64,000 nt of DNA from Halosimplex halophilum (lineage in GTDB: Archaea > Halobacteriota > Halobacteria > Halobacteriales > Haloarculaceae), in the NCBI RefSeq assembly GCF_004698125.1, contig NZ_SRHV01000005.1:682001-746000 (forward strand). The letters run 5' to 3'. A program made the position numbers and the translations under genes. Position 1 is the stretch's first letter, and every line of letters starts with the position of its first letter. The notes under the pieces are model-generated. The model was not told where the DNA came from and did not search any database. It saw only the letters and a program-made list of their open reading frames with translations. This document shows positions 1 through 64,000 of the stretch, piece after piece.

Positions 1-1357
1 CGAATTCAATTATGTTGACTACGGTAGGCACGATAATTTGGGGACCGTTGGTGGCTTTGAGACTCATCATATTTATCTGACCTGCCAAGAGTTAAAAGAG
101 AAATATCTTCCTATTGACGCCAATCCAAGAGAACCGAGTAATTCCCGCATCGTCAAATCAATGCAGGAAACCCTGAGAGACGACGCAGAGTCCTTCGTAA
201 AATGGAACAACGGAATTACCGTAGTTTGTGAAAACGTAAATAAAGGGTCTGGAACAGTTGAGTTAGAGTTTTCCGAAGAGGACGAAGGAATCTGCAATGG
301 GGGCCATACTTACTTCGCTATAGTCACTTCGAATCATGATGTAAGCAATTCAGGCGTTCTATTAGAAGTCATTGAGGTACCCCAGGACTTGGACAATAGA
401 GAGGAGGAGATCGTTGAAATTGCGAAAAAACGGAATAATATCAATAATTTAGATAACTACACTGTTGCGGACTTCTTGGATCTCTATGAGCCGTTCAAAC
501 AGCGAATGGACGACCCTGAGGTCGTATCCTGGCATGAAAATGATTCTGAAGCAAAATCATATGCAGTATCTGCTCCCGAGGTCATCCGGATGATGACTAC
601 GGTAAATCCAACTAGATATCGCCACGCAATTTTGTGTCCCGGTGGGTCATATCATAAGAGTGCGGCTACATCGAAAACTAGCCTCCATACAAGCTGGTTT
701 GAGGATGCCTTAGAAGCTAGAGATAATGACAACGAGGACCCAATGGCTTTCTTAGGGGTTCTTATCGATGATCTGTTTGAGATCCGGGACATGATTGCCT
801 ATTCGTTCAAGGAAGGAGACTATGACAATTCGTTCAGGAAGCGTTCTTTCTACCAGGATAATATTGGTGGGGAAGACGCAACTACCCGCGACCTTCATAT
901 GGGCGACTATGATGGCCTGACGGGGTATAAGATCAGGTCTACTCTGGAGGTGATGGTCTTGGGAATGTTCCGGTCGAACCTCTTCCAGAAATACGACGAA
1001 GATGGAAATGTGCGCTATGTTGGTTGGATGGTAGAACCCAAAACCCTCTGGGATGAGGAAAAAGAGCGTGTAGTAGATAATCTATCAACGTTTTATGATG
1101 ACGTCGGGAAAAGTTATCGTGATTTCATCAATAGTGAAGCGCCTTACAGGGAGGAACTGTACGAATTCGGAAGAAGTGCAAGCTGGCCGTTCCCCCCCGC
1201 TGAAATCCTTTACGACACTGAATCTGCGGATAAATATGTCTTCACCGAGGATACGGAAGATGCCACCCACTGGCTAGCAGATTCAGGGGAAGGGCTGATA
1301 TCAATCAGCGATAGAGAGCGTCCTGACGACGAACCCTTGTATAAAGTTTCCAATTAA
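1..1357 (+). CDS. AIPR-type abortive-infection protein, 5' end outside window
   Basis: The reading frame is open to the first base of the window (EFNYVDYG... precedes the TTG at 38), so the gene starts upstream and only 451 residues are visible. Numbering from the TTG at 38, there is an NNGI motif at about 57-60 and an NGGH motif at about 87-90. I associate this pair with the AIPR (abortive infection phage resistance) family, which normally reads NNGI...NGxQT. The remainder is acidic with no membrane segment. It ends one base before the ATG of an HNH nuclease gene, so the two are probably co-transcribed. Base composition is AT-rich like the rest of the island. A role in phage defence is inferred from family and neighbours; a DndB/ParB-like protein is the main alternative. 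Confidence 0.6.
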   Translation, partial: EFNYVDYGRHDNLGTVGGFETHHIYLTCQELKEKYLPIDANPREPSNSRIVKSMQETLRDDAESFVKWNNGITVVCENVNKGSGTVELEFSEEDEGICNGGHTYFAIVTSNHDVSNSGVLLEVIEVPQDLDNREEEIVEIAKKRNNINNLDNYTVADFLDLYEPFKQRMDDPEVVSWHENDSEAKSYAVSAPEVIRMMTTVNPTRYRHAILCPGGSYHKSAATSKTSLHTSWFEDALEARDNDNEDPMAFLGVLIDDLFEIRDMIAYSFKEGDYDNSFRKRSFYQDNIGGEDATTRDLHMGDYDGLTGYKIRSTLEVMVLGMFRSNLFQKYDEDGNVRYVGWMVEPKTLWDEEKERVVDNLSTFYDDVGKSYRDFINSEAPYREELYEFGRSASWPFPPAEILYDTESADKYVFTEDTEDATHWLADSGEGLISISDRERPDDEPLYKVSN

Positions 1358-1358
1358 A

Positions 1359-1700
1359 ATGCGCTGTGTAGTTTGCGGTGAGATGGAAGAGTTAGATGAT
1401 GCCCACGTAAAGGACAGAAGTGAATTTGCGCCCAGTGAGGATGACCGAACCCATAATATAATTTCTCTCTGTCCGACTCACCATAGGATGTTTGATAACC
1501 ACATCATCGGGATATGTCCTTCAAAAGAGGAGCTAATTGTTGAAGAGGCTGGTGGACTCTCGGTTATCGAGCCTAAGCTCTCTATTGGTCACATCAAAGA
1601 GGAATATGTTGAGTATCACAATTCACGATGTACACCGCGAATAAGGGCTGCCCTTGGTTTGATACCTGATCAAGAATATGCAAAGAAGTGTGGCCAGTAG
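1359..1700 (+). CDS. HNH endonuclease, small
   Basis: A 113-residue protein with a compact HNH fold. CxxC at C3/C6 and the C38-x2-HH cluster would hold the structural zinc. H16 and N33, followed by H41/H42, fit the His-Asn-His catalytic positions of the HNH family (DDAH ... HNIISLCPTHH). The ATG at 1359 lies one base after the stop of the AIPR-type gene, implying translational coupling. No DNA-specificity domain is visible, so target choice may depend on the partner. The family assignment is from motifs; the pairing as a restriction or abortive-infection module is inference. Confidence 0.8.
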   Translation: MRCVVCGEMEELDDAHVKDRSEFAPSEDDRTHNIISLCPTHHRMFDNHIIGICPSKEELIVEEAGGLSVIEPKLSIGHIKEEYVEYHNSRCTPRIRAALGLIPDQEYAKKCGQ

Positions 1701-2072
1701 AATATCCCCATAGTTGTTGAACACGAACAATTTTGTAATATTAGTCATAACAGCACCTACTACCATGGGAGGTGAGATCCCCTGCCTACGGCTGTTGATG
1801 GCGATTCCGGTATTACAGGTCCCTAACTGATCTAGGCATTCTGAGCAAGTGCGAAAATGAGACGGGGTGAGCCTTGCTGATTTCCTCGGCAAGAGCCCGT
1901 CTTTGTGCGCCTCAGCTAGGAATCAGTGAAAACAACTATCATCAGGACTCCGGTTTCAAACTACAGGATCTCTACAAACTATACAAATCTTAGTGATATT
2001 GGATGTTGGTTTCGAATGATGGATGTCAATAGGGCGGTGGATTTTTGATTCTTCACACAAGCGGTCTAAAGC
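1701..2072. other. Intergenic stretch with a nested hairpin
   Basis: 372 bases without a convincing gene. The only structure I see is a nested inverted repeat: AGACGGG at 1860-1866 with CCCGTCT at 1896-1902, and inside it CTTGC at 1873-1877 with GCAAG at 1889-1893. It could be a terminator, a small structured RNA or an element end. A short open frame on the minus strand across 1623-1892 overlaps the HNH gene and has no recognisable features. Confidence 0.5.
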
Positions 2073-4559
2073 ATGGCTGGAGAAAGTGATGTGCCTCTTT
2101 GTGGGAAGCGCATATTCCTATATCCCGGCGATCCGGATGGGACTGGAATCATTCAATACAATGCAGAGGACTACCGAGAAGAGTTCCAAGAAGTTGATTT
2201 CGTTGATAGCTCCCAATTCATTCGCTCAATAGGGCAGGACATTACCCTCCGGAATCAATCCCTCCTACGCCTCTCGGATAGTATTCAGTTTGAGGTGCCC
2301 GATTATCAAAGGAACTATAGCTGGGAGGAAGATCAACACGATGGCCTCTGGGAGACAGCTCGGAGTGTACTTTCTCTCCAAACAACTGCAACAAACACCC
2401 CCTCAGATACGTACTTTGGTACAGTCTATGTAGCAAAGTCGTCTAACCGCGATATTTATGAGATTATAGATGGTCAGCAACGGTTGGCGACCATAGCGAT
2501 TCTATTACGAAATATCGGAGTCGCTTTGGACGCAACAATTCCAGAACTGTCGGGGGAAGTGAGGTCCTATACCGAGCATATAAAAGAAGACTATATCGAC
2601 GAGCTACTCTATCGACGCCAAGGACCAAACGAGATCCCGTTCATCAGACTCAATAAACACGATAACGAGTTCTTCAGACTGCTCTTCCAAGACGACAGAG
2701 GCGTAGCTAAGGGCCTCAAACGGATGGAACAATATGATGGCCGCAAGCAAAACGCAATTCGACTACGCTCCCTCCTCAGCGAACTCAACGTTGATGAAGA
2801 AGTCTATGGACCAGATGGGTTAGGGTTTGATGAAGACGTTCTTGACTCATTCAGATATTTCGCCGAATCGCATCAGAAATTAGTCGAAGCTGATGAATTC
2901 TATTCGAGCGCAATCGACCAGTTCTTGAACAATAGTAGCTTCTCCGAACCGGAACACGAAGCCAGAGCCTTGGTTAATCTGACTCACTTCGTACTTCGCT
3001 CACTTCGCGTCTCTGAGTGTCTTTTCGAGACTGACGATCAAGAACTCCGTGTCGACGTCTTCCAGTCTCTGAATGACCGGGGTGTGGAGCTATCCAAGAT
3101 GGACAAGGTACGTGCTCGTATCGTGGGCCGTTTCCAAGGAGAATCTGATAGCGATAAGCAAGTTGGACGATGGGAATCAGTGGTGCAGGAATTCGGGGGC
3201 GACTCCGATGCTGTAGAAGACTTCTTAGCTCACTATCTCGCTGCGACAGAAAAAGAGTTTGAGACGGTTACTGATGCAAAAAATGAATTGCTCGAGGCCT
3301 TCCGATTGAAAGAATCCGGTCAGACAGAGATCCGATCTCGGCTGGCTAATGCAGGCGACGCGCGAGATTTCTTAGAGGAACTCGAAGAGTACGCATTTCG
3401 GTACCAAGAGCTCGCAAACGCCGACTTAGTTGAGGATGAGAAGCAACTGTCACATAAATACCGTGAGGAGTGTGAGGCGATTCTTAGTCGGCTCAACGGT
3501 CTAGGGACTACCCAGTGGCGTCCCTTCGTCATGTATGTCTATCAAAAGGTAACAGAGACACCTGGGAAGGGGGAATTCTTCCGTGACGTACTCAAAACGG
3601 TCGAAAATATCACCTTCCGCGTGGCCATCTCTCCCCACGTAGCAACCGTAGTTGATGACACTTATCCGAAGACCACTCAGACGTTCATTGAGTTAGAGCA
3701 GACTGGGAATGAGTTTGAGACAGAAAAAGTAGCTGAGGAGCTTATCGATAATGTCGATAGTAGTGCGAGAAATGTTTTCGGCGAGAATTTTGCGGATCAT
3801 CTCATCTCAAAAAGCAACTGGCAAAACAACCAGACAAAGCAACTATTCCTCAAAATTGCTGATGAGCAATATCGAGAACAAAATCAGTCTGGGATCACCA
3901 ACACTTGGCTCTCGCAAGATCCAAGTGAGGTCCATATAGAACACGTCCTCCCACGGAATTTCCTCCTTGAGGGAAAGAGCCAGCCCTACGCGTGGCTAGA
4001 ACACTTCTTCCAAGCGAACGGGGAGAACCGGATTGAAAACCGGATCGAGCAATTGCGCTCGCGGGAAGCACATCAGATTGAAGAAGACCACCCAGACTAC
4101 GACGGGGTAGAACAAATCGTTTCTCGTGTCAAGGAAGACTTTGTCCGAGATCTCGGAAACATGATGCTTCTTGACCAAGCCCTGAATCGATCTGTTCAGA
4201 ACCGGTTGTTTGCAGTAAAGATCAGGGAGTACCACCGAAACCACAAGAAGGATCTCGAGAATATCGCGAATCACTATTTCGGAGAGGCAGGACCACTCCC
4301 AAAAGATACGTTAGAAACAGTACTGACGCTCGACCTCCCCGATGACGAAACAGCAACATCGATAGACGCTATCGAAGAATTGAATTCTTGGTGGAACTAC
4401 CACCGCTCCATCGAACGAAAGGCCGATATCGTCGAAAACGTCCTTGATTCGTTGACATTCGATTCTAATGAAGACGAATTCGACTCCGTGAAAGGAGAGA
4501 TTCACCAGATGGTGAAAAACGATTACGAGACCCGATTCACGCTATTGGGCTCCGGATAG
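2073..4559 (+). CDS. DUF262/DUF1524 (GmrSD-like) modification-dependent nuclease
   Basis: An 828-residue protein. The DUF262 (GmrS-like) domain begins at PDYQRNYSW (76-84), with the DGQQR nucleotide-binding/hydrolysis motif at 133-137. A long helical middle follows. The DUF1524 (GmrD-like, His-Me finger) domain near residue 620 carries HIEHVLP (H621, H624), the HxxP-type nuclease core. Fused GmrSD proteins are type IV restriction enzymes that cut modified cytosine DNA; related DUF262 proteins sit in many defence islands. The N-terminal ~70 residues, with CGKRIFLYPGD, are an unrecognised addition. It converges on queC with 8 bases between the stops. Whether it reads deazaguanine DNA, protects against it, or is simply a neighbour is unknown. 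Confidence 0.8.
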   Translation: MAGESDVPLCGKRIFLYPGDPDGTGIIQYNAEDYREEFQEVDFVDSSQFIRSIGQDITLRNQSLLRLSDSIQFEVPDYQRNYSWEEDQHDGLWETARSVLSLQTTATNTPSDTYFGTVYVAKSSNRDIYEIIDGQQRLATIAILLRNIGVALDATIPELSGEVRSYTEHIKEDYIDELLYRRQGPNEIPFIRLNKHDNEFFRLLFQDDRGVAKGLKRMEQYDGRKQNAIRLRSLLSELNVDEEVYGPDGLGFDEDVLDSFRYFAESHQKLVEADEFYSSAIDQFLNNSSFSEPEHEARALVNLTHFVLRSLRVSECLFETDDQELRVDVFQSLNDRGVELSKMDKVRARIVGRFQGESDSDKQVGRWESVVQEFGGDSDAVEDFLAHYLAATEKEFETVTDAKNELLEAFRLKESGQTEIRSRLANAGDARDFLEELEEYAFRYQELANADLVEDEKQLSHKYREECEAILSRLNGLGTTQWRPFVMYVYQKVTETPGKGEFFRDVLKTVENITFRVAISPHVATVVDDTYPKTTQTFIELEQTGNEFETEKVAEELIDNVDSSARNVFGENFADHLISKSNWQNNQTKQLFLKIADEQYREQNQSGITNTWLSQDPSEVHIEHVLPRNFLLEGKSQPYAWLEHFFQANGENRIENRIEQLRSREAHQIEEDHPDYDGVEQIVSRVKEDFVRDLGNMMLLDQALNRSVQNRLFAVKIREYHRNHKKDLENIANHYFGEAGPLPKDTLETVLTLDLPDDETATSIDAIEELNSWWNYHRSIERKADIVENVLDSLTFDSNEDEFDSVKGEIHQMVKNDYETRFTLLGSG

Positions 4560-4567
4560 GGAGACTA

Positions 4568-5269
4568 CTACTCCTTCCCAGAGTACGAGGAAGACTCCTC
4601 ATAGTCAATTGGGTCTATCGCATCAGCTTCTTGGAAGGCTTTGAGTCGATATGCACAGGCATCACAAGTGCCACAAGCAGGTTCGTTTGAACGATAGCAG
4701 CTCCAGGTGAGATCATACGGTACGTCCAATTCTAACCCTCGCTCTGCAATTTCGGTTTTAGACCACTCCACAAACGGTGCTTTGAGGTCAATTGTGGTCT
4801 CCCCCTTGGTGCCGACGTTCATTACTTGTTGGAACGCCTCGAAGAACTCTGGTCGACAATCCGGATATCCAGAGAAATCCTCGCTATGGGCGCCGATGAA
4901 GACCGCCGACGCTCCGATAGTTTCTGCATATGAGGTGGCCATCGACAAGAGATTCGCATTTCGGAAGGGCACATATGAAGACGGGACTTCTTCGCTATCT
5001 AAATCCGCGTCTGCTACTTCCATCTCCTCATCAGTCAAGCTTGATCCGCCGATATCAGCAAGGTGGCCGGTGTCAATGTGCGTGAGATCTGGCGCGTCTA
5101 CATGGTCAGCCAGCTTCTTTGCACACTCGAATTCTTTCGACTCGGTCTCTTGCCCGTAGGAGGAATGGAAAAAGTACGGACTGTATCCGGAATCCATTGC
5201 CTCGAAAACCGCAGTAGCGCTATCCATTCCGCCCGATACAAGGATCACAGCGCGTTCAGTTCTGGTCAT
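4568..5269 (-). CDS. queC: 7-cyano-7-deazaguanine (preQ0) synthase QueC
   Basis: A 233-residue PP-loop ATP-pyrophosphatase. SGGMDS at 12-17 is the nucleotide-binding loop. C191, C199, C202 and C205 (WSC...CGTCDAC) form the family's C-terminal zinc site. QueC converts 7-carboxy-7-deazaguanine to preQ0 using ATP and ammonia. Haloarchaea need one copy for archaeosine in tRNA; this copy sits in an AT-rich island beside two TGT homologues, so it is probably a dedicated second copy supplying preQ0 for DNA. It lies downstream of queE with an 83-base gap. Length is normal and no key residue is missing. Confidence 0.93.
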   Translation of the reverse strand: MTRTERAVILVSGGMDSATAVFEAMDSGYSPYFFHSSYGQETESKEFECAKKLADHVDAPDLTHIDTGHLADIGGSSLTDEEMEVADADLDSEEVPSSYVPFRNANLLSMATSYAETIGASAVFIGAHSEDFSGYPDCRPEFFEAFQQVMNVGTKGETTIDLKAPFVEWSKTEIAERGLELDVPYDLTWSCYRSNEPACGTCDACAYRLKAFQEADAIDPIDYEESSSYSGKE

Positions 5270-5352
5270 GAGTTTCGATTTGTCTTAGTTCGGAGTGGCT
5301 TGTTCCCTAGCAAAGTCCACAAATATGGTAGCCTCGTGGATTCTTCTCTGAG

Positions 5353-6132
5353 TCATGTTCCCGGCGCATCCTCCCAGAGATCGACATGGAGGCGAGGGGT
5401 ATATCGGTACCCGTATTCCAGAGCCAACTCTGCTACTTGATTTCTGACCTCGTCGAGTTCTTCCCGCGTCGTACCTTGAGGCATCAGTAAAATCTCGTCA
5501 CTGTCGATGTCGGCTTGGGTTTCTCTGCGGACTCTGTCGACAAGACTCTGGATTTCAGGGAGGTCATCAGGGCCTGTGACCACAAACTTAAGTTGACTGT
5601 TATAGGTCTCGAGTAAATCCCCGAGGACCTCAATATCGAGCCTTCGTTGGTCATGTCGATCCTCCCAATCCCCATCTCCGGAGGGGTCCTTTTCGGCGGT
5701 TGGATTACTGCTTTCGAGCTTTGGGCTAATGCTTGCAAGGTCGATTGCTGTATCCCTGTAGACAGTCCCATTTGTCTCTACGGTTGTATGATATCCTTGC
5801 TCACTGAGCCGTTTGAGCAAGATCTCACAATCATCGTGAATTAGGGGTTCACCCCCAGTAACCACAACATGGGTGGCCTGTTCAAAGTCCTTGACTTCCG
5901 CGAGTATTTCGTCAAGACTCATCCAGGCATGAGTCGGCTCCCAAGACGTGTGGTAGGAATCACAGAACCAGCAACGAAGGTTGCATCCACTTGTCCGTAT
6001 GAATACTGTGGGTGTCCCAGCGAGCTCTCCCTCGCCTTGTAGCGAGTAGAACAATTCATTGATGGGTAGACTGGGGGCCTCTTCAGAGGAGCTCTGACTT
6101 TGAGAATCCTCGAATCCGGCATTGACTGGCAT
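5353..6132 (-). CDS. queE: 7-carboxy-7-deazaguanine synthase QueE (radical SAM)
   Basis: A 259-residue radical SAM enzyme with C50-x3-C54-x2-C57 (SGCNLRCWFC) for the 4Fe-4S cluster and TGGEPL for SAM binding. QueE rearranges 6-carboxytetrahydropterin to 7-carboxy-7-deazaguanine, the step before QueC. The start ATG overlaps the queD stop by one base (TGATG), so the genes are translationally coupled. The first ~22 residues are a polar tail not seen in the shortest family members. GTP cyclohydrolase, the first pathway enzyme, is not in the window and must come from elsewhere in the genome. Confidence 0.93.
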   Translation of the reverse strand: MPVNAGFEDSQSQSSSEEAPSLPINELFYSLQGEGELAGTPTVFIRTSGCNLRCWFCDSYHTSWEPTHAWMSLDEILAEVKDFEQATHVVVTGGEPLIHDDCEILLKRLSEQGYHTTVETNGTVYRDTAIDLASISPKLESSNPTAEKDPSGDGDWEDRHDQRRLDIEVLGDLLETYNSQLKFVVTGPDDLPEIQSLVDRVRRETQADIDSDEILLMPQGTTREELDEVRNQVAELALEYGYRYTPRLHVDLWEDAPGT

Positions 6133-6581
6133 CAGTATGTAGCGCAGAGTTCTCCGGTTTCACGGACTTCAACGCTGACTTCCGTGACTGTCTCCGGTAG
6201 TTGTGTTTGAATCCGCCTTTCTAAAACGGAAGCCATGACCTCTGCTGTTGGGGGGTAGTCCAGAACCACCACCGCTTCTGCATCACCACTTTGTTGGAAA
6301 GCCTCTATCAGAGGATCTCCTTCTTCTAACAGAAATCGGTGGTCCCACCGATCAACGATCGATGTGATTTCGCCCTTGTCGACAACCCAGCCCTCATCGG
6401 TTATTTCTCCGGTTACCTCAACGCTGATTTTGTAGTTGTGACCATGGGGTCGTGAACACTTCCCGTCGTGGTGCTGGATTCGATGGCCGCTGCTAATCCG
6501 AATTGGCCTGTCGCGACCTACTGAAAGGGTTCGTAGTTCAGATTCGAACATATCGTCCTCTGCTAGTGCTCTCTCAGCCAT
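6132..6581 (-). CDS. queD: 6-carboxytetrahydropterin synthase QueD
   Basis: A 149-residue PTPS-fold enzyme. H33, H46 and H48 are the zinc ligands and C42 the catalytic cysteine in CSRPHGH, the QueD-type C-x3-H-x-H arrangement. It makes 6-carboxytetrahydropterin from dihydroneopterin triphosphate. It is the first gene of the minus-strand queD-queE-queC run and is transcribed away from the DUF6884/TGT operon across a ~120-base divergent spacer. The ATG at residue 11 is an alternative start; the first ten residues add nothing recognisable. Confidence 0.92.
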   Translation of the reverse strand: MAERALAEDDMFESELRTLSVGRDRPIRISSGHRIQHHDGKCSRPHGHNYKISVEVTGEITDEGWVVDKGEITSIVDRWDHRFLLEEGDPLIEAFQQSGDAEAVVVLDYPPTAEVMASVLERRIQTQLPETVTEVSVEVRETGELCATY

Positions 6582-6702
6582 ATCACGGTATTATTCTGAG
6601 AATACTAAAGCATTCACTCTACGGTGATTTATCCGGTGGGGTGAGACAATTCTAACATCAAGGGGGAAATGTTGAAGACACGCCCGCGTGATCAAGCACA
6701 CC
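6582..6702. promoter_or_regulatory. Divergent promoter region, queD / DUF6884 operon
   Basis: The 121 bases between the queD start and the ATG at 6703 must carry promoters for both transcripts. The stretch is AT-rich near queD (6590-6635). No clear palindromic operator is visible. The shared spacer suggests precursor synthesis and DNA insertion are expressed together. Confidence 0.45.
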
Positions 6703-7161
6703 ATGACGACACTCTTAGTTCAATCGTGTTCTCAACAGAAGACTACAGCCAGCGGTAGAATACCGGCTTTTGAACGGTATGATGGGTACTTTTTCAGAAT
6801 AATTAAGAATACGATTAACGGAGGTATTGAGAAAGCCCCGTTTGACATATGCATTCTTTCTGCGGAACATGGACTGCTAAATCCGACGGACTATATTTCG
6901 AATTATGACCGAGAGATGGATGAGCGTCGTGCTGCTGAGCTGAGAGACTCTGTCGTAACTCAGCTTAGGGAGAAAATTCAATCTTCAGGCTATGATCCAG
7001 TAGTTGTGAACCTCGGACAAGTGTACTACCAAGCGATTCAGGGTTTCGAGTCAGGGCTTGGTGTGACAGTGAAGACAATAGAAGGGGACGGGATAGGAGA
7101 AAAAGGGCAGGAACTGAAACAGCATCTCGAATCTTTGCTTTCAGAGACAGCAGAACACTGA
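6703..7161 (+). CDS. DUF6884-like protein, candidate deazaguanine-modifying partner of the TGT
   Basis: 152 residues from the ATG at 6703; a GTG at 6688 would add five. SCSQQK (8-13) near the N-terminus, LSAEHGLL (52-59), a following YDREM (68-72) and GQVYY (105-109) match the DUF6884 pattern as I know it. The layout Cys-Ser-x2-Lys, then a strand ending in a Gly-Leu turn, then a late Gly...Tyr segment resembles the ArcS C-terminal domain at the end of the TGT fusion at 10092-12080. The two may therefore be related. It ends 6 bases before the TGT gene at 7168. The biochemical role is unknown; acting on inserted preQ0 is an inference from position. Confidence 0.65.
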   Translation: MTTLLVQSCSQQKTTASGRIPAFERYDGYFFRIIKNTINGGIEKAPFDICILSAEHGLLNPTDYISNYDREMDERRAAELRDSVVTQLREKIQSSGYDPVVVNLGQVYYQAIQGFESGLGVTVKTIEGDGIGEKGQELKQHLESLLSETAEH

Positions 7162-7167
7162 ATACAG

Positions 7168-8427
7168 ATGACTACACCAGCAAATATCCCACAAAGCGGA
7201 GCCACCTCATATAGCTCATTTTCTGTGACAGCAACTACGGGAAAAGCTCGAGCAGCGAAATTAGAAATTGATGAGACGACTCTCAATACCCCAAATCTGC
7301 TTCCCGTAATTAATTTCTATGCCGGGGGGATGGAGCGGAGCCTCTATGGAGGTGGTATCTTTCGGACCATGAAAGAATTCATGACAGGTCAGGGACCCCT
7401 CTCGGTAGAAGCTTGCGAGGAATATTTTGACGCAGTCATGATGTCCGTTGCCTCCCTCACTGACTATGGTATCAACAAGGAGCGGTATGAAGCATATCTT
7501 GATACGCCAATTAAACAGCGTGAGATATTTTCAGAATTCGATGGCGCGCTGTTTGTTGATTCGGGCGGCTACAAGCTATTGGATGAAGATAGCCTGGATG
7601 GTAGCGATTTTGAGGTGAATCTGACGCAACAGACCATCTTTGATATACAACGGCGGTTAGGTGGAGACATCCTCGTCAATCTCGACCGCCCTATTTCGCC
7701 CGACGATGGCTATGAAACACGTGTGAAAAAGGCAGAACAAACTGCGGAGAATATGGCGGAATTCCTGCGCTATTCGGCTGATTATAACGGAGCGAGGTTC
7801 CTCACAATTCACGGCTATAATTATTCGATGATGGATACATTCCTCGAAAAGGTCACTGACGTACTCGGGCCACATCTCATCCGGAGTTGCTTTGACGGGA
7901 TCGCTCTTGGGAGTCTAGTTCCGAAGAAAGACAACAAAGGAGACCTAATATCGGCTGTAAGCGATTGCAAAGAAGTCCTCACTGATTACAGATTTGACGA
8001 GCTACCGCTTCATGTGCTCGGCATCTCTAGTAGTGCTATTCCCTTGTTGGTTGCAATGGGAGTCGACTCATTTGATTCATCATCGTATCTCCATGCAGCA
8101 ATAAATGGAAAGTACCACACAGATCTTACCAAAACTGTATCTGTTGACGACGCTCCCATTGAAGACTGCCCATGCCCCGTCTGTTCGAATCCGAAGTTGA
8201 GTGCTTGGATGCGAGGCGACGCCGAATACCAGAAAGATAAGCTCGGGGCGGTTTCAATGCATAACCTCATAATTCAGAAGGATTCAATCAGAGAAATGCG
8301 AGAGATAATTCGTCAAGACGACCGGGACGCACTAATAGAGTACATCGATTCAACAATCGGGCAGAGAAAATCCATGCGACAGTTTGCCCATCGTGTAATC
8401 AATGAATCCCTCGGAGGCTATTTCTAA
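7168..8427 (+). CDS. DNA-type tRNA-guanine transglycosylase homologue (DpdA-like)
   Basis: A 419-residue TGT-fold protein. It keeps the general acid/base aspartate in DSGGYK (D131), the base-recognition aspartate in NLDRP (D173), GSLVP (249-253), the HVLG strand and the nucleophile in SFDS (D303). The zinc site is C334-x-C336-x2-C339-x25-H365, the same spacing as bacterial TGT. No PUA or other tRNA-binding domain is visible. TGT enzymes exchange guanine for a 7-deazaguanine; DpdA homologues do this in DNA. The island location and three adjacent preQ0 genes favour DNA as substrate. The stop overlaps the next ATG (TAATG). Confidence 0.82.
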   Translation: MTTPANIPQSGATSYSSFSVTATTGKARAAKLEIDETTLNTPNLLPVINFYAGGMERSLYGGGIFRTMKEFMTGQGPLSVEACEEYFDAVMMSVASLTDYGINKERYEAYLDTPIKQREIFSEFDGALFVDSGGYKLLDEDSLDGSDFEVNLTQQTIFDIQRRLGGDILVNLDRPISPDDGYETRVKKAEQTAENMAEFLRYSADYNGARFLTIHGYNYSMMDTFLEKVTDVLGPHLIRSCFDGIALGSLVPKKDNKGDLISAVSDCKEVLTDYRFDELPLHVLGISSSAIPLLVAMGVDSFDSSSYLHAAINGKYHTDLTKTVSVDDAPIEDCPCPVCSNPKLSAWMRGDAEYQKDKLGAVSMHNLIIQKDSIREMREIIRQDDRDALIEYIDSTIGQRKSMRQFAHRVINESLGGYF

Positions 8428-9971
8428 TGAAACAAGAACCAAAGGTTAACGAAGTAAACGAGTTCCTCGAAACAGCAAGCGATTTCGAAAGTCCATTGGA
8501 AGTGATTCGAGAGTCCCTCTCAAATAGCTATGACGCTGGTGCAACTGAGGTGGAAATTGAGATTAGGGACCAGCCCAATGGGTCAAATATTTTGATCAAA
8601 GACGACGGGGAAGGGATGGATAAAGATCGGTTAGAGACGTTTTTTGACCTCGGAAATTCCCAAAAGACAGACTCAATCGGATACAAAGGGCATGGGACGA
8701 AGATCTTCTACAAGAGCGACCACATAGAAGTAACAACCAAAAAAGACGGTAAAGCCCTTCAAGCGATGATGGATCGCCCTTGGGAGAAGTTGAACGACCG
8801 GGTTTTACCGGAATACGAGGTTACAGAAGTGGGTGCTGACGAGTTTGAGTCTGGAACGAGAATACACGTCGTCGGTTTCAAATCTGGTCAGGATTTCAAC
8901 CCGAGATCATTGACTTACAACAAGATCCATCACTACCTGAAGTGGAAGACAATCGCCGGGTCGACAGCACACTATTTTGAAGACGATACTCGTGAGATGG
9001 ATATCGAGATTCAGCTCGGCGATGAGATTGATGACTCGATGGAGAGGCTACAAACAAACAACCGGCTAGAGTTCCCTGACGAGCGGCTCAACCCCGGCGA
9101 TGGTGAATTCCCTGCAGAGCGGATGTGTAAAGTCTACCCACCGCAAGAGCTCACCATTTCCTATGATGGTGGCGAGACGACTGCTCAAGTTGTCGGAATG
9201 GTCGGGGGGAAAGCCGCCAGAAATGAACTGCCAACGTTTGGAAAGCATTCGGCACAATTCGGTGTCTGGCTAGCTAAGGATTATATCAAAGTTGAGCGCG
9301 CAAATCAAGCAATCTCCCACGACAACGAATTCCTCCATTTCTTCTTCATCGTCAACTGCCAAGACTTAGAACTATCCGCCAACCGCGGCCAGATTCGGAA
9401 TAAATCCAGTAAGGTGTATCGAGCACTCATTTCGAGGCTGGACCGCTTCATGTCGAAGGTCGCCGGCGATCCCTGGTTTGATGACTATTTGGAGCAGCGC
9501 AGAGTAGCCGAACTCAAGAGAAAAGCAAAGTCACAACGATCTTCAGTGGAAGACAGGATGGAAGCACTCTCTGAGCAGACTACGTTTTCTCCCTCTAATT
9601 CATCAGAGGTACTGCTCGCCATAGAGCGACTCGCCGATGAGGGTGAGAACAATATTCAGGTAGAAGATTTCGAGCCAGAGACCGACATCAATACTATCGT
9701 ACGCAATGGGAAGGGTCTACAAACAGCGTCGGTTCTCCCAACTCTAACGACTCACTTTGAAGAAGGGAAGCAGTTGGAGGGTGTTGATAAGCTTATTTGC
9801 TGGGAACTTGGGGACCTAGATCAACTCCGAGAGCTTGAACGGAACGGGTACAGAGGCGGGACCATCATATTTGATTTCGATGAAGAGAAAGTCATATACA
9901 AAAACGGTATGACCGAGAAAATCGACATCATGATATTAGATCCCGAAAATAAGGCGCAGACTCTGCGCTGA
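8427..9971 (+). CDS. GHKL-type (Hsp90/MORC-like) ATPase
   Basis: 514 residues. The Bergerat ATP fold is clear: N-box with E29 and N33 (RESLSNSYDAGAT), the G1 motif DDGEGMD (D60, G61, G63) and the G2 motif GYKGHGT (85-91). A middle domain with a conserved-looking SANRGQIR segment resembles the transducer part of Hsp90/MutL-type enzymes, followed by a helical region and an unrecognised C-terminal segment. The gene overlaps the TGT stop by one base, so the ATPase is made in step with the transglycosylase. It may be an ATP-driven clamp or switch linked to modification or restriction. The substrate cannot be read from the sequence. Confidence 0.8.
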   Translation: MKQEPKVNEVNEFLETASDFESPLEVIRESLSNSYDAGATEVEIEIRDQPNGSNILIKDDGEGMDKDRLETFFDLGNSQKTDSIGYKGHGTKIFYKSDHIEVTTKKDGKALQAMMDRPWEKLNDRVLPEYEVTEVGADEFESGTRIHVVGFKSGQDFNPRSLTYNKIHHYLKWKTIAGSTAHYFEDDTREMDIEIQLGDEIDDSMERLQTNNRLEFPDERLNPGDGEFPAERMCKVYPPQELTISYDGGETTAQVVGMVGGKAARNELPTFGKHSAQFGVWLAKDYIKVERANQAISHDNEFLHFFFIVNCQDLELSANRGQIRNKSSKVYRALISRLDRFMSKVAGDPWFDDYLEQRRVAELKRKAKSQRSSVEDRMEALSEQTTFSPSNSSEVLLAIERLADEGENNIQVEDFEPETDINTIVRNGKGLQTASVLPTLTTHFEEGKQLEGVDKLICWELGDLDQLRELERNGYRGGTIIFDFDEEKVIYKNGMTEKIDIMILDPENKAQTLR

Positions 9972-10091
9972 ATCTCCTTTCAGCGGACGAAACGAATGAC
10001 GGTTCTTGGAATTCAACTCTACCAACATAAATAGCGTGTCAGGACCCGAGGCGAAGACGTTTAATCTCTACTGTTGTTCTATAGCACGTAG

Positions 10092-12080
10092 ATGGAGAGA
10101 GGATTTAGGTCACAACGTGAGGCCGACGTTGGAGCGGCCCGTCTCGGCCATCTTTATACGCCGGAAGCGCCCGACCAAGGCCCAGTTGAAACTCCGGCCT
10201 TCTTTCCGGTTCTGAACCTGATTGGAGGGCCAACACCCGTCTCTGGGGGAATCTGGAGTCGACTTCGAAATCGTCTGTTTGGCGATCCAAAGTTCCAGGG
10301 AGCTATGTTCCAAGCGATGAGCTTTCTGGATTTCAACCTCTCTGCAGAGAAGTTAGAGAAATGGCGAACCGAGGCAGAGGGGCTGCACGACTGGCACACT
10401 GGCCACGAATCGCCAAAGGACAATCCTGACCCACCTGCATTCACTCAGCCGCTGTTCGTTGACTCGGGCGGTTTCAAACTGATGAATTCCCGGACGTTTG
10501 GCTCTCCTCCCGAAGAGGGTGGGGAGGAAAACGAGTGGGGAATCTACACCAATCCCGAGTCAATCCTTTCGCTTCAGTACGACTACGGTGCAGACCTACT
10601 TGCAACGCTTGATTATCCAATCCCGCCGGATCTCAACGAGGCTGAAAAACACCAACGGGTCGAAAATAGTATCGACAGTGCCGTCGAGTGCATTCGCCTC
10701 CTTCACGAAGACGAACGATACGAAGACTGGGAACCAACGGTCTACGCAGCAATCCACGGTCATGATCACGAAGAGATCGCGTACTACGTCAGTACACTCT
10801 TCCAGCGAACGGAGTATCCGGAAGCGATTGACGGGCTCGCAGTAGGCTCACTTGTTCCACTCCGGTCTGGCAATATCGGAACTCTCGTCGACATTGTACA
10901 GGGTGCAACGGATGCTATCCCTCCTGCCCGGCGTGACGAGATCGCGCTACACGTATTCGGCATCGGGGGCGGTCTCACCCCATTGCTTGCAACCCTTGGT
11001 GTGGATAGCTATGACTCATCGACGTACGTGCAGGCTGCCCAGCACCAGAAATTCATTCACCCCGAGAGTGGTGTGAAGATTCCACTCGAAGAGATGTCTG
11101 AAAGCGAGTGGCAATGCGACTGTCCAGCCTGCGAAGAGTTAGAGGATGTCGGTCTCGAGACGATGCGGTACGTGTTCGATGCAGATCAATCATACAAGCC
11201 AGTGGAAGTCGAGCGAGACGGAACAACTATATCGTATATGAAAAGCGACTTCTATGCTCTCATCGCCCACCACAACTTCCACGTATTCCAGGACGAAGTG
11301 ATAGAGGTCCGTGAAGCGATCAAGAACGACGACTTAGAATCATTGTTGGTCACCACTGCTATGGACAATCTTGATGTGGCGACTGGGCTCGCTCGGGCTG
11401 CAAGTCGCTGGCCCGAGCTCCGCCCATTGGTCCCAGATGATGTCGACATTGAGGCAAATTCACCGGACAATGAGTCGCTTACATATCAGACGAAATTCAA
11501 CGATGACGGCGATATTGTGGTCCCCTCTAAGGATTCCACTTCTCTCAAGCACGAACCGGATGACTTTGACGTTCGTAACCTCTCGTTCGAACCCGACTCG
11601 GAGTCGTCCGTTTGTTTGATCATTCCCTGCAGCCAAACCAAGCCCTATAGCAACTCTAGAACACATCAAGTAGTCGAGAGACATCTGACCGAGGCAGGTC
11701 TCTGGGACCAGATCCATAAAGTCACTATATCTGGACTCTATGGTCCAGTTCCCGAGGAGTACGAGACCTCTGATGCAGTACTTTCGTACGACTACGTACT
11801 GAATGCAGCTGACCAATCCCAGATCGATGTAGTGGAAGAACGGCTTGTAGACTTCCTGTTGACTCACGCCTCGAAATACGACTACGTAATTGGCTATGCG
11901 ACGAGCAAAATCTATCGGCAAGTGATATCCGAAGCCTTTGAGGAAGCCGATATAGGTGTAGTACTCCCCCGAGATCCACCCGCTCGGCGACTTACTGAAC
12001 ACTTTAGAACAGAACATCTTGATGAACTTCGTCGAGAAATCGCGAATTCGGTTGAGATCTCGGTACCCTCTGAGAGATAA
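10092..12080 (+). CDS. TGT (DpdA-like) fused to an archaeosine-synthase (ArcS) domain
   Basis: 662 residues. The N-terminal TGT domain keeps D124 (DSGGFK), D174 (ATLDYP), GSLVP (252-256), the nucleophile D308 (SYDS) and zinc ligands C342, C344 and C347. H393, H394 or H397 would be the fourth ligand, after an insertion of ~20 residues compared with the TGT at 7168. After a linker (~450-500) comes a DUF5591/ArcS-type domain whose P512-C513-x3-K517-P518-Y519-x2-S522-x2-H525 is the full ArcS signature. ArcS uses this domain to act on preQ0 in tRNA. Here it is joined to a TGT with its catalytic residues intact and no PUA domain is seen, which suggests insertion and elaboration of preQ0 in DNA by one protein. 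It begins 120 bases after the ATPase gene. Confidence 0.85.
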   Translation: MERGFRSQREADVGAARLGHLYTPEAPDQGPVETPAFFPVLNLIGGPTPVSGGIWSRLRNRLFGDPKFQGAMFQAMSFLDFNLSAEKLEKWRTEAEGLHDWHTGHESPKDNPDPPAFTQPLFVDSGGFKLMNSRTFGSPPEEGGEENEWGIYTNPESILSLQYDYGADLLATLDYPIPPDLNEAEKHQRVENSIDSAVECIRLLHEDERYEDWEPTVYAAIHGHDHEEIAYYVSTLFQRTEYPEAIDGLAVGSLVPLRSGNIGTLVDIVQGATDAIPPARRDEIALHVFGIGGGLTPLLATLGVDSYDSSTYVQAAQHQKFIHPESGVKIPLEEMSESEWQCDCPACEELEDVGLETMRYVFDADQSYKPVEVERDGTTISYMKSDFYALIAHHNFHVFQDEVIEVREAIKNDDLESLLVTTAMDNLDVATGLARAASRWPELRPLVPDDVDIEANSPDNESLTYQTKFNDDGDIVVPSKDSTSLKHEPDDFDVRNLSFEPDSESSVCLIIPCSQTKPYSNSRTHQVVERHLTEAGLWDQIHKVTISGLYGPVPEEYETSDAVLSYDYVLNAADQSQIDVVEERLVDFLLTHASKYDYVIGYATSKIYRQVISEAFEEADIGVVLPRDPPARRLTEHFRTEHLDELRREIANSVEISVPSER

Positions 12081-12590
12081 CAACTGAAGACGCCGTCTAA
12101 TAAAGGATGATTCTTTGATATCGGAGTGGTGTGCTCTGTTGAATCCGATGATGACGGCTGGATCGGCGGACTAGCGTCCGACGCTTGAGCAGGAGTCGAC
12201 GACGGATAGCTGGTCGGAACCGGCGTTCGCTCTCTAAAACACCCCATCGATCGAAATCCGGTTTTGAGAATCCGTCACCACTGGAGTTTGATGACCGTGT
12301 CTTCAGCCCCGATCCCTGCGCTGTCTGCGGATTCAACAGAGCAGATCTGACCTATTCTCGAATTCGCTTGATGCCTCCATTGGCATTACTACACATACAG
12401 AGGATGTTCATGAGCTTCCGGGAGCAAGCTTACAAAGGAGATTAGAACGTGTTCTCTCCGGATTCGCTTCATTGAGCATTATGTTTGTATACGATAGAAT
12501 GTTCGCCAGATCTATGCTGGATTTGAGTAAGATGCGTTTAGATAGTTACAAACACCCAATAATTATATTGTTTCGATAAGTTCGCGGGGT
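12081..12590. other. 510-base intergenic region before the propeller operon
   Basis: No supported gene. A plus-strand frame ending at 12445 contains an isolated CAVCGF but no wider similarity that I recognise, and could be a decayed gene end. The last part is AT-rich and holds the promoter of the gene at 12591. Confidence 0.5.
12560..12569 (+). promoter_or_regulatory. TATA box for the propeller operon
   Basis: TAATTATATT lies about 25 bases before the ATG at 12591, the spacing expected for an archaeal TATA box with a leaderless transcript. Confidence 0.6.
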
Positions 12591-14216
12591 ATGGGGAATT
12601 GGGGACTAACCCGCCGAAGATTTGTACAGGTATCTAGCGGGGTTGTCCTGGGGAATCAATTACTGCCATCTCTGCCTTCTGAAGAGACAGCAACCGAGTC
12701 GTGGCCTGAATTCGGCTATGATGCTGCGAATACAGGTGCGCCAGATACGACTGGCCCGTCAGAAGAAGTTGAGGAATATTGGTCTGAATCTGTGGGGAGT
12801 CAAATATACGACTCTCCTGTTGTTGAAGATGGGACGGTATATATCGGGAAAGGGTCTCGATTGCAAGCATACGACACAGAGACAGGGGAACAACTTTGGT
12901 CTGTAAATAAGATGAGTGGAGGGGTGACTGCTCCTGCTGTAAAAGATGGAACTGCATTTTTTGCGAATGGGCACGGTGCAACAGTATATGCAATACGGGG
13001 AGGCTCGGAACAGTGGTCTGTTGAATTAGGGGATGGGCGTGCATTTTCTGCGCCAGCAATAGTTGGAGAAACCGTGTATACTGGAGTGAATCGATTCGGT
13101 GAGGATGGGGAAGATCTCGGAACGATATATGCTTTAGATGTGTCAGATGGTTCTGAGAGATGGACGTTTGATACAGAGGGTTATATTAGCAGGCAGTATA
13201 GTCGTGCCTCAGCGGCAGTGGCAGATGGTACAGTGTATATTGGGACTCAAGATGGGAATTCTGGTTGGTTATATGCGATTGATGCTTCGGATGGGACTGA
13301 AGAGTGGGCTTTAGAAACGGAGCAGACAAATCCATCTTCTCCAGCTGTGGTGGATGGGACAGTCTACATTGGAACAAGAGCGTATGATGCATCTGATGGA
13401 ACAAAGCAATGGGAGTATGATGCTGGTGTAAATTCGTCCTCTCCTGCTGTTGCGGATGGGACGGTGTATGTCGGGAGTGTGGATAATAATGTGTATGCAT
13501 TAAATGCATCTGATGGCGCTCAGCAGTGGCGATTTGAGACTGGTGGTGAGATAGAATCCTCTCCAGTTGTTGTTGACGGGACTGTATACGTTGGAAGTAA
13601 TGATCGATCTCTCTATGCTCTTGATGCAGGTGATGGGTCGGAACTGTGGAGCATTGAGTTAAGAGATGAGGTGGGGTCTCCAGCGGTTCTTAACAATCGG
13701 ATTTATGTGGGAACTATTGATTGGGGACAAATTTACGCTTTAGCTCCGCCAAATTTGACGCCCACACCGACGGACCCACCAACTAGAAGTCCAACACCGA
13801 CAGATACGCCGACGGACACGCTGACCCGGAGTCCAACACCGACAGATACGCCGACGGACACACCGGCTGAAACAGTAACAAGCCCAGCTCGTAGCACTAC
13901 AACAAGCGTGCCGGCAGACTCATCTGCTCCATCAAGGTCTCCGATAACAACAGAAGCCTCTACAGGCCCAACGAGCGTGCCTACATCTGCCCCGCGATCA
14001 AATCAGAATGGCACTTCTCAAACTGGGAGTGACAATTCCACATCAGAGACTTCCACAACCACGCCGCCAGAACCACCAGACAACTGGATAGCTGTTTTAA
14101 TGGGAATTATCGCTCCTATTCTCACTACTCAAGCGATCGTCGGACTAGGAGTAGTCTTAGTGGTCGTTTCGATTGTATTGCTTTGGGAGAGTACAGTTGA
14201 CGAGGCAGACGAATGA
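12591..14216 (+). CDS. Secreted PQQ-like beta-propeller protein, Tat signal and C-terminal membrane anchor
   Basis: 541 residues. The N-terminus has a twin-arginine signal (TRRRFVQ, 8-14). Residues ~40-390 hold at least seven propeller blades of the PQQ/PQQ-like type, with recurrent VADGTVYVGS and YALDASDG motifs. A Thr/Pro/Ser-rich linker (~390-490, likely glycosylated) leads to one C-terminal membrane helix and a short acidic tail. The product is therefore exported folded and anchored at the cell surface, as either a binding or scaffold propeller. The ATGA overlap with the next gene shows coupling to a small membrane protein. Function is unknown; the AT-rich codon use marks it as island DNA. 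Confidence 0.85.
   Translation: MGNWGLTRRRFVQVSSGVVLGNQLLPSLPSEETATESWPEFGYDAANTGAPDTTGPSEEVEEYWSESVGSQIYDSPVVEDGTVYIGKGSRLQAYDTETGEQLWSVNKMSGGVTAPAVKDGTAFFANGHGATVYAIRGGSEQWSVELGDGRAFSAPAIVGETVYTGVNRFGEDGEDLGTIYALDVSDGSERWTFDTEGYISRQYSRASAAVADGTVYIGTQDGNSGWLYAIDASDGTEEWALETEQTNPSSPAVVDGTVYIGTRAYDASDGTKQWEYDAGVNSSSPAVADGTVYVGSVDNNVYALNASDGAQQWRFETGGEIESSPVVVDGTVYVGSNDRSLYALDAGDGSELWSIELRDEVGSPAVLNNRIYVGTIDWGQIYALAPPNLTPTPTDPPTRSPTPTDTPTDTLTRSPTPTDTPTDTPAETVTSPARSTTTSVPADSSAPSRSPITTEASTGPTSVPTSAPRSNQNGTSQTGSDNSTSETSTTTPPEPPDNWIAVLMGIIAPILTTQAIVGLGVVLVVVSIVLLWESTVDEADE
13788..13861 (+). repeat. 32-bp direct repeat coding for the Thr/Pro linker
   Basis: The same 32 bases occur at 13788-13819 and 13830-13861 (period 42), encoding SPTPTDTPTDT. 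This is an internal protein repeat in the stalk of the propeller protein, not a CRISPR. Confidence 0.9.
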
Positions 14217-14479
14217 TGGATATCGAACTAGTTCAGAGTCTTTGGCCCGCTACATTCGTTGTAGGGTTCGTAGTTCTCTATTTGTTTCTCATCACTCGTC
14301 GCAGGTATACGCGACCGAAGGCGTTTCTTGGTATCATTTTTGCAGTATCACTATTGTCGGTCATTTACACCATTCCTGCTGTTCGAACTGGGATTCGAAT
14401 GGGATTAACTCTTGTCGGGTTTGCAATTCCACCAAGTCTCGGCATAATCTCAATCCGTTATGTGGTGGCTGAGACATAG
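14213..14479 (+). CDS. Small membrane protein, three helices
   Basis: 88 residues starting in the ATGATG that overlaps the propeller stop. Three hydrophobic segments (about 10-28, 38-56 and 62-85) fill nearly the whole protein. No known family recognised. Tight overlap with the propeller gene and the downstream membrane gene suggests the three form one complex. Confidence 0.7.
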   Translation: MMDIELVQSLWPATFVVGFVVLYLFLITRRRYTRPKAFLGIIFAVSLLSVIYTIPAVRTGIRMGLTLVGFAIPPSLGIISIRYVVAET

Positions 14480-14480
14480 T

Positions 14481-15293
14481 ATGTACCTTGTCTTGCAACT
14501 CGCGGCATGGGTAGATGTTATCCCAGGATGGGTGCCTCCAGTGACTATTGCAGTCGGGTTTTGTCTCATTTCTCTTGCGATGGGAAAGCAATATTTTGAG
14601 GGACTGTTTGACGGTTTGAGTACTCAGGCGCCTGTGTTCACGATGTTTTTTGTTACTTGTCTCACCGTCAGTATTGGTGGCGCAACGTACGTTACAATTC
14701 AGCAGGAGGAGTTTCTGTTAATGTTCGTGTTTTTCTTGTTTGTGAGTGGGCGGATGGTTCAGGGGGCAATCGCAGCAAGGATAATTCAGAAGGTTCTGGA
14801 TTTTTTCATTCCAATATTCTCCTCGGGGGGTGGTGATACTGATCTGTCATTGTCTGCTTTAATTGCTGTTCTTAAGCGAGCACAAAGCTATATTTGGTCA
14901 AAACTTCGAACTCGATTGATTATCTTTGTCGTGACGGGGTTAATTTCGTTTCAAACGGCGTTAAGTATCGCCGCAGTGTACGTTATTGGGAGTGGGGAAA
15001 CAGCAGATGCTGTCCGCCGGTTCTGGGCAGGGGTTTTCTTTTTGCTTATTTCAGGGATGGTGTTTGACTTCAGGTACTTTGCCCACAAGATCTCGTGGAC
15101 TGCAACGATTGGTCTGATCCTTACCGTCACAGGGGCGTTCCTGTACAATCCACTTGAGTTCTCTGCATATACGGGTCTTATTGCCCCGTATCTTGAAAAC
15201 CCGCTTCCAGATTGGTTACGATGGCCATTGGGGATCATTGGATTTATCGCGGGTGTCTTTATGTGGGCCGGATTTTATCTAAAGGAGGGCTGA
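14481..15293 (+). CDS. Multi-pass membrane protein of the propeller operon
   Basis: 270 residues from the ATG at 14481, which directly follows the preceding stop. An in-frame ATG at 14460 would add seven residues and overlap the upstream gene. I count about seven to eight hydrophobic segments, with a cytosolic-looking loop around residues 110-150 (GGGDTDLSLSALIAVLKRAQ). No family recognised. Third gene of the coupled set beginning at 12591; transport or surface signalling are possible but unsupported. Confidence 0.7.
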   Translation: MYLVLQLAAWVDVIPGWVPPVTIAVGFCLISLAMGKQYFEGLFDGLSTQAPVFTMFFVTCLTVSIGGATYVTIQQEEFLLMFVFFLFVSGRMVQGAIAARIIQKVLDFFIPIFSSGGGDTDLSLSALIAVLKRAQSYIWSKLRTRLIIFVVTGLISFQTALSIAAVYVIGSGETADAVRRFWAGVFFLLISGMVFDFRYFAHKISWTATIGLILTVTGAFLYNPLEFSAYTGLIAPYLENPLPDWLRWPLGIIGFIAGVFMWAGFYLKEG

Positions 15294-15409
15294 ATTGGGA
15301 ATTCTTTAGAGGAACAGTATTTGGAGAGATATTCAACGACAATCTTAGAAATCTATGAGGTGTCATAGAACGGTTACCACACCAAAGAGCGGGGTAAACG
15401 CTGAGGTTG

Positions 15410-16391
15410 ATGAGTTCACCGGCCCTGCAAGATGTTCCTTCGGTAGAGTCGTTACTCAATGTCGCGGAGACCGAGACACTAGCGTTGTTTGAGCGTATTT
15501 CTCTCGAGCTTTTCGAAGAGTTCGATGTGTTCGCCCCGGCGCAGGCGGGGCGAACACAAGAACACGAACCACCAGAGCTGATGCGTGGCTTCCTTCGTTG
15601 CTACTACCATGACATCTCCGGGACCCGTCCCGTTGAACGAGAGCTTCGACACGTTCGTCTGGCTGAGCTGTGGCCTCGATTGACCGCCGTCAAGAGCCGC
15701 GGTCGATCGTTTTCTTACCGACCTCGAACACACTGTCGACGAAGTCTTTGACCGACTCGTCGGGCAGGCCGCTCGATGCAGCCTGCTCGACTTGACATTT
15801 TGCATCGGTTCAACCCACGTGAAAATGATGCTCGCCGATCAAGATGCCTCGAAGTGCTACGATCCAACCGCCGAAGAGTACTACCATGGATACGGTTGCA
15901 CGACGTCTCGATCGGGTCAAATATCCCAATTGCAGCCAAGTTCACCGAGAGTGAACAAGCGCCACAGGAGACGCCGATGCGCGTCACGTGTGATACGCTC
16001 GCCGTCGCCAAGCCGACCTAGATGGTTGGTGACAGCGCCTACGACACGCTCGACTGGCACGACCACCTGCTGGCCGCAGAGGTCATGTCAGCCGATCCGT
16101 ATGACAGGCGAAACACCAACGACCCGCTCAATACAATAAAGGGTCGAAGACCGCATCACCGAACACAGCGAGGATGTTCAGCGGAAGCAATCGACGCTGG
16201 ACGAGACCTACAACTGCTGGATTGGCGTCGAACGAACCAACGAATCAGTGAAGGACTGTAGCTCGGGCGAACCCCGAGGCCGCGTCCACGCGCGAACACA
16301 GGTATTCCTCGTTCTGTGCCTCCGCCTCGCTGTCGCTATCACCAACTACGAACGCAGAGACAATCCAGAAAGCGCGATCATCACGGTGTGA
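15410..16391 (+). pseudogene. Degenerate DDE transposase (haloarchaeal ISH type)
   Basis: The fragments form one transposase read across several frames. An N-terminal part ends in SGTRPVERELRH. After a shift comes VWLSCGLD with an in-frame stop, then a part with ADQDASKCYDPTAEEYYHGYG, then another shift to IPIAAKFTESEQAPQETPMRV, a stop and MVGDSAYDTLDWHD. The remains end in LAVAITNYERRDNPES with a stop at 16389-16391. At least two frameshifts and two stops are present. The first catalytic aspartate appears replaced (IGSTHV where I expect IDSTDV). I place it in the IS4/IS5-like haloarchaeal group from memory of the motifs; no intact terminal repeats are visible. Confidence 0.75.
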
Positions 16392-16600
16392 GAAGAATTC
16401 TATGACAGCTTCTAAGTCTAATATATAAAGAAAATCAAGGAGCCAGTGATGACGTGGTTCTGCTCCGACACTGGTTCCTACGGACCGCATGACAGCAAGT
16501 GGAGGAACTCGGTTCGAGTCGAACTTCAGCTCCGAGGGGGCGGTAGATTGATGTGGATCGTACTGCCGTCCTGCATATCCGCACTGTGTAGAATGTACAC
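16392..16600. other. Junction between transposase remnant and tRNA-Arg
   Basis: About 209 bases, AT-rich at first (TAATATATAAAG near 16419), then mixed. No gene seen. This is the edge of the accessory island next to the 3' end of tRNA-Arg. Confidence 0.5.
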
Positions 16601-16672
16601 GAGCCCGCGGGGATTTGAACCCCGGACAACTTGGTCCGGAACCAAGCACTCTGTCCACTGAGCTACGGGCCC
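16601..16672 (-). tRNA. tRNA-Arg (anticodon CCG)
   Basis: 72 bases fold as a full cloverleaf: acceptor GGGCCCG/CGGGCTC with one G-U pair, D arm GCTC/GAGT, anticodon stem CTTGG/CCAAG around TTCCGGA, and T arm CGGGG/CCCCG around TTCAAAT. The loop gives anticodon CCG, reading CGG (Arg). No intron and no encoded CCA. The 3' end faces the AT-rich island, making it the likely integration site. Confidence 0.95.
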
Positions 16673-16745
16673 TCGTATCCGGGTAGCGCGGTGGCACCCT
16701 TAACCGTTGTGAGACGCGGCGGTGAACGGAGAATCCGGGCGGCGG

Positions 16746-17330
16746 TCAGGGCTGTTCGCCCGTCTCGAGCGTGAAGTCGTCGGTCGGGTAGGCGACGCAG
16801 GTCAGGCAGTAGCCGTCGTCCATGTCGTCGTCGAACAGCGCCTCGTTGTGCTCGTGGCGGATGTAGTCGCCGGCGGGGCCGTCCTGGATCTGCCCGGCGC
16901 AGGAGACACACTGGCCCTGACGGCAGGCGTAGGGGAGGTCCCAGCCCTCCTCCTCGCCGGCGTCGAGGATGTTCTCATTGTTGGCGATCTCGATGGTCTC
17001 GCCCTCCTTGGCGAACTCGATGTCGTAGTACTCGACCTCGTCGTCCGGGATGGATTCGGGGTCGAAGCCCTCCTCCTCGTCGCCGCCCTCCTCGCCCTCC
17101 TCGAGCTCGGCGCCGCCCTCGCCGGCGGGGATGGCGCCCGCGGCGCCGCCGCCGATCGAGCGGTTCATGGGCTCGGGGAAGTCCGTGTCGGGCACCGCGG
17201 CCGCCCGCTTCTCGAGGACCTCCTGGGAGATGTCCGCCGGGGGCTCCCAGCCCGTCCCCTTCGCGTAGTGGACCGCGACGACGACGAGTGTCAACGCCGC
17301 CCCGATCGCGACACTCACTGTATCGACCAT
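16746..17330 (-). CDS. Membrane-anchored plant-type 2Fe-2S ferredoxin
   Basis: 194 residues. An N-terminal hydrophobic helix (5-22) anchors it. A variable, very acidic linker (~45-98) leads to a plant-type ferredoxin domain with C136-x4-C141-x2-C144-x30-C175 holding the 2Fe-2S cluster, and C178 as an extra cysteine. Soluble haloarchaeal ferredoxins lack the anchor, so this form probably passes electrons at the membrane. It stands alone, facing tRNA-Arg on one side and divergent from the methyltransferase on the other. The electron partner is not evident. Confidence 0.88.
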   Translation of the reverse strand: MVDTVSVAIGAALTLVVVAVHYAKGTGWEPPADISQEVLEKRAAAVPDTDFPEPMNRSIGGGAAGAIPAGEGGAELEEGEEGGDEEEGFDPESIPDDEVEYYDIEFAKEGETIEIANNENILDAGEEEGWDLPYACRQGQCVSCAGQIQDGPAGDYIRHEHNEALFDDDMDDGYCLTCVAYPTDDFTLETGEQP

Positions 17331-17536
17331 GTTTGCCGCTTCGGAGTGCCCGTATAACTAACTGACGCTTCAACGGTGGGCAACCGCCCGACGCCGCCCC
17401 CGAACGTGTTACCGGGATGACCGCCACCGGTCGGAGAGGGGGCGGCGTGCTCCACGTCCCGGTCGCGCAGAGCCCCGGGTTAGAAGGGGTCCCACGCCTG
17501 CGCAAAATCCATTGTCCCGGCGCGCGCCTCCGGCGT

Positions 17537-18244
17537 ATGGATTCGGACGACGTGCGGGATGTCGCGGACACCTACGACGAAATCGCCGAATCGTACGCGG
17601 ACGGGTACTGGGAGGAGAACCCCTTCCAGGCCCACTTCGAGTTCCCCGGAACGACGGCCCTGATCCCGGACGTGGAGGGGAAGCGGGTCCTCGACGCCGG
17701 ATGCGGATCCGGCGTGTACACCGACTGGCTGGTCGAGCGGGATGCGGAGGTCGTGGCCGCCGACGTGAGCGAGGAGATGCTCGCTGAAACCGCCGAGCGC
17801 GTGGGGGACGCGGTCGAACTCCGGCGGACCGATCTCACGAGACCGCTCGACTTCGCGGCCGACGACGAGTTCGACGGGATCGTGAGCGGGTCGGTCGTTG
17901 ACCACATCGAAGACTGGGAGCGGCTGTTCGGGGAGTTCGCGCGGGTCCTCGCTCCCGGCGGATTCCTCGTCTGCTCGATGCGACACCCGATGCAGAACTA
18001 CGTCGAGTACGACGACTGGAACTACTTCGAGACCGATTCCCACACCGCCGACTGGGGCGTCGAGATGGTCACCCACCGGCGACCGATGTCAGCGGTCATC
18101 AACCCCCTGCTCGACGCGGGATTCCGACTCGACGAGCTGTCCGAGCCCGAACCCACGGAGGCGTTCGCGGAGCGGTGTCCGGAGGAGTACGAGACGTTCT
18201 CGGAGCGGCCCCACTGGCTCTGTCTCCGGGCGCTAAAATCGTAG
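17537..18244 (+). CDS. Class I SAM-dependent methyltransferase
   Basis: 235 residues from the ATG at 17537; the frame is open further upstream, but that part lacks homology. Motif I is VLDAGCGSG (51-59), motif II ends in VVAADVS, and IVSGSVVDHIEDW and the APGGFLVCS strand follow as in the ubiquinone/menaquinone-methylase-like group (Methyltransf_11/25). The substrate cannot be told from the sequence. The gene stands alone and converges on gnd with about 70 bases between them. Confidence 0.85.
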   Translation: MDSDDVRDVADTYDEIAESYADGYWEENPFQAHFEFPGTTALIPDVEGKRVLDAGCGSGVYTDWLVERDAEVVAADVSEEMLAETAERVGDAVELRRTDLTRPLDFAADDEFDGIVSGSVVDHIEDWERLFGEFARVLAPGGFLVCSMRHPMQNYVEYDDWNYFETDSHTADWGVEMVTHRRPMSAVINPLLDAGFRLDELSEPEPTEAFAERCPEEYETFSERPHWLCLRALKS

Positions 18245-18314
18245 GATCAAAACCGGCGTTTCGGCCCCGAACCGGACGGTCGGCGCCGAGTTGTAGCCGT
18301 GTCACCCACTCTCG

Positions 18315-19226
18315 CTACTCCCGCCGCGGCACGTCGTGACGACCGAACCCGTAGCGCAGCCGGCTGGCGAGCCGCCGGGAGAACCGCCCCGGCCCCTCGC
18401 CGCCGGACGAGCGGGAGTCGAACCGTTCGGCGAGCGCGCCGTAGATCAGGGGAACGGGGACCTCCTGTTCGAGCGCCTCCTGGACCGTCCAGGTGCCCGT
18501 CGACCCGCCCTCGACGCGGTCGGCGACGGTCCCGAGGTCGTTGCCCTCCTCCGCGAAGGCCTCCTCGCAGAGTTCGAGCAGCCACGAGCGGATGACCGCG
18601 CCGTTGTTCCACGTGCGCGCCACGGATTCGAGGTCCAGATCGTAGCGGCCGTTCGCCAGCAGTTCGAACCCCTCGCCGTAGGCCTGCATCAGCGCGTACT
18701 CGACGCCGTTGTGGACCATCTTCACGTAGTGGCCCGACCCGGCGGGCCCCATGCGGTCGTGGCCGTCCGGTCCCGTGGCGACGGCGTCGAAGACGGGGGA
18801 GAGTTCCTCGTAGGCCCACTCCGGGCCGCCGACCATCAGCGAGAAGCCCAGTTCCGCGCCGGCGGGGCCGCCGGAGGTCCCGCAGTCGAGGTAGGCGGCG
18901 TCCGTGGCCTCCGCTCGGCGGACCGAGTCCTCGAAGTGGGAGTTGCCGCCGTCGATGACGACGTCGTCGGAATCGAGGTGCGGTTCGAGGTCGTCGAGCG
19001 CGGCGTCGACGGCGTCGCCGGCGGGGACCATCAGCCAGACCCGTTTGTCCGCCCCGAGCCGCTCGGCGAGGTCGACGACGGAGTCGGCGGGGGTCGCCCC
19101 CGCGTCGGCCGCCCGCGCGACGGCCTCCTCGTCGAGGTCGAAGGCCACCACGTCGTGGCCCGCGTCGAGCACGCGGTCGACGACGATCTGTCCCATCCGG
19201 CCGAGTCCGACGACGCCCAGTTGCAT
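18315..19226 (-). CDS. gnd: 6-phosphogluconate dehydrogenase, decarboxylating
   Basis: 303 residues, the short (GndA) form. GLGRMG (7-12) is the dinucleotide loop, DGGNS and CGTSGG line the substrate site, and KMVHNGVEYALMQAYGEG with NNGAVIRSWL match the C-terminal helices. It oxidises 6-phosphogluconate to ribulose-5-phosphate. With the Azf-type glucose-6-phosphate dehydrogenase at 52439 it supplies the oxidative pentose phosphate pathway known in haloarchaea. It is third in a minus-strand run after DUF4177 and a membrane protein, with a 44-base gap. Confidence 0.92.
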   Translation of the reverse strand: MQLGVVGLGRMGQIVVDRVLDAGHDVVAFDLDEEAVARAADAGATPADSVVDLAERLGADKRVWLMVPAGDAVDAALDDLEPHLDSDDVVIDGGNSHFEDSVRRAEATDAAYLDCGTSGGPAGAELGFSLMVGGPEWAYEELSPVFDAVATGPDGHDRMGPAGSGHYVKMVHNGVEYALMQAYGEGFELLANGRYDLDLESVARTWNNGAVIRSWLLELCEEAFAEEGNDLGTVADRVEGGSTGTWTVQEALEQEVPVPLIYGALAERFDSRSSGGEGPGRFSRRLASRLRYGFGRHDVPRRE

Positions 19227-19270
19227 ACTCGGGAGTCTCCGGGCGCGCAAGTAGGGGTTGCGGTTCGACC

Positions 19271-20296
19271 CTACCGCTGGGAGTCCCTGAGGATGAGCGG
19301 TTCGATCGCCAGCGTCCGCTTGGCGATCGTCAGGATCCGCAACACGTAGGAGGTAAACAGGAGAAACGGGAGCAGCGTGACCGTGAACGCCAGCCCGATC
19401 GCCCAGGTCATGTTCAGCACGCCCAGCGTCCGCCCCGGGAACGTGCCGGCGTCGCCCACCGTCAGCATGACGGCGGCGACGACCAGCGCCGGGACCGCCG
19501 CGTAGAGGATCAGCTGCGAGAGCGTGACCAGCGCCCACTCGAAGTACAGCGTCTTCACGTGCTCCCTGGCCGGCCCGAACAGGCTGAGCGCCGTCTTCAG
19601 CTCCGTCAGCAGCCCCCGTTCCTCCGCCGAGAGCGACTCCTCGTAGTCGTCGCCGATCCGCTCGACCTGGAAGATCTTCCAGCCGTAGTTGTAGTTCAGC
19701 GCCGCGAACACCACGTCGAAGCTCCCGAACTTCGCGCCGTCGAGCTGGTCGGTGACGTGGTCGGCGTTCCCGATCAGGCTGTCGGTGAACTCCTCGACCT
19801 CCTCGCGGAGAGCGGCGTCGTCGTTGTCGGCCACCGCGACGCGGAGCGCCTCCGCCCGTCGCCGCGCGACGACGACGATCTGGCGGAGGAACTCCGAGGG
19901 GTCGGCCGGGCTCGGCGAGTCGGTGAGCTCCCCGGTGAACTCGCGGAAGTCCATCGAGTCCTCCATGCGCGCCCGCTGCTCGCCGAGCGGGCCGTTCTCC
20001 TGGGAGAGCACCAGCTGGCCGATGGTGACGACGAGCGTGGTGACGGTGACGATGGCCCCGATCATCGTCGAGAACATCGTCTCGATCGTGTCGCCCGACC
20101 GCAGTTGCGGGCCGAGCGGTTCGGGCAGGAGCGTGACGGCCGCGACGACGGCCGCGAACACCAGCGCGGCGAGGACGGCCGCGACGTGCAGTCGGTTCGC
20201 CCCGAGCAGCAACCAGATCTTGAGCCGGCTGGTGCCGGCCCGCTCGCGCATCGTGTTGGCGGTGCTGACCTCGTCCGGGTCGCTGCGCCCGCTCAC
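19271..20296 (-). CDS. Four-helix membrane protein of unknown function
   Basis: 341 residues from a GTG that overlaps the DUF4177 stop (GTGA). Two helices near the N-terminus (~35-60 and ~75-95), a soluble helical middle (~100-250) and two helices near the C-terminus (~255-280 and ~295-325). No motif pointing to a transport or enzyme function. Co-transcribed with DUF4177 and probably gnd. Confidence 0.75.
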   Translation of the reverse strand: MSGRSDPDEVSTANTMRERAGTSRLKIWLLLGANRLHVAAVLAALVFAAVVAAVTLLPEPLGPQLRSGDTIETMFSTMIGAIVTVTTLVVTIGQLVLSQENGPLGEQRARMEDSMDFREFTGELTDSPSPADPSEFLRQIVVVARRRAEALRVAVADNDDAALREEVEEFTDSLIGNADHVTDQLDGAKFGSFDVVFAALNYNYGWKIFQVERIGDDYEESLSAEERGLLTELKTALSLFGPAREHVKTLYFEWALVTLSQLILYAAVPALVVAAVMLTVGDAGTFPGRTLGVLNMTWAIGLAFTVTLLPFLLFTSYVLRILTIAKRTLAIEPLILRDSQR

Positions 20297-20505
20297 GGCC
20301 GCTCACCGTCGCCGCGGCCCGCCGGTCGCTTGAACACGATGAACTTCGTGCCGCCGCCCGTGTAGTCGATCGTCCCCGCGAGTTCCCACCCCTCGGCGCC
20401 GCGTTCGTTCAGCGCCGCCTCGGGGTCCACCGCCTCCTTCCGCGTCGCGTCGCGCTCCGGCCGGAGCGTCTTGTACTCCCAGCGCTCGACGGGCGTGTCG
20501 GTCAT
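20293..20505 (-). CDS. DUF4177 family small protein
   Basis: 70 residues with WEYK near the start, LNERGAEGWEL in the middle and GGGTKFIVFKRP at the end, the usual DUF4177 pattern of a short beta-rich domain. Function unknown. Its stop overlaps the start of the membrane protein downstream. Confidence 0.85.
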   Translation of the reverse strand: MTDTPVERWEYKTLRPERDATRKEAVDPEAALNERGAEGWELAGTIDYTGGGTKFIVFKRPAGRGDGERP

Positions 20506-20551
20506 ACTCGGGTCGCGCTACGCCCGTCGGGTCGGTAAGCGTGCTGCCGGC

Positions 20552-21454
20552 TCACTCGCCCGCGGGCGCGTCTGTCTGCCGGCGGGCGGCCCGGACGGTG
20601 TTGCGAAGTAGCATCACCCTGGTCATCGGCCCGACGCCGCCGGGCACCGGCGCGAAGTAGTCGACCTTCAGCTCGACGCTTGCGGCGTCGACATCGCCGA
20701 CGAGTTCGTAGCCCCTCCCGCTTTCGGCGGGAACGCGACCGATCCCCACGTCGACGACCGTCGTCCCCTCGGTCACCATCGACCCGTCGAGAAACCTGGG
20801 GCGGTCGACGGCGACCACGAGGACGTCCGCGGCCCGGGTCTTCGCTGCGAGGTCCTCGGTCCGGGAGTGACAGATCGTGACCGTGGCGTCCGCACCCCCG
20901 CTCGCACTCCCACCGCGAGCGCCCAGCAGCGCCGCGAGCGGTTTCCCCACGATCATCGAACGGTTCACGACGACCACGTTCGCGCCCGCGATATCGATGT
21001 CGTACTCCGCCAGGAGTCGCCGGATCCCCAGCGGCGTGCAGGGGACAAACCGCGGGGCGCCCGCGAGCAGCCGCCCGACGTTGTCAGGGTGGAGCCCGTC
21101 GACGTCCTTCTCGGGATCGATGCGCCGGATCGCCGTACGCCAGTCGACGTGCTCGGGCACGTCGTCCTGGATCAGGACGCCGTGGACCGACGGGTCGGCG
21201 TTCAGGTCGGCGATAGTATCGTGCAGTTCCGACGCCGGGGCGGTGGGGTCGATGTCGACGCGCGTCCCCTCGATGCCTACCTCCTCGCAGTCGCGCTGTT
21301 TCATCTGGACGTAGGACTCGGCGGCCGGCTCGTCGCCGGCGTGGACGGTCGCCAGTCCGGGTCGAGCGCTGTCATCGGCGAGCCGTTCGACCGACTCGCG
21401 GAGGTCGTCTCTCAGTCGCGCGGCCAGCGCCTCGCCGTCGAGGGTCGTCGCCAT
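20552..21454 (-). CDS. folD: Bifunctional methylenetetrahydrofolate dehydrogenase / cyclohydrolase
   Basis: 300 residues from the ATG at 21454. Y47-x-x-x-K region (SYVQMKQRDC) carries the catalytic lysine, VHGVLIQDDVPEH and DVDGLHPDNVGRL are the substrate motifs, and VVNRSMIVGKPLAALL is the dinucleotide site, ending with PGGVGPMTRVMLL. FolD interconverts methylene-, methenyl- and formyl-tetrahydrofolate in the cytosol. Haloarchaea use folate rather than methanopterin, which fits the dihydroneopterin aldolase at 49626. Normal length; a Ser/Gly-rich insertion follows PLAALLGARG. Confidence 0.93.
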   Translation of the reverse strand: MATTLDGEALAARLRDDLRESVERLADDSARPGLATVHAGDEPAAESYVQMKQRDCEEVGIEGTRVDIDPTAPASELHDTIADLNADPSVHGVLIQDDVPEHVDWRTAIRRIDPEKDVDGLHPDNVGRLLAGAPRFVPCTPLGIRRLLAEYDIDIAGANVVVVNRSMIVGKPLAALLGARGGSASGGADATVTICHSRTEDLAAKTRAADVLVVAVDRPRFLDGSMVTEGTTVVDVGIGRVPAESGRGYELVGDVDAASVELKVDYFAPVPGGVGPMTRVMLLRNTVRAARRQTDAPAGE

Positions 21455-21971
21455 GGACGGACCCGCCGAGCGGGTGGCGGTAGACTCTGCGGTGCGGGGA
21501 ACCGACCGACGACACCGTATCGACTGTCGCGACACTGTCGAGGGTGAATCGAGACAGGATCCGGATAGCGACCGATACGCACCGCCCAACGACGTTCTTG
21601 CTGATAGATCTCGTACCACATAGTTGCGGACGCAGCGAGGACAGGTCGGACGTGTCTAGATCCCGGCGTCCGACCGCGTTTCTTTGCGCTCCGGAGTGGC
21701 GACGAGCGGATGCGTCCGGGAGATTCGGTATCTCGGTATGCGCTTGACAGCCATAGACGCCGCGACTAGGCGATTCGCAGCCAGGCAGGTAAAACCCGAG
21801 TCCGAGCGCCGCGTTCGCCCGTGGCCAGCGAACGAGCGCAAAGGGAGGCGCCGCCGGCCGAAGCGGCGTGGTCGCTCGACGGATCCGCTCCGACAGGACG
21901 AGAGTTTCATCCGTCACAGAGATTTCGTCGATAACGTTCATATCGTTCGCTCCGCTACGTGGACACGACCG
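21455..21971. other. Intergenic region between folD and the HTH/PemK pair
   Basis: 517 bases between divergent genes. It contains one copy of an imperfect ~37-base repeat (21728-21764). No gene supported; open frames here are frame shadows without recognisable features. Confidence 0.5.
21728..21764. repeat. Imperfect direct repeat, left copy
   Basis: Shares ATGCGCTTGACAGC and, three bases later, AGACGCCGC with the stretch at 22723-22758. The two copies bracket the HTH/PemK pair in the same orientation, as flanking direct repeats would. Confidence 0.6.
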
Positions 21972-22343
21972 ATGTCGATAGACAGGGAGACGTTCCGCGA
22001 GGCGACCGAGGAGGAGCTCGAATCGCTGTCCGTGCCACAGCGGGTGCTGGGGTTCCTGGTCGCCCACGACGACCGCGCGTTCGAGGCGAGCGAGATCGCC
22101 GATCGGTCCGGGATCGACGAGAACGCCGTCAGAACGGCGCTCACGCGGCTGAAGCAGCGCGGACTCGTCGAACACAAGGCCACCTACTGGGCGGTGACCG
22201 AGAGCGAGGAACGGCTGGCGACGGCGAGCGGATACGAGCGAGCGACGGCGCTGTTCAACGAGCGACTCGGCGAGGAGGACCGCGAGGGGTGGCGCGAGCG
22301 CGCACCGGACGAACAGCACCCGAGCCTCACGGACGAACAGTGA
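21972..22343 (+). CDS. Winged-helix regulator, candidate antitoxin
   Basis: 123 residues from the ATG at 21972. The helix-turn-helix is clear: SEIADRSGIDENAVRTALTRLKQRGLVEHK followed by a wing strand YWAVTESEERL, as in MarR/PadR-like folds. The C-terminus is charged. The stop overlaps the GTG of a PemK/MazF-like gene (GTGA), the usual antitoxin-first order. It would be expected to repress its own promoter, although most PemK/MazF antitoxins are ribbon-helix-helix or AbrB proteins rather than winged helices. Confidence 0.75.
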   Translation: MSIDRETFREATEEELESLSVPQRVLGFLVAHDDRAFEASEIADRSGIDENAVRTALTRLKQRGLVEHKATYWAVTESEERLATASGYERATALFNERLGEEDREGWRERAPDEQHPSLTDEQ

Positions 22344-22693
22344 CCGACGACGGGCCTACACCGATCTTCGAACGCGGCGATGTCGTGTACGGGGCGGACC
22401 CGTTCAAGGGTGAGGAAGCGGCGCGCCCGTGGCTCGTGACCTCGAATCACGAGGGGCGACCCTTCCACGGCGAGCAGTACATCGCACTCACGCTCACGAC
22501 GAAATCCTGGCTGGACGGACTGGTCGAGATACCCGACGACGCCTGGGTCCGGGGCGGGACACCGGGAGAGAGCCGGATCGTCCCCTGGGGCGTGCAGTCG
22601 ATCGACCGTGCGGATATCGACTTCTGGCAGGGTCGACTCGAGCCGTCCGTCGTGGATAGTGCCGTCGCCGCGCTCGTCGAGGAGTTGCAGTAG
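22340..22693 (+). CDS. PemK/MazF-like toxin or relative
   Basis: 117 residues from the GTG at 22340. FERGDVVYGADPF, then RPWLVTSN, IALTLTTKSW and SRIVPWGVQSI follow the PemK/MazF beta-barrel order, with the RP-W/LV strand and the hydrophobic strand before the final helices. MazF proteins cut mRNA at short sites. The match is by pattern only, so RNase activity is a family-based prediction. Coupled to the winged-helix gene upstream. Confidence 0.65.
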   Translation: MTDDGPTPIFERGDVVYGADPFKGEEAARPWLVTSNHEGRPFHGEQYIALTLTTKSWLDGLVEIPDDAWVRGGTPGESRIVPWGVQSIDRADIDFWQGRLEPSVVDSAVAALVEELQ

Positions 22694-22722
22694 TCGCGGA
22701 GACACGGCTCTGACTCCGACTC

Positions 22723-22758
22723 GATATCCGGGATGCGCTTGACAGCGTCAGACGCCGC
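22723..22758. repeat. Imperfect direct repeat, right copy
   Basis: Partner of 21728-21764. The copies share a 14-base exact core and a second 9-base block, lying about 1 kb apart on either side of the HTH/PemK pair. Confidence 0.6.
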
Positions 22759-22835
22759 CGAGTCGGTGGACTCGCGAGCGCGTACGGACAACCGGAGAAA
22801 AACAGGAGCAGAGCGACCGGAGCGACGAAACTGCG

Positions 22836-23774
22836 TCAGTCGTGACGGTCGGCGCCGTCCTCGTCATGGAGCGGCCGGAGCGGCGTGATCTGCGGGCCGC
22901 GCTCGGTCGGGACGACGTCGGCCTCGATGCCGAACACGTCGGCGAGCAACTCCTCGGTGACGACCGCCTCGGGGTCGCCGCGGCCCTGGACGGCGCCGTC
23001 TTTCAGCGCGACGACCCGGTCCGCGAGGCGGGCGGCCTGCTGGAGGTCGTGGAGGACGACGACGACGGTCTTGTCGCTGTCGGCCCGCAGCCGCTCGATT
23101 ATCTCCATCACTTCGAGCTGGTGGTGCATGTCGAGGAACGTCGTGGGCTCGTCGAGCAGGAGCACGTCGGTCTCCTGGGCGAGCACCATGGCGATCCAGA
23201 CCAGCTGTTTCTGGCCGCCGGAGAGGCTGCCCACGTCGCGGCCCCGCAGGTGGTCGACGCCGGCCAGCTCGATCGCGCGGTCGACCGCGGCGCGGTCCTC
23301 GTCGGTGAGCCCGTCGAAGAAGCCCCGGTGGGGGTAGCGGCCGTGTTCGACGAGCTTCCCGACGGTGATGGTGTCGGGGGCGACGTTCTCCTGGGAGAGC
23401 AGGCCCAGCCGCCGGGCCAGGTCCTTGGCCTCCATGTCGGCGACCTCGCGGCCGTCGATGCGGACGGCGCCCGCCTCGGGGGCGAGCTGGTCGGCCATCG
23501 CCTTCAGGAGTGTGCTCTTGCCGCTGCCGTTGGGGCCGACGAGGGCGGTCACCTCGCCGGGGGCGGCGACGAGCGACTCGCCGTCGACGACGGGTTCCTC
23601 GCTCGTGGGGTAGCCGACGACCAGATCCTCGGCCTCGAAGGGGGTGCCGTCGGGGTCGGCGTCGGTGCCGATAGCGGGCGCCGAGAGCGCCGACTGGGCG
23701 TCGGGCGTCTCCTCGCAGTCGGTGTGTTCGTCGCGGCGGTGCGGTTCGGCCGGGGTGGTGTCGCTCTGGCTCAT
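22836..23774 (-). CDS. Iron-siderophore/cobalamin ABC transporter ATPase
   Basis: 312 residues. An unconserved ~45-residue N-terminus precedes the ABC core: Walker A GPNGSGKST, Q-loop SQENVAP, signature LSGGQKQ, Walker B VLLLDEPTT and H-loop VLHD, in the FecE/BtuD subgroup. It powers the FecCD-type permease encoded just upstream; its ATG overlaps that stop (ATGA). The cluster is iron-regulated by palindromes at 24955 and 27246, which favours siderophore iron over vitamin B12. Confidence 0.92.
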   Translation of the reverse strand: MSQSDTTPAEPHRRDEHTDCEETPDAQSALSAPAIGTDADPDGTPFEAEDLVVGYPTSEEPVVDGESLVAAPGEVTALVGPNGSGKSTLLKAMADQLAPEAGAVRIDGREVADMEAKDLARRLGLLSQENVAPDTITVGKLVEHGRYPHRGFFDGLTDEDRAAVDRAIELAGVDHLRGRDVGSLSGGQKQLVWIAMVLAQETDVLLLDEPTTFLDMHHQLEVMEIIERLRADSDKTVVVVLHDLQQAARLADRVVALKDGAVQGRGDPEAVVTEELLADVFGIEADVVPTERGPQITPLRPLHDEDGADRHD

Positions 23775-24946
23775 ATCTCTCCGAGTTGCTCCTGTTTGCG
23801 CATCAGGTAGAGGAAGTACGGGCCGCCGACGAGGCCGGTGACGATGCCGACGGGGAGCTGGCCGCTCCCGCCCGTGAGGACGGGGATGGCCAGCCGCGCG
23901 CCCACGTCGGCCGCCACCAGCAGGGCGGGGCCGGCGAAGACGCAGCCGACGACGAGCCGGCGGTAGTCGCTGCCGACGATGTTGCGGACGACGTGGGGGA
24001 CGATGAGCCCGACGAAGCCGACGATGCCGGCGACGGCGATGCTCGCCGCGGCCGCGAGCACGCCGACCGCCGAGAGGGCGAACCGCATCCGCTCGACGTT
24101 CATCCCGAGCGAGGAGGCGGTCCGCTCGCCCAAAAGCAGGACGTTCAGCTGGCGGGCGCCGACCAGCGACAGCCCGACGGCGACGATCGACCACGGCAGC
24201 GCGGTCCGGACCTGCTCCCAGTCGACGCCGGTCAGCGAGCCCGTCGTCCACTGGATGGCCGACTGGACCACGCCGATGCTGTCGGCGAAGAAGAACAGGC
24301 CGGTCTGGAGGCTCTGGAAGACGGTGCCGACGATGACCCCCGCCAGCACCAGCCGGACCGGCGAGGTGCCGCCCTTCCAGGCGATGACGTAGACCAGCAG
24401 GAACGCGGCCATCCCGCCGACGGCGGCGATGATGGGCAGCGCCGCCGCCAGGACGGGGAAGACGACGAGCGTCAGGAGGATGAGCAGGCCCGCGCCAGAG
24501 GAGACGCCGAGCACGAACGGGCTCGCCAGCTCGTTGCGCGTCACGGCCTGGAAGATGGCCCCCGAGACGGCGAGGTTCGCGCCGACGAGCCCGGCGACGA
24601 ACACGCGCGGCAGCCGGATCGTCCAGACGATGAGCGTCGGCGTCGCGAGCTCCGGCAGTTCGCCCTGGAAGCCCGTGACCGTCCGCATCAGCCCCTCGCC
24701 GAGCAGGAAGTTGAGCATCCAGCGGTGGTCGAGCAGGACGGCGGGGTCGACGACCGACCGCCAGGCCCGCACGACCGACATCGAGTACGACCCGAAGCTC
24801 ACCTGGACGAGCCCCGCGGCGACGGCCACCGCCAGGCTCCCCAGGCACAGCCCCAGCAGCGACCGGTCGACCCAGTCGAGACGGCCGCTGTCGGACGCCC
24901 TCGCCCCGGACTCCGTCTCCGTTCCCGACACAGCGTTCTCTACCAT
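23771..24946 (-). CDS. FecCD-family ABC transporter permease
   Basis: 391 residues, about nine to ten membrane helices, with the FecCD hallmarks: LPRVFVAGLVGANLAVSGAIFQAVTRNELASPFVLGVSSGAG and later GIVGFVGLIVPHVVR. It forms the channel for iron-siderophore uptake across the cytoplasmic membrane. The N-terminus is extended by ~30 polar residues. A DtxR-type palindrome lies 9-24 bases before its start, so it can be transcribed and repressed separately from the binding-protein genes. Confidence 0.93.
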   Translation of the reverse strand: MVENAVSGTETESGARASDSGRLDWVDRSLLGLCLGSLAVAVAAGLVQVSFGSYSMSVVRAWRSVVDPAVLLDHRWMLNFLLGEGLMRTVTGFQGELPELATPTLIVWTIRLPRVFVAGLVGANLAVSGAIFQAVTRNELASPFVLGVSSGAGLLILLTLVVFPVLAAALPIIAAVGGMAAFLLVYVIAWKGGTSPVRLVLAGVIVGTVFQSLQTGLFFFADSIGVVQSAIQWTTGSLTGVDWEQVRTALPWSIVAVGLSLVGARQLNVLLLGERTASSLGMNVERMRFALSAVGVLAAAASIAVAGIVGFVGLIVPHVVRNIVGSDYRRLVVGCVFAGPALLVAADVGARLAIPVLTGGSGQLPVGIVTGLVGGPYFLYLMRKQEQLGEI

Positions 24947-24954
24947 CCGATCGG

Positions 24955-24970
24955 TTTAGGTATGCCTAAA
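24955..24970. promoter_or_regulatory. DtxR-type iron-box palindrome before the permease
   Basis: TTTAGGTATGCCTAAA has perfect 6-base arms (TTTAGG/CCTAAA). The arm sequence matches haloarchaeal DtxR/Idr-type iron-repressor sites and recurs before the binding-protein gene. Its place just before the start would block transcription when iron is plentiful. Confidence 0.8.
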
Positions 24971-25020
24971 CAGCGGCTTAGTGGTTGCGGTTCGACGCGC
25001 TGGGCGACGGTCGGGGTGAG

Positions 25021-26016
25021 TCACTGCCCCTCCCCGTCCGGCTCGGTCGTCTCGGCGCGTTCGGCCTCGATCTCGGCGGCGCGGTCGAGCACCGCGTCGT
25101 CGTCGAGGTGGTCGAGGAGCCGGCGGTGGGCGCGGTCGGTCAGGTCGGCGACCTCGTCGGCGCTCCGGCGGGTGTCGAAGGCGTCGTCGACGTACGCCTC
25201 GCGCAGGTCGGCGAGGCGCTCGTCGCCCGCGTCGTGGTCGTCGGGGACCCGCTCGTCGAACCACTCGCGCCAGCGCTCGCGGTCGCCCCACTCGCCCTCG
25301 AACTCGCTGTCGGGCCGCAGCCAGTCGTAGTGGCGGGCGAGGTCGCGGGGGTACCCCCGGTCGACGCGGCGGTCTTCGAGGAGCGTCCGCGCGACGTGGG
25401 CGCCCCGCCCCGCGGCGACGACCGCCTGCACGTCGCGCTGGCCCGCGGGCGAGGCGACGTAGAGCCCGTCGACCGGCGTCCGGCCGTCCTCGTCCGAATA
25501 GTCGGGGTCGAAGTGTTCGTGTTCCTCCCCGTCGTGCTCGTGGGTCTCGAACATCGCGTCGCCGCCGAGCGGCCGGAGGTACTCGCCGGTGTAGCGCGTC
25601 GCCGCGACCACCCGCTCGGCGACGACGCGACGGCCGTCCTGTGTCGAGACGGCCAGGGGACCGTCCGGCGGGGCCGCGTCCGGGCCGTCCGCGTCGGTCG
25701 CCCGCTCGACCGACTCGACGAGGTCCTCGACCAGTCGGCAGCCGGCCTCCCGGGCGTGGTCGCGGAGCAACCCCTGGAACGTCTCGACGTCGATACCGGC
25801 CGGGAAGCCGGGGTAATTGCCGAGGAACGCGCAGCGGTCGAGCGACGCGGTTCCGCGGTCGAAGACGACGGTGTCGAGCCCGTAGCGGGCGAGGAACACG
25901 CCCGCCGCGGCGCCGGCCGGGCCGCAGCCGACGACGACCGCGTCCGCGTCCACGGACTCGCCGCTGGCCGCCGGTCCGCCGGTCGCGTCCGCACCGCCCT
26001 CGCCCGCGTCGCTCAT
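25021..26016 (-). CDS. FAD-dependent oxidoreductase (thioredoxin-reductase-like fold)
   Basis: 331 residues. The FAD Rossmann loop VVVGCGPAGAAAG starts near residue 29 and the RYTGEYLRPLGG region sits mid-protein. GLYVASPAGQRDVQAVVAAGRGAHVA resembles the second FAD motif of thioredoxin reductases. The redox-active CxxC of thioredoxin reductases is missing. The C-terminal ~100 residues are acidic and helical. It starts two bases from the end of the iron-binding-protein gene, so release of iron by siderophore reduction is a reasonable but unproven role. It may use a flavin differently from its relatives. Confidence 0.75.
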   Translation of the reverse strand: MSDAGEGGADATGGPAASGESVDADAVVVGCGPAGAAAGVFLARYGLDTVVFDRGTASLDRCAFLGNYPGFPAGIDVETFQGLLRDHAREAGCRLVEDLVESVERATDADGPDAAPPDGPLAVSTQDGRRVVAERVVAATRYTGEYLRPLGGDAMFETHEHDGEEHEHFDPDYSDEDGRTPVDGLYVASPAGQRDVQAVVAAGRGAHVARTLLEDRRVDRGYPRDLARHYDWLRPDSEFEGEWGDRERWREWFDERVPDDHDAGDERLADLREAYVDDAFDTRRSADEVADLTDRAHRRLLDHLDDDAVLDRAAEIEAERAETTEPDGEGQ

Positions 26017-27240
26017 CTACAGGTCACCCGCGACGATCTCCGCGACGCGCTCGCGGTCGAACAGCTCCGCGTCGGCGCCGTAGAGCTGGCTCGCGGTCCG
26101 CTCGGTCAGCACCATGCTGGTGATCGGGCCCTGGTAGAGGCCGCCCGCGCGGTAGACATCGCCGTTCTCGACGGCCGTGAGCGTGCTCGCGGTCTGGTGG
26201 TCTTCGAGGAACGAGACCACGGTGTCCCGGAACTCCGAGGCGGACATGGCCTCGTAGCCGCGGAGCAGCATCACCTCGGGGTCGACCTTCAGCAGCGTCT
26301 CCAGGTCGATGGCCGCCCGCGAGCCGTGGAAGTCCTTGATGTCCGTGCTGGCGAGCGCGTCCCGCACGCGGAGGTCCCGGAGGTGCTTGAAGCCGGTCCC
26401 CTCCCCGATGATGTACGGGTAGTACTCGACGGGCTCGTTGCCGACGCCCCAGAGGACGGCGACCTCGGGGCGGCTCCCCTGGTTGGGGACGACGGGGGCG
26501 AGGTTCGACTGGAAGTCGTCGTGGACGGCCTCGAAGGCCTCGTAGCGGTCGGTCCGCTTGAACACCTGCGCGAGCTTCTCGAACGCCTCGAAGAGGGTGT
26601 AGTAGCGGTAATCGGAGTGCCAGGGGTAGTGCTGGGCGTAGATGCAGTTGCCGAACAGCGGCGCGATCTCCGCGGCGATCTCGTCCACGTCGGACTGTTC
26701 CCACCCCTTGAAGCGGTTCATCAGGAAGTTCGGGTCCATGACGTGCACGTCGGCGTCGAGTTCGTAGAACAGCTCCTTGCCGACGCCGCCGTCCTGGTAG
26801 AGCGACACCATGTCGCTCTTGTCGACGCTGACCCCCGGGATCGAGTCGTAGTAGTCGGTGTGGTAGCGGTTCTTCAGCCAGACGCCCTCCGGCGGTTCGA
26901 GGCCCAGGGCGATCCCCATGTCGGCCCACGAGCCGTTGTTGGCGACCCAGGTCTCGGGGACGGCGTCGAACTCGACGCTCCCCATCGGTTCGATCGACAC
27001 CGAGTAGGGCGTCTCGACGGCCGATCGGGTCCCCGACGGCGTCTCCGTCCCGGACGACTCGGCCGGTGTCGGCGTGTCGGTGGGCGTCGCGGTGGGCTCG
27101 TCGGTCGCGCCGGCGTCGTCGGCCGGCGTGTCGGTCGATCCGCCGTCGCTGGCACAGCCCGCGAGGCCGCCGCCACCGAGGACGGCGGCCGCCGCGGCCA
27201 GATACGTTCTGCGCGTCGCGTCGGAATCGGAGTCTGCCAT
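26017..27240 (-). CDS. Iron-siderophore ABC substrate-binding lipoprotein
   Basis: 407 residues from the ATG at 27240 (an upstream ATG at 27255 lies inside the operator and is unlikely). Twin arginine (R10-R11) and lipobox LAGC with C29 mark a Tat-exported lipoprotein. A Ser/Thr/Asp-rich spacer (~30-70) precedes the periplasmic-binding fold (PBP class III, FecB-like), with DVDEIAAEIAPLFGN and DPEVMLLRGYEAMS. It delivers ferric-siderophore to the permease. First gene of the iron-regulated run. Confidence 0.9.
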   Translation of the reverse strand: MADSDSDATRRTYLAAAAAVLGGGGLAGCASDGGSTDTPADDAGATDEPTATPTDTPTPAESSGTETPSGTRSAVETPYSVSIEPMGSVEFDAVPETWVANNGSWADMGIALGLEPPEGVWLKNRYHTDYYDSIPGVSVDKSDMVSLYQDGGVGKELFYELDADVHVMDPNFLMNRFKGWEQSDVDEIAAEIAPLFGNCIYAQHYPWHSDYRYYTLFEAFEKLAQVFKRTDRYEAFEAVHDDFQSNLAPVVPNQGSRPEVAVLWGVGNEPVEYYPYIIGEGTGFKHLRDLRVRDALASTDIKDFHGSRAAIDLETLLKVDPEVMLLRGYEAMSASEFRDTVVSFLEDHQTASTLTAVENGDVYRAGGLYQGPITSMVLTERTASQLYGADAELFDRERVAEIVAGDL

Positions 27241-27245
27241 ACGTT

Positions 27246-27259
27246 TTAGGCTCACCTAA
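27246..27259. promoter_or_regulatory. DtxR-type iron box before the binding protein
   Basis: TTAGGCTCACCTAA lies 6-19 bases before the ATG at 27240. A TATA-like CTTTATC (minus strand, 27264-27270) sits directly upstream, so the palindrome covers the likely transcription start of a leaderless mRNA, a repressing position. Confidence 0.8.
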
Positions 27260-27280
27260 TTCGATAAAGCCGTTTCGGAA

Positions 27281-27296
27281 TTTAGGCAGACCGAAA
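27281..27296. promoter_or_regulatory. Second, weaker iron-box-like palindrome
   Basis: TTTAGGCAGACCGAAA keeps TTTAGG on one side and a mismatched CCGAAA on the other, about 22 bases upstream of the site at 27246. It could be a second half of a cooperative operator. Confidence 0.5.
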
Positions 27297-27403
27297 TACG
27301 ACTGACAGGACCCGTCCGGCCGGGAAGTGCGAGGACGGTCGGAACCGGGGCGGTCACCGGGCGGGCGCGCCACCGTTTAGTCCGCGGCGGCCGACGGCGG
27401 GGT

Positions 27404-28501
27404 ATGGACGAACGCGTACGCGAACACGCGGAGACGCTGGTCGACTGGAGCGCGCGGGTCGAGGCGGGCGACGACGTGGTCGTCAGCGTCGACGAGGGCG
27501 CACACGACCTCGCGGTCGCCGTCGCGGAGGTGCTGGGTGAGCGCGGCGCGAACGTGGTGACCGTCTACGCCTCAGAGGAGGTCCAGCGGGCCTATCTCCG
27601 CGCCCACGACGGCGAGTTCGACGAGGATCCGATACACGAGTTATCGCTATACGAAAACGCCGACAGCGTGCTCTCGCTGGGCGGCGGCCGCAACACGGCG
27701 GCGATGGCCGACGTGCCCGGCGAGCGCACCCAGCGCCACGGCCGCGCGCGCCGGGGGGTCAGGGAGGCCCGCCTCGACACGGACTGGGTCTCGACGGTCC
27801 ACCCCACCCGCTCGCTCGCACAGCAGGCCGGCATGGCCTACGCGGAGTACGCCGAGTTCGTCTACGACGCCACCCTGCGCGACTGGGAGGCGCTCGCCGC
27901 GGAGATGGCCCAGTTGAAGGACATCCTCGACGACGGCGAGGAGGTCCGGGTCGTCAACGAGGGGACCGACCTCACCCTCTTCATCGACGGCCGCACCGCC
28001 GTCAACTCCGCCGCCAGCGTCGCCTACGACTCGCACAACCTCCCTTCCGGCGAGGTGTTCACCGCACCGTACGACACCGCCGGCGTCGTCACCTTCGACG
28101 TGCCGATGACGATCCGCGGCCGCGACGTGCGCGACGTGAAGCTCACGTTCAAGGACGGCGTCGTCGTCGACTGGGAGGCCGCGCAGGGCGAGGACGTGAT
28201 CGACGAAATCATCCAGACCGACGGCGGCTCCCGACAGCTGGGCGAACTCGGGGTCGGGATGAACCGCGGCATCGACCGCCCGACCGGGCGGATCCTCTTC
28301 GACGAGAAGATGGCCGGCACGGTGCACCTGGCGCTCGGCCGCGCCTACGACGCCAACCTCCCCGAGGGGGAGTCCGGCAACGACTCGGCGGTCCACGTCG
28401 ACCTCATCACCGACATGACCGGCGACTCCCGGCTGGAGGTCGACGGCGAGGTGATCCAGCGCGATGGTATTTTCAGGTGGGAGGATGGGTTCGAAGGCTG
28501 A
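27404..28501 (+). CDS. M29-family aminopeptidase
   Basis: 365 residues. The N-terminal half (VSVDEGAHDLAVAVAEVLGERGANVV) and the C-terminal half (GEVFTAPYD, ELGVGMNRGI, TVHLALGRAYD, HVDLITDM) match the M29 thermophilic aminopeptidase family. The C-terminal Glu, His and Asp residues hold two metals. It removes N-terminal residues from peptides in the cytosol. It is divergent from the iron-uptake operon and not obviously linked to it. Confidence 0.88.
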   Translation: MDERVREHAETLVDWSARVEAGDDVVVSVDEGAHDLAVAVAEVLGERGANVVTVYASEEVQRAYLRAHDGEFDEDPIHELSLYENADSVLSLGGGRNTAAMADVPGERTQRHGRARRGVREARLDTDWVSTVHPTRSLAQQAGMAYAEYAEFVYDATLRDWEALAAEMAQLKDILDDGEEVRVVNEGTDLTLFIDGRTAVNSAASVAYDSHNLPSGEVFTAPYDTAGVVTFDVPMTIRGRDVRDVKLTFKDGVVVDWEAAQGEDVIDEIIQTDGGSRQLGELGVGMNRGIDRPTGRILFDEKMAGTVHLALGRAYDANLPEGESGNDSAVHVDLITDMTGDSRLEVDGEVIQRDGIFRWEDGFEG

Positions 28502-28556
28502 CGACGTATCCCGCGGACAGGTCACCTCTTTTGCAGTCGGTCGCAGTTGTTCGTCC

Positions 28557-28976
28557 GTGAACTGGACGAGCAAGGAGTTCCTAGTAGGGGCGAGCGACCG
28601 GCGAACCGTGCTCGTCGTCCTGTCGGCGGTTCCGCTCGGGATCGCGGCGTACGCGTCGCTCGGTGCACTGTCGCCGCTGATCGAGTTCCCCGGCGCCGAC
28701 TACCAGTTCCACATCCTGTTCGCGGCCGTGATCGGCATAGTCGCGGCAGCGGCGGCAGGGCTGAATGGTGGGATCCTCCCGGGATTCGCCGTCGGGGCGG
28801 TGCCGTTCTTCGCGTATCGGGTCTGGTGGTACCAGGTCTTCGGGTGTTTTCCGTGTCCCGACACGCTCGCGGGCGTTCTCCCCGTCGCGCTCGAACAGAC
28901 ACTCAAGTTCTCACTCCTGCCGGGAGTGATCGGCGTCGGTATCGGGATGTGGCTGCGACGCAGGCGGTCCGGCTGA
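28557..28976 (+). CDS. Small membrane protein, unknown
   Basis: 139 residues from the GTG at 28557; an ATG at 28464 is in frame but would overlap the aminopeptidase gene. About four hydrophobic segments, with FGCFPCPDT (a CxxC) in the loop between the third and fourth and a basic LRRRRSG end. No family recognised. Confidence 0.6.
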   Translation: MNWTSKEFLVGASDRRTVLVVLSAVPLGIAAYASLGALSPLIEFPGADYQFHILFAAVIGIVAAAAAGLNGGILPGFAVGAVPFFAYRVWWYQVFGCFPCPDTLAGVLPVALEQTLKFSLLPGVIGVGIGMWLRRRRSG

Positions 28977-29065
28977 CTGGCGTCGCTGAGGGTCGGTCTC
29001 GGTTCCACGCCGTTCGCGCTTCCGCGGGCGCAAGGACTACGGGACCGCCCCCGAGAGGGGTAGTC

Positions 29066-30130
29066 GTGACCACCTACGACATCGCTTTCGTCGGGACCGG
29101 CGACCAGGCGGATCTGAAGAACCCGGGCCCCGAGGGATTCGCGATGAACTACTACCACGGCGAGGGCTACGAGAAGCTCGACGACTGCGAACTCGTCGCT
29201 TGCACGGACCTGGTACCCCAGCGCGCCGCGGCGTTCGCGAACCGCTTCGGCATCGACGACGACGGCGTCTTCGAGGACTACGAGGCGATGCTCGCCGAGG
29301 CCGAGCCGGATATCGTCTCGGTCTCGGTCTGGCCAGAGGACCACGCCGACGTGGTGCTCGACTGCGCGCGGAGCGACAGCGTCGAGGCCATCCACTGCGA
29401 GAAGCCGATGGACCTCACGTGGGGCGACTCCCGGCGGATGGCCGAGGGGTGTCGCGAGGCGGGCGTCCAGCTCACCTTCAACCACATGCGCCGGTTCAAG
29501 CCCACGTGGGTGCGGGCCCGCGAGCGGATCGAGGACGGCGCCATCGGCGACCTCGAACGGATCGAACTCGCGCCGGGGAACATCTACGACGGCGGCACGC
29601 ACATGATCGACTTTGCGACGGGCGTCGCCGGCGACGTGCCCGCCGAGTGGGTCATCGGGGGGATCGACTACCGGGAGGAGAACAAGTGGTTCGGCGCCCA
29701 CAACGAGAACCAGGCCCACGCCCACTGGCGCTACGAGAGCGGCGTCGACGCCGTCGTCTCGACCGGCGGCGACCGCTCGTTCGTCCCCGCGGACATGCGC
29801 TTCGTCGGGACCGACGGCGTCCTCGAAGTCGGCCCCGAACGGTCCGACGCGGACCTGCGCTGGCGGACCGACGGCGGCGAGTGGACCGGCGAGACCGTCG
29901 AGGAAGGTGCCTGGACCGACCCCATCGACGACGCGGTCGCCCACGTCGTGGACTGTCTGGAGTCGGGCGACCGGGCCGTGATCGGGGCCGAGAACGCTCT
30001 CAATAGCACCGAGATCATCTTCGGGATCTGGGAGTCGGCGCGCCGCCGCGGTCGCGTCGACCTCCCGCTGGCGATCGAGGACAACCCGCTGGAGGCGATG
30101 GTCGAGTCCGGCGAGCTGAACCCGCAGTAG
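29066..30130 (+). CDS. Gfo/Idh/MocA-family oxidoreductase
   Basis: 354 residues from the GTG at 29066. The N-terminal dinucleotide-binding region (YDIAFVGTGD), the CEKPMDLTWGDS segment with the family's EKP motif, and FNHMRRF followed by NIYDGGTHMIDFATG match sugar-type Gfo/Idh/MocA dehydrogenases. The second domain is the usual open beta-sheet. The substrate, probably a polyol or sugar acid, cannot be deduced. The gene stands alone. Confidence 0.85.
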   Translation: MTTYDIAFVGTGDQADLKNPGPEGFAMNYYHGEGYEKLDDCELVACTDLVPQRAAAFANRFGIDDDGVFEDYEAMLAEAEPDIVSVSVWPEDHADVVLDCARSDSVEAIHCEKPMDLTWGDSRRMAEGCREAGVQLTFNHMRRFKPTWVRARERIEDGAIGDLERIELAPGNIYDGGTHMIDFATGVAGDVPAEWVIGGIDYREENKWFGAHNENQAHAHWRYESGVDAVVSTGGDRSFVPADMRFVGTDGVLEVGPERSDADLRWRTDGGEWTGETVEEGAWTDPIDDAVAHVVDCLESGDRAVIGAENALNSTEIIFGIWESARRRGRVDLPLAIEDNPLEAMVESGELNPQ

Positions 30131-30539
30131 CCGGGCGCGCCCTCGACTCGGGGCGGTGACCGTTCGGTGCGAAAGGGGAAGATTGGGGGGGAAAGTAGGG
30201 GGGAAGTCCACCGGAAGGCGGGCAACGGAGGCCGGCAGGGGGAGAGCCGGCGGGTCCGAAGACCCGTTCGTTCCCTGGCTGCGTCGGGGGAGACGCGTTG
30301 GGGGGGATGCCGGGAACGACCTCCGGCAGCGCGCTCGTGCCGGCGAGGACCGCATGCGGGCCCGGACGACCCGTGCCGGCCCGCGAGGGAGCGCCGTGCG
30401 CCGGACGGCGCCGGCGGGCTCCCGCCGGGGGCCGGTCGAACCCACACCCCACCACTGGCACACACGGATGCGCACGGTGCGATGGGGCGTCCGGGCTCGC
30501 ACTTGGTCCGCACTCCACGGTAGCGAGGCGATTCCCATA
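30131..30539. other. Intergenic region with G-run tract
   Basis: 409 bases. G runs of 4, 7 and 6 at 30175-30178, 30185-30191 and 30198-30203, and another of 5 at 30238-30242, could form a G-quadruplex on the plus strand. A second G-rich stretch lies at about 30287-30306. No gene supported. Confidence 0.5.
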
Positions 30540-30971
30540 ATGGGGCAGGCGCGTTTTCTGAGCCTGAAAGAGCCGCCCGCTCGAAAGGCCTTTGTAACAC
30601 CTCAAGAGATCACACTGGTAGTGGACGACGAACGGGCAATCGAGGAGATCCTCGATACCATCGGCGACGAACACGCCCGACGCGTGCTCGCGGCGATCAG
30701 CCGCGAGCCCAGGTCGGCGAAGGACCTGAGCGAGGAGTGCGACCTGTCGCTGCCGACGGTCTACCGCCGCATCGAGATGCTCAGCCAGTACGACCTCGTC
30801 AAGGACCAGACCCTGGTAGCCGACGACGGCAACCACTACAAGGTCTACGAGTCGAACTTCGAGTCGACGGTCATCTCCCTGGAGGACGACGAGTACAAGG
30901 TGCGCATCTACCGCGAGGAGAACCTCCCCGACCGGTTCAGCCAGCTCTGGGACGACCTCAACCCGGAGTGA
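30540..30971 (+). CDS. ArsR-type HTH regulator paired with a membrane protein
   Basis: 143 residues from the ATG at 30540; a GTG at 30621 gives a 116-residue form that begins at the conserved part. The winged helix is DEHARRVLAAISREPRSAKDL ... SLPTVYRRIEMLSQYDLV followed by GNHYKVYES. It is paralogous to the regulator at 41162, sharing GDE-AR, ST/LPTVY-RI and GNHY. A small membrane protein follows at 31089, the same layout as at 41509. It probably regulates its own operon in response to a membrane signal. Confidence 0.82.
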   Translation: MGQARFLSLKEPPARKAFVTPQEITLVVDDERAIEEILDTIGDEHARRVLAAISREPRSAKDLSEECDLSLPTVYRRIEMLSQYDLVKDQTLVADDGNHYKVYESNFESTVISLEDDEYKVRIYREENLPDRFSQLWDDLNPE

Positions 30972-31088
30972 GCGCGGCGGCGCGCGGGGACACCACCGCG
31001 GCGGGGCGCCACGTGAGCGGTCGCTCGACCGACCGCGCGCGGGACCGGCGAAATTATATGTCGGTGCGTCCTGCCGGACAGACGACGA

Positions 31089-31388
31089 ATGGTAGAAGTC
31101 GTCGCGGTCATGCGGGGGGTCCTGGCGCTGATGCGGATGGCGGTGTTCGGGCTCTCGCTCGGGATCACGCTGATCAGTTTCCAGGCGTACCGACAGCGCC
31201 CGTCCGAGCGGCTGCAGTACGCCTTCATGGGGTTCGCCTTCATCAGCATGGGCGTCGCCAGCACCGTCATCGCACAGATCGGCGTCCGCGAGGCGACCGA
31301 GACGGTCAGGCTGTTCTTCCGGATGACCGAATCGATCCCCTTCATCATCGGGTTCACGATGCTGTACGTCTCGCTGTACCGCGACTGA
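31089..31388 (+). CDS. Small membrane protein (DUF7521-like)
   Basis: 99 residues with three hydrophobic segments (about 11-31, 45-63 and 77-96) and the conserved-looking FQAYRQRPSERLQYA between the first two. It resembles the protein at 41509, which has KAAVAYRQHDSRPMALL at the same place. I think this is the haloarchaeal DUF7521 family, from memory. It follows an HTH gene. Confidence 0.65.
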   Translation: MVEVVAVMRGVLALMRMAVFGLSLGITLISFQAYRQRPSERLQYAFMGFAFISMGVASTVIAQIGVREATETVRLFFRMTESIPFIIGFTMLYVSLYRD

Positions 31389-31493
31389 CCGACCCGACCC
31401 CGTCGTGGTGCCGCCGGGCCGTTTCGGGGGCGGTCCGCCGGCGACGACTCCAAGCCACGCCGTTTATGACCCACGGGCCCCACTAGTTGCCCA

Positions 31494-33350
31494 ATGACTG
31501 AACCGTCCACCCAGGTGACGCGCCTGTTTGGTGGTCCCGGGAGCGGGAAGACGACGGCACTGCTCGACAGGGTCGAGACCCTGCTCGAAGAGAACGACGA
31601 CGTGGAGTTCCGGGACGTGCTGGTGGTGTCGTACACCCGGGCGGCCGCGGCGGAGATCCGCGAGCGCCTCGCCGAGCGACTCGGCGAGTCCCCGCGCGCG
31701 CTCAAGGGGAACGTCTGCACGATGCACGCGAAGGCCTACGAACTGCTGGACCTCTCGCGGGGGGACGTGGTCGGGGAGTCCGACAAGGAGGACTTCTGCG
31801 AGGAGTACGGCATCGAGTACGAGGACGAGTACGAGGGCTCGCGGCGGCGGACGGCCCGCTCGACGACCATCGGCAACAAGATCATCGCGACGAGCCAGTG
31901 GCTCCAGCGGACCCGCCGGGACGTGGCCGACTGGTACGACGTCCCGTTCAAGTGGGACGACGAGGAGGTCCGCCTGCCGCCGGAGATCGACGACAACGCC
32001 CAGACCGGCAACAAGTACACGCCCACGTGGCCCAGCGACGACGACCGCATCAGCGTCCCCGAGACGATCCGCGCCTGGCGCCAGTACAAGGGCGAGAACG
32101 ACGTGGTCGGGTTCGCCGACATGCTGGAGCGGGTCGCCCAGCGGTCGCTGCTGCCGAACGTCGACTACCTCGTCATCGACGAGTTCCAGGACATCACGAC
32201 CCTGCAGTACGACGTGTACCGCGAGTGGCGCCCGCACATGGAGACGGTGCTGATCGCCGGCGACGACGACCAGGTGGTCTACGCCTGGCAGGGCGCCGAC
32301 CCCGACCTGCTGCTGGAGGAGGACGTCACCGACGACAACGTCCTCCCGAACTCCTACCGGCTTCCCTCTCGCATCCTGAACGTCGTCAACCGGGAGGTCA
32401 GCCACATCGACAAGCGCCAGGAGAAGGACCTCAACCCCCGCAAGGAGGGCGGCCGCGTCGAGGGGGTCCAGAACCCCTCGATGATCGACCTCGTCCGCAA
32501 CGTCCGCACCACCATCGAGGAAGACGAGGACGGCACGGCGATGATCCTCTTCCGGGCGCGCTACCAGATGTTCCAGTTCATCGACGAGTTCATCGGGGAG
32601 GGGATCCCCTTCACCTGCCTGACCGACCAGCGGATGTGGACCGACCGGCTCACCCAGTACGTCCGCGCCATCGAGGCGCTGGACGTGGACGAGCCCGTCA
32701 CCGGCCTGCAGGCCCGCCGGCTCGCGGACATGCTCGCCGACTCCGCGTTCGGCTCCGGCGAGCGCGACGACCTGTTCGACGAGCTCGACGCGATGGAGGA
32801 GGCCGCGGACGTCGAGGACCTCGAAGAGCTGTCGGTCGAACCGGAGACGATCCGCGACTACGCCCCGTTCGTCCCGGACCCGCGGGCGGCCGCCGACATG
32901 CTCCGGAAGGTCACCAGCTTTCAGGAGCGCTCCGTCGAGGCGTACTTCGCCGGCGAGTACGAGGGCATGGAGGCCGACCGCGTGCGCCTGGGCACGATCC
33001 ACAGCGCGAAGGGTCGCGAGGCCGACCACGTCTTCGTCGCCACCGACCTCACCGAGAAGGTCGTCGAGCAGATGGCAGCCACCGTCGACCAGTCCGACCG
33101 GGAGGTCCCCGGCGACGAGGAGTTCACCAAGCGCACCTCGCCGGTCCCGACGCTCACCGACAACGAGCGACGGGTCTTCTACGTCGGGATGTCCCGCGCC
33201 CGCGAGCGACTGGTCATCATGGAGAACCTCGTCGACGGCGCCCCCACGCTGCCCATCGACGTGCTCCTCAACAACGAGCCGACCGGCGACTCCGTCGAAG
33301 ACGTGCTCGCCGAGGCCCAGGAGCTCGGCGACGCCGTCGCAGCCGACTGA
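31494..33350 (+). CDS. UvrD/Rep-family superfamily 1 DNA helicase
   Basis: 618 residues. Walker A GGPGSGKTT (13-21), a Walker B-type DEFQD (229-233), GDDDQVVYAWQGADPD just after it, and near the C-terminus LGTIHSAKGREADHV and VFYVGMSRARERL form the full set of SF1A helicase motifs. It unwinds DNA 3'-5' in repair or replication restart. It is slightly shorter than bacterial UvrD and has an insertion (~90-170). The haloarchaeal form is common; the gene stands alone. Confidence 0.92.
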   Translation: MTEPSTQVTRLFGGPGSGKTTALLDRVETLLEENDDVEFRDVLVVSYTRAAAAEIRERLAERLGESPRALKGNVCTMHAKAYELLDLSRGDVVGESDKEDFCEEYGIEYEDEYEGSRRRTARSTTIGNKIIATSQWLQRTRRDVADWYDVPFKWDDEEVRLPPEIDDNAQTGNKYTPTWPSDDDRISVPETIRAWRQYKGENDVVGFADMLERVAQRSLLPNVDYLVIDEFQDITTLQYDVYREWRPHMETVLIAGDDDQVVYAWQGADPDLLLEEDVTDDNVLPNSYRLPSRILNVVNREVSHIDKRQEKDLNPRKEGGRVEGVQNPSMIDLVRNVRTTIEEDEDGTAMILFRARYQMFQFIDEFIGEGIPFTCLTDQRMWTDRLTQYVRAIEALDVDEPVTGLQARRLADMLADSAFGSGERDDLFDELDAMEEAADVEDLEELSVEPETIRDYAPFVPDPRAAADMLRKVTSFQERSVEAYFAGEYEGMEADRVRLGTIHSAKGREADHVFVATDLTEKVVEQMAATVDQSDREVPGDEEFTKRTSPVPTLTDNERRVFYVGMSRARERLVIMENLVDGAPTLPIDVLLNNEPTGDSVEDVLAEAQELGDAVAAD

Positions 33351-33465
33351 GCGCGTCGCTCCCGATTCCCGACCGCTCGACCCGGGCTCCCGGCACCGGG
33401 ACCGCCGACTCCCGGCCCCGATAGCTTCTTTGCGGTGCGCGATCGAGTCACACGATCGAACGACC

Positions 33466-33612
33466 GTGACCGAGGAGTGTGCGGTCTGCGGCGAGACGGT
33501 GCCGTTCGGCGCCAGCGTCCACGTCCTCGTCAACCCGCCGGACGAGGAGCCCTTCGACCGGTACGTCTGTCGCTCGTGTTACGAGTCGGAACTGGGACCG
33601 CTCGCGGAGTGA
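33466..33612 (+). CDS. Small zinc-ribbon protein
   Basis: 48 residues from the GTG at 33466 (an ATG at 33430 is missing; an upstream GTG is possible). Two cysteine pairs, CAVCGE near the start and CRSC near the end, should bind one zinc. An acidic middle (NPPDEEPFDRYV) separates them. It resembles many small haloarchaeal zinc-finger proteins whose function is unknown. Confidence 0.7.
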   Translation: MTEECAVCGETVPFGASVHVLVNPPDEEPFDRYVCRSCYESELGPLAE

Positions 33613-33741
33613 GCGGTCGCCGCGCGGTAGTTCTATCCGAACGACAGTTTCACCCGGGGACATGGGAGACCGGCCACGCGGCGACGACGGGCGTCTCGTG
33701 GCGAACGGAACCCCTTCCGGAGTCCGCCACAGACACACGGG

Positions 33742-33894
33742 GTGTCTCGGAGCGCGGTCGTCCCCGTTTGTCTGGCTCTGGTGGCCGTCGGGGTGGTCAC
33801 TGCGACGACCGGGAGTCCGCTTCTCGGGGCAGTCGCTGCGACGGTCGTCCCGATCTCCGGGAGAGCGGTGGCAGCATCCCGACCCCGCCTCTGA
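33742..33894 (+). CDS. Possible 50-residue membrane peptide
   Basis: GTG start and 50 codons. Residues ~5-22 (AVVPVCLALVAVGVVTA) and ~26-45 are hydrophobic, ending in a basic RPRL tail, as in two-helix micro-membrane proteins. Supported only by composition; it is short and GC-rich, so chance is possible. Confidence 0.35.
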   Translation: MSRSAVVPVCLALVAVGVVTATTGSPLLGAVAATVVPISGRAVAASRPRL

Positions 33895-34165
33895 GGTGGG
33901 ACTCCCCGACGGGGATTTACGGTCGCGCGTCTCCTCGGCCCGCAGGGACGCCTTCGCGCGGGGCGTTCACCGATCGCCGTCTGGGACCCCGAACGTGCTT
34001 TGCAGCGCGTACAGCCCGTCGAGCGGGCCTTCCCACCCGGGCGGGAACGACCGACGAGCGCCGGACGGCGCGGCGAGCGGCGCGGTCCCGCCCGCTTCGG
34101 AGTGACCGAAACCGACCGGTCAGCCGGTGTACCGGCCCGAACACCGCCCCGCGCGTCGGCGGAGG

Positions 34166-34177
34166 TTTTTTATATTA
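34166..34177 (+). promoter_or_regulatory. TATA box for the XRE-CBS regulator
   Basis: TTTTTATATTAC-type element centred about 26 bases before the ATG at 34197, in otherwise GC-rich DNA; it implies a leaderless transcript. Confidence 0.65.
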
Positions 34178-34196
34178 CCCATGGTTATCCGGTGAC

Positions 34197-34751
34197 ATGG
34201 ATTTACCGACGCCGGCGGACCTGCGGGAGCGGCGGAACGAGCTGGGGTTGACCCAGAGCGACCTGGCCGACAGGGCGGACGTGTCCCAGCCGCTGATCGC
34301 GCGTATCGAGGGCGGCGACGTGGACCCGCGGCTGTCGACGCTGCGGCGGATCGTCAACGCGCTGCAGGAGGCCGAGGGCGCCATCCTGCGCGCGGAGGAC
34401 CTGATGAACTCGCCGATCGTGAGCGTCGAGCCCGACGACTCCGTCCACGAGACCCAGGAGCTGATGGACGAACACGGGTTCTCGCAGGCCCCGGTCATCC
34501 GCGACGGGACGCCGCTGGGGCTCATCAGCCACTCGGACATCCGCCAGCGCTCGGGCGACTCCGAGGCCGACAACGTCGGCGACTACCCCGTCGACGAACT
34601 CAAACGCGAGTCGATCGCGACCGTCGAGCCCGGCGCGACCATCGACGAGATCAACGACTACCTCAACCACAACGACGCCGTCCTCGTCGTCGAGGACGGC
34701 GAGACCATCGGGATCATCACCGAAGCCGATATCGCCGCCCACATCAGCTGA
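34197..34751 (+). CDS. XRE-type HTH regulator with two CBS domains
   Basis: 184 residues. The helix-turn-helix spans ~8-60 (LRERRNELGLTQSDLADRADVSQPLIARIEGG). Two CBS domains follow (~68-120 and ~128-182), with MNSPIVSVEPDDSVHETQ and GTPLGLISHSDI, then SIATVEPGATIDEIN and GETIGIITEADI. CBS pairs bind adenine nucleotides or SAM, so DNA binding may respond to energy or methyl status. This architecture is common in archaea. The strong TATA element upstream marks it as well expressed. Confidence 0.9.
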   Translation: MDLPTPADLRERRNELGLTQSDLADRADVSQPLIARIEGGDVDPRLSTLRRIVNALQEAEGAILRAEDLMNSPIVSVEPDDSVHETQELMDEHGFSQAPVIRDGTPLGLISHSDIRQRSGDSEADNVGDYPVDELKRESIATVEPGATIDEINDYLNHNDAVLVVEDGETIGIITEADIAAHIS

Positions 34752-34835
34752 GGCGACCGCTCCCGCCCGTCCGTCACTCCGTCGCTGCCGCGGTCTCGTT
34801 CGTCGTCGCCGTGTCGGCGTTCGCGGCCGCCGGTG

Positions 34836-35474
34836 TCACTCGCCGTCCGCGTCGTCCGTGGCGACGTCCACGGGGATCGACGTGTTCTCCGCTTCGCCGA
34901 ACCCGGCGCTGAGCACCCGCGTCAACGCCTCCTCGACGCGTTCGTCGGTCTCCTCGTAGGAGTCGGGGTCGACCTCGACGACGTAGCCGGTGGTGATGTT
35001 CGGCGCGGTAGGAAGAAAGAGCACGTCGCGGCCGTCCTCGGTCGTCTGTCCGGTCTTGAACGCGGTCATCCGCATGCCCTGCCAGGTCTCGATCTTCACG
35101 GGCTCCTGCAGTTCGTCCGCGCCGGAGACGACCGTCTCGACGGCCATCTTCGAGGCGTTGTAGACGACCCGGAGCCCGGGGAGCTGGTTCATCACGCGGT
35201 CGATCCCGTCCTCGATGAAGTCGCCGAAGGCCGTCCGCATCAGGTAGCCCAGCGAGAACACCACGAGGACGAAGATGACCAGCGTCAGCGCGACCCGCAG
35301 CGGGGCGCTGACGTTGTACACCTCGCCGAGCAGCTCGACGGTCTGGTCCTGGACGGGCAGCGGCACCGCCGCCAGCGCGGAGTAGATCCAGACGATGATG
35401 TAGGCGGTCACCAGCAACGGCACGAGGATCACGAGGCCGCTGGCGAAGTCGCGCTTCCACGATGCCGAACTCAT
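34836..35474 (-). CDS. DUF502 family membrane protein
   Basis: 212 residues. Two hydrophobic segments (~12-34 and ~60-82) precede a soluble domain with LPGLRVVYNASKMAVETV and LFLPTAPNITTGYVVEVDP, which match DUF502. Function unknown. It stands between the XRE-CBS gene and proline dehydrogenase, both separately transcribed. Confidence 0.85.
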   Translation of the reverse strand: MSSASWKRDFASGLVILVPLLVTAYIIVWIYSALAAVPLPVQDQTVELLGEVYNVSAPLRVALTLVIFVLVVFSLGYLMRTAFGDFIEDGIDRVMNQLPGLRVVYNASKMAVETVVSGADELQEPVKIETWQGMRMTAFKTGQTTEDGRDVLFLPTAPNITTGYVVEVDPDSYEETDERVEEALTRVLSAGFGEAENTSIPVDVATDDADGE

Positions 35475-35600
35475 CTGCAGGTATCTGGCCGCCGAACCGT
35501 AGTAAGCGTGTTCCTTCAGGACGCGAACAGGAACGGTATCCGGCCGTGGCCCCCTCGACGGCTGTCCGGGCGGGGCGGACGCCGGCCGAGGGGGAACCGG

Positions 35601-36437
35601 TCACCCGCTCGCGACCGCCCGTAGCGCGAACGCGAGGTTCTCCTTCCGTTCGAGCACCCGCCGGTAGAAGTACGAGAGCCACTTCGAGCCGTAGGGGGCG
35701 TACTGCCACACCTCCCGCTCGTCGGCCAGGTCGAACTGGGCGTCCTCGCGGACGCCCATCAGCATCTGCACCTCGTAGGGGGTCCCGTGCTCGTCGTGCA
35801 ACCGCTCGGCCAGCGCGACCATCTCCGGGTCGTGGCTCCCCACGGCCACCCCGTCGTCGAACGCCTCGAACATGTACTCGAGGCAGTCCCGGTAGGCCTC
35901 GTTCACCCGCGGCTTCTCCCGGTAGGCCACCGCTTCCGGCGGGTCGTAGGCGCCCTTGACCAGCCGGACCTTCCCGGGCAGGTCGGCCAGCCGTTCGAGG
36001 TCCTCGCGCGTGCGCCTGAGGTTCGCCTGCACGCAGACGCCGACGCCCCCGCCGGTCTCGCGGGCGTGGTGTTCGAAGGCGTCGAGCGTCGCGTCGGTCG
36101 TCGTGTGGTCCTCCATGTCCATCCACACGAACACCCCGTGTTCGTCCGCCCGCTCGACGACCCGGGCGAGGTTCTCCCGGAACACCTCCTCGCCCACGTC
36201 GAGCCCGAGCTGGGAGGGTTTCACCGAGATGCGGGCCCGCAGGTCCGTCCCCGCGATGTCGTCGACCAGTTCGCAGTAGGCCGCGGCGTCCGCGTCGGCC
36301 GGTTCGCGTTCGTCGTAGTGTTCGCCGAGCAGGTTGAGGATCACCCCGACCCCGCGTTCGTTGGTCTCGCGGGCGTGTTCCAGCGCCGCCGGCGCCGTCT
36401 CGCCGGCGACGAAGCGACTCGCTATCGGCGGAAGCAT
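35601..36437 (-). CDS. Proline dehydrogenase
   Basis: 278 residues from the ATG at 36437; the frame is open upstream, but similarity starts here. The TIM-barrel PRODH motifs are present: ISVKPSQLG, VWMDMEDH, VQANLRRTREDL, VRLVKGAYDPPE, VGSHD, MLMGV and a final YGSKWLSYFYRRVLERKENL. It oxidises proline to pyrroline-5-carboxylate with FAD, passing electrons to the membrane. Monofunctional form without the PutA dehydrogenase domain; no P5C dehydrogenase is adjacent. Confidence 0.92.
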   Translation of the reverse strand: MLPPIASRFVAGETAPAALEHARETNERGVGVILNLLGEHYDEREPADADAAAYCELVDDIAGTDLRARISVKPSQLGLDVGEEVFRENLARVVERADEHGVFVWMDMEDHTTTDATLDAFEHHARETGGGVGVCVQANLRRTREDLERLADLPGKVRLVKGAYDPPEAVAYREKPRVNEAYRDCLEYMFEAFDDGVAVGSHDPEMVALAERLHDEHGTPYEVQMLMGVREDAQFDLADEREVWQYAPYGSKWLSYFYRRVLERKENLAFALRAVASG

Positions 36438-36595
36438 GCTGGTAAGTATTGCCGCCGGTGTGAAATGGGTACCGGCGTCGCGTCGGGCGTCGAGGGGAAA
36501 GAGCACCAGATGCGGGCGAGGGCCACCCGGACGCGGGCGTGGAGCGCCGACGCGAACCACGGCGACTTAAGAACCGCGGGGCTGTCGGCGTCGGT

Positions 36596-37141
36596 ATGGA
36601 CCTGGTCACGGTGGTCGTCACGGCGCTGTGGGCAATGGGGCCCGCGTACGTGCCGAACAACGCGGCGGTGCTGGCCGGCGGCGGCCGGCCCATCGACGGC
36701 GGGCGCACCTGGGGCGGCCGGCGCGTCCTCGGCGACGGCAAGACCTGGCGCGGGACCGCCGCCGGCACCGCCGCCGGCGTCGCGCTCGCGCTCGCCCTCA
36801 ACGCCGGGTCGGACGCCATCGCCGGCCTCCTGGGCGTCCCCGCGGTCGAGTTCCCGCTGGCGGCCGCCGTCGGGCTGGCGCTCGGTGCGATGGTCGGCGA
36901 CATCGGCGCCTCCTTTATCAAGCGCCGGAGCGGCCGCGAGCGCGGCGCCCCGTTCCCCGGGCTGGACCAGCTGGACTTCGTCGTCGGCGCGCTCGCGCTG
37001 GCGGCCGTCCTCGACTTCGAGTGGGTGACCGCGACGTTCACCCCGCCGGTGCTCGTGACGGTGCTGGTCGTCACCCCGCTGTTGCACGTCGTCACCAACG
37101 GCATCGCCTACCTCATCGGCGCCAAGGACGAACCCTGGTAG
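36596..37141 (+). CDS. carS: CDP-archaeol synthase
   Basis: 181 residues from the ATG at 36596. An integral membrane protein with about five helices and the family motifs [61 protein letters not shown] and the C-terminal [12 protein letters not shown]. CarS joins CTP to unsaturated archaetidic acid in making archaeal ether lipids, so it is a diagnostic archaeal gene. Length is typical. Confidence 0.93.
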
Positions 37142-37313
37142 GGACGGACTCTGGTAGGCCCCGGCGACCGGAGCGCACCGGGGCCTTCACCGCCTGCCGG
37201 TTCCCGCCTCGTCGTCGCGCGTTCCGTCCGCAGTCCAGCGCCCGGACCCACGCCGCCGAGCAGGGAGCCGAGCACCGTCACACTTAGCCCGCGGGCGGGA
37301 GTCACCGGCGGGC

Positions 37314-37655
37314 ATGGACGACTCCGCCGCCCTGCGGCTGACCCTCCGCCGTTGCACCGCGGTCGTCGTCGTCGGCCTCGGGCTGATCGCCGCGAACACC
37401 CACCGGTACGGCCCGAACGCCGGCTTCGGCCACCCCCTGGCGTACCTCGCCGTCGGCTACCTCGCCGTGAGCCTCCTCGCCGGCTTCTTCCCTCAGAGCG
37501 GCGACTCGTTCGACTCGGCCGGCGGCCCGCCCCCGGGTGACGAGGACGGACCCGGCGACGAGGGCGGACCGGACGCCGACGCGGACGACGGCGATGCCGA
37601 CACCGACCACCGGGACCGGCCGCCGGCCGCGACCGGCGGCGGCGAACGCCGGTGA
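37314..37655 (+). CDS. Small membrane protein, tandem paralogue 1
   Basis: 113 residues. MDDSAALRLTLRRCTAVVVVG starts a hydrophobic segment and a second follows (~43-58), then a long Gly/Asp-rich acidic tail. The opening (MDD...RRCTA) is shared with the next gene, so the two are a tandem duplication. No known family. Confidence 0.65.
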   Translation: MDDSAALRLTLRRCTAVVVVGLGLIAANTHRYGPNAGFGHPLAYLAVGYLAVSLLAGFFPQSGDSFDSAGGPPPGDEDGPGDEGGPDADADDGDADTDHRDRPPAATGGGERR

Positions 37656-37718
37656 CCGGGCGGCGTTCACGCCGTCGAGACCGTCAGATTTAGTCGCCCG
37701 CGGGTCGCGTCGGCGCGT

Positions 37719-38060
37719 ATGGACGACGCGGCGAGCGCGGCGGACATCGCCGCCCTCCAGCGGACGATCCGCCGGTGTACGGCCCTCCTCGTGGTCGTAG
37801 TCGGCGTCCACCTCGCGGTCGTCACACCCGGGTCGAGCGACTGGGGCGCGCTGCTGGCGACCGCGGCCGGGTTCTACCTCTTCGCGAGCGTGACCGACCT
37901 GGAGGGGAGCGCGTCCGAATCCGGCGATGGCGGGGCCGACGACGGGCAGGAGGGGGACGGAACCGACGCCGACGCGGACGACGGCGACGAGACCGATAGC
38001 GACGGACGCGACGACGGGCACGAGGAGGGATCCGCAGTTCGGTCGGACGCGGGCGGCTGA
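37719..38060 (+). CDS. Small membrane protein, tandem paralogue 2
   Basis: 113 residues, same length as its neighbour. MDDAASAADIAALQRTIRRCTALLVVVVG, a second hydrophobic segment (~47-62) and an acidic Gly/Asp tail. It starts 63 bases after the preceding stop. Function unknown. Confidence 0.65.
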   Translation: MDDAASAADIAALQRTIRRCTALLVVVVGVHLAVVTPGSSDWGALLATAAGFYLFASVTDLEGSASESGDGGADDGQEGDGTDADADDGDETDSDGRDDGHEEGSAVRSDAGG

Positions 38061-38108
38061 CGGCTCGGTGACGTAGCCCTTAACCGCTCGGCTCGCGTAC
38101 CCCGGGGT

Positions 38109-38837
38109 ATGACTGACGACCGGGACGACCACGAGTTCTCCTCCGGGCAGGGCTTCGACGACCCCTACGAGGGGTTCGACATCGACCCGCCCGAGCTACA
38201 GGTCGACACGGACAAGGTCGACCCCGTCGACTCGCGGGCGGTCGCGGACCTGCTCGACGACCGCAACCTCGCCGCCGAGGAGGTCGACGCGGCGGAGCTG
38301 CTGGACGTGGGCCTGAGCTACCTCGGCATCAACCGCTACGAGCAGGCCACCGACGCGCTCGAGCGGGCCGCCCGCTTCGCCGACGACGAGCGGGTCGAAC
38401 AGGAGGCCTGGACCAACAAGGGCGTCGCCCACGCCGAACTGGAGGAGTGGGACGCCGCCATCGGCGCCTACCGCGAGGCGCTGTCCATCGACGACGACTC
38501 CGAGCACGCCGCCACCGCCGAGACGAACCTCGCCTACGCGCTGTGGGAGTCGGGCCGCACCGAGCAGGCGCTGGAACACGCCGAGCGCGCCGTCGAGATC
38601 GACCCCCGCTTCGGCGAGGGCTGGTACAACCGCGGCTTCTTCCTGCTGGAGCGGGGCCTCGCCGAGGACGCCCGCAACGCCTTCGACAACGCCATCCGAC
38701 TGGGCTTTCGCAACGCCGAGATCCTGGAGGAGAAGGCCCGCGCGCTGGAGGAGCTCGGCGAGGACGAGCGCGCCGAGGAACTGGCCGAGGAGGCCGACGA
38801 ACTCCGCCAGGACGCCGAGGCGGAGATGCTGGAGTAG
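38109..38837 (+). CDS. Tetratricopeptide (TPR) repeat protein
   Basis: 242 residues. After an acidic lead (~1-55) come at least four TPR helical pairs (~60-235): LDVGLSYLGINRYEQATDAL, AWTNKGVAHAELEEWDAAIGAY, TNLAYALWESGRTEQALEHA and GWYNRGFFLLERGLAEDARNAF. TPR arrays are protein-binding scaffolds. Its stop is directly followed by the ATG of a DUF424 gene, so the two are co-translated. Confidence 0.9.
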   Translation: MTDDRDDHEFSSGQGFDDPYEGFDIDPPELQVDTDKVDPVDSRAVADLLDDRNLAAEEVDAAELLDVGLSYLGINRYEQATDALERAARFADDERVEQEAWTNKGVAHAELEEWDAAIGAYREALSIDDDSEHAATAETNLAYALWESGRTEQALEHAERAVEIDPRFGEGWYNRGFFLLERGLAEDARNAFDNAIRLGFRNAEILEEKARALEELGEDERAEELAEEADELRQDAEAEMLE

Positions 38838-39128
38838 ATGCTGCTCAACGAGCGCGACACCGACGAGGGGCTGCTCGTCTCGGTCTGCGACCCCGAGGAC
38901 CTGGGCGAGACCTACGAGAACGGCTCGGTCTCGCTGACCGTCGAACCCGGCTTCTACGACGGCGAGGAGGCCTCCGAGGAGGAGGTCGTCGACAGCCTCC
39001 GGCGGTGTACGACCGCCAACCTCGTCGGCGAGGAGAGCGTCGCCCTCGCCGTCGAACACGGCTTCGTCGACGAGGAGAACGTCCTCGAACTCGACGGCAC
39101 GCGCCACGCGCAACTACTCTGGATGTGA
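38838..39128 (+). CDS. DUF424 family protein
   Basis: 96 residues, ATG immediately after the TPR stop. LLVSVCDPEDLGETYENGSVSLTVEPGFYDGEEA and RCTTANLVGEESVALAVEHGFVDEENVL follow the archaeal DUF424 pattern. Widely conserved in archaea with no assigned reaction; a nucleic-acid or translation-related role is sometimes suspected, but nothing here shows it. Confidence 0.85.
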   Translation: MLLNERDTDEGLLVSVCDPEDLGETYENGSVSLTVEPGFYDGEEASEEEVVDSLRRCTTANLVGEESVALAVEHGFVDEENVLELDGTRHAQLLWM

Positions 39129-39195
39129 GCGCGGCCCGGCCGGGTCGCCCCGGCCGACCGGAACGTTTCTGACCTCGCAGTGAGTCGACAGGAGT

Positions 39196-39525
39196 ATGAC
39201 CGATCGTGACAGCGAGCGCGGCGACCCCGCGGACCCCGACGCCGGGTCCGGTCCGGTAGTTTCAGACGGCGGCTCGGCCGCCGAAATCGACGAGGAGCGG
39301 CTCTACGAGATCGTCCACGACGCCGTCGAGGACGCGGTCCTCGGCGTCGTGGGCACGCTCCTGTTGCTCGGGATCGGGTTCGTCTTCCTCGTCTCGGGAG
39401 CGACGGCGGTCGTCGGCGCGACGTCCACCGCGGAGTTCGGGGTCGGCCTCACCGTGCTCCTGGTCGGTCTCGTCGTCTTCGTCACGACGCTCAGGGGCGT
39501 CCTGCCGGTCCGCCGGTGGGTCTGA
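39196..39525 (+). CDS. Small two-helix membrane protein
   Basis: 109 residues. An acidic, disordered N-terminus (1-30), a short amphipathic stretch (DEERLYEIVHDAVEDAVLG) and two membrane helices (~48-68 and ~76-97), ending in VRRWV. Unknown function; seen as part of many small haloarchaeal membrane families. Confidence 0.65.
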   Translation: MTDRDSERGDPADPDAGSGPVVSDGGSAAEIDEERLYEIVHDAVEDAVLGVVGTLLLLGIGFVFLVSGATAVVGATSTAEFGVGLTVLLVGLVVFVTTLRGVLPVRRWV

Positions 39526-39616
39526 AACCGGCGGTCGTCCGAGGTGTTCGCCGAGCGCGAACTGAGTTTTCGGGAAACCGAAGGAATGTTGCCCGTCGAG
39601 CACCTGTCTCCGAGCA

Positions 39617-40858
39617 ATGGGAGTGTCAGAACCGGAGTCGCTCGACGTCGAGCGCATCCGCGAGGACTTTCCGATCCTCGACCGGGAGTTCGCGGGGGAG
39701 CAGCTGGCGTATCTCGACAACGCGGCGACCAGCCAGACGCCCGACCAGGTCGTCGACGCCATCGCCCGCTACTACCGCCACACCAACGCCAACGTCCACC
39801 GCGGGCTCCACCAGCTGAGCCAGGAGGCCTCCATCGCCTACGAGGAGGCCCACGACCGCGTCGCCGAGTTCGTCGGCGCCGACGGCCGCGAGGAGGTCGT
39901 CTTCGGGAAGAACACCACCGAGGCGATGAACACCGTCGCCTACGCGTGGGGCCTGGCGGAACTCGGCCCGGGCGACGAGGTCGTGATGACCGAGATGGAG
40001 CATCACGCCGCCCTCGTGACGTGGCAGCAGATCGCCAAGAAGACCGGCGCGACCGTCAAGTACGCCCGCGTCGACGACGAGGGCTACCTCGACATGGACC
40101 ACCTCCGCGAACTGGTCACCGACGACACGGAGATGGTCAGCGTCGTCCACGTCTCGAACACACTGGGCACCGTGAATCCGGTCTCGGAGATCGCCGACGT
40201 GGCCCACGACCACGACGCGCTGTGTTTCGTCGACGGCGCGCAGTCGGTCCCGCACATGCCGGTCGACGTGAAGGCCATGGACGCCGACTTCTTCGCCTTC
40301 TCCGGCCACAAGATGTGCGGTCCCACGGGCATCGGCGTCCTCTACGGCAAGGAGCACCTCCTGGAGGAGATGCAGCCGTACCTCTACGGCGGGATGATGA
40401 TCGAGAAGGTCACCTTCGAGGACTCGACGTGGCACGAGCTCCCCTGGAAGTTCGAGGCCGGGACGCCCCCCATCTCCCAGGGCATCGCGCTCGCGGAGGC
40501 CTGCGACTACCTCGACGACATCGGCATGGAGAACGTGCAACGACACGGCGAGGCGCTGGCCGAGTACGCCCACGACCGGCTCTCGGAGTTCGAGGACATC
40601 GATATTCTCGGCCCGCCGGGCGACGACCGCGCGGCGCTGGTCTCGTTCAACCTCGACGGCGTCCACGCCCACGACGCCTCGGAGATCCTGAACGACTACG
40701 CCGTCGCGGTGCGGGCCGGCGACCACTGCACCCAGCCGCTGCACGACAAGCTCGGCATATCTTCTTCGACGCGCGCGAGCTTCTACATCTACAACACGGA
40801 GGAGGAGGTCGACAAGCTGGTCGAGGCGCTGGACGCGGCGCGCGAGCTGTTCGCCTGA
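39617..40858 (+). CDS. sufS: SufS-type cysteine desulfurase
   Basis: 413 residues. PLP-binding lysine K232 in SGHKMCGPTG, NTTEAMNTVA and EMEHHAALV around the cofactor, and the catalytic cysteine C371 in VRAGDHCTQPLH, the class II (SufS) arrangement. It takes sulfur from cysteine for Fe-S clusters. The other suf genes are not in the window. Oddly, the last 68 bases of the gene are repeated exactly at 41000-41067. Confidence 0.93.
   Translation: MGVSEPESLDVERIREDFPILDREFAGEQLAYLDNAATSQTPDQVVDAIARYYRHTNANVHRGLHQLSQEASIAYEEAHDRVAEFVGADGREEVVFGKNTTEAMNTVAYAWGLAELGPGDEVVMTEMEHHAALVTWQQIAKKTGATVKYARVDDEGYLDMDHLRELVTDDTEMVSVVHVSNTLGTVNPVSEIADVAHDHDALCFVDGAQSVPHMPVDVKAMDADFFAFSGHKMCGPTGIGVLYGKEHLLEEMQPYLYGGMMIEKVTFEDSTWHELPWKFEAGTPPISQGIALAEACDYLDDIGMENVQRHGEALAEYAHDRLSEFEDIDILGPPGDDRAALVSFNLDGVHAHDASEILNDYAVAVRAGDHCTQPLHDKLGISSSTRASFYIYNTEEEVDKLVEALDAARELFA
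40791..40858 (+). repeat. sufS 3'-end direct repeat, copy in gene
   Basis: The final 68 bases of sufS, ending in the stop codon, recur base for base at 41000-41067. This copy belongs to the real gene. Confidence 0.95.
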
Positions 40859-40862
40859 ACGT

Positions 40863-40881
40863 CCGGCGCCCCCGGCGCCGG
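40863..40881. terminator. Hairpin after sufS
   Basis: CCGGCGCC and GGCGCCGG form a perfect 8-bp stem with a CCC loop, 4 bases after the sufS stop. A T-run (TTTTT near 40919) follows further on, which fits archaeal termination. Confidence 0.6.
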
Positions 40882-40916
40882 TTCCTCGCGGCGAGCGAAC
40901 GGAGTGAGCGAGCCGC

Positions 40917-40993
40917 GTCTTTTTGCCCCATCTTTTTCGAGGAGTGGTGCCCGCAGCGAGCGTAGCGAGCGAGGACACCGAGGAGAAAAAGGT
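40917..40993. repeat. Hairpin repeat element relative between the sufS copies
   Basis: A segment beginning CTTTTTGCCCCATCTTTTTC and ending GAGAAAAAGGTGG has short inverted ends (CCATCTTTTTC / GAAAAAGGTGG with mismatches) and an inner GCGAGCG-TA-GCGAGCG. It resembles the stronger hairpin at 42450-42522. Confidence 0.5.
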
Positions 40994-40999
40994 GGTCTC

Positions 41000-41067
41000 A
41001 CAACACGGAGGAGGAGGTCGACAAGCTGGTCGAGGCGCTGGACGCGGCGCGCGAGCTGTTCGCCTGA
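41000..41067 (+). pseudogene. Duplicated 3' fragment of sufS
   Basis: 68 bases identical to the end of sufS including the stop, without the rest of the gene, lying 142 bases after the sufS stop. The bases that follow (CGTCCGG) also match. It is non-coding debris from a recent tandem duplication or recombination. Confidence 0.9.
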
Positions 41068-41161
41068 GCGTCCGGGGCCGGCGGCACAATTTTCGCCCAC
41101 GCGTTTCGCGGTTCGTGAACTGCGACGGGGGCTTATAACATCGGACGGGAAAGGGGCGGGT

Positions 41162-41512
41162 GTGAGCGATGCGCCGCCGCCGGAGGAGACGCTCGCGCTG
41201 CTGGGCGACGAGTACGCCCGGGCGATCCTCATCGCCACACGGAGCGAACCAATGACAGCCGACGCGCTCGCGGAGGCGCTCGACGCCGCGCCCTCCACCG
41301 TCTACGACCGCATCGACGACCTGACAGCCGCCGGGTTCCTCTCGGAGGCCACCCGCACCGACGACCGGGGCAACCACTACGCCGAGTATCGCGCCCGCCT
41401 CGAACGGCTGGGGCTCGAACTGACCGACGAGGGGTTCGAACTCGCGGTGAGCCACCGCGACCGCGACGAGACCGCCGCGCGGCTGCACGCCCTCTGGAGT
41501 GATCTGCGGTGA
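41162..41512 (+). CDS. ArsR-type HTH regulator, paralogue of 30540
   Basis: 116 residues from the GTG at 41162. Winged-helix core LGDEYARAILIATRSEPMTADALAEALDAAPSTVYDRIDDL, then a GNHYAEY wing. The core matches the regulator at 30540 in order and spacing. Its stop overlaps the GTG of a DUF7521-like membrane gene (GTGA). An HTH protein tied to a membrane partner suggests control by a membrane-sensed signal. Confidence 0.85.
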   Translation: MSDAPPPEETLALLGDEYARAILIATRSEPMTADALAEALDAAPSTVYDRIDDLTAAGFLSEATRTDDRGNHYAEYRARLERLGLELTDEGFELAVSHRDRDETAARLHALWSDLR

Positions 41513-41847
41513 CGAGCGCCGGCACGCTCGCGATGGCCACGTCGCTGATCCAGGGGCTGGTCGTCGTCGGGACGCTCGTCGTCATCGGCAAGGCCGCCGT
41601 CGCCTACCGCCAGCACGACAGCCGCCCGATGGCCCTGCTGGCGGTCGGGCTGTTCCTCGTGCTGGTCGCGCCGCCGGCGTTCGAGACGGCTGTCGGTGCG
41701 CTGCTGAACGGCACGCCGCTGACCGGCCCCGTCGGCGGCGACCGGCCACTGACGGCGGCGACGCTCTGGTGGGCGTTCCTCGCCGAGGAACTCATCCGGC
41801 TCGCCGGCGTCGCCGCCCTCCTCGGGTCGCTGTACGTCCGGGAGTGA
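41509..41847 (+). CDS. Small membrane protein (DUF7521-like), paralogue of 31089
   Basis: 112 residues, GTG overlapping the HTH stop. Three hydrophobic segments (about 8-28, 39-56 and 82-107), with KAAVAYRQHDSRPMALLA between the first two as in the protein at 31089. The function is unknown; the coupled HTH gene is its only clue. Confidence 0.65.
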   Translation: MTSAGTLAMATSLIQGLVVVGTLVVIGKAAVAYRQHDSRPMALLAVGLFLVLVAPPAFETAVGALLNGTPLTGPVGGDRPLTAATLWWAFLAEELIRLAGVAALLGSLYVRE

Positions 41848-41965
41848 CTGGCGGCGACCGCGTCGACGGATTCTGGCGGTGTGTTCGTATGGCTCGTCGA
41901 GTAGTGGTTTCTGGTTGTTCTGGTGTGGAAGGACTGGGCGCGACAGCGACCACACTCGACGGTGA

Positions 41966-42355
41966 GCGCTGAAAGCCCTCGGCGCGCTCGCTACCTGGAG
42001 TCTCTACTGCAGGGGACAGCAAGCGATGAAAGCCCTCGGCGCGCTCGCGGTCGCTGAGCGGGATATCCGCGCTCTCCGCACGGCCCGCGCGGATAGTCGC
42101 CCGCTCAGACGACTAAACTGGACGCGAGCGCGCCTCGCCCTTTCAGTCCGCCAGGAACAGCACAGCACGGCACCGCAACAGCACGCCACCGCACAGCTCC
42201 GCAGACGACCACGGCCCTCCCCAGCCGATTCGCGACACACGAGTCGCGAATCCACCGTCAGAGCAAGCGCTGACGAGCCTTCGCTCACACGTTCACGAAG
42301 ACCTCGCGCGGCTACTGTCACGCGATAAAACGCGCGACAGCGCGCGCCGACCGCA
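41966..42355. repeat. Dispersed ~400-bp repeat, copy 1
   Basis: Shares long blocks with 60083-60500: GCGCTCGCGGTCGCTGAGCG, CGCGCCTCGCC, CCCCAGCCGATTCGCGACAC, AACACTTCACGAAG-like and GCGCGCCGACCGCA, in the same order. It contains the perfect hairpin GATTCGCGAC/GTCGCGAATC (42228-42253). No transposase; it looks like a non-autonomous or structural haloarchaeal repeat. Confidence 0.8.
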
Positions 42356-42449
42356 ACGCAACAGCCCTCGTCTGTAGCTAGCATCCGGCGCGGAGCGCCG
42401 GTTCGCCGGACGCGAGGGAGCGACGCGACCGAGTCGTCCGGTTTTTCAC

Positions 42450-42522
42450 CCATGTTTTTCGACCGGGGGTTCCCCGCAGCGCGCCCCCGGCGCGCGAGGA
42501 AACCCCCGGTCGAAAAAGATGG
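42450..42522. repeat. Long inverted-repeat hairpin element
   Basis: The left arm 42450-42473 and right arm 42498-42522 are reverse complements over 24-25 bases with one mismatch and one extra base (arms start CCATGTTTTTCGACC and end GGTCGAAAAAGATGG). The loop is 24 bases. It could be a terminator or a REP-like mobile element; relatives near 40917 and 52304 suggest a family. Confidence 0.75.
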
Positions 42523-42567
42523 CTGGCAACCTTTAACCGCGGCGAGTGCGAAGAGTCGGCCGAATCG

Positions 42568-42786
42568 ATGGCTCCGAAAGACACCGAAGCGTGCGGTCGC
42601 TGCAGCATGACCAGCGTCGTCGACGCGGCGAGCGAGGGCGACGGGAGCGACCGCGACCTTTTCGGCGACGCCCGCATCGAGGTCCCCGAGGACGAGATGC
42701 GACGCGTCGCGAAACCGCAGGTCCTGCTGGGTCGGGCGAAGCGACGGATCGACGAACTCGCCACGCGGCTCACCTACGGGCGATAA
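42568..42786 (+). CDS. Small acidic protein with CxxC
   Basis: 72 residues. CGRC near residue 9 may bind metal, followed by an acidic and then a basic helical end (VLLGRAKRRIDELATRL). The stop overlaps the start of the DUF5828-like gene by one base (ATAATGG). No family recognised. Confidence 0.6.
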   Translation: MAPKDTEACGRCSMTSVVDAASEGDGSDRDLFGDARIEVPEDEMRRVAKPQVLLGRAKRRIDELATRLTYGR

Positions 42787-43487
42787 TGGAGGAGAGCGTC
42801 TCCGGCTTCAAGACCCGCGGCGGGTGGGTCGACGCGGTCGAACACGGCGAGCGCATCGTCCGCGCGCTGAAGGACCTGCGGGAGGACGGCGAGGACGGCG
42901 TGTCGCTGGCCGCTCTCGACGAGTTCGACGAGTGGCGACCCAAGAGCCACGAACGGCTCGACGAGGACGTCAACGCCAAGACGGCGGACCAGGCCAGCGT
43001 CAAGGAGGGCGAGGGCGAGAAGGCCGGCAAGGACCCCGACGAGGACCTGCAGACCGCCGGCGAGAAGCTCACCGAGTCCTACGAGAACCTCGAAGACGAG
43101 GACACCGACGCGGCGGTCGACAAGTGGGGCGAGTCGCTGGACTACGTGGCGCGGGCGGCCGACTCCGCCGGCCGAAAGGCCGTCCGGAAGGTCGAGGACG
43201 CCGTCTACCGCAACGTGATGACCCAGATCGCGCCCTACTACTTCGACAACGAGCTGATCAGCGCGAACCTCCAGCGGGTGTCGGGGGACGACCGACCGGA
43301 GTACGTCTTCGAGATCAACGTCAACGACGACGACCTGAAGATCAAGGTGTCGAACAAGCTCGCCGACTACGAGTCGACGGTCGACCGCTGGCACGTCGAC
43401 ACCGAGAAGGTCACCGAGGCGGCCGAGGCCGCCGAGGGCGTCGAGGCGCCCGACCCCGATAGCGAGGCTGACGCCGAGACGACCTGA
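42786..43487 (+). CDS. Haloarchaeal protein of unknown function (DUF5828-like)
   Basis: 233 residues from the ATG at 42786. Very acidic and helical, with a disordered linker (~70-100) rich in Glu, Asp and Lys, a conserved-looking middle (DAVYRNVMTQIAPYYFDNELISANLQR) and a beta-rich end (YVFEINVNDDDLKIKVSNKL). I associate it with DUF5828 from memory. Function unknown; co-translated with the small CxxC protein. Confidence 0.7.
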   Translation: MEESVSGFKTRGGWVDAVEHGERIVRALKDLREDGEDGVSLAALDEFDEWRPKSHERLDEDVNAKTADQASVKEGEGEKAGKDPDEDLQTAGEKLTESYENLEDEDTDAAVDKWGESLDYVARAADSAGRKAVRKVEDAVYRNVMTQIAPYYFDNELISANLQRVSGDDRPEYVFEINVNDDDLKIKVSNKLADYESTVDRWHVDTEKVTEAAEAAEGVEAPDPDSEADAETT

Positions 43488-43580
43488 GCGGGGGCCGGCG
43501 GTCTCCCGACCGGCGCGCCCGTCCGCCGAATCCGCCGCAGTCGGCAAGCTATTAAGGCGACGACCGGTAGCCGTGGCCAG

Positions 43581-44753
43581 ATGGCATCGCTGGCGATACT
43601 GGTTGTCGCGGCCCTGGCGAGTCTGTTCATGGCGTGGGCGATCGGCGCCGGGTCGTCGGGGTCGACCCCCTTCGCCCCCGCCGTCGGGGCCAACGCGATC
43701 TCGGTGATGCGGGCCGGCTTCATCGTCGGGATCCTCGGGCTCGCGGGGGCGGTCCTGCAGGGGGCCAACGTCACCGAGGCGGTCGGGCAGGAACTGATCC
43801 GCGGCGTCACGCTCTCGCCGACGGCCGCCGTGGTCGGCCTGCTGACCGCCGCGACGCTGGTCGCGGTCGGCGTCTTCGCGGGCTACCCGATCGCGACCGC
43901 GTTCACCGTCACCGGCGCGGTCGTCGGGGTCGGACTCGCGCTGGGGGGCGACCCCGCGTGGGCCAAGTACCGCCAGATCGCCGCGCTGTGGCTCGCCGTC
44001 CCGTTCGTGGGCGGCGGCATCGCCTACGGCACCGCCCGCCTGCTCAGGAGCGACGGCGTCCCCGAACGGCTGGCGGTCCCAGCGCTGGCCGGCCTCGTCG
44101 GGGTCATCCTCGCCAACGTCGAGTTCGTCTTCCTCGGCCCGCCCGGCGAGCAGGCCTCCCTCGTCTCCTCGGCGGTCGGCGCCATCGGCGCGTCCCCGCT
44201 CGTCGTCCGCGCGGCCGTCTCGCTGCTGGTCGCCGTCTGTACCGCCTTCGCCCTCTGGTGGGACGTGCGCGAGGACAGCGAGCGCGGGCAGCGGCACTTC
44301 CTGCTCGTGCTGGGCGGCCTCGTCGCCTTCTCCGCGGGCGGGAGCCAGGTCGGCCTCGCGATCGGGCCGCTGGTCCCCCTGCTCGACCCGTTCGACCTCC
44401 CCATCGTCGCCGTCCTCGTCGGCGGCGGCCTCGGCCTCCTGGTCGGCTCCTGGACCGGCGCGCCGCGGATGATCAAGGCCATCTCGCAGGACTACTCCTC
44501 GCTCGGTCCACGGCGGTCGATCGCGGCGCTCATCCCCTCGTTCGCCATCGCCCAGACCGCCGTCTTCTTCGGCATCCCCGTCTCGTTCAACGAGATCATC
44601 GTCTCCGCCATCGTCGGCAGCGGCTACGCCGCCGGCAACAGCGCCGTCAGCAAGGAGAAGATGCTCAAGACCGTCGCCGCCTGGGTCGGCTCGCTGGTGC
44701 TGGCGCTGGGCGTCAGCTACGGTGCCTTCGCCGCCGTCGACGCCGTTGTGTGA
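43581..44753 (+). CDS. Inorganic phosphate transporter (PitA family)
   Basis: 390 residues, about ten membrane helices. GANAISVMRAGFIVGILGLAGAVLQG near the start and GSGYAAGNSAVSKEKMLKTVAAW near the end are the repeated PHO4/Pit signatures. It takes up phosphate with a cation (Na+ or H+). Normal length with an internal pseudo-repeat. It stands alone and converges with a small RHH gene. Confidence 0.9.
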   Translation: MASLAILVVAALASLFMAWAIGAGSSGSTPFAPAVGANAISVMRAGFIVGILGLAGAVLQGANVTEAVGQELIRGVTLSPTAAVVGLLTAATLVAVGVFAGYPIATAFTVTGAVVGVGLALGGDPAWAKYRQIAALWLAVPFVGGGIAYGTARLLRSDGVPERLAVPALAGLVGVILANVEFVFLGPPGEQASLVSSAVGAIGASPLVVRAAVSLLVAVCTAFALWWDVREDSERGQRHFLLVLGGLVAFSAGGSQVGLAIGPLVPLLDPFDLPIVAVLVGGGLGLLVGSWTGAPRMIKAISQDYSSLGPRRSIAALIPSFAIAQTAVFFGIPVSFNEIIVSAIVGSGYAAGNSAVSKEKMLKTVAAWVGSLVLALGVSYGAFAAVDAVV

Positions 44754-44769
44754 CGCTTCCCGTTCCTCC

Positions 44770-44895
44770 TCAGGAGAGGTCCGGGACGTCGCTACCCCGG
44801 AGGAGCAGTTCGCGCCAGGTCAGCTCCTGTTCGTCCTTGATCTCGGTGAGCCGTTCCAGTTCCGCCTCGCTGACCTCGATGCTGAGCTGTGGCAT
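44770..44895 (-). CDS. Tiny ribbon-helix-helix-like protein (41 residues)
   Basis: Reads MPQLSIEVSEAELERLTEIK followed by DEQELTWRELLLRGS. A short beta strand (QLSIEV) then two helices is the CopG/MetJ-like RHH plan seen in VapB-type antitoxins. Too short for most gene finders. No toxin gene is adjacent, so it may be an orphan antitoxin or a small regulator. Confidence 0.6.
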   Translation of the reverse strand: MPQLSIEVSEAELERLTEIKDEQELTWRELLLRGSDVPDLS

Positions 44896-45051
44896 CCCAC
44901 GCGGCGGTACCGGCCACCGACACTTAGGTTTCGTCGCCGACCGCCGCGCGGAGCGCCCGCTGGCGAGAACGGTTCCGTGAGTCGAGTCAACGCGTCCCAG
45001 GGGCCGGCAGAGAAAGAGGCTCCGCGAACGCCTCGACCGGAGGTCGGGGGC

Positions 45052-45438
45052 TTACTCCTCGTCGCCGAGCAGGTCGGCGGGGTCGTCGCCGCCGCGTTCG
45101 GTGATCTGGGCGTTGATCTGGCGGGTCGCCTCGCCGACCTCGCGGCCGCGGACGGTGACCCGCTTGCGCTCGCCGTCGCGCTCCGGGTCGTAGCCCGTGC
45201 CGCCTTCGAGCATGATCTGCTTGAGTTCGGTGCCGCGCACGTCGTCGCGCATCGGGCGGCCGGTCTCGTCGGAGCCGCCGGTGATCTCCAGGGTGAACCC
45301 GGAGAGGCCGACGCTTCCCCCGTCGACCTCCTCACCGATCTCGCGGCCGATGAAGCGGTTCGCGTCCTGTCCGTCCACGTCGACCTGGTAGGTGTGGCCG
45401 TCCTCCGGGTCGGAGACGGCGACCGTGAAATCTGCCAT
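45052..45438 (-). CDS. rps6e: 30S ribosomal protein S6e
   Basis: 128 residues from the ATG at 45438. [20 protein letters not shown] and [40 protein letters not shown] are the S6e signature. It is part of the small subunit and is an archaeal/eukaryotic-type protein. The high acidity is typical of haloarchaeal ribosomal proteins. It stands next to a GNAT gene on the same strand. Confidence 0.93.
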
Positions 45439-45529
45439 ACCCGGTCGAACTCGGCGCGCGTTCAAAAGCCCGTCGGAACGCCTCCTCGGAACGTCCCGGT
45501 CGGCGACGCCCTCGAACGGACCGGGCGCG

Positions 45530-45988
45530 TCAGTCGCCACACCCCTCCTTCAGGTCCAGCGTGAACCCGGTCTTGGCCTCGCGGTCGAACCCGCAGGACT
45601 CGTAGAAGTCGTGTTTCCACGCCTCGTCCGACCCCGTCAGGAGCATCACCTTGTAGCAGTCGCGCTCGCGCGCCCGCTCGACCGCGGCCTCGACGCACCG
45701 CGTTCCGAATCCCTCGCCCCGGTAGCCCTCGCGGGTCACGACGTTCTCGACCAGCGCGAACGGTCGAGCGCCCCTCGTCAGGTTCCTCGTCACCGACAGC
45801 AGGCAGGTGGCGACGAGCCGACCCTCGTGCTCGACGACCACGACGTCGAGCGTCCCGTCGTCGACCATCCCGTCCCACAGGTCGGCCACCGCCTCGGGCG
45901 CGAGTTCGGGGTCGTCGGGGTTGAGCTGCCGGTAGAGTTCGAGCAGTTCCTCCAGTTCGTCGCGGCGAGCGGATCTGACCGTGGCCAT
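45530..45988 (-). CDS. GNAT-family N-acetyltransferase
   Basis: 152 residues from the ATG at 45988. The GNAT fold is visible: the N-terminal helices, the [16 protein letters not shown] strands, and the acetyl-CoA motif [23 protein letters not shown] followed by YKVMLLTGS and FYESCGF. Substrate unknown. Frame and start agree with the upstream spacer and the divergent small membrane gene. Confidence 0.88.
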
Positions 45989-46091
45989 CGGCGTCCGGTT
46001 GGGCCTGCGGGCGTCTCCGGGATGAAACGCGGTGGTCCACGGCGGCGAGGCGGACGAAAATACCTTGACAGGTCGTTCCGAACGACCCTCC

Positions 46092-46319
46092 ATGTCCGGC
46101 TGGTCCCCGCCGACGCTCCCGCGCGAGCTGCTCGCGGCGTTCGGCGCCGCCTACGTCCTCGTCATCGCCTACGCCCTGCTCATCCAAAGGGCGCTCCTCC
46201 TGGGACTGCTGCCGGGCGTGCTTCTCGTCGGCGCGTACCTGCTGTGGCGGGTCGCCGCCGCCGTCGAGGCCATCGCCGACGGCGTCCAGCGGATCGCCGA
46301 ACAGATGGAGCGGGAGTAG
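46092..46319 (+). CDS. Small membrane protein, 75 residues
   Basis: 75 residues from the ATG at 46092. Two hydrophobic segments (~14-30 and ~34-54) and an amphipathic C-terminal helix (VEAIADGVQRIAEQMERE). Unknown function, divergent from the GNAT gene. Confidence 0.65.
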   Translation: MSGWSPPTLPRELLAAFGAAYVLVIAYALLIQRALLLGLLPGVLLVGAYLLWRVAAAVEAIADGVQRIAEQMERE

Positions 46320-46329
46320 CGGCGCCGGC

Positions 46330-46761
46330 TCACGCCCGCTGGACGCCCACCACCGTCGAGACGCGGGCGTTCTCCTTCAGGCGGAGCCCCGCGCCGCCGA
46401 CCGACAGCGGCACCCGACCGAGTTCCGACAGTTCCAGCGTCGGGTGGAAGGCGCCGCGGGCGGCCACGGCGTCGCGCGTCTGCACCCGGGCGACCGAGTC
46501 GTCGGGAAGTGCCAGCGACTCGTTGTACGCGACCAGGTACTGTCCGGCGTCGAGGTGCCACCACTGGTAGTCGTCGTCCTCGTTCCGGAACTGGCGGTCG
46601 TGGGGTTCCACTTCGGCGGCCTCCAGTTCGCCCCCGCCGAAGTCCACCCGACCGGGCTCGGCGACCTCGTAGACCTCCGTGACCGTCAGGTCGAGGCCGC
46701 GTCCCTCGGTCTGGGTCGGCTCGTGGACGATCCCGTCGACGAACGCCGTCAGGTCCGTCAT
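46330..46761 (-). CDS. dCTP deaminase/dUTPase-family protein
   Basis: 143 residues from the ATG at 46761. The C-terminal part, DSVARVQTRDAVAARGAFHPTLELSELGRVPLSV, follows the dUTPase/dCTP-deaminase beta-jelly-roll pattern, with RxxxARxG. The exact catalytic residues are not clear enough to decide between deaminase and hydrolase. Such proteins keep uracil out of DNA. Confidence 0.65.
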   Translation of the reverse strand: MTDLTAFVDGIVHEPTQTEGRGLDLTVTEVYEVAEPGRVDFGGGELEAAEVEPHDRQFRNEDDDYQWWHLDAGQYLVAYNESLALPDDSVARVQTRDAVAARGAFHPTLELSELGRVPLSVGGAGLRLKENARVSTVVGVQRA

Positions 46762-46937
46762 ACCCGGGGATGGGGCCGCTCGTCTCAAAAGCGTGGGGCC
46801 GGCCGGGACCCGCAGTCGACGGCGAGCGCTGAGCGCCCTCGCCGCGCTCGCGGTCGCCGGCTCCGAAGTGACCTGTGCCGACCGCGCTCGTCCGGCGCGG
46901 CCGTATCGCTTAACCGTCGCCGCCGCGAGCGGCCGGT

Positions 46938-47720
46938 ATGCACCTCTCGGCATCGACCTGGCCCGAGGCCGACGCCGTCGAGACGGACCTGGCCGTCCTG
47001 CCGGTCGGCAGCACCGAACAGCACGGCCCCCACGCCCCGCTCGGGACGGACGCGCTGACCGCCGAGGCCGTCGCCGAGGCCGGCGTCGAGGCGTACGACG
47101 GCGAGGTCGTCGTCGCCCCCGCGGTCCCGGTCGGCGTCGCCGAGGAACACCGCGACTTCGCCGGGACGCTGTGGGTGAGCGAGGACACCTTCCGCGACTA
47201 CGTCCGCGAGACGGTCGACAGTCTCGCCCACCACGGCTGGGACCGCGTCGTCGTCGTCAACGGCCACGGCGGCAACGTCGGCCCCCTGCGGGAGGTCTGC
47301 GGTCGGGTCAGCCGCCACGACGACGCCTACGCCGTCCCCTTCACCTGGTTCGACGCCGTCGACCTCGACCGCGACTGGACCGGCGACCCCGCGGCGCCGC
47401 CGGTCGATCTCGACGCGATCGGGATGGGCCACGGCGGCCCCGTCGAAACCGCGCTCGTGCGCGCGATCGACTCCGACCTCGTGCGCGACGACCGGCTCGA
47501 CGACGCCGCGGCGGGCGCCGCCGACGGCTGGGGCGAGTGGGTGAGCGGCACCAACCTCGCCTACGACTCGGCGGAGTTCTCGGAGAACGGAACGGTGGGC
47601 GACCCCCGCGACGGGACCGGGGCGCTCGGGGAGTGGCTGCGCGAGCGGGCGGCCGAGCGACTGGCGACGCTGCTGGACGCGGTCGCGAGGCGGGACCTGT
47701 CGCGGCCCGACCGGCGCTGA
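46938..47720 (+). CDS. Creatininase-family amidohydrolase
   Basis: 260 residues. STEQHGPHAPLGTD (E27, H29, D38) and VVVNGHGGN followed by GMGHGGPVETAL carry the metal-binding residues of the creatininase family. In archaea a member (ArfB) removes formate from a pyrimidine intermediate of riboflavin and F420 synthesis, and this could be that enzyme; other members cleave peptides or creatinine. Assignment to ArfB is inference. Confidence 0.8.
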   Translation: MHLSASTWPEADAVETDLAVLPVGSTEQHGPHAPLGTDALTAEAVAEAGVEAYDGEVVVAPAVPVGVAEEHRDFAGTLWVSEDTFRDYVRETVDSLAHHGWDRVVVVNGHGGNVGPLREVCGRVSRHDDAYAVPFTWFDAVDLDRDWTGDPAAPPVDLDAIGMGHGGPVETALVRAIDSDLVRDDRLDDAAAGAADGWGEWVSGTNLAYDSAEFSENGTVGDPRDGTGALGEWLRERAAERLATLLDAVARRDLSRPDRR

Positions 47721-47744
47721 CCGGCGGCCCGGACCGGACTCGCC

Positions 47745-48215
47745 TCAGGCCTCGGCTTCCTCGGCGTCCGCGTCGGCCTCGGCGTCCGCTTCCTCCTCGG
47801 TCTCGTCGTCGGCGTCCGCCTCGTCGGCCTCGAACTCCTCCAGGGCGCTGCGGAGCTGCGGGACCGTACTCGCCAGCTCGCTGACCTCCTCGTGGGCCGC
47901 GGTCACGTCGTCGACCAGGTCCTCGACGGCCTCGATCTCCTCGGCGAGGTCGTCGGCGTCCTCGAAGGCGTCGGCGCGCTCGCCCATCGTGTACCACTTC
48001 TTGGCGTCGACGAGGTGGTCCTCGGCGTCCTCCACGTCCAGCGCCGACCGGAGCGCGTTCAGCACGCCCAGCGTGTTGTCGGCGTCGACCTCCCAGATCG
48101 CGTCGGCCTCCGGCAGCGCCGCGCGGGCCTCCGAGAGGCTCGCCTCCACGTCCTCGCGCATCTCGCTGGCCGCGTCCTCGAACAGGTCGTCGTCGTCGAA
48201 GGTCGCTTGACTCAT
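47745..48215 (-). CDS. Acidic helical haloarchaeal protein
   Basis: 156 residues, almost all helical with heptad-like leucine/alanine spacing (EIEAVEDLVDDVTAAHEEVSEL) suggesting a coiled coil, and a low-complexity Glu/Asp/Ala tail. I think of DUF5790, but not with certainty. No motif for an activity. Confidence 0.7.
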   Translation of the reverse strand: MSQATFDDDDLFEDAASEMREDVEASLSEARAALPEADAIWEVDADNTLGVLNALRSALDVEDAEDHLVDAKKWYTMGERADAFEDADDLAEEIEAVEDLVDDVTAAHEEVSELASTVPQLRSALEEFEADEADADDETEEEADAEADADAEEAEA

Positions 48216-48361
48216 GTCTCCCCCTTCGGCCCCGTCCCGTTTAAAAACACGCCTGGAACCGAAAGTGAAACTCGACCGTAGCGGCGTCGACCGGAGCGAT
48301 ACCGCCGGTCCGCCCGATCAGTTACGGTCCGCCGGTATCGATCCCGGCCAGACGGGCGGAC

Positions 48362-49534
48362 TCACCGCCGGTCGTCGCCGTCGCTGTCTCCGCGGTCGAC
48401 GTTCCAGTCGTCGCCGTCGGTTCCGCCGTCGTCACCGGGTCCCGAGCCGCCCGGGTCGTCGTCGGCCGGAGCGTCGGCGGTCCCGTTCCCGGTATCGTTG
48501 TCGTCGCTGTCGCCGCCGTCCGTCCGGACGGCCGCGCGGGCGTCGGGGACCACGTCGAACGCGGGTTCGACGTCGCCGAGGACGAACAGGGCGTAGTAGC
48601 GCAGGAACGTCTGGAAGGGCACCTGGATCAGCAGCGCACCGACGAACACGAGCAGGCCGTACAGGAGCACGAGCACCAGGACCACCGCCGCGGCGGCGGT
48701 CCCGCCGCCGGCCATCGCGAGGGCGAACCCGAGCGGCGCGCCGACGACCAGGAACGGGATAGCGAGCGCGATCAGCAACAGGACGAGCAGGAACCCCACG
48801 GCCATCGAGACGCCGATCCCGAGCAGAACGGAGAGGAGGAGGTAGGCGAGAAACTCCAGGGGCTCGTCGGTCAGCGTCCCCCCGAAGCGCCGCCACGCCG
48901 AGAGGACGCCCCGGTCCTCCGCGAGCATCACCGGGACGACGAAGACGGTCGTGAACCCGAGCAGTATCCCGAGGATCAGGGCGCCGACGCCCAGCACCGG
49001 GATCGCGAGGATCACGACGGTCAGGATCGTCCCGTCGTTCCAGGCGGTCGGCGGCCACCCGCCCATCGACGCGCCGACACCGAGCAGTGTCGCCGCGGCC
49101 GTCGCGATCGCCACGACCCACACGGTCAGCCGGAAGCCGAACAGCCGGAGGCCGCGCCGCCAGTACCGCCGGACCGACCGGCGCAGCCGCACCTCCTCGT
49201 CGCGCAGCGCGGCGACGAACGCGAACTCCATCGTCGCGCCGACCACCGAGTACAGCAGGAAGGCGACGACCCCGAGGACGGCGATCCCGACGATCAGCGC
49301 GATCAGCTCGGGCGTCAACTCGGGCGCGATGTCGGGCGCGCCGGGGCCCGGTTCGGGGGCGTCGGCGTCGCCGCCGAAGTTCGTGGTCGGCGCGCCTGGG
49401 AAGGAGAGGCCGGCGCCGCCGACGAAGAACATCACCACCGCGAGCCGGAACCACCGCACGCGGTCGACCGGCGTGAGGAACCGCTTGGTCGCCTTGATGG
49501 CGTCCTCGATATCGTTCAGGGCGGCGAGGGACAT
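48362..49534 (-). CDS. Multi-pass membrane protein with acidic disordered tail
   Basis: 390 residues from the ATG at 49534. MSLAALNDIEDAIKATKRFLTPVDRVRWFRLAVVMFF starts the membrane part, with about six helices. A Gly/Asp-rich tail (~345-390) is disordered. The DAIKATK start followed by a helix resembles the haloarchaeal DUF7544 type (name from memory). Function unknown. Confidence 0.72.
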   Translation of the reverse strand: MSLAALNDIEDAIKATKRFLTPVDRVRWFRLAVVMFFVGGAGLSFPGAPTTNFGGDADAPEPGPGAPDIAPELTPELIALIVGIAVLGVVAFLLYSVVGATMEFAFVAALRDEEVRLRRSVRRYWRRGLRLFGFRLTVWVVAIATAAATLLGVGASMGGWPPTAWNDGTILTVVILAIPVLGVGALILGILLGFTTVFVVPVMLAEDRGVLSAWRRFGGTLTDEPLEFLAYLLLSVLLGIGVSMAVGFLLVLLLIALAIPFLVVGAPLGFALAMAGGGTAAAAVVLVLVLLYGLLVFVGALLIQVPFQTFLRYYALFVLGDVEPAFDVVPDARAAVRTDGGDSDDNDTGNGTADAPADDDPGGSGPGDDGGTDGDDWNVDRGDSDGDDRR

Positions 49535-49625
49535 ACCGGACCGGTTGTCCGCCCAGTCACATATCTCTCGTGGTCGGTTCGGCGCCTCGCCGGTCCCCGA
49601 CACCCCGGCCCGGTACCACCGACGG

Positions 49626-49979
49626 TCAGGAATCGGGAGCCACGTCGACGACGCGCATGAGCGGGTAACCGTCCTGCATATCCATCCGCGTCCGGACCTC
49701 GGTCCCCTCGTAGTCGATCGTCATCTCGACCTCGACGAACCGGCCGGTCAGCTCCGTGTACTCGGCGGTCGAGTCGGCCAGCTCGGCCGCCAGGTCGTCG
49801 ACCAGCACGTCGACGGTGACCGACTCGCAGTACGGCTGGTTCTCGATGGCCTCCTCCATCGCGCGGGCGAGGCTGTCGGCGCTCGCCGGGCTGACCGGCG
49901 TGCCGGCGAACTGGTGGTACAGCGACCCGAACTTGATGCCCGCCTCGAAGCAGGCCGTCTGGGCGTCGGTGGCGTCCAT
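49626..49979 (-). CDS. mptD: Archaeal dihydroneopterin aldolase (MptD type)
   Basis: 117 residues. FEAGIKFGSLYHQFAGTPVSP and AMEEAIENQPYCESVTVDV match the archaeal MptD family, which is unrelated to bacterial FolB. It cleaves dihydroneopterin to the pterin aldehyde precursor of the C1 carrier. Haloarchaea, with FolD in this window, use tetrahydrofolate, so this is a folate gene here. The gene stands alone. Confidence 0.85.
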   Translation of the reverse strand: MDATDAQTACFEAGIKFGSLYHQFAGTPVSPASADSLARAMEEAIENQPYCESVTVDVLVDDLAAELADSTAEYTELTGRFVEVEMTIDYEGTEVRTRMDMQDGYPLMRVVDVAPDS

Positions 49980-50106
49980 ACCGGCCGCTGGGTCGCCCGG
50001 GAGTAATGGGTGTCGGGTGCTGGCAACGACCCGTCACGTGCAGACTGACGGCCCGGGACTGTAGCTCAAAAAAAAAACAAAGTGTGTGGATGCGGATGTT
50101 TGACGC

Positions 50107-50613
50107 GTGCCATTCGACATCGCTGATAGGATCCGCGGTGGCCTCGGGCCCTCGGACGACTCCGGGGTATCGTTCGAAGACGTGGACCGGCCGGACGACG
50201 TGACTGTCGAGCGTGTCACGACCGATCTCACGAACGCAGTAGCGAACGGCGACCTCGCAGTCGAGGACACTGGGTTCGACGGCGAGTCGGACCTTCTCGG
50301 AGCCGTCGAACCGATCGTCCGGGATTACCGCGAGTACCACGACTCGATCGACTCCTTGGTCCAGGTCCAGACGGCGTGGGAATCTGATACCCCCGATACG
50401 GACTCGGGTACGACCGACGAGCCGGAGGGCGACGAGGTTGTCGAAGCGCTCGACCGACACACGTCGAAGATCGTGTCGCTACTGGAAGGGTTCGGAGAGA
50501 CTGAACCGTTGAGATGGACGCGCGCCTACGCCAACCGGTATCCCTATTTCGGCTGCCTCGTCGAATACGTCTTCGCGTATCGCGAGCTCGAGGACCGGGA
50601 CTACTTCGAGTGA
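50107..50613 (+). CDS. Unknown protein, probable partner of the Hsp70-like protein
   Basis: 168 residues from the GTG at 50107. Acidic, mostly helical, with ATG-free start and an A-rich tract (50069-50077) upstream that may be the promoter. No family recognised. It is followed after 81 bases by the divergent Hsp70 gene on the same strand. A nucleotide-exchange or recruiting role is possible but only from position. Confidence 0.6.
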   Translation: MPFDIADRIRGGLGPSDDSGVSFEDVDRPDDVTVERVTTDLTNAVANGDLAVEDTGFDGESDLLGAVEPIVRDYREYHDSIDSLVQVQTAWESDTPDTDSGTTDEPEGDEVVEALDRHTSKIVSLLEGFGETEPLRWTRAYANRYPYFGCLVEYVFAYRELEDRDYFE

Positions 50614-50694
50614 CGGGCCGGACGGAACTCCGGCTGGGCGGGTCAACACTGGCCACACCGTATGATTTTTACTGTCGTTTCGTATACTGATAGT

Positions 50695-52140
50695 GTGTCT
50701 GATCGGAAGTTTCTCGGTCTCGATTTCGGCACGCGCCGGTGCGGAATGGCGGTGTACGGAGACGGTCGACCGGAGCTCGTGGCCGCCGGTAGCCGGAACG
50801 GGGGCGTGAGTTCTATCGTCGCGCGGTCCGGCGACGGGCAACCGGAACCGGGACAGCCCGACACCGAGCCCGTTCCGTCGGACCGACGCGCTCGCTCGGC
50901 GAAGCGACTGCTCGTCGAAGCCGATCTGGCGGACGAACTGCCGGAGGCGCTACGCCCGGTAGCTACGGTCTTGCGACGGGTCAAGACGACCGCCGAAGAG
51001 CGACTCGGTACCGAGATGCCCCACCTCGTCATGGCCGTACCGACGCGGCTGAGCGTCCGACGCCGGAAGTTGCTGGCCGACGTCGCGGAAGTCGTGGGGT
51101 TCTCCCGGATGCATCCTCTCGACGAGACGACAGCGGCCGTGATGGCGTACGGACACGGGACCGAAGCGAACGGAACCGTTCTGGCGATGGATGTCGGTGC
51201 CCGGACGGTCAGTACGTCGCTCGTCGATATCAACGGCGGTGCGTACGAAGTCCTCGCCACGACCGGCGAGCTACATTTCGGCGGGGACGACTGGGACGAA
51301 GCGGTCGTGGACTGGGCCATCGACCGAACCGGTGTCGAGACAGTCCCCGATTCGGCGCGGTCTCGGCTCCGGGAACAGGCGGAGCGCGCCAAACGTGACC
51401 TGGCTGTGCACGAACAGACGGAGGTGACGGTTCCGACCGACGGGCGGAACCGCCAGTTGACACTCACGCGGTCGAAGTTCGAACACGTGACCACGTCCCT
51501 CACGGGTCGGCTCACTGACCAGCTGCGGCAGGTGTGTAGTGATGCCGGTGTCACGCCGCAGGAGATCGACGAAGTCGTGCTCACCGGACAGACGGCACGG
51601 CTCCCACAGGTTCGGTCGACTGTCACCGAGTTCGCGGGCAGTGAACCGACTGACGGGATCGACCCCGAGACGGCCGTCGCGCGCGGGATTGCAGTTCAAG
51701 CCGGCGTCTACGGCGGCCGGTGTGACGATGTCGTGGCGCTCCCGTCCCACGGGACCGCAATCGGCATTAGATCCGGCGACGGGGCGTTCCAGCCGGTTCT
51801 CGAACAGGACGTGACGTTCCCGACTTCGGAGACAGTGGTGGGCACGACCAGTTCCGACGACGCCTCGGCCATGCGTTTCGACGTGTACCAGGGCAACCGC
51901 GATGCCGTCACCGAAAACGAGCTGATCGGCTCGTTCCGAGTGGCGGGTCTCCCTTCGGCGCCGAGCGGCAAACCGGACGTAGAGCTATCCTTCCATCTCG
52001 ACGAGCGCGGACTGCTCCACGTCGACGCCGAAGAGACCGCACTCGAGACAGCGACCGAGGTCACTGTCGAGGGAGATATCGGACTCTCGGACAGGGAACG
52101 GAAGGAACTGGAGACGTGGCTCACTGAGCGGGATCGCTGA
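50695..52140 (+). CDS. Divergent Hsp70 (DnaK-like) chaperone
   Basis: 481 residues from the GTG at 50695; an ATG at 50662 adds 11. GLDFGTRRCGMAVY is the phosphate-1 motif, VLAMDVGARTVSTSLV phosphate 2 and EVVLTGQTARLPQVRSTV the adenosine motif; ELHFGGDDWDEAVVDW and DPETAVARGIAVQAG complete the ATPase fold. The C-terminal part is a short beta substrate domain without the helical lid. It differs from the main DnaK and lacks a dnaJ or grpE neighbour. TATGATTTTTA lies ~30 bases before the GTG. Confidence 0.85.
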   Translation: MSDRKFLGLDFGTRRCGMAVYGDGRPELVAAGSRNGGVSSIVARSGDGQPEPGQPDTEPVPSDRRARSAKRLLVEADLADELPEALRPVATVLRRVKTTAEERLGTEMPHLVMAVPTRLSVRRRKLLADVAEVVGFSRMHPLDETTAAVMAYGHGTEANGTVLAMDVGARTVSTSLVDINGGAYEVLATTGELHFGGDDWDEAVVDWAIDRTGVETVPDSARSRLREQAERAKRDLAVHEQTEVTVPTDGRNRQLTLTRSKFEHVTTSLTGRLTDQLRQVCSDAGVTPQEIDEVVLTGQTARLPQVRSTVTEFAGSEPTDGIDPETAVARGIAVQAGVYGGRCDDVVALPSHGTAIGIRSGDGAFQPVLEQDVTFPTSETVVGTTSSDDASAMRFDVYQGNRDAVTENELIGSFRVAGLPSAPSGKPDVELSFHLDERGLLHVDAEETALETATEVTVEGDIGLSDRERKELETWLTERDR

Positions 52141-52438
52141 TGAGGACAGCGGACGGCGCGGACTCTATCGAGCGCATCGCAGTTCCCGCCCGAGGCGTAG
52201 CACGCCGGCGCGACGGACAGGCTGTTCGCGGCTGCCTCGCCTAGGCACCCGGTGTAGCCGCTGTTCTCGGTGGCGATTGACAGCGGAACGGTGAGTCGTA
52301 CAAGGGTTCGCGAACCCGTTTTCACCCCTGTTCTGTCGTCGGGTTCCCCGCAGGTCGCCGCAGGTGACAGGGCAGACCCGAGCGGCAAAGAGACGGAACC
52401 GTACCTTACTTACTGACCGGTCGCAAGGGTACACCTGA
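52141..52438. other. Intergenic region with a palindrome
   Basis: 298 bases. The perfect 14-base palindrome GGGTTCGCGAACCC at 52304-52317 is followed by a T-rich stretch (GTTTTCACCC). The following segment resembles the hairpin-element family (TTTTCACCC-TGTT...GGGTTCCCCGCAG) at 42441-42479. Confidence 0.6.
52304..52317. terminator. Palindrome after the Hsp70-like gene
   Basis: GGGTTCGCGAACCC, fully self-complementary, 163 bases after the Hsp70 stop and followed by TTTT. Possible terminator or protein-binding site. Confidence 0.45.
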
Positions 52439-53218
52439 ATGGACGAGCCGGTCTTACTCACAGGTGCAGGCGGGCGCGTCGGGCAGGCCGTGCTGGAGGG
52501 GCTCGCCGACGAGTACGAGTGGAAGCTGCTCCTCCACAGCCCGCCGGACGAGGAGCCCGACCACGAGTACCTCGTCGGCGACGTGACCGACGAGGAGACG
52601 GTCGCCGAGGCCATGGACGGCGTGGGGGCCGTCATCCACCTCGCCGGCGACCCGCGGCCGAGCGCGCCGTGGGACTCGGTCCTCTCGAACAACATCGACG
52701 GCACCGAGAAGATGTACGAGGCCGCCGTCGCCGAGGGCGTCGCAAAGTTCGTCTTCGCCTCCTCGAACCACGCCGTCGGCGCCTACGAGACCGACGAGCG
52801 CACCCCCGACATGTACCGCAGCGGCGACGAGTTCCGCCTCGACGGCACCGAGTTCCCCCGCCCCGGCAACCACTACGGCGTCTCCAAGGCCGCCGGCGAG
52901 GTGCTGGGCCGCTACTACCACGACGAGCACGGCATCTCGGTGTGCAACATCCGCATCGGCAACCTGACACGGGGCCACCCGCCGATCGACTACGAGCGCG
53001 GCCAGGCGATGTGGCTCTCCTACCCCGACTGCGCCCGCATCCACCGCTGCGCCCTGGAGGCCGACTACGACTTCGAGATCGTCTACGGCATCTCCGACAA
53101 CGACCGGAAGTACTACTCGCTGGAGCGCGCGAGGGAGGCGCTGGGCTACGACCCCCAGGACAACTCCGCCGAGTGGGACGGCGACGACCACGTCGCCGAC
53201 TACGAGCGCGACGCGTAG
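52439..53218 (+). CDS. azf: NAD-dependent glucose-6-phosphate dehydrogenase, Azf type
   Basis: 259 residues. An extended-SDR enzyme with TGAGGRVG (8-15) as dinucleotide loop, FASSNHAVGAYE and Y146-x3-K150 as catalytic motif. The whole sequence, including NIRIGNLTRGHPP, RGQAMWLSYPDC and YGISDNDRKYYS, matches my memory of the Haloferax volcanii archaeal Zwischenferment. It oxidises glucose-6-phosphate, the first step of the oxidative pentose phosphate pathway; the 6-phosphogluconate dehydrogenase is at 18315. Confidence 0.87.
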   Translation: MDEPVLLTGAGGRVGQAVLEGLADEYEWKLLLHSPPDEEPDHEYLVGDVTDEETVAEAMDGVGAVIHLAGDPRPSAPWDSVLSNNIDGTEKMYEAAVAEGVAKFVFASSNHAVGAYETDERTPDMYRSGDEFRLDGTEFPRPGNHYGVSKAAGEVLGRYYHDEHGISVCNIRIGNLTRGHPPIDYERGQAMWLSYPDCARIHRCALEADYDFEIVYGISDNDRKYYSLERAREALGYDPQDNSAEWDGDDHVADYERDA

Positions 53219-53353
53219 CGACGCCCGGAACTCGACGACATCTGCTCACTTCTGTCCCTTCGAACCGGACGAACGCACGGCTTCGCCGCGAGCACGAGAG
53301 AGAAGTGACTCTTTCGGAACGTTTTAGATCCCTGATTTGAATGGTCGAAGCGG

Positions 53354-54277
53354 ATGAAGCGACTCGGGCTTATCGTCGTGTTGGTACTGTTAGTCGCCTG
53401 TGCGCCGGGCGCGGTGCAGGCGGACGAGGACGAGATTCCGGACACCTGCGACTACACGCCGTACAACATCGAGGAGTTGGAGGACCGGTACGACGCGAAC
53501 GCGACGGGTGTCGGCGGCGCGATCAACTCCCCCGACGACACCGACGCGTTGCCGCTTCGGGCGGACAGCGGCGATTACTTCGCCGTGACTATCCACCACG
53601 GGGACATCGGGGACGAGGAACGGCGGCTCACGTTCGCTCTCCCGCTGGGTACCTCGGTGACCGAACAGCGGAACGTCGAGGAGTACAACGACAGACTGGA
53701 CTTCCTCACCGTCTCCGACTCGTCGGAGAACGCGTCGTTCAAGTTCTACGCGGAATCGGACGGGCCGGTCTGTCTCCGGATGTCCGAGGAGGGCCGGTTC
53801 TACGGCGAGTACAACTGGAGTTTCACGATCAGTCAGAACAACGAACACCAGTGGTATCCCGCATCTGACGGCTCGACGGCCACGCCGACCCCGACGCCAA
53901 CGCCGACCGCTACGCCCACGCCGACCCCGACCGCTACGCCGGCCCCGACGGCCACGGCGACGCCCACGCCCACGGCAACTGCGACGCCGACCCCGGTCCA
54001 GACGCTCTCGGCGACCGCGACGGAGTCGGCGTCGGAACCGGGCGACTCGTCGAGCGAGGCGACCGACGCTCCGGCGGCCGGTGACGGCGACGACGTTCAG
54101 GACAGCGACGGCGACGGCGTGATCGATTCGGAGGACTACGCGCCGAACGACCCGGACGTACAGGAGAAAAGCGACCTGGTAGACACGACGGCCAGCGGGT
54201 CCGGGGCCGGCTTCGGTCTCGGGCTGGCCGTCACCGCGCTCGCGCTCGCGGCAGTCGCGGCCACGCGGCGGTCCTGA
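53354..54277 (+). CDS. Secreted surface protein with Thr/Pro stalk and C-terminal anchor
   Basis: 307 residues. A signal peptide (MKRLGLIVVLVLLVACAPG) ends in a lipobox-like LVAC (C16) or may be cut at VQA-DE. The ectodomain (~25-170) contains N-x-S/T sites. A Thr/Pro/Ala stalk (~175-225) precedes DSDGDGVIDSEDYAPND (thrombospondin type 3-like calcium repeat). The end GSGAGFGLGLAVTALALAA and RRS resembles PGF-CTERM archaeosortase anchors. Function unknown. Confidence 0.82.
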   Translation: MKRLGLIVVLVLLVACAPGAVQADEDEIPDTCDYTPYNIEELEDRYDANATGVGGAINSPDDTDALPLRADSGDYFAVTIHHGDIGDEERRLTFALPLGTSVTEQRNVEEYNDRLDFLTVSDSSENASFKFYAESDGPVCLRMSEEGRFYGEYNWSFTISQNNEHQWYPASDGSTATPTPTPTPTATPTPTPTATPAPTATATPTPTATATPTPVQTLSATATESASEPGDSSSEATDAPAAGDGDDVQDSDGDGVIDSEDYAPNDPDVQEKSDLVDTTASGSGAGFGLGLAVTALALAAVAATRRS

Positions 54278-54401
54278 CGGCGCGGCGTCGCGTCTCAGTC
54301 GATTCCGGCGGGCCGGACTTCCGAGGACAGGGGACCGACGACTACTCGGACCGAAGGATTCCCGACGCGGGTCCGCGGTCGGCGACCGCGGGACCGGCCG
54401 T

Positions 54402-54548
54402 TCAGTTCCGTTTGGTTCGCACGTCGCCCTTGTCGCGGGTCTTGTCCTCGCAGTTCGGGCAGACGCGGGGCTGGTCCATCCCGTTCGGCGCGAACACGCG
54501 AACGTACGATTTCGTCACGACGGCGTCGCAGTTCCGGCAAGTGGGCAC
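54402..54548 (-). CDS. Zinc-ribbon protein (DUF7563-like)
   Basis: 48 residues from the GTG at 54548. CRNC and CPNC, 24 residues apart, should bind one zinc; AVVTKSYVRVFAPNG and a basic tail follow. I associate it with the haloarchaeal DUF7563 family. A possible DNA- or protein-binding role is unproven. Confidence 0.75.
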   Translation of the reverse strand: MPTCRNCDAVVTKSYVRVFAPNGMDQPRVCPNCEDKTRDKGDVRTKRN

Positions 54549-54589
54549 ACCGGTACGAGTGCGAACAGACTGATAACGCTTGTTTTCGG

Positions 54590-54796
54590 TCACTCCGTCG
54601 TCGTGTCGATCCCGAGCGCGCGATTCAGCCCGCAAAAGCAGGTCACGGCGTTGATTCCCAGACCGAGGGCAGCGACACCCAGCAGGACGGCCCGCGAGCG
54701 CCTGCCGCTGGCCAGCGCCTTCACCGCGACGACGGTCAGTAGTACCGCGACGATTCCGCGGGCGATGCGGTCGCGTCCGCCGACGTTGGATTCCAT
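54590..54796 (-). CDS. DUF2892-type small membrane protein
   Basis: 68 residues with two membrane helices (RIARGIVAVLLTVVAVKAL and VLLGVAALGLGINAV) and CFCGLNRALGI at the end, the YgaP-like DUF2892 pattern. Function unknown; members are often near sulfur-transfer genes, but none is adjacent here. Confidence 0.8.
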   Translation of the reverse strand: MESNVGGRDRIARGIVAVLLTVVAVKALASGRRSRAVLLGVAALGLGINAVTCFCGLNRALGIDTTTE

Positions 54797-54879
54797 GCGT
54801 GACGGTTAGGGCGCCACCGTCTCAAAGCCACCGGCGGCGCCGCGTCCCCGCGGTGGACCGGCGACGGCGGAGACGCCGC

Positions 54880-55608
54880 TCAGTCCTCGACGACCTCGGC
54901 GCCGGACGCGTTGGCCATCACGCTGCGCATGCCCTTCTCGGCGTTGTGCTTGCGGGTGTAGCCCTCGCCGCTGGACGCGATGACGTTGCCGTTCCGGTGG
55001 ACGAGCCGCCAGCGCCACTCGTCGGCCCGGTCGCGGAACAGCTCGAACCGCGCCTGGCTCACGACCGGCGCCGCGGCCGCGACGGGCGATTCGACTTCCT
55101 CGCTGCCGGAGACGGGCTCGTCCACCTCGTCCCCGTCACCGGCGCCAGCATCGTCTCCATCCCCAGTCTCGCTCTCGCTCTCCTCGTCGGTATCGGCGCC
55201 GGCCGCGGCGACCGTCGCCGTCTCCACTGCCGGTCGGTCGGCGTCCGCTCCGTCCTTCGGTTCGGGCTCCGACTCGTCCGCGTCGTCACTTGCCGCGACG
55301 GCCTCGGGTGTCGCGGGCTCGTCGCCGGGCGCCCACTCCAGTTCGACCTCGATCTCGACCTCGTCGTCCTCGCGCTCGTACTCGACCTCGAACTCGAAGC
55401 TGTCGGGGACCGCCACGGCGAGCGCGTCCTCGCCCTCGCCGAGCGCCACCGCGCCGGCGTCGACCCCGTCCGCGAGGCCGCGGAGGACCGCGGCCGCCTC
55501 GGCTCGCGTCGCTGTCCGCTCGCTCTCGAACGCCTCCTCGGCGTCGTCCGGTTCGTCTTCGGACCCCTCGGCGGGCGATTCGTCGGCCGCGTGGTCGTCG
55601 TCGGACAT
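54880..55608 (-). CDS. Amphi-Trp domain protein with YegP/DUF1508-like end
   Basis: 242 residues. An acidic leader precedes an amphi-Trp domain (~28-95: ATRAEAAAVLRGLADGVDAG ... EVELEWAPG). A disordered acidic linker follows, then a DUF1508-like (YegP) domain near the end (FELFRDRADEWRWRLVHRNGNVIASS and KHNAEKGMRSV). Both are small beta-rich domains without known enzymatic roles. The combination is known to me from haloarchaea. Confidence 0.82.
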   Translation of the reverse strand: MSDDDHAADESPAEGSEDEPDDAEEAFESERTATRAEAAAVLRGLADGVDAGAVALGEGEDALAVAVPDSFEFEVEYEREDDEVEIEVELEWAPGDEPATPEAVAASDDADESEPEPKDGADADRPAVETATVAAAGADTDEESESETGDGDDAGAGDGDEVDEPVSGSEEVESPVAAAAPVVSQARFELFRDRADEWRWRLVHRNGNVIASSGEGYTRKHNAEKGMRSVMANASGAEVVED

Positions 55609-55689
55609 GGGTCGAGGTAGGGCGTCCGCGCGGAAAACAGTTGACTGCGATCGGTCGCGGGCGGCGTCGAACGGGGAGGGGTCGGCGGG

Positions 55690-56310
55690 TCACCGCTCGT
55701 CGAACAGCCCGTCCACGTCGGACTCGCGGCGCTCCCGGCGGTCGACGTGCTCGGAGAGCCGCTGGGCGACGATCCCCCGGCTGTCGGGGTCGCGGACGAA
55801 ATCCAGCAGGAAGGTGACGAACCGGCTGCCCTCCTCGCCCGCTTCGAGGTCCGCGCGAGCGTACTCGACGGCTCGCTCGACGGTGTCTTCGTCGTATCCC
55901 AGGTCCTCGGCGAGCACTTCGGCGGCCACCGCGGCCGACTCGAAGTCCAGGTCGGCGAGCGCGAGCGCCTCGCCCGCGCGGGTGAGCGCGGGGGCGGGCG
56001 CCCGCTCGATGCGCTCGGGGTCGCGGGCGAGGGCGGCGAGGTACTCGCGGACGCGGCCGACGTTCACGCCGCGGTAGTCGGCGGGGAGGTCGGCGAGGTA
56101 CTCGCCGCCGCTCTCGGCGAGGCCGACGGCGCCCGACCAGTTGCGCTCGCGGGCGTGGTGGACGGCGGCGGTGAACTGGATGAGCCCGTGGAGAAAGCGC
56201 TCGTCGTCGCCCTCGTCGAGGGCGAGCCACTGCTCTTCCCAGGCGTCGTGGGCGGCGTGGTAGTGGCCGGCGTTGTAGACGGCGACGCCCGCCCGCAGCT
56301 GCGCGTCCAT
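55690..56310 (-). CDS. DUF309 domain protein
   Basis: 206 residues from the ATG at 56310. The start AGVAVYNAGHYHAAHDAWEEQWL with LHGLIQFTAAVHHARERNW matches DUF309, a helical domain with His and Glu residues that may bind metal. The rest is helical and acidic. Function unknown; adjacent to two DUF6653 genes on the same strand. Confidence 0.85.
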   Translation of the reverse strand: MDAQLRAGVAVYNAGHYHAAHDAWEEQWLALDEGDDERFLHGLIQFTAAVHHARERNWSGAVGLAESGGEYLADLPADYRGVNVGRVREYLAALARDPERIERAPAPALTRAGEALALADLDFESAAVAAEVLAEDLGYDEDTVERAVEYARADLEAGEEGSRFVTFLLDFVRDPDSRGIVAQRLSEHVDRRERRESDVDGLFDER

Positions 56311-56342
56311 GGGCACGGGTCGGGCCGCCGGGGCGAAAACAC

Positions 56343-56843
56343 CTACGGGCCGGCCTCGTCGGGGGCGTCGGCGTCGACGCCCCCCGTCGCGGTCGTCGCG
56401 GCGTCGTCCTCGTCCTCGGTTTCGGCCTCGTAGTGGCGGACGAGGGCGTTGACGAACGCGAACTTCAGCGCCATCGAGAGGGCGGTCAGGACGGCGGTCG
56501 ACCGCGGTTTGCGGCGGTAGGCGGCGTACAGCGCGCCGACGGTCACGGGGAGCGTCGCGGCGTCGAGCGACCGGAGGACGGCGCCGTGTTTGCCGTGGTC
56601 GACCCAGTAGCGCTCGGCCTGGATCACGTCGCTGGTCCAGGCCTGCGCGTCGTCGGGCTGGGGGAGCACGACCGGGTTGACCGCGATGGCCGCGACCGCC
56701 GCGACCAGCAGCCGTCTGCGCCGCGTCAGGACGGCGTACACCAGCACCGGGAACGCGAACACGCGCGTCCACCCGCTCCAGGGGTTGGCGTGTCGTTCCC
56801 AGAGGAACTCTGCGAGTCGTTCCGATGGCACTGTGGTCGACAC
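56343..56843 (-). CDS. DUF6653-type membrane protein, tandem paralogue 2
   Basis: 166 residues. FLWERHANPWSGWTRVFAFPVLVYAVL, NPVVLPQPDDAQAW and ALSMALKFAFVNALVRHYE match the neighbouring 56904 protein closely. It ends in an acidic tail. About three membrane helices; function unknown. DUF name is from memory. Confidence 0.8.
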   Translation of the reverse strand: MSTTVPSERLAEFLWERHANPWSGWTRVFAFPVLVYAVLTRRRRLLVAAVAAIAVNPVVLPQPDDAQAWTSDVIQAERYWVDHGKHGAVLRSLDAATLPVTVGALYAAYRRKPRSTAVLTALSMALKFAFVNALVRHYEAETEDEDDAATTATGGVDADAPDEAGP

Positions 56844-56903
56844 GTGAGCGATTTGGTAGCAGACCGCAATAAGCGTGGGGTCCGTCGGGCGACGGCGCGG
56901 CGG

Positions 56904-57389
56904 TCAGTCGCGGTCGCCGTCGCCCTCGCCGTCGGTCGAGCCGCCGCGCTCGGCAGGCAGCGCGTCCAGGTCGCCCTCGTAGCGCCGGACCAGCGCGTCG
57001 ACGAACGCGAGTTTCAGCGTCATCGCGAGCGCGCCCGCGACCGTGGCGCCGCCGGTGTCCTGGCGGGCGGCGGCGTAGACGGCGTACAGCGTCGCGGCGG
57101 CGTTTCCGACGTTGAGGAAGTGGAGCGCACCGAGGTCGTCGCCGGTCGCCCGCCAGCGCCGCTCGGCGAGGACCACCTTCGTCATCCACGCGTCGGCGTC
57201 GTCGGGTTTCGGGAAGAGGACCGGGTTGAACAGGGTGAACGCGACCGTCGCGGCGAGCAGCCGCCACCGGCGGTGGTACACCGCGTACAGCAGCGCCGGC
57301 AGCGTCAGCGTCCGCGACCACCCGCTCCAGGGATTGGCGTGGCGTTCCCAGAAGGCCCGCCCGGCTCGCGCTCGTATCGACTCGTCCAT
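56904..57389 (-). CDS. DUF6653-type membrane protein, tandem paralogue 1
   Basis: 161 residues. FWERHANPWSGWSRTLTLPALLYAVY, NPVLFPKPDDADAW and GALAMTLKLAFVDALVRRYE are shared with the downstream gene, 60 bases away. A local duplication; function unknown. Confidence 0.8.
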   Translation of the reverse strand: MDESIRARAGRAFWERHANPWSGWSRTLTLPALLYAVYHRRWRLLAATVAFTLFNPVLFPKPDDADAWMTKVVLAERRWRATGDDLGALHFLNVGNAAATLYAVYAAARQDTGGATVAGALAMTLKLAFVDALVRRYEGDLDALPAERGGSTDGEGDGDRD

Positions 57390-57435
57390 ACCGCGAGTTC
57401 GCGGGCGGGCCCGAAAAGGGGCGGGGCCGCGCCGG

Positions 57436-57810
57436 CTACAGGTCCTCGACCAGTTCGATCCCCCAGCCCTCCGGGCCGGTGACGAACGCGACCCGGGAGT
57501 CGAACTCCTCCATCGTGATCGGCCCGTCGTCGACTCGCTCGTCGTCCAGGGATTCGACCGCGGCGTCCACGTCGTCGACGGTCAGCGCGACGTGCTCGAA
57601 GTCGCCCGTCTCGACGGGCCCGCCGGCCTCCACGAACTGGATGGCCGCGGGGTCGTCGGTGTCCGCGTCGGCGGGGTCGCCCACGAAGACGTTGCGCGTG
57701 CCGTCGTCGGTCTCGAACTCTCGCAGCACCTCGTAGCCCAGCAGGTCCGCGTAGAAGTCGACGCTCGCCTCCACGTCCTCGACGCGCAGCGCAGTGTGTC
57801 GGAGTGTCAT
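57436..57810 (-). CDS. VOC/glyoxalase-family protein
   Basis: 124 residues from the ATG at 57810. Two beta-alpha-beta modules (LRHTALRVEDVEASVDFYADLLGYEVLRE and FEHVALTVDDVDAAVESL ... AFVTGPEGWGIELVE) form the vicinal-oxygen-chelate fold, with a His and Glu positioned for metal (H5, E119). Could be lactoylglutathione lyase-like, but such single-domain proteins act on many substrates. Confidence 0.88.
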   Translation of the reverse strand: MTLRHTALRVEDVEASVDFYADLLGYEVLREFETDDGTRNVFVGDPADADTDDPAAIQFVEAGGPVETGDFEHVALTVDDVDAAVESLDDERVDDGPITMEEFDSRVAFVTGPEGWGIELVEDL

Positions 57811-57913
57811 CGGGCGGACCCTCGGAGGGAGGGGGGTTAAACGCTCCGCGACAGTGCCGGGAGCGTGCTGTCGGGGCATGCGGGGTACTCCGGAGCGGCG
57901 CTCGCGTCCGCGC

Positions 57914-58261
57914 TCACTCCTCGCGGTCGGTCCAGAAGTCGAACGAGCGCCCGGGGACGAAGATGTCGAGGCCGACGGCGGTCTCCTCGCCCTCGTTCGC
58001 CACGCGGTGGGACTCCCAGGGGTCGAGCCACACGGAGTCGTACCGTTCGAGGCGTTCGCTGGCCTCGTCGGTGTGGACGGTGAGTTCGCCGTCGAGGACG
58101 AGACACACCTGCCCGTTCTCGTGGTCGTGGGTCGGCGAGGAGTGACCGGGCGGCTTCTCGAACCACTCCAGGCTCACGTCGTCGTCGCCCGCCAGCGCGA
58201 CGCGGCGCCACCCCTCCTCGGGCTCGTACGTCTCGGCGTCGTCGAAACTGACTCGCTCCAT
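57914..58261 (-). CDS. Cupin-domain protein
   Basis: 115 residues. PTHDHENGQVCLVLDGELTV carries the first cupin motif (two His and Glu), and HRVANEGEETAVGLDIF the second. A small metal-binding beta barrel; substrate unknown. Confidence 0.85.
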   Translation of the reverse strand: MERVSFDDAETYEPEEGWRRVALAGDDDVSLEWFEKPPGHSSPTHDHENGQVCLVLDGELTVHTDEASERLERYDSVWLDPWESHRVANEGEETAVGLDIFVPGRSFDFWTDREE

Positions 58262-58424
58262 ACCCCGAAGTCGGCCGCTCGCGACTAATCTCTGGGGGTG
58301 ATCGGCTCACGCGACCGCACTGGTTCCCCGGCGCGTCCGCTCGAACCACTTAAACGATTCGCCCCACTGCCGACCGTGAAGCGCGGCTGTGGGGTATACC
58401 CCCTTCGGGCCTCTATCGGTAGGT

Positions 58425-59144
58425 ATGACGGACGTAGACACCGTGCGCGATGTGGATCGACCGAACGCCGACGGACCGACCGAGGGGCGCGACCCCGTGC
58501 CGGCGGTGGCCGACTGGCTGCTCGGCCTCGTCGCCGGCGCTATCGGGCTCGTGCTGTCGGCGGTCGGGGTCGGACTGTACGCCCGCGTCGACCGGGCGCT
58601 GCTCACCGACTTCGTCACCAGCGAGGAGGTGGAGGTGAACGGACTGACGCCCGCGGAGGCCGTCACCGCCGGGGTGCCGTTCGTCGACTGGCTCGCGGCC
58701 GGGCTCGTCGTGACCGGACTGGTGCTGGTCGGCGCCGCCGCGGCGTTCGTCGTCGCGCGCCGGCGCACCCGCCGCCGGGTCGACCGCGAGGGCGGCACGA
58801 CCGCGACCTTCCGGGCCTGTGCCGTCTACGGCGCCGCCGTGACGGCCCTGGTCTCGTTCGTTCCGGGGTCGGCCATCGCGGGCGGCAGCGCCGCGGCGTA
58901 CCTCCTCGGCGACGACGACGCCGGCGTGCGCGTCGGCGCCGCCGCCGGCCTGGTCGGGTGGGCGCTGACCGCCCCGCTGCTCGTCTTCGTCGCCGGCGGG
59001 TTCCTCGCCGGCGCCGACGCGATCGGCCAGCTCGCCGGCGGCGCCGTCCTCGTCGGGATCATCGTCGCCGGCGAACTCCTGGCGCTGGCGATCAACGCCG
59101 CGCTCGGCGGCGTCGGCGGCTTCCTCGTCGGGAAGTTCGCCTGA
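58425..59144 (+). CDS. Membrane protein with about six helices (DUF5518-like)
   Basis: 239 residues from the ATG at 58425. Polar N-terminus, two helices before ~120, then four Gly/Ala-rich helices in the second half (SFVPGSAIAGGSAAAYLLG and following), resembling the haloarchaeal DUF5518 pattern. Function unknown. It ends 55 bases before tRNA-Arg. Confidence 0.7.
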   Translation: MTDVDTVRDVDRPNADGPTEGRDPVPAVADWLLGLVAGAIGLVLSAVGVGLYARVDRALLTDFVTSEEVEVNGLTPAEAVTAGVPFVDWLAAGLVVTGLVLVGAAAAFVVARRRTRRRVDREGGTTATFRACAVYGAAVTALVSFVPGSAIAGGSAAAYLLGDDDAGVRVGAAAGLVGWALTAPLLVFVAGGFLAGADAIGQLAGGAVLVGIIVAGELLALAINAALGGVGGFLVGKFA

Positions 59145-59199
59145 CGCCGCGACTCGACGGATGGACGCGGCGCTCCGGGAGTTGCGTCGGAGAGGAAAC

Positions 59200-59271
59200 G
59201 TCCGGACGGCGATTTGAACGCCGGTCCCTGGCTCCGCAAGCCAAGAGGATAGTCCACTACCCTATCCGGAC
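59200..59271 (-). tRNA. tRNA-Arg (anticodon GCG)
   Basis: 72 bases folding as a cloverleaf with a perfect acceptor stem (GTCCGGA/TCCGGAC), T arm CGGCG/CGCCG around TTCAAAT, and anticodon stem TTGGC/GCCAG with loop TTGCGGA. The anticodon is GCG, which reads CGC/CGU (Arg). No intron or encoded CCA. The sequence around it is ordinary core DNA, unlike the other tRNA-Arg. Confidence 0.93.
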
Positions 59272-59384
59272 TCACTCCTACGTACCGCGGTTGATTGTAA
59301 AGGGGTTACGATCCGTCCGGGCAGTGTCAAAGGGTCGCTTGACCGTCGACAAGGCCCTTTATTTCGACGCGCCTCTCTCCGGTC

Positions 59385-60041
59385 GTGAAGCGACGCGCCC
59401 TCCTCCGCGGCCTCGGCGCCGCGGGCACGCTCGCCCTGACCGGCTGTCTGTCCGACGGATCGGGCGATCAGCCGACCGATACCGACGAACCAGTCGATAC
59501 TCCGACCGACACGCCCGCCGGCGGTTCCACGGACACCGACCGGCCGGCGGCGACCCCGACCGACCGGAGCGACGACATCGTGACCGAACCGGACCCCGGC
59601 GGCACCGACGACCCGAGCGCCACGCCGAGCGACTCGCCGGCCGAGACGGCGAGCGAGACGCCCGACGGCGAGCCGTCGGCGACGCCCGGCGGCGTGACCG
59701 ACTCGTCGCTCGACGTCACCGACAGCGGCTGTGGAACTCAGACCGACGAGGCCTCGGTCGACTTCGACGGGAGCGACGGGACGGTCACGGTGACCGGGAC
59801 GACCTGGGGGTCGGACGCGTGTTACACGGCCGTCCTGTCGGACGTGCGTCTCGACGGCGGCACGGCGACCGTCGTCGTCGGCTCGGAGTCCGACGCCGGC
59901 ACGGACACGATGTGCGCCCAGTGCATCACCGAGATCGACTACGAGGCGACGGTCGCGTTCGACGGCGCGCTCCCCCGGGAGGTCGTCGTGGTCCACGCCC
60001 ACGACGGCGAGGACACGCGCGTCACCTCGACGACGCGATAG
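59385..60041 (+). CDS. Tat-exported lipoprotein with cysteine-rich C-terminal domain
   Basis: 218 residues from the GTG at 59385. Twin arginine near the start (KRRALLRGL) and lipobox LTGC at C21 mark an anchored lipoprotein. A long Thr/Asp/Pro spacer (~25-115) precedes a small domain with cysteines in SGCGTQ, SDACY and MCAQCI, likely disulfide-bonded. Function unknown. Confidence 0.8.
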   Translation: MKRRALLRGLGAAGTLALTGCLSDGSGDQPTDTDEPVDTPTDTPAGGSTDTDRPAATPTDRSDDIVTEPDPGGTDDPSATPSDSPAETASETPDGEPSATPGGVTDSSLDVTDSGCGTQTDEASVDFDGSDGTVTVTGTTWGSDACYTAVLSDVRLDGGTATVVVGSESDAGTDTMCAQCITEIDYEATVAFDGALPREVVVVHAHDGEDTRVTSTTR

Positions 60042-60711
60042 GGTCCGTCGGAGGTGGCTGTACCCGTCGGCACGTGGTGCAGGCTCCTCCCCGTGCTCGC
60101 TAGCTGGAATCAGTACCGCAGCCGACAGCAGGCGCTGAAAGCCCTCGCCGCGCTCGCGGTCGCTGAGCGACATACCCTCGCAGCCGTGCGGCCGCTTCGG
60201 GTAGGGGTCGCTCAGGCGACTGGCGGCGCGAGCGCGCCTCGCCCGTTCAGTCCGCCGGGAGAGCAAGCTCTCCCGAGCCCGCGCTCACACGTTCGCGTGG
60301 ACGCCAGGGACGCACGGCGCCACAACCGCCCCGCACAGCACCGCAACGGGCCACGAGCCTCCCCAGCCGATTCGCGACACGCGAGTCGCGAATCCACCGT
60401 CGGAGCACGCTCCGACGAGCCTTCGTTCACACAGTTCACGAAGACCTCGCGCGGCTACCGTCGCGCGCACGAGAGCGCGCTCCAGCGCGCGCCGACCGCA
60501 CCACACTGGACCGCCGTCCCCTCACGGCGGCTGACCGCATCGGCCGACCCTCGAACTTATACCGGAAGCCCGGACCACCTCGGGGTATGACCGCGACAGC
60601 GGCGAGGCGGCGGGTCAGCGCGCCGGTGCGGTCGGCGGGCCGGCCGGCCCCGAAATCGAGCGACGAGAGCGGGGTAGCGAGGCAACGACAACGCTTAAGC
60701 GGAGTGCAACC
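60042..60711. other. Intergenic region dominated by a dispersed repeat
   Basis: 670 bases holding repeat copy 2 (60083-60500) and the promoter region of the RPA gene. Open frames here repeat those at 41966-42355, so I do not call them genes. Confidence 0.6.
60083..60500. repeat. Dispersed ~400-bp repeat, copy 2
   Basis: Counterpart of 41966-42355 with small insertions. It has the same hairpin (GATTCGCGAC at 60369-60378 and GTCGCGAATC at 60385-60394) and the same GCGCGCCGACCGCA end. A short fragment (GAGCGCTGAGCGCCCTCGCC near 46824) may be a third remnant. Confidence 0.8.
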
Positions 60712-62217
60712 ATGCCCAATGCTAGACTAATGGGAGCGATCGAGGAGGTCTACGCGGATCTCGATACGGACGTCTCCGAGGAGGAGTTCCGCGAGGCCGT
60801 CGAACAGAAGGTCGAGCAGATGGGCGGGCTCGCCGACGAGGAGACGGCGGCGATGCTGATCGCCCACGAGCTCAACGAAGGGGAGGTCGACACCGTCGCG
60901 GACATCGAACCGGGCATGGACGAGGTGAAGTTCCTCGCGAAGGTGGTCTCCATCGGCGAGTTACGCACGTTCGAACGCGACGGCGAGGACGAGGAGGGCC
61001 GCGTCGTCAACGTCGAGGCCGCCGACGAGACCGGCACTGTCCGGCTCGCCTTCTGGGACGAGCAGGCCGCCTCCGTCGCCGAGGGCCAGCTGGAGGAGGG
61101 ACAGGTCCTCCGGATCGCCGGCCGGCCGAAGGACGGCTACAACGGCCTCGAAGTCTCCGTCGACAAGGCCGAACCGGACGAGGACGCCGAGATCGATGTC
61201 GACCTGGGGGAGGGGTCGACCGTCGACGCGCTGACGATGGGCCAGTCCGACGTGAACGTCCGGGGGATCGTCCTGGAGACGGAGTCGGTCCGCACGTTCG
61301 ACCGCGACGACGGGACGGAGGGGAAGGTGGCGAACTTCCTGCTGGGCGACGAGACCGGGCGCGTGCGCGTGACGATGTGGGACGACCGGGCCGACCGCGC
61401 CGAGGAGCTGGAGCCCGGCACCGCGGTCGAGGTGGTCGACGGCTACGTCCGCGAGCGGGAGGGCGACCTGGAGCTGCACGTCGGTGACCGCGGCGCGGTC
61501 GACGAGATCGACGAGACCGTCGAGTTCACGCCGGAGGCAGACGCCATCGACGCCGTCGAGATGGACCAGGTGGTCGACCTGGCGGGCGTGGTGCGGTCGG
61601 CCGACCCCAAGCGCACGTTCGACCGCGACGACGGCTCGGAGGGGCAGGTCCGGAACATCCGCGTGCAGGACGACACGGGCGACATCCGGGTGGCGCTGTG
61701 GGGCGAGAAGGCGGACAAGGAGATCGCGCCCGGCGACGAGGTGTTCGTCGCCGACGCGGAGATCCAGGACGGCTGGCAGGACGACCTGGAGGCGTCGGCG
61801 GGCTGGCAGTCGACGGTGGTCGTCCTCGACGAGAACACCGAGGCGGGCTCGGCCGCGCCCTCGCCCGGCGGTGTGAGCGGCGACGACGGCGGGTCGGGCG
61901 GCTCCGAGTCCGCCGGCCTCGGTGCGTTCACCGGCGACGACGATGGCGACGACGGCGGCGAGACGGACGCGAGCAGCGCCAGCGCGTCGAGCGATGCGGG
62001 ATCCGCGGGCGGAGGTGCCGACGGCGGCGCCGCGGCGGCCGCGGCCGAGGAAGTCGAGTTCACGGGGACGGTCGTCCAGACGGGCGATCCGGTGATCCTG
62101 GACGACGGCCAGGAGACGATGCAGGTCGAGACGGACGCGGCGCTGACGCTCGGGCAGGAAGTGACCGCCCGGGGCGCGATGGTCGACGACCGGCTGGACG
62201 CCGACGACGTGTTCTAG
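60712..62217 (+). CDS. Replication factor A-type ssDNA-binding protein
   Basis: 501 residues from the ATG at 60712 (an ATG at 60730 is an alternative). Three OB folds are evident from repeating FDRDDGxEGKV...LGDETGxVRVxMWDD patterns (~70-165, ~180-270 and ~285-380). A Gly/Ser/Asp-rich linker (~385-455) leads to a final small domain (~455-501). It coats single-stranded DNA in replication and repair. It is followed by a histone and a deacetylase-family gene. Confidence 0.9.
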   Translation: MPNARLMGAIEEVYADLDTDVSEEEFREAVEQKVEQMGGLADEETAAMLIAHELNEGEVDTVADIEPGMDEVKFLAKVVSIGELRTFERDGEDEEGRVVNVEAADETGTVRLAFWDEQAASVAEGQLEEGQVLRIAGRPKDGYNGLEVSVDKAEPDEDAEIDVDLGEGSTVDALTMGQSDVNVRGIVLETESVRTFDRDDGTEGKVANFLLGDETGRVRVTMWDDRADRAEELEPGTAVEVVDGYVREREGDLELHVGDRGAVDEIDETVEFTPEADAIDAVEMDQVVDLAGVVRSADPKRTFDRDDGSEGQVRNIRVQDDTGDIRVALWGEKADKEIAPGDEVFVADAEIQDGWQDDLEASAGWQSTVVVLDENTEAGSAAPSPGGVSGDDGGSGGSESAGLGAFTGDDDGDDGGETDASSASASSDAGSAGGGADGGAAAAAAEEVEFTGTVVQTGDPVILDDGQETMQVETDAALTLGQEVTARGAMVDDRLDADDVF

Positions 62218-62353
62218 CGGGCCAGCGCCGCTCGCGGCCGTTCACGGCGTCGCTGTCGGAGCCGTGGGTGCGTGGCGCGGGCCTCGAACCGCTATCGATG
62301 GCCGAGAGCGGGTTTCGGAAACGCTTAAGGCCGGAACGACCGGCTTGTGTTCT

Positions 62354-62791
62354 ATGAGCGTCGAGCTACCGTTCGCGCCGGTCGACACGATCATCCGGCG
62401 CAACGCCGGGAGTTTGCGGGTCAGCGCCGAGGCCGCCGAGGAACTCGCTCGTCGCATCCAGCGGCGGGGGGCCGAGCGGGCGGTCGAGGCGGCCGACGTC
62501 GCGACCGCGGACGGGCGGAAGACGCTGATGGCGTCGGACTTCGGGACCGAGCCCGCCGGGGACAAGGACGATCTGGAACTGCCGATCGCCCCGGTCGACC
62601 GCATCGCCCGCCTCGACATCGACGACTACCGGGTCTCGATGGACGCCCGCCTCGCGCTGGCGGCCGAGCTGGAGGGGTTCGCGGACGAGGTGGCCGCGGC
62701 GGCCGCGGACCTGGCGCGCCACGCCGACCGGCGGACCGTCAAGGCCGAGGACGTCGAGGCCTACTTTCGACTGAGCGAGTACTACGAGTGA
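62354..62791 (+). CDS. Archaeal histone doublet
   Basis: 145 residues from the ATG at 62354. Two histone folds in one chain, each opening with LPFAPVDTIIRRNA and LPIAPVDRIARLD and ending in the DV-xxAD-like and EDVEAYFR helices. Such end-to-end fusions are typical of haloarchaea and compact DNA as a pseudo-dimer. The downstream start is 4 bases away. Confidence 0.93.
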   Translation: MSVELPFAPVDTIIRRNAGSLRVSAEAAEELARRIQRRGAERAVEAADVATADGRKTLMASDFGTEPAGDKDDLELPIAPVDRIARLDIDDYRVSMDARLALAAELEGFADEVAAAAADLARHADRRTVKAEDVEAYFRLSEYYE

Positions 62792-62795
62792 CCGC

Positions 62796-63812
62796 ATGAA
62801 CTTCGGCTACCGGGAGGCCTGTCTCGACCACGACACCGGCAAGCGCCACCCCGAGAGCCCCGACCGCCTGCGCGCCATCCGGCAGGGCCTCTCGGAGAGC
62901 CACGGCGTCAGGTACGTCTCCCCGGAGGACGCGACCGTCGAGCAGGTCGCGGCCGTCCACGACGCCGACTACGTCGACTCGGTCGAGGACTTCTGCGCCG
63001 ACGGCGGCGGCGACTGGGACGCCGACACCGTCGCCGTCGAGGCCACCTGGGACGCCGCCCTGGCCGCCGCCGGCATGGCCAACTGGGTCGCCGACGAGGC
63101 GCTCGACGGCGCCGACGGGCGCGACACCCCCTTCGCACTCGGGCGGCCGCCGGGCCACCACGCCGTCTACGACGACGCGATGGGCTTCTGTTTCTTCAAC
63201 AACGTCGCCGTCGCCGCCCAGCACGCCCTCGACTCGCTGGGCGCCGACCGCGTCGCTATCCTCGACTGGGACGTCCACCACGGCAACGGCACCCAGGACA
63301 TCTTCGACGACCGCGGGGACGTGTTCTTCGTCTCCGTCCACGAGGACGGCATCTACCCCGGCACCGGCGACGCGAGCGAGACCGGGACCGGCGACGCCCG
63401 GGGGACGACGATGAACGTCCCGTTCCCGCCGGGGACGACCACCAGCGGCTACCTCGCCGCCGTCGACGACCTGATCCTCCCGGCGTTCGAGGCGTTCGAC
63501 CCCGACCTGGTGCTCGTCTCCGCGGGCTTCGACGCCCACGAGCACGACCCCATCTCGCGGATGCGCGTCTCCACGGAGGGCTACGGCCTGCTCGCCGAGC
63601 GCGTCGACGCGTTCGCCGACCGCATCGGCGCCGGCCTCGGGTTCGTCCTCGAAGGCGGGTACGGGCTCGACACGCTGACAGAGAGCATCCGCACCGTCCA
63701 CGAGGTGTTCGACGGCTACACCCCGGCCGAACCCGACGAGGACGTCCAGGACGCCGCTCGCCAGGTCATCGACGACGTGCGCGCCCAGGGGTTCGACCTC
63801 GTCGACGAGTGA
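62796..63812 (+). CDS. Histone-deacetylase-family amidohydrolase
   Basis: 338 residues. The class II HDAC/acetylpolyamine amidohydrolase fold: GHH at H121-H122, zinc ligands in DWDVHHGNG (D159, H161) and SAGFDAH (D246), and EGGYGL near the end. It removes acetyl groups from lysine or polyamines. It starts 4 bases after the histone stop, so it is co-transcribed with it. Confidence 0.9.
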   Translation: MNFGYREACLDHDTGKRHPESPDRLRAIRQGLSESHGVRYVSPEDATVEQVAAVHDADYVDSVEDFCADGGGDWDADTVAVEATWDAALAAAGMANWVADEALDGADGRDTPFALGRPPGHHAVYDDAMGFCFFNNVAVAAQHALDSLGADRVAILDWDVHHGNGTQDIFDDRGDVFFVSVHEDGIYPGTGDASETGTGDARGTTMNVPFPPGTTTSGYLAAVDDLILPAFEAFDPDLVLVSAGFDAHEHDPISRMRVSTEGYGLLAERVDAFADRIGAGLGFVLEGGYGLDTLTESIRTVHEVFDGYTPAEPDEDVQDAARQVIDDVRAQGFDLVDE

Positions 63813-64000
63813 CCGCCCCGCGCGGAGCGAACTCTTCGGCGGACCGGCATCCGACTACTGTGGCACCCGCCGGTCTATCAGTCCAGCGAGGGACGAGCGA
63901 CGCGCGAGTATCAGTCCGTGATCTGATGGGTACCGGCCTACACATCAACGCGCCGCGGAAACCTATACATGGGTGTGTGCGGAACCGTGCTGTTGGTGAC
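63813..64000. other. Window end, possible start of another gene
   Basis: 188 bases. CCTATAC just before an ATG at 63969 begins MGVCGTVLLV in frame to the end. Too short to identify. Confidence 0.3.

What the first reader, a model, noticed from the sequence alone, without database searches (positions are those of the whole stretch)
4568..12080. Candidate archaeal DNA 7-deazaguanine modification locus
Three preQ0 biosynthesis genes (queD, queE, queC) sit back to back with a divergent operon of a DUF6884-like protein, a TGT homologue, a GHKL ATPase and a second TGT homologue. Both TGT homologues keep all catalytic aspartates and the zinc cysteines but show no PUA domain. The cluster lies in an AT-rich island, not in the tRNA-modification setting. 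In bacteria, DpdA-type TGT homologues with preQ0 genes are known to put 7-deazaguanines into DNA. The layout here has two TGTs and a GHKL ATPase, and I see none of the usual bacterial dpd restriction genes. It may be a distinct archaeal type.
Basis: partly seen in the sequence, partly recalled or inferred. Interest (0 to 1): 0.9.

Follow-up and report, generated by a model that had tools for sequence, protein, structure and literature searches.

The report
Archaeal 7-deazaguanine DNA-modification island
A salt-loving archaeon carries, in a mobile-looking island, a conserved gene set that most likely swaps guanines in its own DNA for an archaeosine-type base and pairs this mark with exchangeable DNA-cutting genes; tRNA-type archaeosine chemistry in the DNA of an archaeal cell would be new.

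Summary
queC/queE/queD (4568-6581, -) are divergent from DUF6884, TGT1, GHKL ATPase and TGT2 (6703-12080, +) in an island of 45-54% G+C inside a 70% G+C haloarchaeal chromosome. One protein thus joins an intact TGT active site to the ArcS domain, without the PUA/C2 domains of the host's own ArcS.

The four genes form a real module. TGT1, GHKL and TGT2 co-occur in the same 10 of 146 family genomes (TGT2 also in one incomplete MAG); TGT2 is in 39 of 391 class genomes. Neighbours change between loci: GmrSD here; DpdJ-, DpdK- and DpdH-like genes elsewhere. A Deinococcus plasmid has a DUF6884-TGT fusion beside dpdE/dpdF/dpdH. Extra queC copies occur almost only in genomes with such loci.

Best reading: a distinct haloarchaeal Dpd-like modification-restriction system that puts preQ0 into DNA and converts it further (dG+, a preQ0-lysine intermediate, or dADG). 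DNA as target is inferred; no base was measured. The island's queDEC is the genome's only copy, so it must also feed tRNA archaeosine.

The parts
6132..6581 (-). queD, 6-carboxytetrahydropterin synthase (preQ0 pathway)
   Evidence: PTPS 1.1e-22; TIGR03367 1.1e-22 (80.2 bits, cut-off 89.25)
5353..6132 (-). [quoted passage not shown]
   Evidence: Radical_SAM 5.8e-20; TIGR04349 QueE 4.5e-31, below its cut-off
4568..5269 (-). queC, 7-cyano-7-deazaguanine synthase; the only queC in this genome
   Evidence: QueC 2.4e-72, TIGR00364 above cut-off; one copy in the genome
6703..7161 (+). DUF6884 protein (YaaA/DUF328-like fold; candidate DpdC-like nitrile-converting enzyme). The listed ORF starts at GTG 6688; ATG 6703 fits the homologues
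   Evidence: DUF6884 5e-14; weak PADLOC DpdC 2e-4; model matches AF0587 Z 11.0 and E. coli YaaA Z 10.6; C14, S15, K18 invariant
7168..8427 (+). TGT1: transglycosylase, candidate enzyme that inserts preQ0 into DNA
   Evidence: TGT 5e-29; D131, D303, C334/C336/C339, H365 invariant; own clade 100/100
8427..9971 (+). GHKL ATPase (MutL/MORC-like N-terminal ATPase; ATP site intact)
   Evidence: HATPase_c_3 4.1e-17; E29, N33, D36, GYKGHGTK invariant
10092..12080 (+). TGT2-ArcS: intact TGT domain (about residues 1-430) plus DUF5591/ArcS catalytic domain (about 499-624)
   Evidence: TGT 5.7e-23 and DUF5591 5.6e-16; TGT fold Z 34.4 to ArcTGT; catalytic and zinc residues invariant
11625..11666 (+). ArcS signature PCSQTKPYSNSRTH (residues 512-525 of TGT2)
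   Evidence: present in TGT2 of all 29 full-length loci scanned, window included (last H is Q in three), and in the host ArcS as PCSARKPYSDSQSH
2073..4559 (+). GmrSD-type (DUF262-DUF1524) nuclease, candidate restriction partner
   Evidence: GmrSD_N 7.9e-30, GmrSD_C 1.2e-9; HEC-06 1.3e-45; homologues beside the core in other loci
1359..1700 (+). HNH endonuclease, neighbour
   Evidence: HNH_2 3.6e-9
38..1357 (+). AIPR-family protein, neighbour
   Evidence: AIPR 3.2e-17; weak AbiU 4.1e-6
16600..16672 (-). tRNA-Arg(ccg) at the right border of the AT-rich island
   Evidence: ARAGORN and Rfam; G+C change

Best explanation
A haloarchaeal DNA modification-restriction system built from archaeosine-type enzymes. 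QueD, QueE and QueC make preQ0. TGT1 exchanges target guanines in DNA for preQ0 (inferred). TGT2-ArcS acts on the same DNA: its TGT domain binds the site and may also exchange the base, and its ArcS domain adds an amine (lysine, by analogy with ArcS) to the nitrile, which makes the exchange irreversible. The host's RaSEA may then complete 2'-deoxyarchaeosine. DUF6884 is a DpdC-like partner that may make the amide (dADG) instead or in addition. The GHKL ATPase probably takes the part of the ParB-like ATPase DpdB in loading or opening the DNA. The mark labels self DNA; a separate, exchangeable module cuts DNA by its modification state. In this genome that is most likely the adjacent GmrSD-type nuclease, possibly with the HNH and AIPR genes. 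Shown here: the genes, intact active sites, conserved core, co-occurrence and exchangeable nuclease/helicase neighbours. Inferred: DNA as target, order of steps, product and polarity of restriction.
For: Core module: TGT1 and GHKL in the same 10 of 146 family genomes, TGT2 in those 10 plus one incomplete MAG, even where TGT2 lies ~180 kb from the operon (G046). Present in 39 of 391 class genomes, 26 of 86 genera. Active sites invariant; changes between window and nearest relative mainly synonymous (pN 0.17-0.29, pS 0.76-0.87). ArcS signature in every full-length TGT2. dpd links: DpdJ-like helicases (3.4e-53, 1.8e-46, 2.1e-52), DpdK-like PLD nuclease (1e-9), weaker DpdH-like ATPase (1.2e-6) beside relatives; a Deinococcus plasmid has a DUF6884-TGT fusion (DpdC 3e-7, DpdA 1.3e-12) beside dpdE, dpdF, dpdH. 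Extra queC copies: 15 of 28 genomes with a TGT2 or type-B TGT locus versus 1 of 118 others. Separate tRNA set: ArcTGT, ArcS, RaSEA on the same contig. T. kodakarensis ArcS acts on preQ0 nucleotides without tRNA structure (PMC11298593).
Against: No measurement of any DNA base exists for these organisms. TGT1 scores better against archaeal tRNA TGT (112 bits) than against DpdA (36.5 bits), both far below cut-off. In this window no DpdB and no DpdD-K gene was found. T. kodakarensis ArcS needs RaSEA in complex and no RaSEA gene lies in the locus. Two nitrile-acting domains (DUF6884 and DUF5591) are more than one product needs. Nuclease neighbours differ between loci and could partly reflect general clustering of defence genes; the neighbour classes were picked after seeing the data.
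Confidence: 0.72

Rival explanations
1. Same system, but the end product is dADG or unmodified dPreQ0, made by TGT1 and the DpdC-like DUF6884; the ArcS domain of TGT2 only binds the modified base or has lost its chemistry.
For: DUF6884 resembles DpdC/YaaA in sequence and fold, is present in every core operon and is fused to a TGT in a bacterial dpd cluster. Bacterial dpd systems make dPreQ0 and dADG (PMC12839542).
Against: The ArcS signature is invariant or nearly so across TGT2 proteins only 42-72% identical, which argues for retained chemistry.
Confidence: 0.3
2. A second tRNA (or other RNA) modification pathway: TGT1 and TGT2 are paralogues of ArcTGT and ArcS acting on tRNA.
For: The TGT2 fold matches ArcTGT best (Z 34.4); ArcTGT-family HMMs score above DpdA HMMs; queDEC here is the only preQ0 source, so it must serve tRNA.
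Against: The host keeps its own ArcTGT, ArcS and RaSEA; the module is patchy (about 10% of the class), on islands and plasmids, beside dpd-type helicases and nucleases; TGT2 lacks the PUA and C2 domains of the host ArcS.
Confidence: 0.1
3. The modification only protects a mobile element from host restriction, as in phages, and is not a restriction-modification defence of the cell.
For: Island with two integrase-like genes and a tRNA border; phage and halovirus 7-deazaguanines are anti-restriction (PMC6884629, PMC8651126).
Against: No relatives found in IMG/VR or in 50,697 phage records; recurrent neighbours are restriction-type helicases and nucleases, not virion genes.
Confidence: 0.15
4. queDEC is an ordinary host tRNA cluster that happens to lie next to the TGT operon.
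For: Only copy in this genome; same-genus genomes without a locus carry one chromosomal queDEC.
Against: 13 of 31 core loci across genera carry queC; several genomes keep a second, separate copy; this copy is about 50% G+C while same-genus chromosomal copies are 66-72%; the flanks of the relative's copy map elsewhere in this genome without it.
Confidence: 0.05

Closest known systems
Bacterial Dpd system (DpdA-DpdK)
   Same: TGT homologue plus preQ0 genes plus a DpdC-like (YaaA-superfamily) protein plus an ATPase; relatives carry DpdJ-, DpdK- and weaker DpdH-like restriction genes
   Different: Two TGTs, one fused to an ArcS domain; GHKL ATPase where DpdB (ParB-like) would be; TGT1 far below the DpdA cut-off; this window has a GmrSD-type nuclease rather than DpdD-K
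tRNA archaeosine pathway (ArcTGT, ArcS, RaSEA)
   Same: preQ0 insertion by a TGT, then conversion by a DUF5591 domain with the PCx3KPYx2Sx2H motif
   Different: TGT2 keeps a full TGT active site and lacks PUA/TGT_C2; the locus is an accessory island; the host has its own complete tRNA set
Phage and halovirus deazaguanine DNA pathways (phage 9g DpdA with Gat-QueC, nt-1 DpdA2 with ArcS, HVTV-1)
   Same: preQ0 genes with a TGT homologue and, in nt-1, an ArcS homologue; dG+ or relatives found in the DNA (PMC6884629)
   Different: Those are viral and separate proteins; no viral relative of TGT1, TGT2 or this GHKL protein was found
BREX-related capture (BRC) systems with TGT and GNAT (PMC12839542)
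   Same: Defence loci of bacteria and archaea that recruit a TGT homologue for DNA marking
   Different: Defined by PglZ, DUF6079, STAND NTPase, DUF4007 and HerA; none hit among the window proteins; the paper does not mention GHKL, DUF6884 or ArcS
Type-B haloarchaeal TGT loci seen here (TGT350, TGT-DUF6884, BrxC/D ATPase, queDEC)
   Same: Two TGT-type proteins, a DUF6884 domain, an ATPase and preQ0 genes
   Different: Different TGT family, DUF6884 fused or adjacent to the larger TGT-like protein, BrxC/D-like ATPase in place of GHKL, no ArcS domain

Membership tests
Dpd system | DpdA: TGT homologue passing the curated DpdA model | tested here: not met
   NF041059 DpdA 36.5 bits for TGT1 against a cut-off of 200, no hit for TGT2; PADLOC DpdA 3.1e-8 for TGT1 only
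Dpd system | DpdB (ParB-like ATPase) | tested here: not met
   No DpdB hit among the ten window proteins; a GHKL ATPase is present instead
Dpd system | DpdC (DUF328/YaaA family) | tested here: inconclusive
   DUF6884 protein: PADLOC DpdC 2e-4, PF03883 2.7e-6 just below cut-off, YaaA fold Z 10.6, rmsd 3.2 over 148 residues
Dpd system | preQ0 biosynthesis genes at the locus | tested here: met
   queD, queE, queC adjacent
Dpd system | DpdD-K restriction genes at the locus | tested here: not met
   None in this window; relatives have DpdJ-, DpdK- and weaker DpdH-like genes
Dpd system | 7-deazaguanine base in cellular DNA | not testable with these tools
   needs LC-MS/MS
tRNA archaeosine TGT (TgtA) | Passes the curated TgtA model TIGR00432 | tested here: not met
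   112.2 bits (TGT1) and 86.7 (TGT2) against a cut-off of 350
tRNA archaeosine TGT (TgtA) | Catalytic Asp residues and zinc site | tested here: met
   invariant; aligned with 1iq8
tRNA archaeosine TGT (TgtA) | C-terminal tRNA-binding domains (C2, PUA) | tested here: inconclusive
   Not found in TGT1 or TGT2, but not found in the host ArcTGT either
ArcS | DUF5591 domain with PCx3KPYx2Sx2H motif (motif recalled from Phillips 2010, then checked on the host ArcS) | tested here: met
   DUF5591 5.6e-16; motif in 29 of 29 full-length TGT2 loci, with Q for the last H in three
ArcS | PUA and TGT_C2 domains; passes curated ArcS model | tested here: not met
   Host ArcS has both, TGT2 neither; NF040592 87 bits against a cut-off of 440
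BRC system | PglZ, DUF6079, STAND NTPase, DUF4007, HerA | tested here: not met
   None hit among the ten window proteins; a HerA gene lies beside one relative (L040)
GmrSD-type nuclease (neighbour gene) | DUF262 (GmrSD_N) and DUF1524 (GmrSD_C) domains above cut-off | tested here: met
   104.9 and 38.6 bits against 33.2 and 23

The most novel reading that the evidence does not exclude
Archaeal cells mark their own DNA with 2'-deoxyarchaeosine or a deoxy-preQ0-lysine base, made by a two-TGT machine in which one protein joins a DNA-acting TGT to an archaeosine-synthase domain, with interchangeable restriction modules (GmrSD, DpdHJK, helicase-nuclease) reading the mark. A lysine-bearing base of this type in DNA would be a new DNA modification.
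Probability: 0.4. Interest if true: 0.88.

Novelty: new variant of a known kind. Interest (0 to 1): 0.74.

Why it matters
7-deazaguanine DNA marks are known from bacteria, phages and archaeal viruses. I found no paper in the held library that reports such a system in an archaeal cell genome, and none that describes this gene set; the 2019 phage paper only raised a host DpdA as a possibility for HVTV-1. If true, this gives archaea their own modification-restriction type, explains why 'tRNA-guanine transglycosylase' genes and extra preQ0 genes are scattered over haloarchaeal islands and megaplasmids, connects the uncharacterised DUF6884 family to DpdC-type chemistry, and shows tRNA archaeosine enzymes turned to DNA. 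It also means that in some strains an accessory island has taken over the preQ0 supply for tRNA.

Tried and rejected
Viral origin: no relatives of TGT1, TGT2 or GHKL in IMG/VR, none of TGT1 or TGT2 in phages; the host ArcS finds only a doubtful Sulfolobus virus hit. att repeat of the tRNA-Arg 3' end: none of 16 bp or more within 84 kb, so integration at this tRNA is unproven. Structural test of DNA versus tRNA target: the fold match cannot decide, as no DpdA structure was among the hits. Full TGT tree with phage and Deinococcus DpdA: very long branches, careful search unfinished, their placement not used; the reduced tree separates TGT1, TGT2, ArcTGT and TGT350 and joins TGT1 with TGT2 at 93/86, but with a long-branch warning. 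DUF6884 against PDB by sequence: nothing significant. A recurrent 156-166 aa cluster that I took for the PLD nuclease proved to be another protein. Bacterial-type promoter scan: at chance level. Key papers on dpd (Thiaville 2016, Yuan 2018, Gedara 2023) and ArcS (Phillips 2010) were not held.
Full report
What is there. The window is G000:C3:682001-746000 of a 4.47 Mb haloarchaeal genome. It lies in the same genus as G094, whose contig of 241,329 bp has the length and match of Halosimplex salinum YPL4, so the genus is probably Halosimplex. G+C is 0.45-0.54 from 1 to ~16 kb and about 0.70 after a tRNA-Arg at 16600-16672. To the left the low G+C runs on to about C3:667000 and holds two integrase-family genes. 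In this island: AIPR, HNH, a GmrSD-type gene, then queC, queE, queD on the minus strand, and divergent from them DUF6884, TGT1, GHKL ATPase, TGT2.

The missed domain. TGT2 has an intact TGT domain and, at residues 499-624, DUF5591, the catalytic core of archaeosine synthase ArcS. The ArcS signature PCx3KPYx2Sx2H (recalled from Phillips 2010; that paper was not held) is PCSQTKPYSNSRTH here. A scan found it in all 29 full-length TGT2 loci (last H is Q in three) and in the host's own ArcS as PCSARKPYSDSQSH. The host ArcS has PUA and TGT_C2 domains and only a partial TGT domain; TGT2 has a full TGT active site and neither of the others. The predicted TGT2 model (mean pLDDT 75; weak in several stretches) matches ArcTGT over residues 1-449 with Z 34.4, rmsd 2.8 over 342 residues, and bacterial TGT at about Z 31-32. 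This shows the fold and not the substrate.

The core is a unit. In 146 genomes of the family, TGT1 (E<=1e-45) and GHKL occur in the same 10 genomes and TGT2 in those 10 plus G136, a MAG of 77% completeness. In G046 the TGT2 gene lies about 180 kb from the operon and they still co-occur. Across the class TGT2 is in 39 of 391 genomes and 26 of 86 genera. Among 31 loci examined, 28 have DUF6884-TGT1-GHKL together, 25 of these have TGT2 within the stretch, and 13 have queC. Between window and G094, amino-acid identity is 56-73% and silent sites are saturated (pS 0.76-0.87, pN 0.17-0.29), so all seven genes look to be under purifying selection. Active-site residues are invariant: TGT1 D131, D303, C334/C336/C339, H365; TGT2 D124, D305, D308, zinc cysteines, H394; GHKL E29, N33, D36 and GYKGHGTK; DUF6884 C14, S15, K18.

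Link to DNA modification. (a) Neighbours: DpdJ-like helicases at 3.4e-53 (L041), 1.8e-46 (L045) and 2.1e-52 (Natrinema plasmid), a DpdK-like phospholipase-D nuclease at 1e-9, and a weaker DpdH-like ATPase at 1.2e-6. On the Natrinema plasmid the order is TGT2 - helicase - two small genes - ATPase - 234 aa - DpdJ-like - DpdK-like, close to the dpdH - 234 aa DpdI-like - DEAD helicase order in Deinococcus taeanensis. Other loci have MkoA-like SF1 helicase and HerA, HNH-repeat proteins, or GmrSD-type nucleases. GmrSD sits beside the core in this window and in four other loci; with 3 such genes in this genome the chance expectation within 10 kb is about 1.3% per genome (P of 5 or more in 29 = 4e-5), though general clustering of defence genes could give the same. 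(b) On the Deinococcus plasmid a DUF6884-TGT fusion (DpdC 3e-7, DpdA 1.3e-12) lies beside annotated dpdE, dpdF and dpdH. (c) The DUF6884 model (pLDDT 89) matches AF0587, which the TGT2 profile hits through its ArcS domain, at Z 11.0, and E. coli YaaA (the DUF328 family to which DpdC belongs, PMC12839542) at Z 10.6, above the next fold at 7.8. The Pfam curators also relate DUF6884 to YaaA (PMC11701544). (d) Extra queC copies: 15 of 28 family genomes with a TGT2 or type-B locus have two or more, against 1 of 118 others (Fisher p about 5e-12; two of the 15 are near-identical genomes, and a split gene in G004 was left out).

Supply of preQ0. This genome has one queC, that of the island. Four same-genus genomes without such a locus have queDEC at 66-72% G+C in the chromosome; the flanks of that copy map to two places in this genome without it. 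In the three same-genus genomes with a locus (G000, G094, G089) the island copy is the only one: 3 of 3 against 0 of 4, p 0.03. So the island probably replaced the chromosomal copy, and tRNA archaeosine now depends on it.

Mechanism proposed. preQ0 made by QueDEC is put into DNA by TGT1; the TGT2-ArcS protein converts it. In T. kodakarensis ArcS adds lysine to preQ0 in tRNA, in fragments, and even in the 5'-nucleotide, does not need tRNA shape, works only with RaSEA, and the lysine step blocks reversal (PMC11298593). The host has a RaSEA gene at C3:797719, so dG+ or a dPreQ0-lysine base is possible; DUF6884 could make dADG. The GHKL ATPase would replace DpdB. The restriction partner in this genome is most likely the GmrSD-type gene. 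Substrate, product and polarity are inferences.

Known and new. The curated DpdA, TgtA and ArcS models are all missed by wide margins, so I do not file TGT1 or TGT2 as members of those families. The locus works like a Dpd system. The 2019 phage study suggested that a host DpdA might modify HVTV-1 (PMC6884629), and a 2026 study described BRC defence loci with TGT, without GHKL, DUF6884 or ArcS (PMC12839542). No held paper that I found describes this gene set. On plasmids these proteins are annotated only as 'tRNA-guanine transglycosylase'.

Noticed in passing
L049-L056, L066, L103: A second haloarchaeal locus type (type B) in 17 family genomes: ~344 aa TGT, a larger TGT-like protein fused to or beside DUF6884, a ~300 aa protein, a BrxC/D-like ATPase and usually queDEC (once with folE). 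Possibly another DNA 7-deazaguanine system.
   Followed up: partly
L049:8218-15889: G086 has a type-B-like TGT with a 563 aa TGT-DUF6884 fusion and queDEC only 26-33% identical to the haloarchaeal ones, suggesting a different source.
   Followed up: no
L089:165-5775: Low-G+C archaeal MAG contig: DpdJ-like helicase, a TGT2-like 386 aa gene, then a separate ORF with TLTKPYSKSRTH, so TGT and ArcS parts may be split or frameshifted outside haloarchaea; downstream ORFs resemble Cas7/Cas5 (by eye).
   Followed up: partly
L057:8193-19853: Island left of the window: two integrase-family ORFs (11361-14034), HNH/TPR proteins (8193-10451, 18639-19853) and a UDG-like protein (17552-18481).
   Followed up: partly
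L118:31206-33176: Deinococcus taeanensis plasmid: single protein with N-terminal DUF6884/DpdC-like and C-terminal TGT/DpdA-like domains in a dpd cluster.
   Followed up: yes
L101:16679-18700: Haladaptatus sp. YSMS36 plasmid carries two TGT2-type genes of different subclades beside one core operon.
   Followed up: no
L041:13901-14398 and six other loci: Recurrent ~157 aa protein with motif ELEWRRADPADNAAK near the core; perhaps a small nuclease-fold protein, unannotated.
   Followed up: no
window 12591-15293: PQQ-type beta-propeller protein with Thr/Pro-rich repeats and a membrane-type protein at the right end of the island, of unknown link to the module.
   Followed up: no
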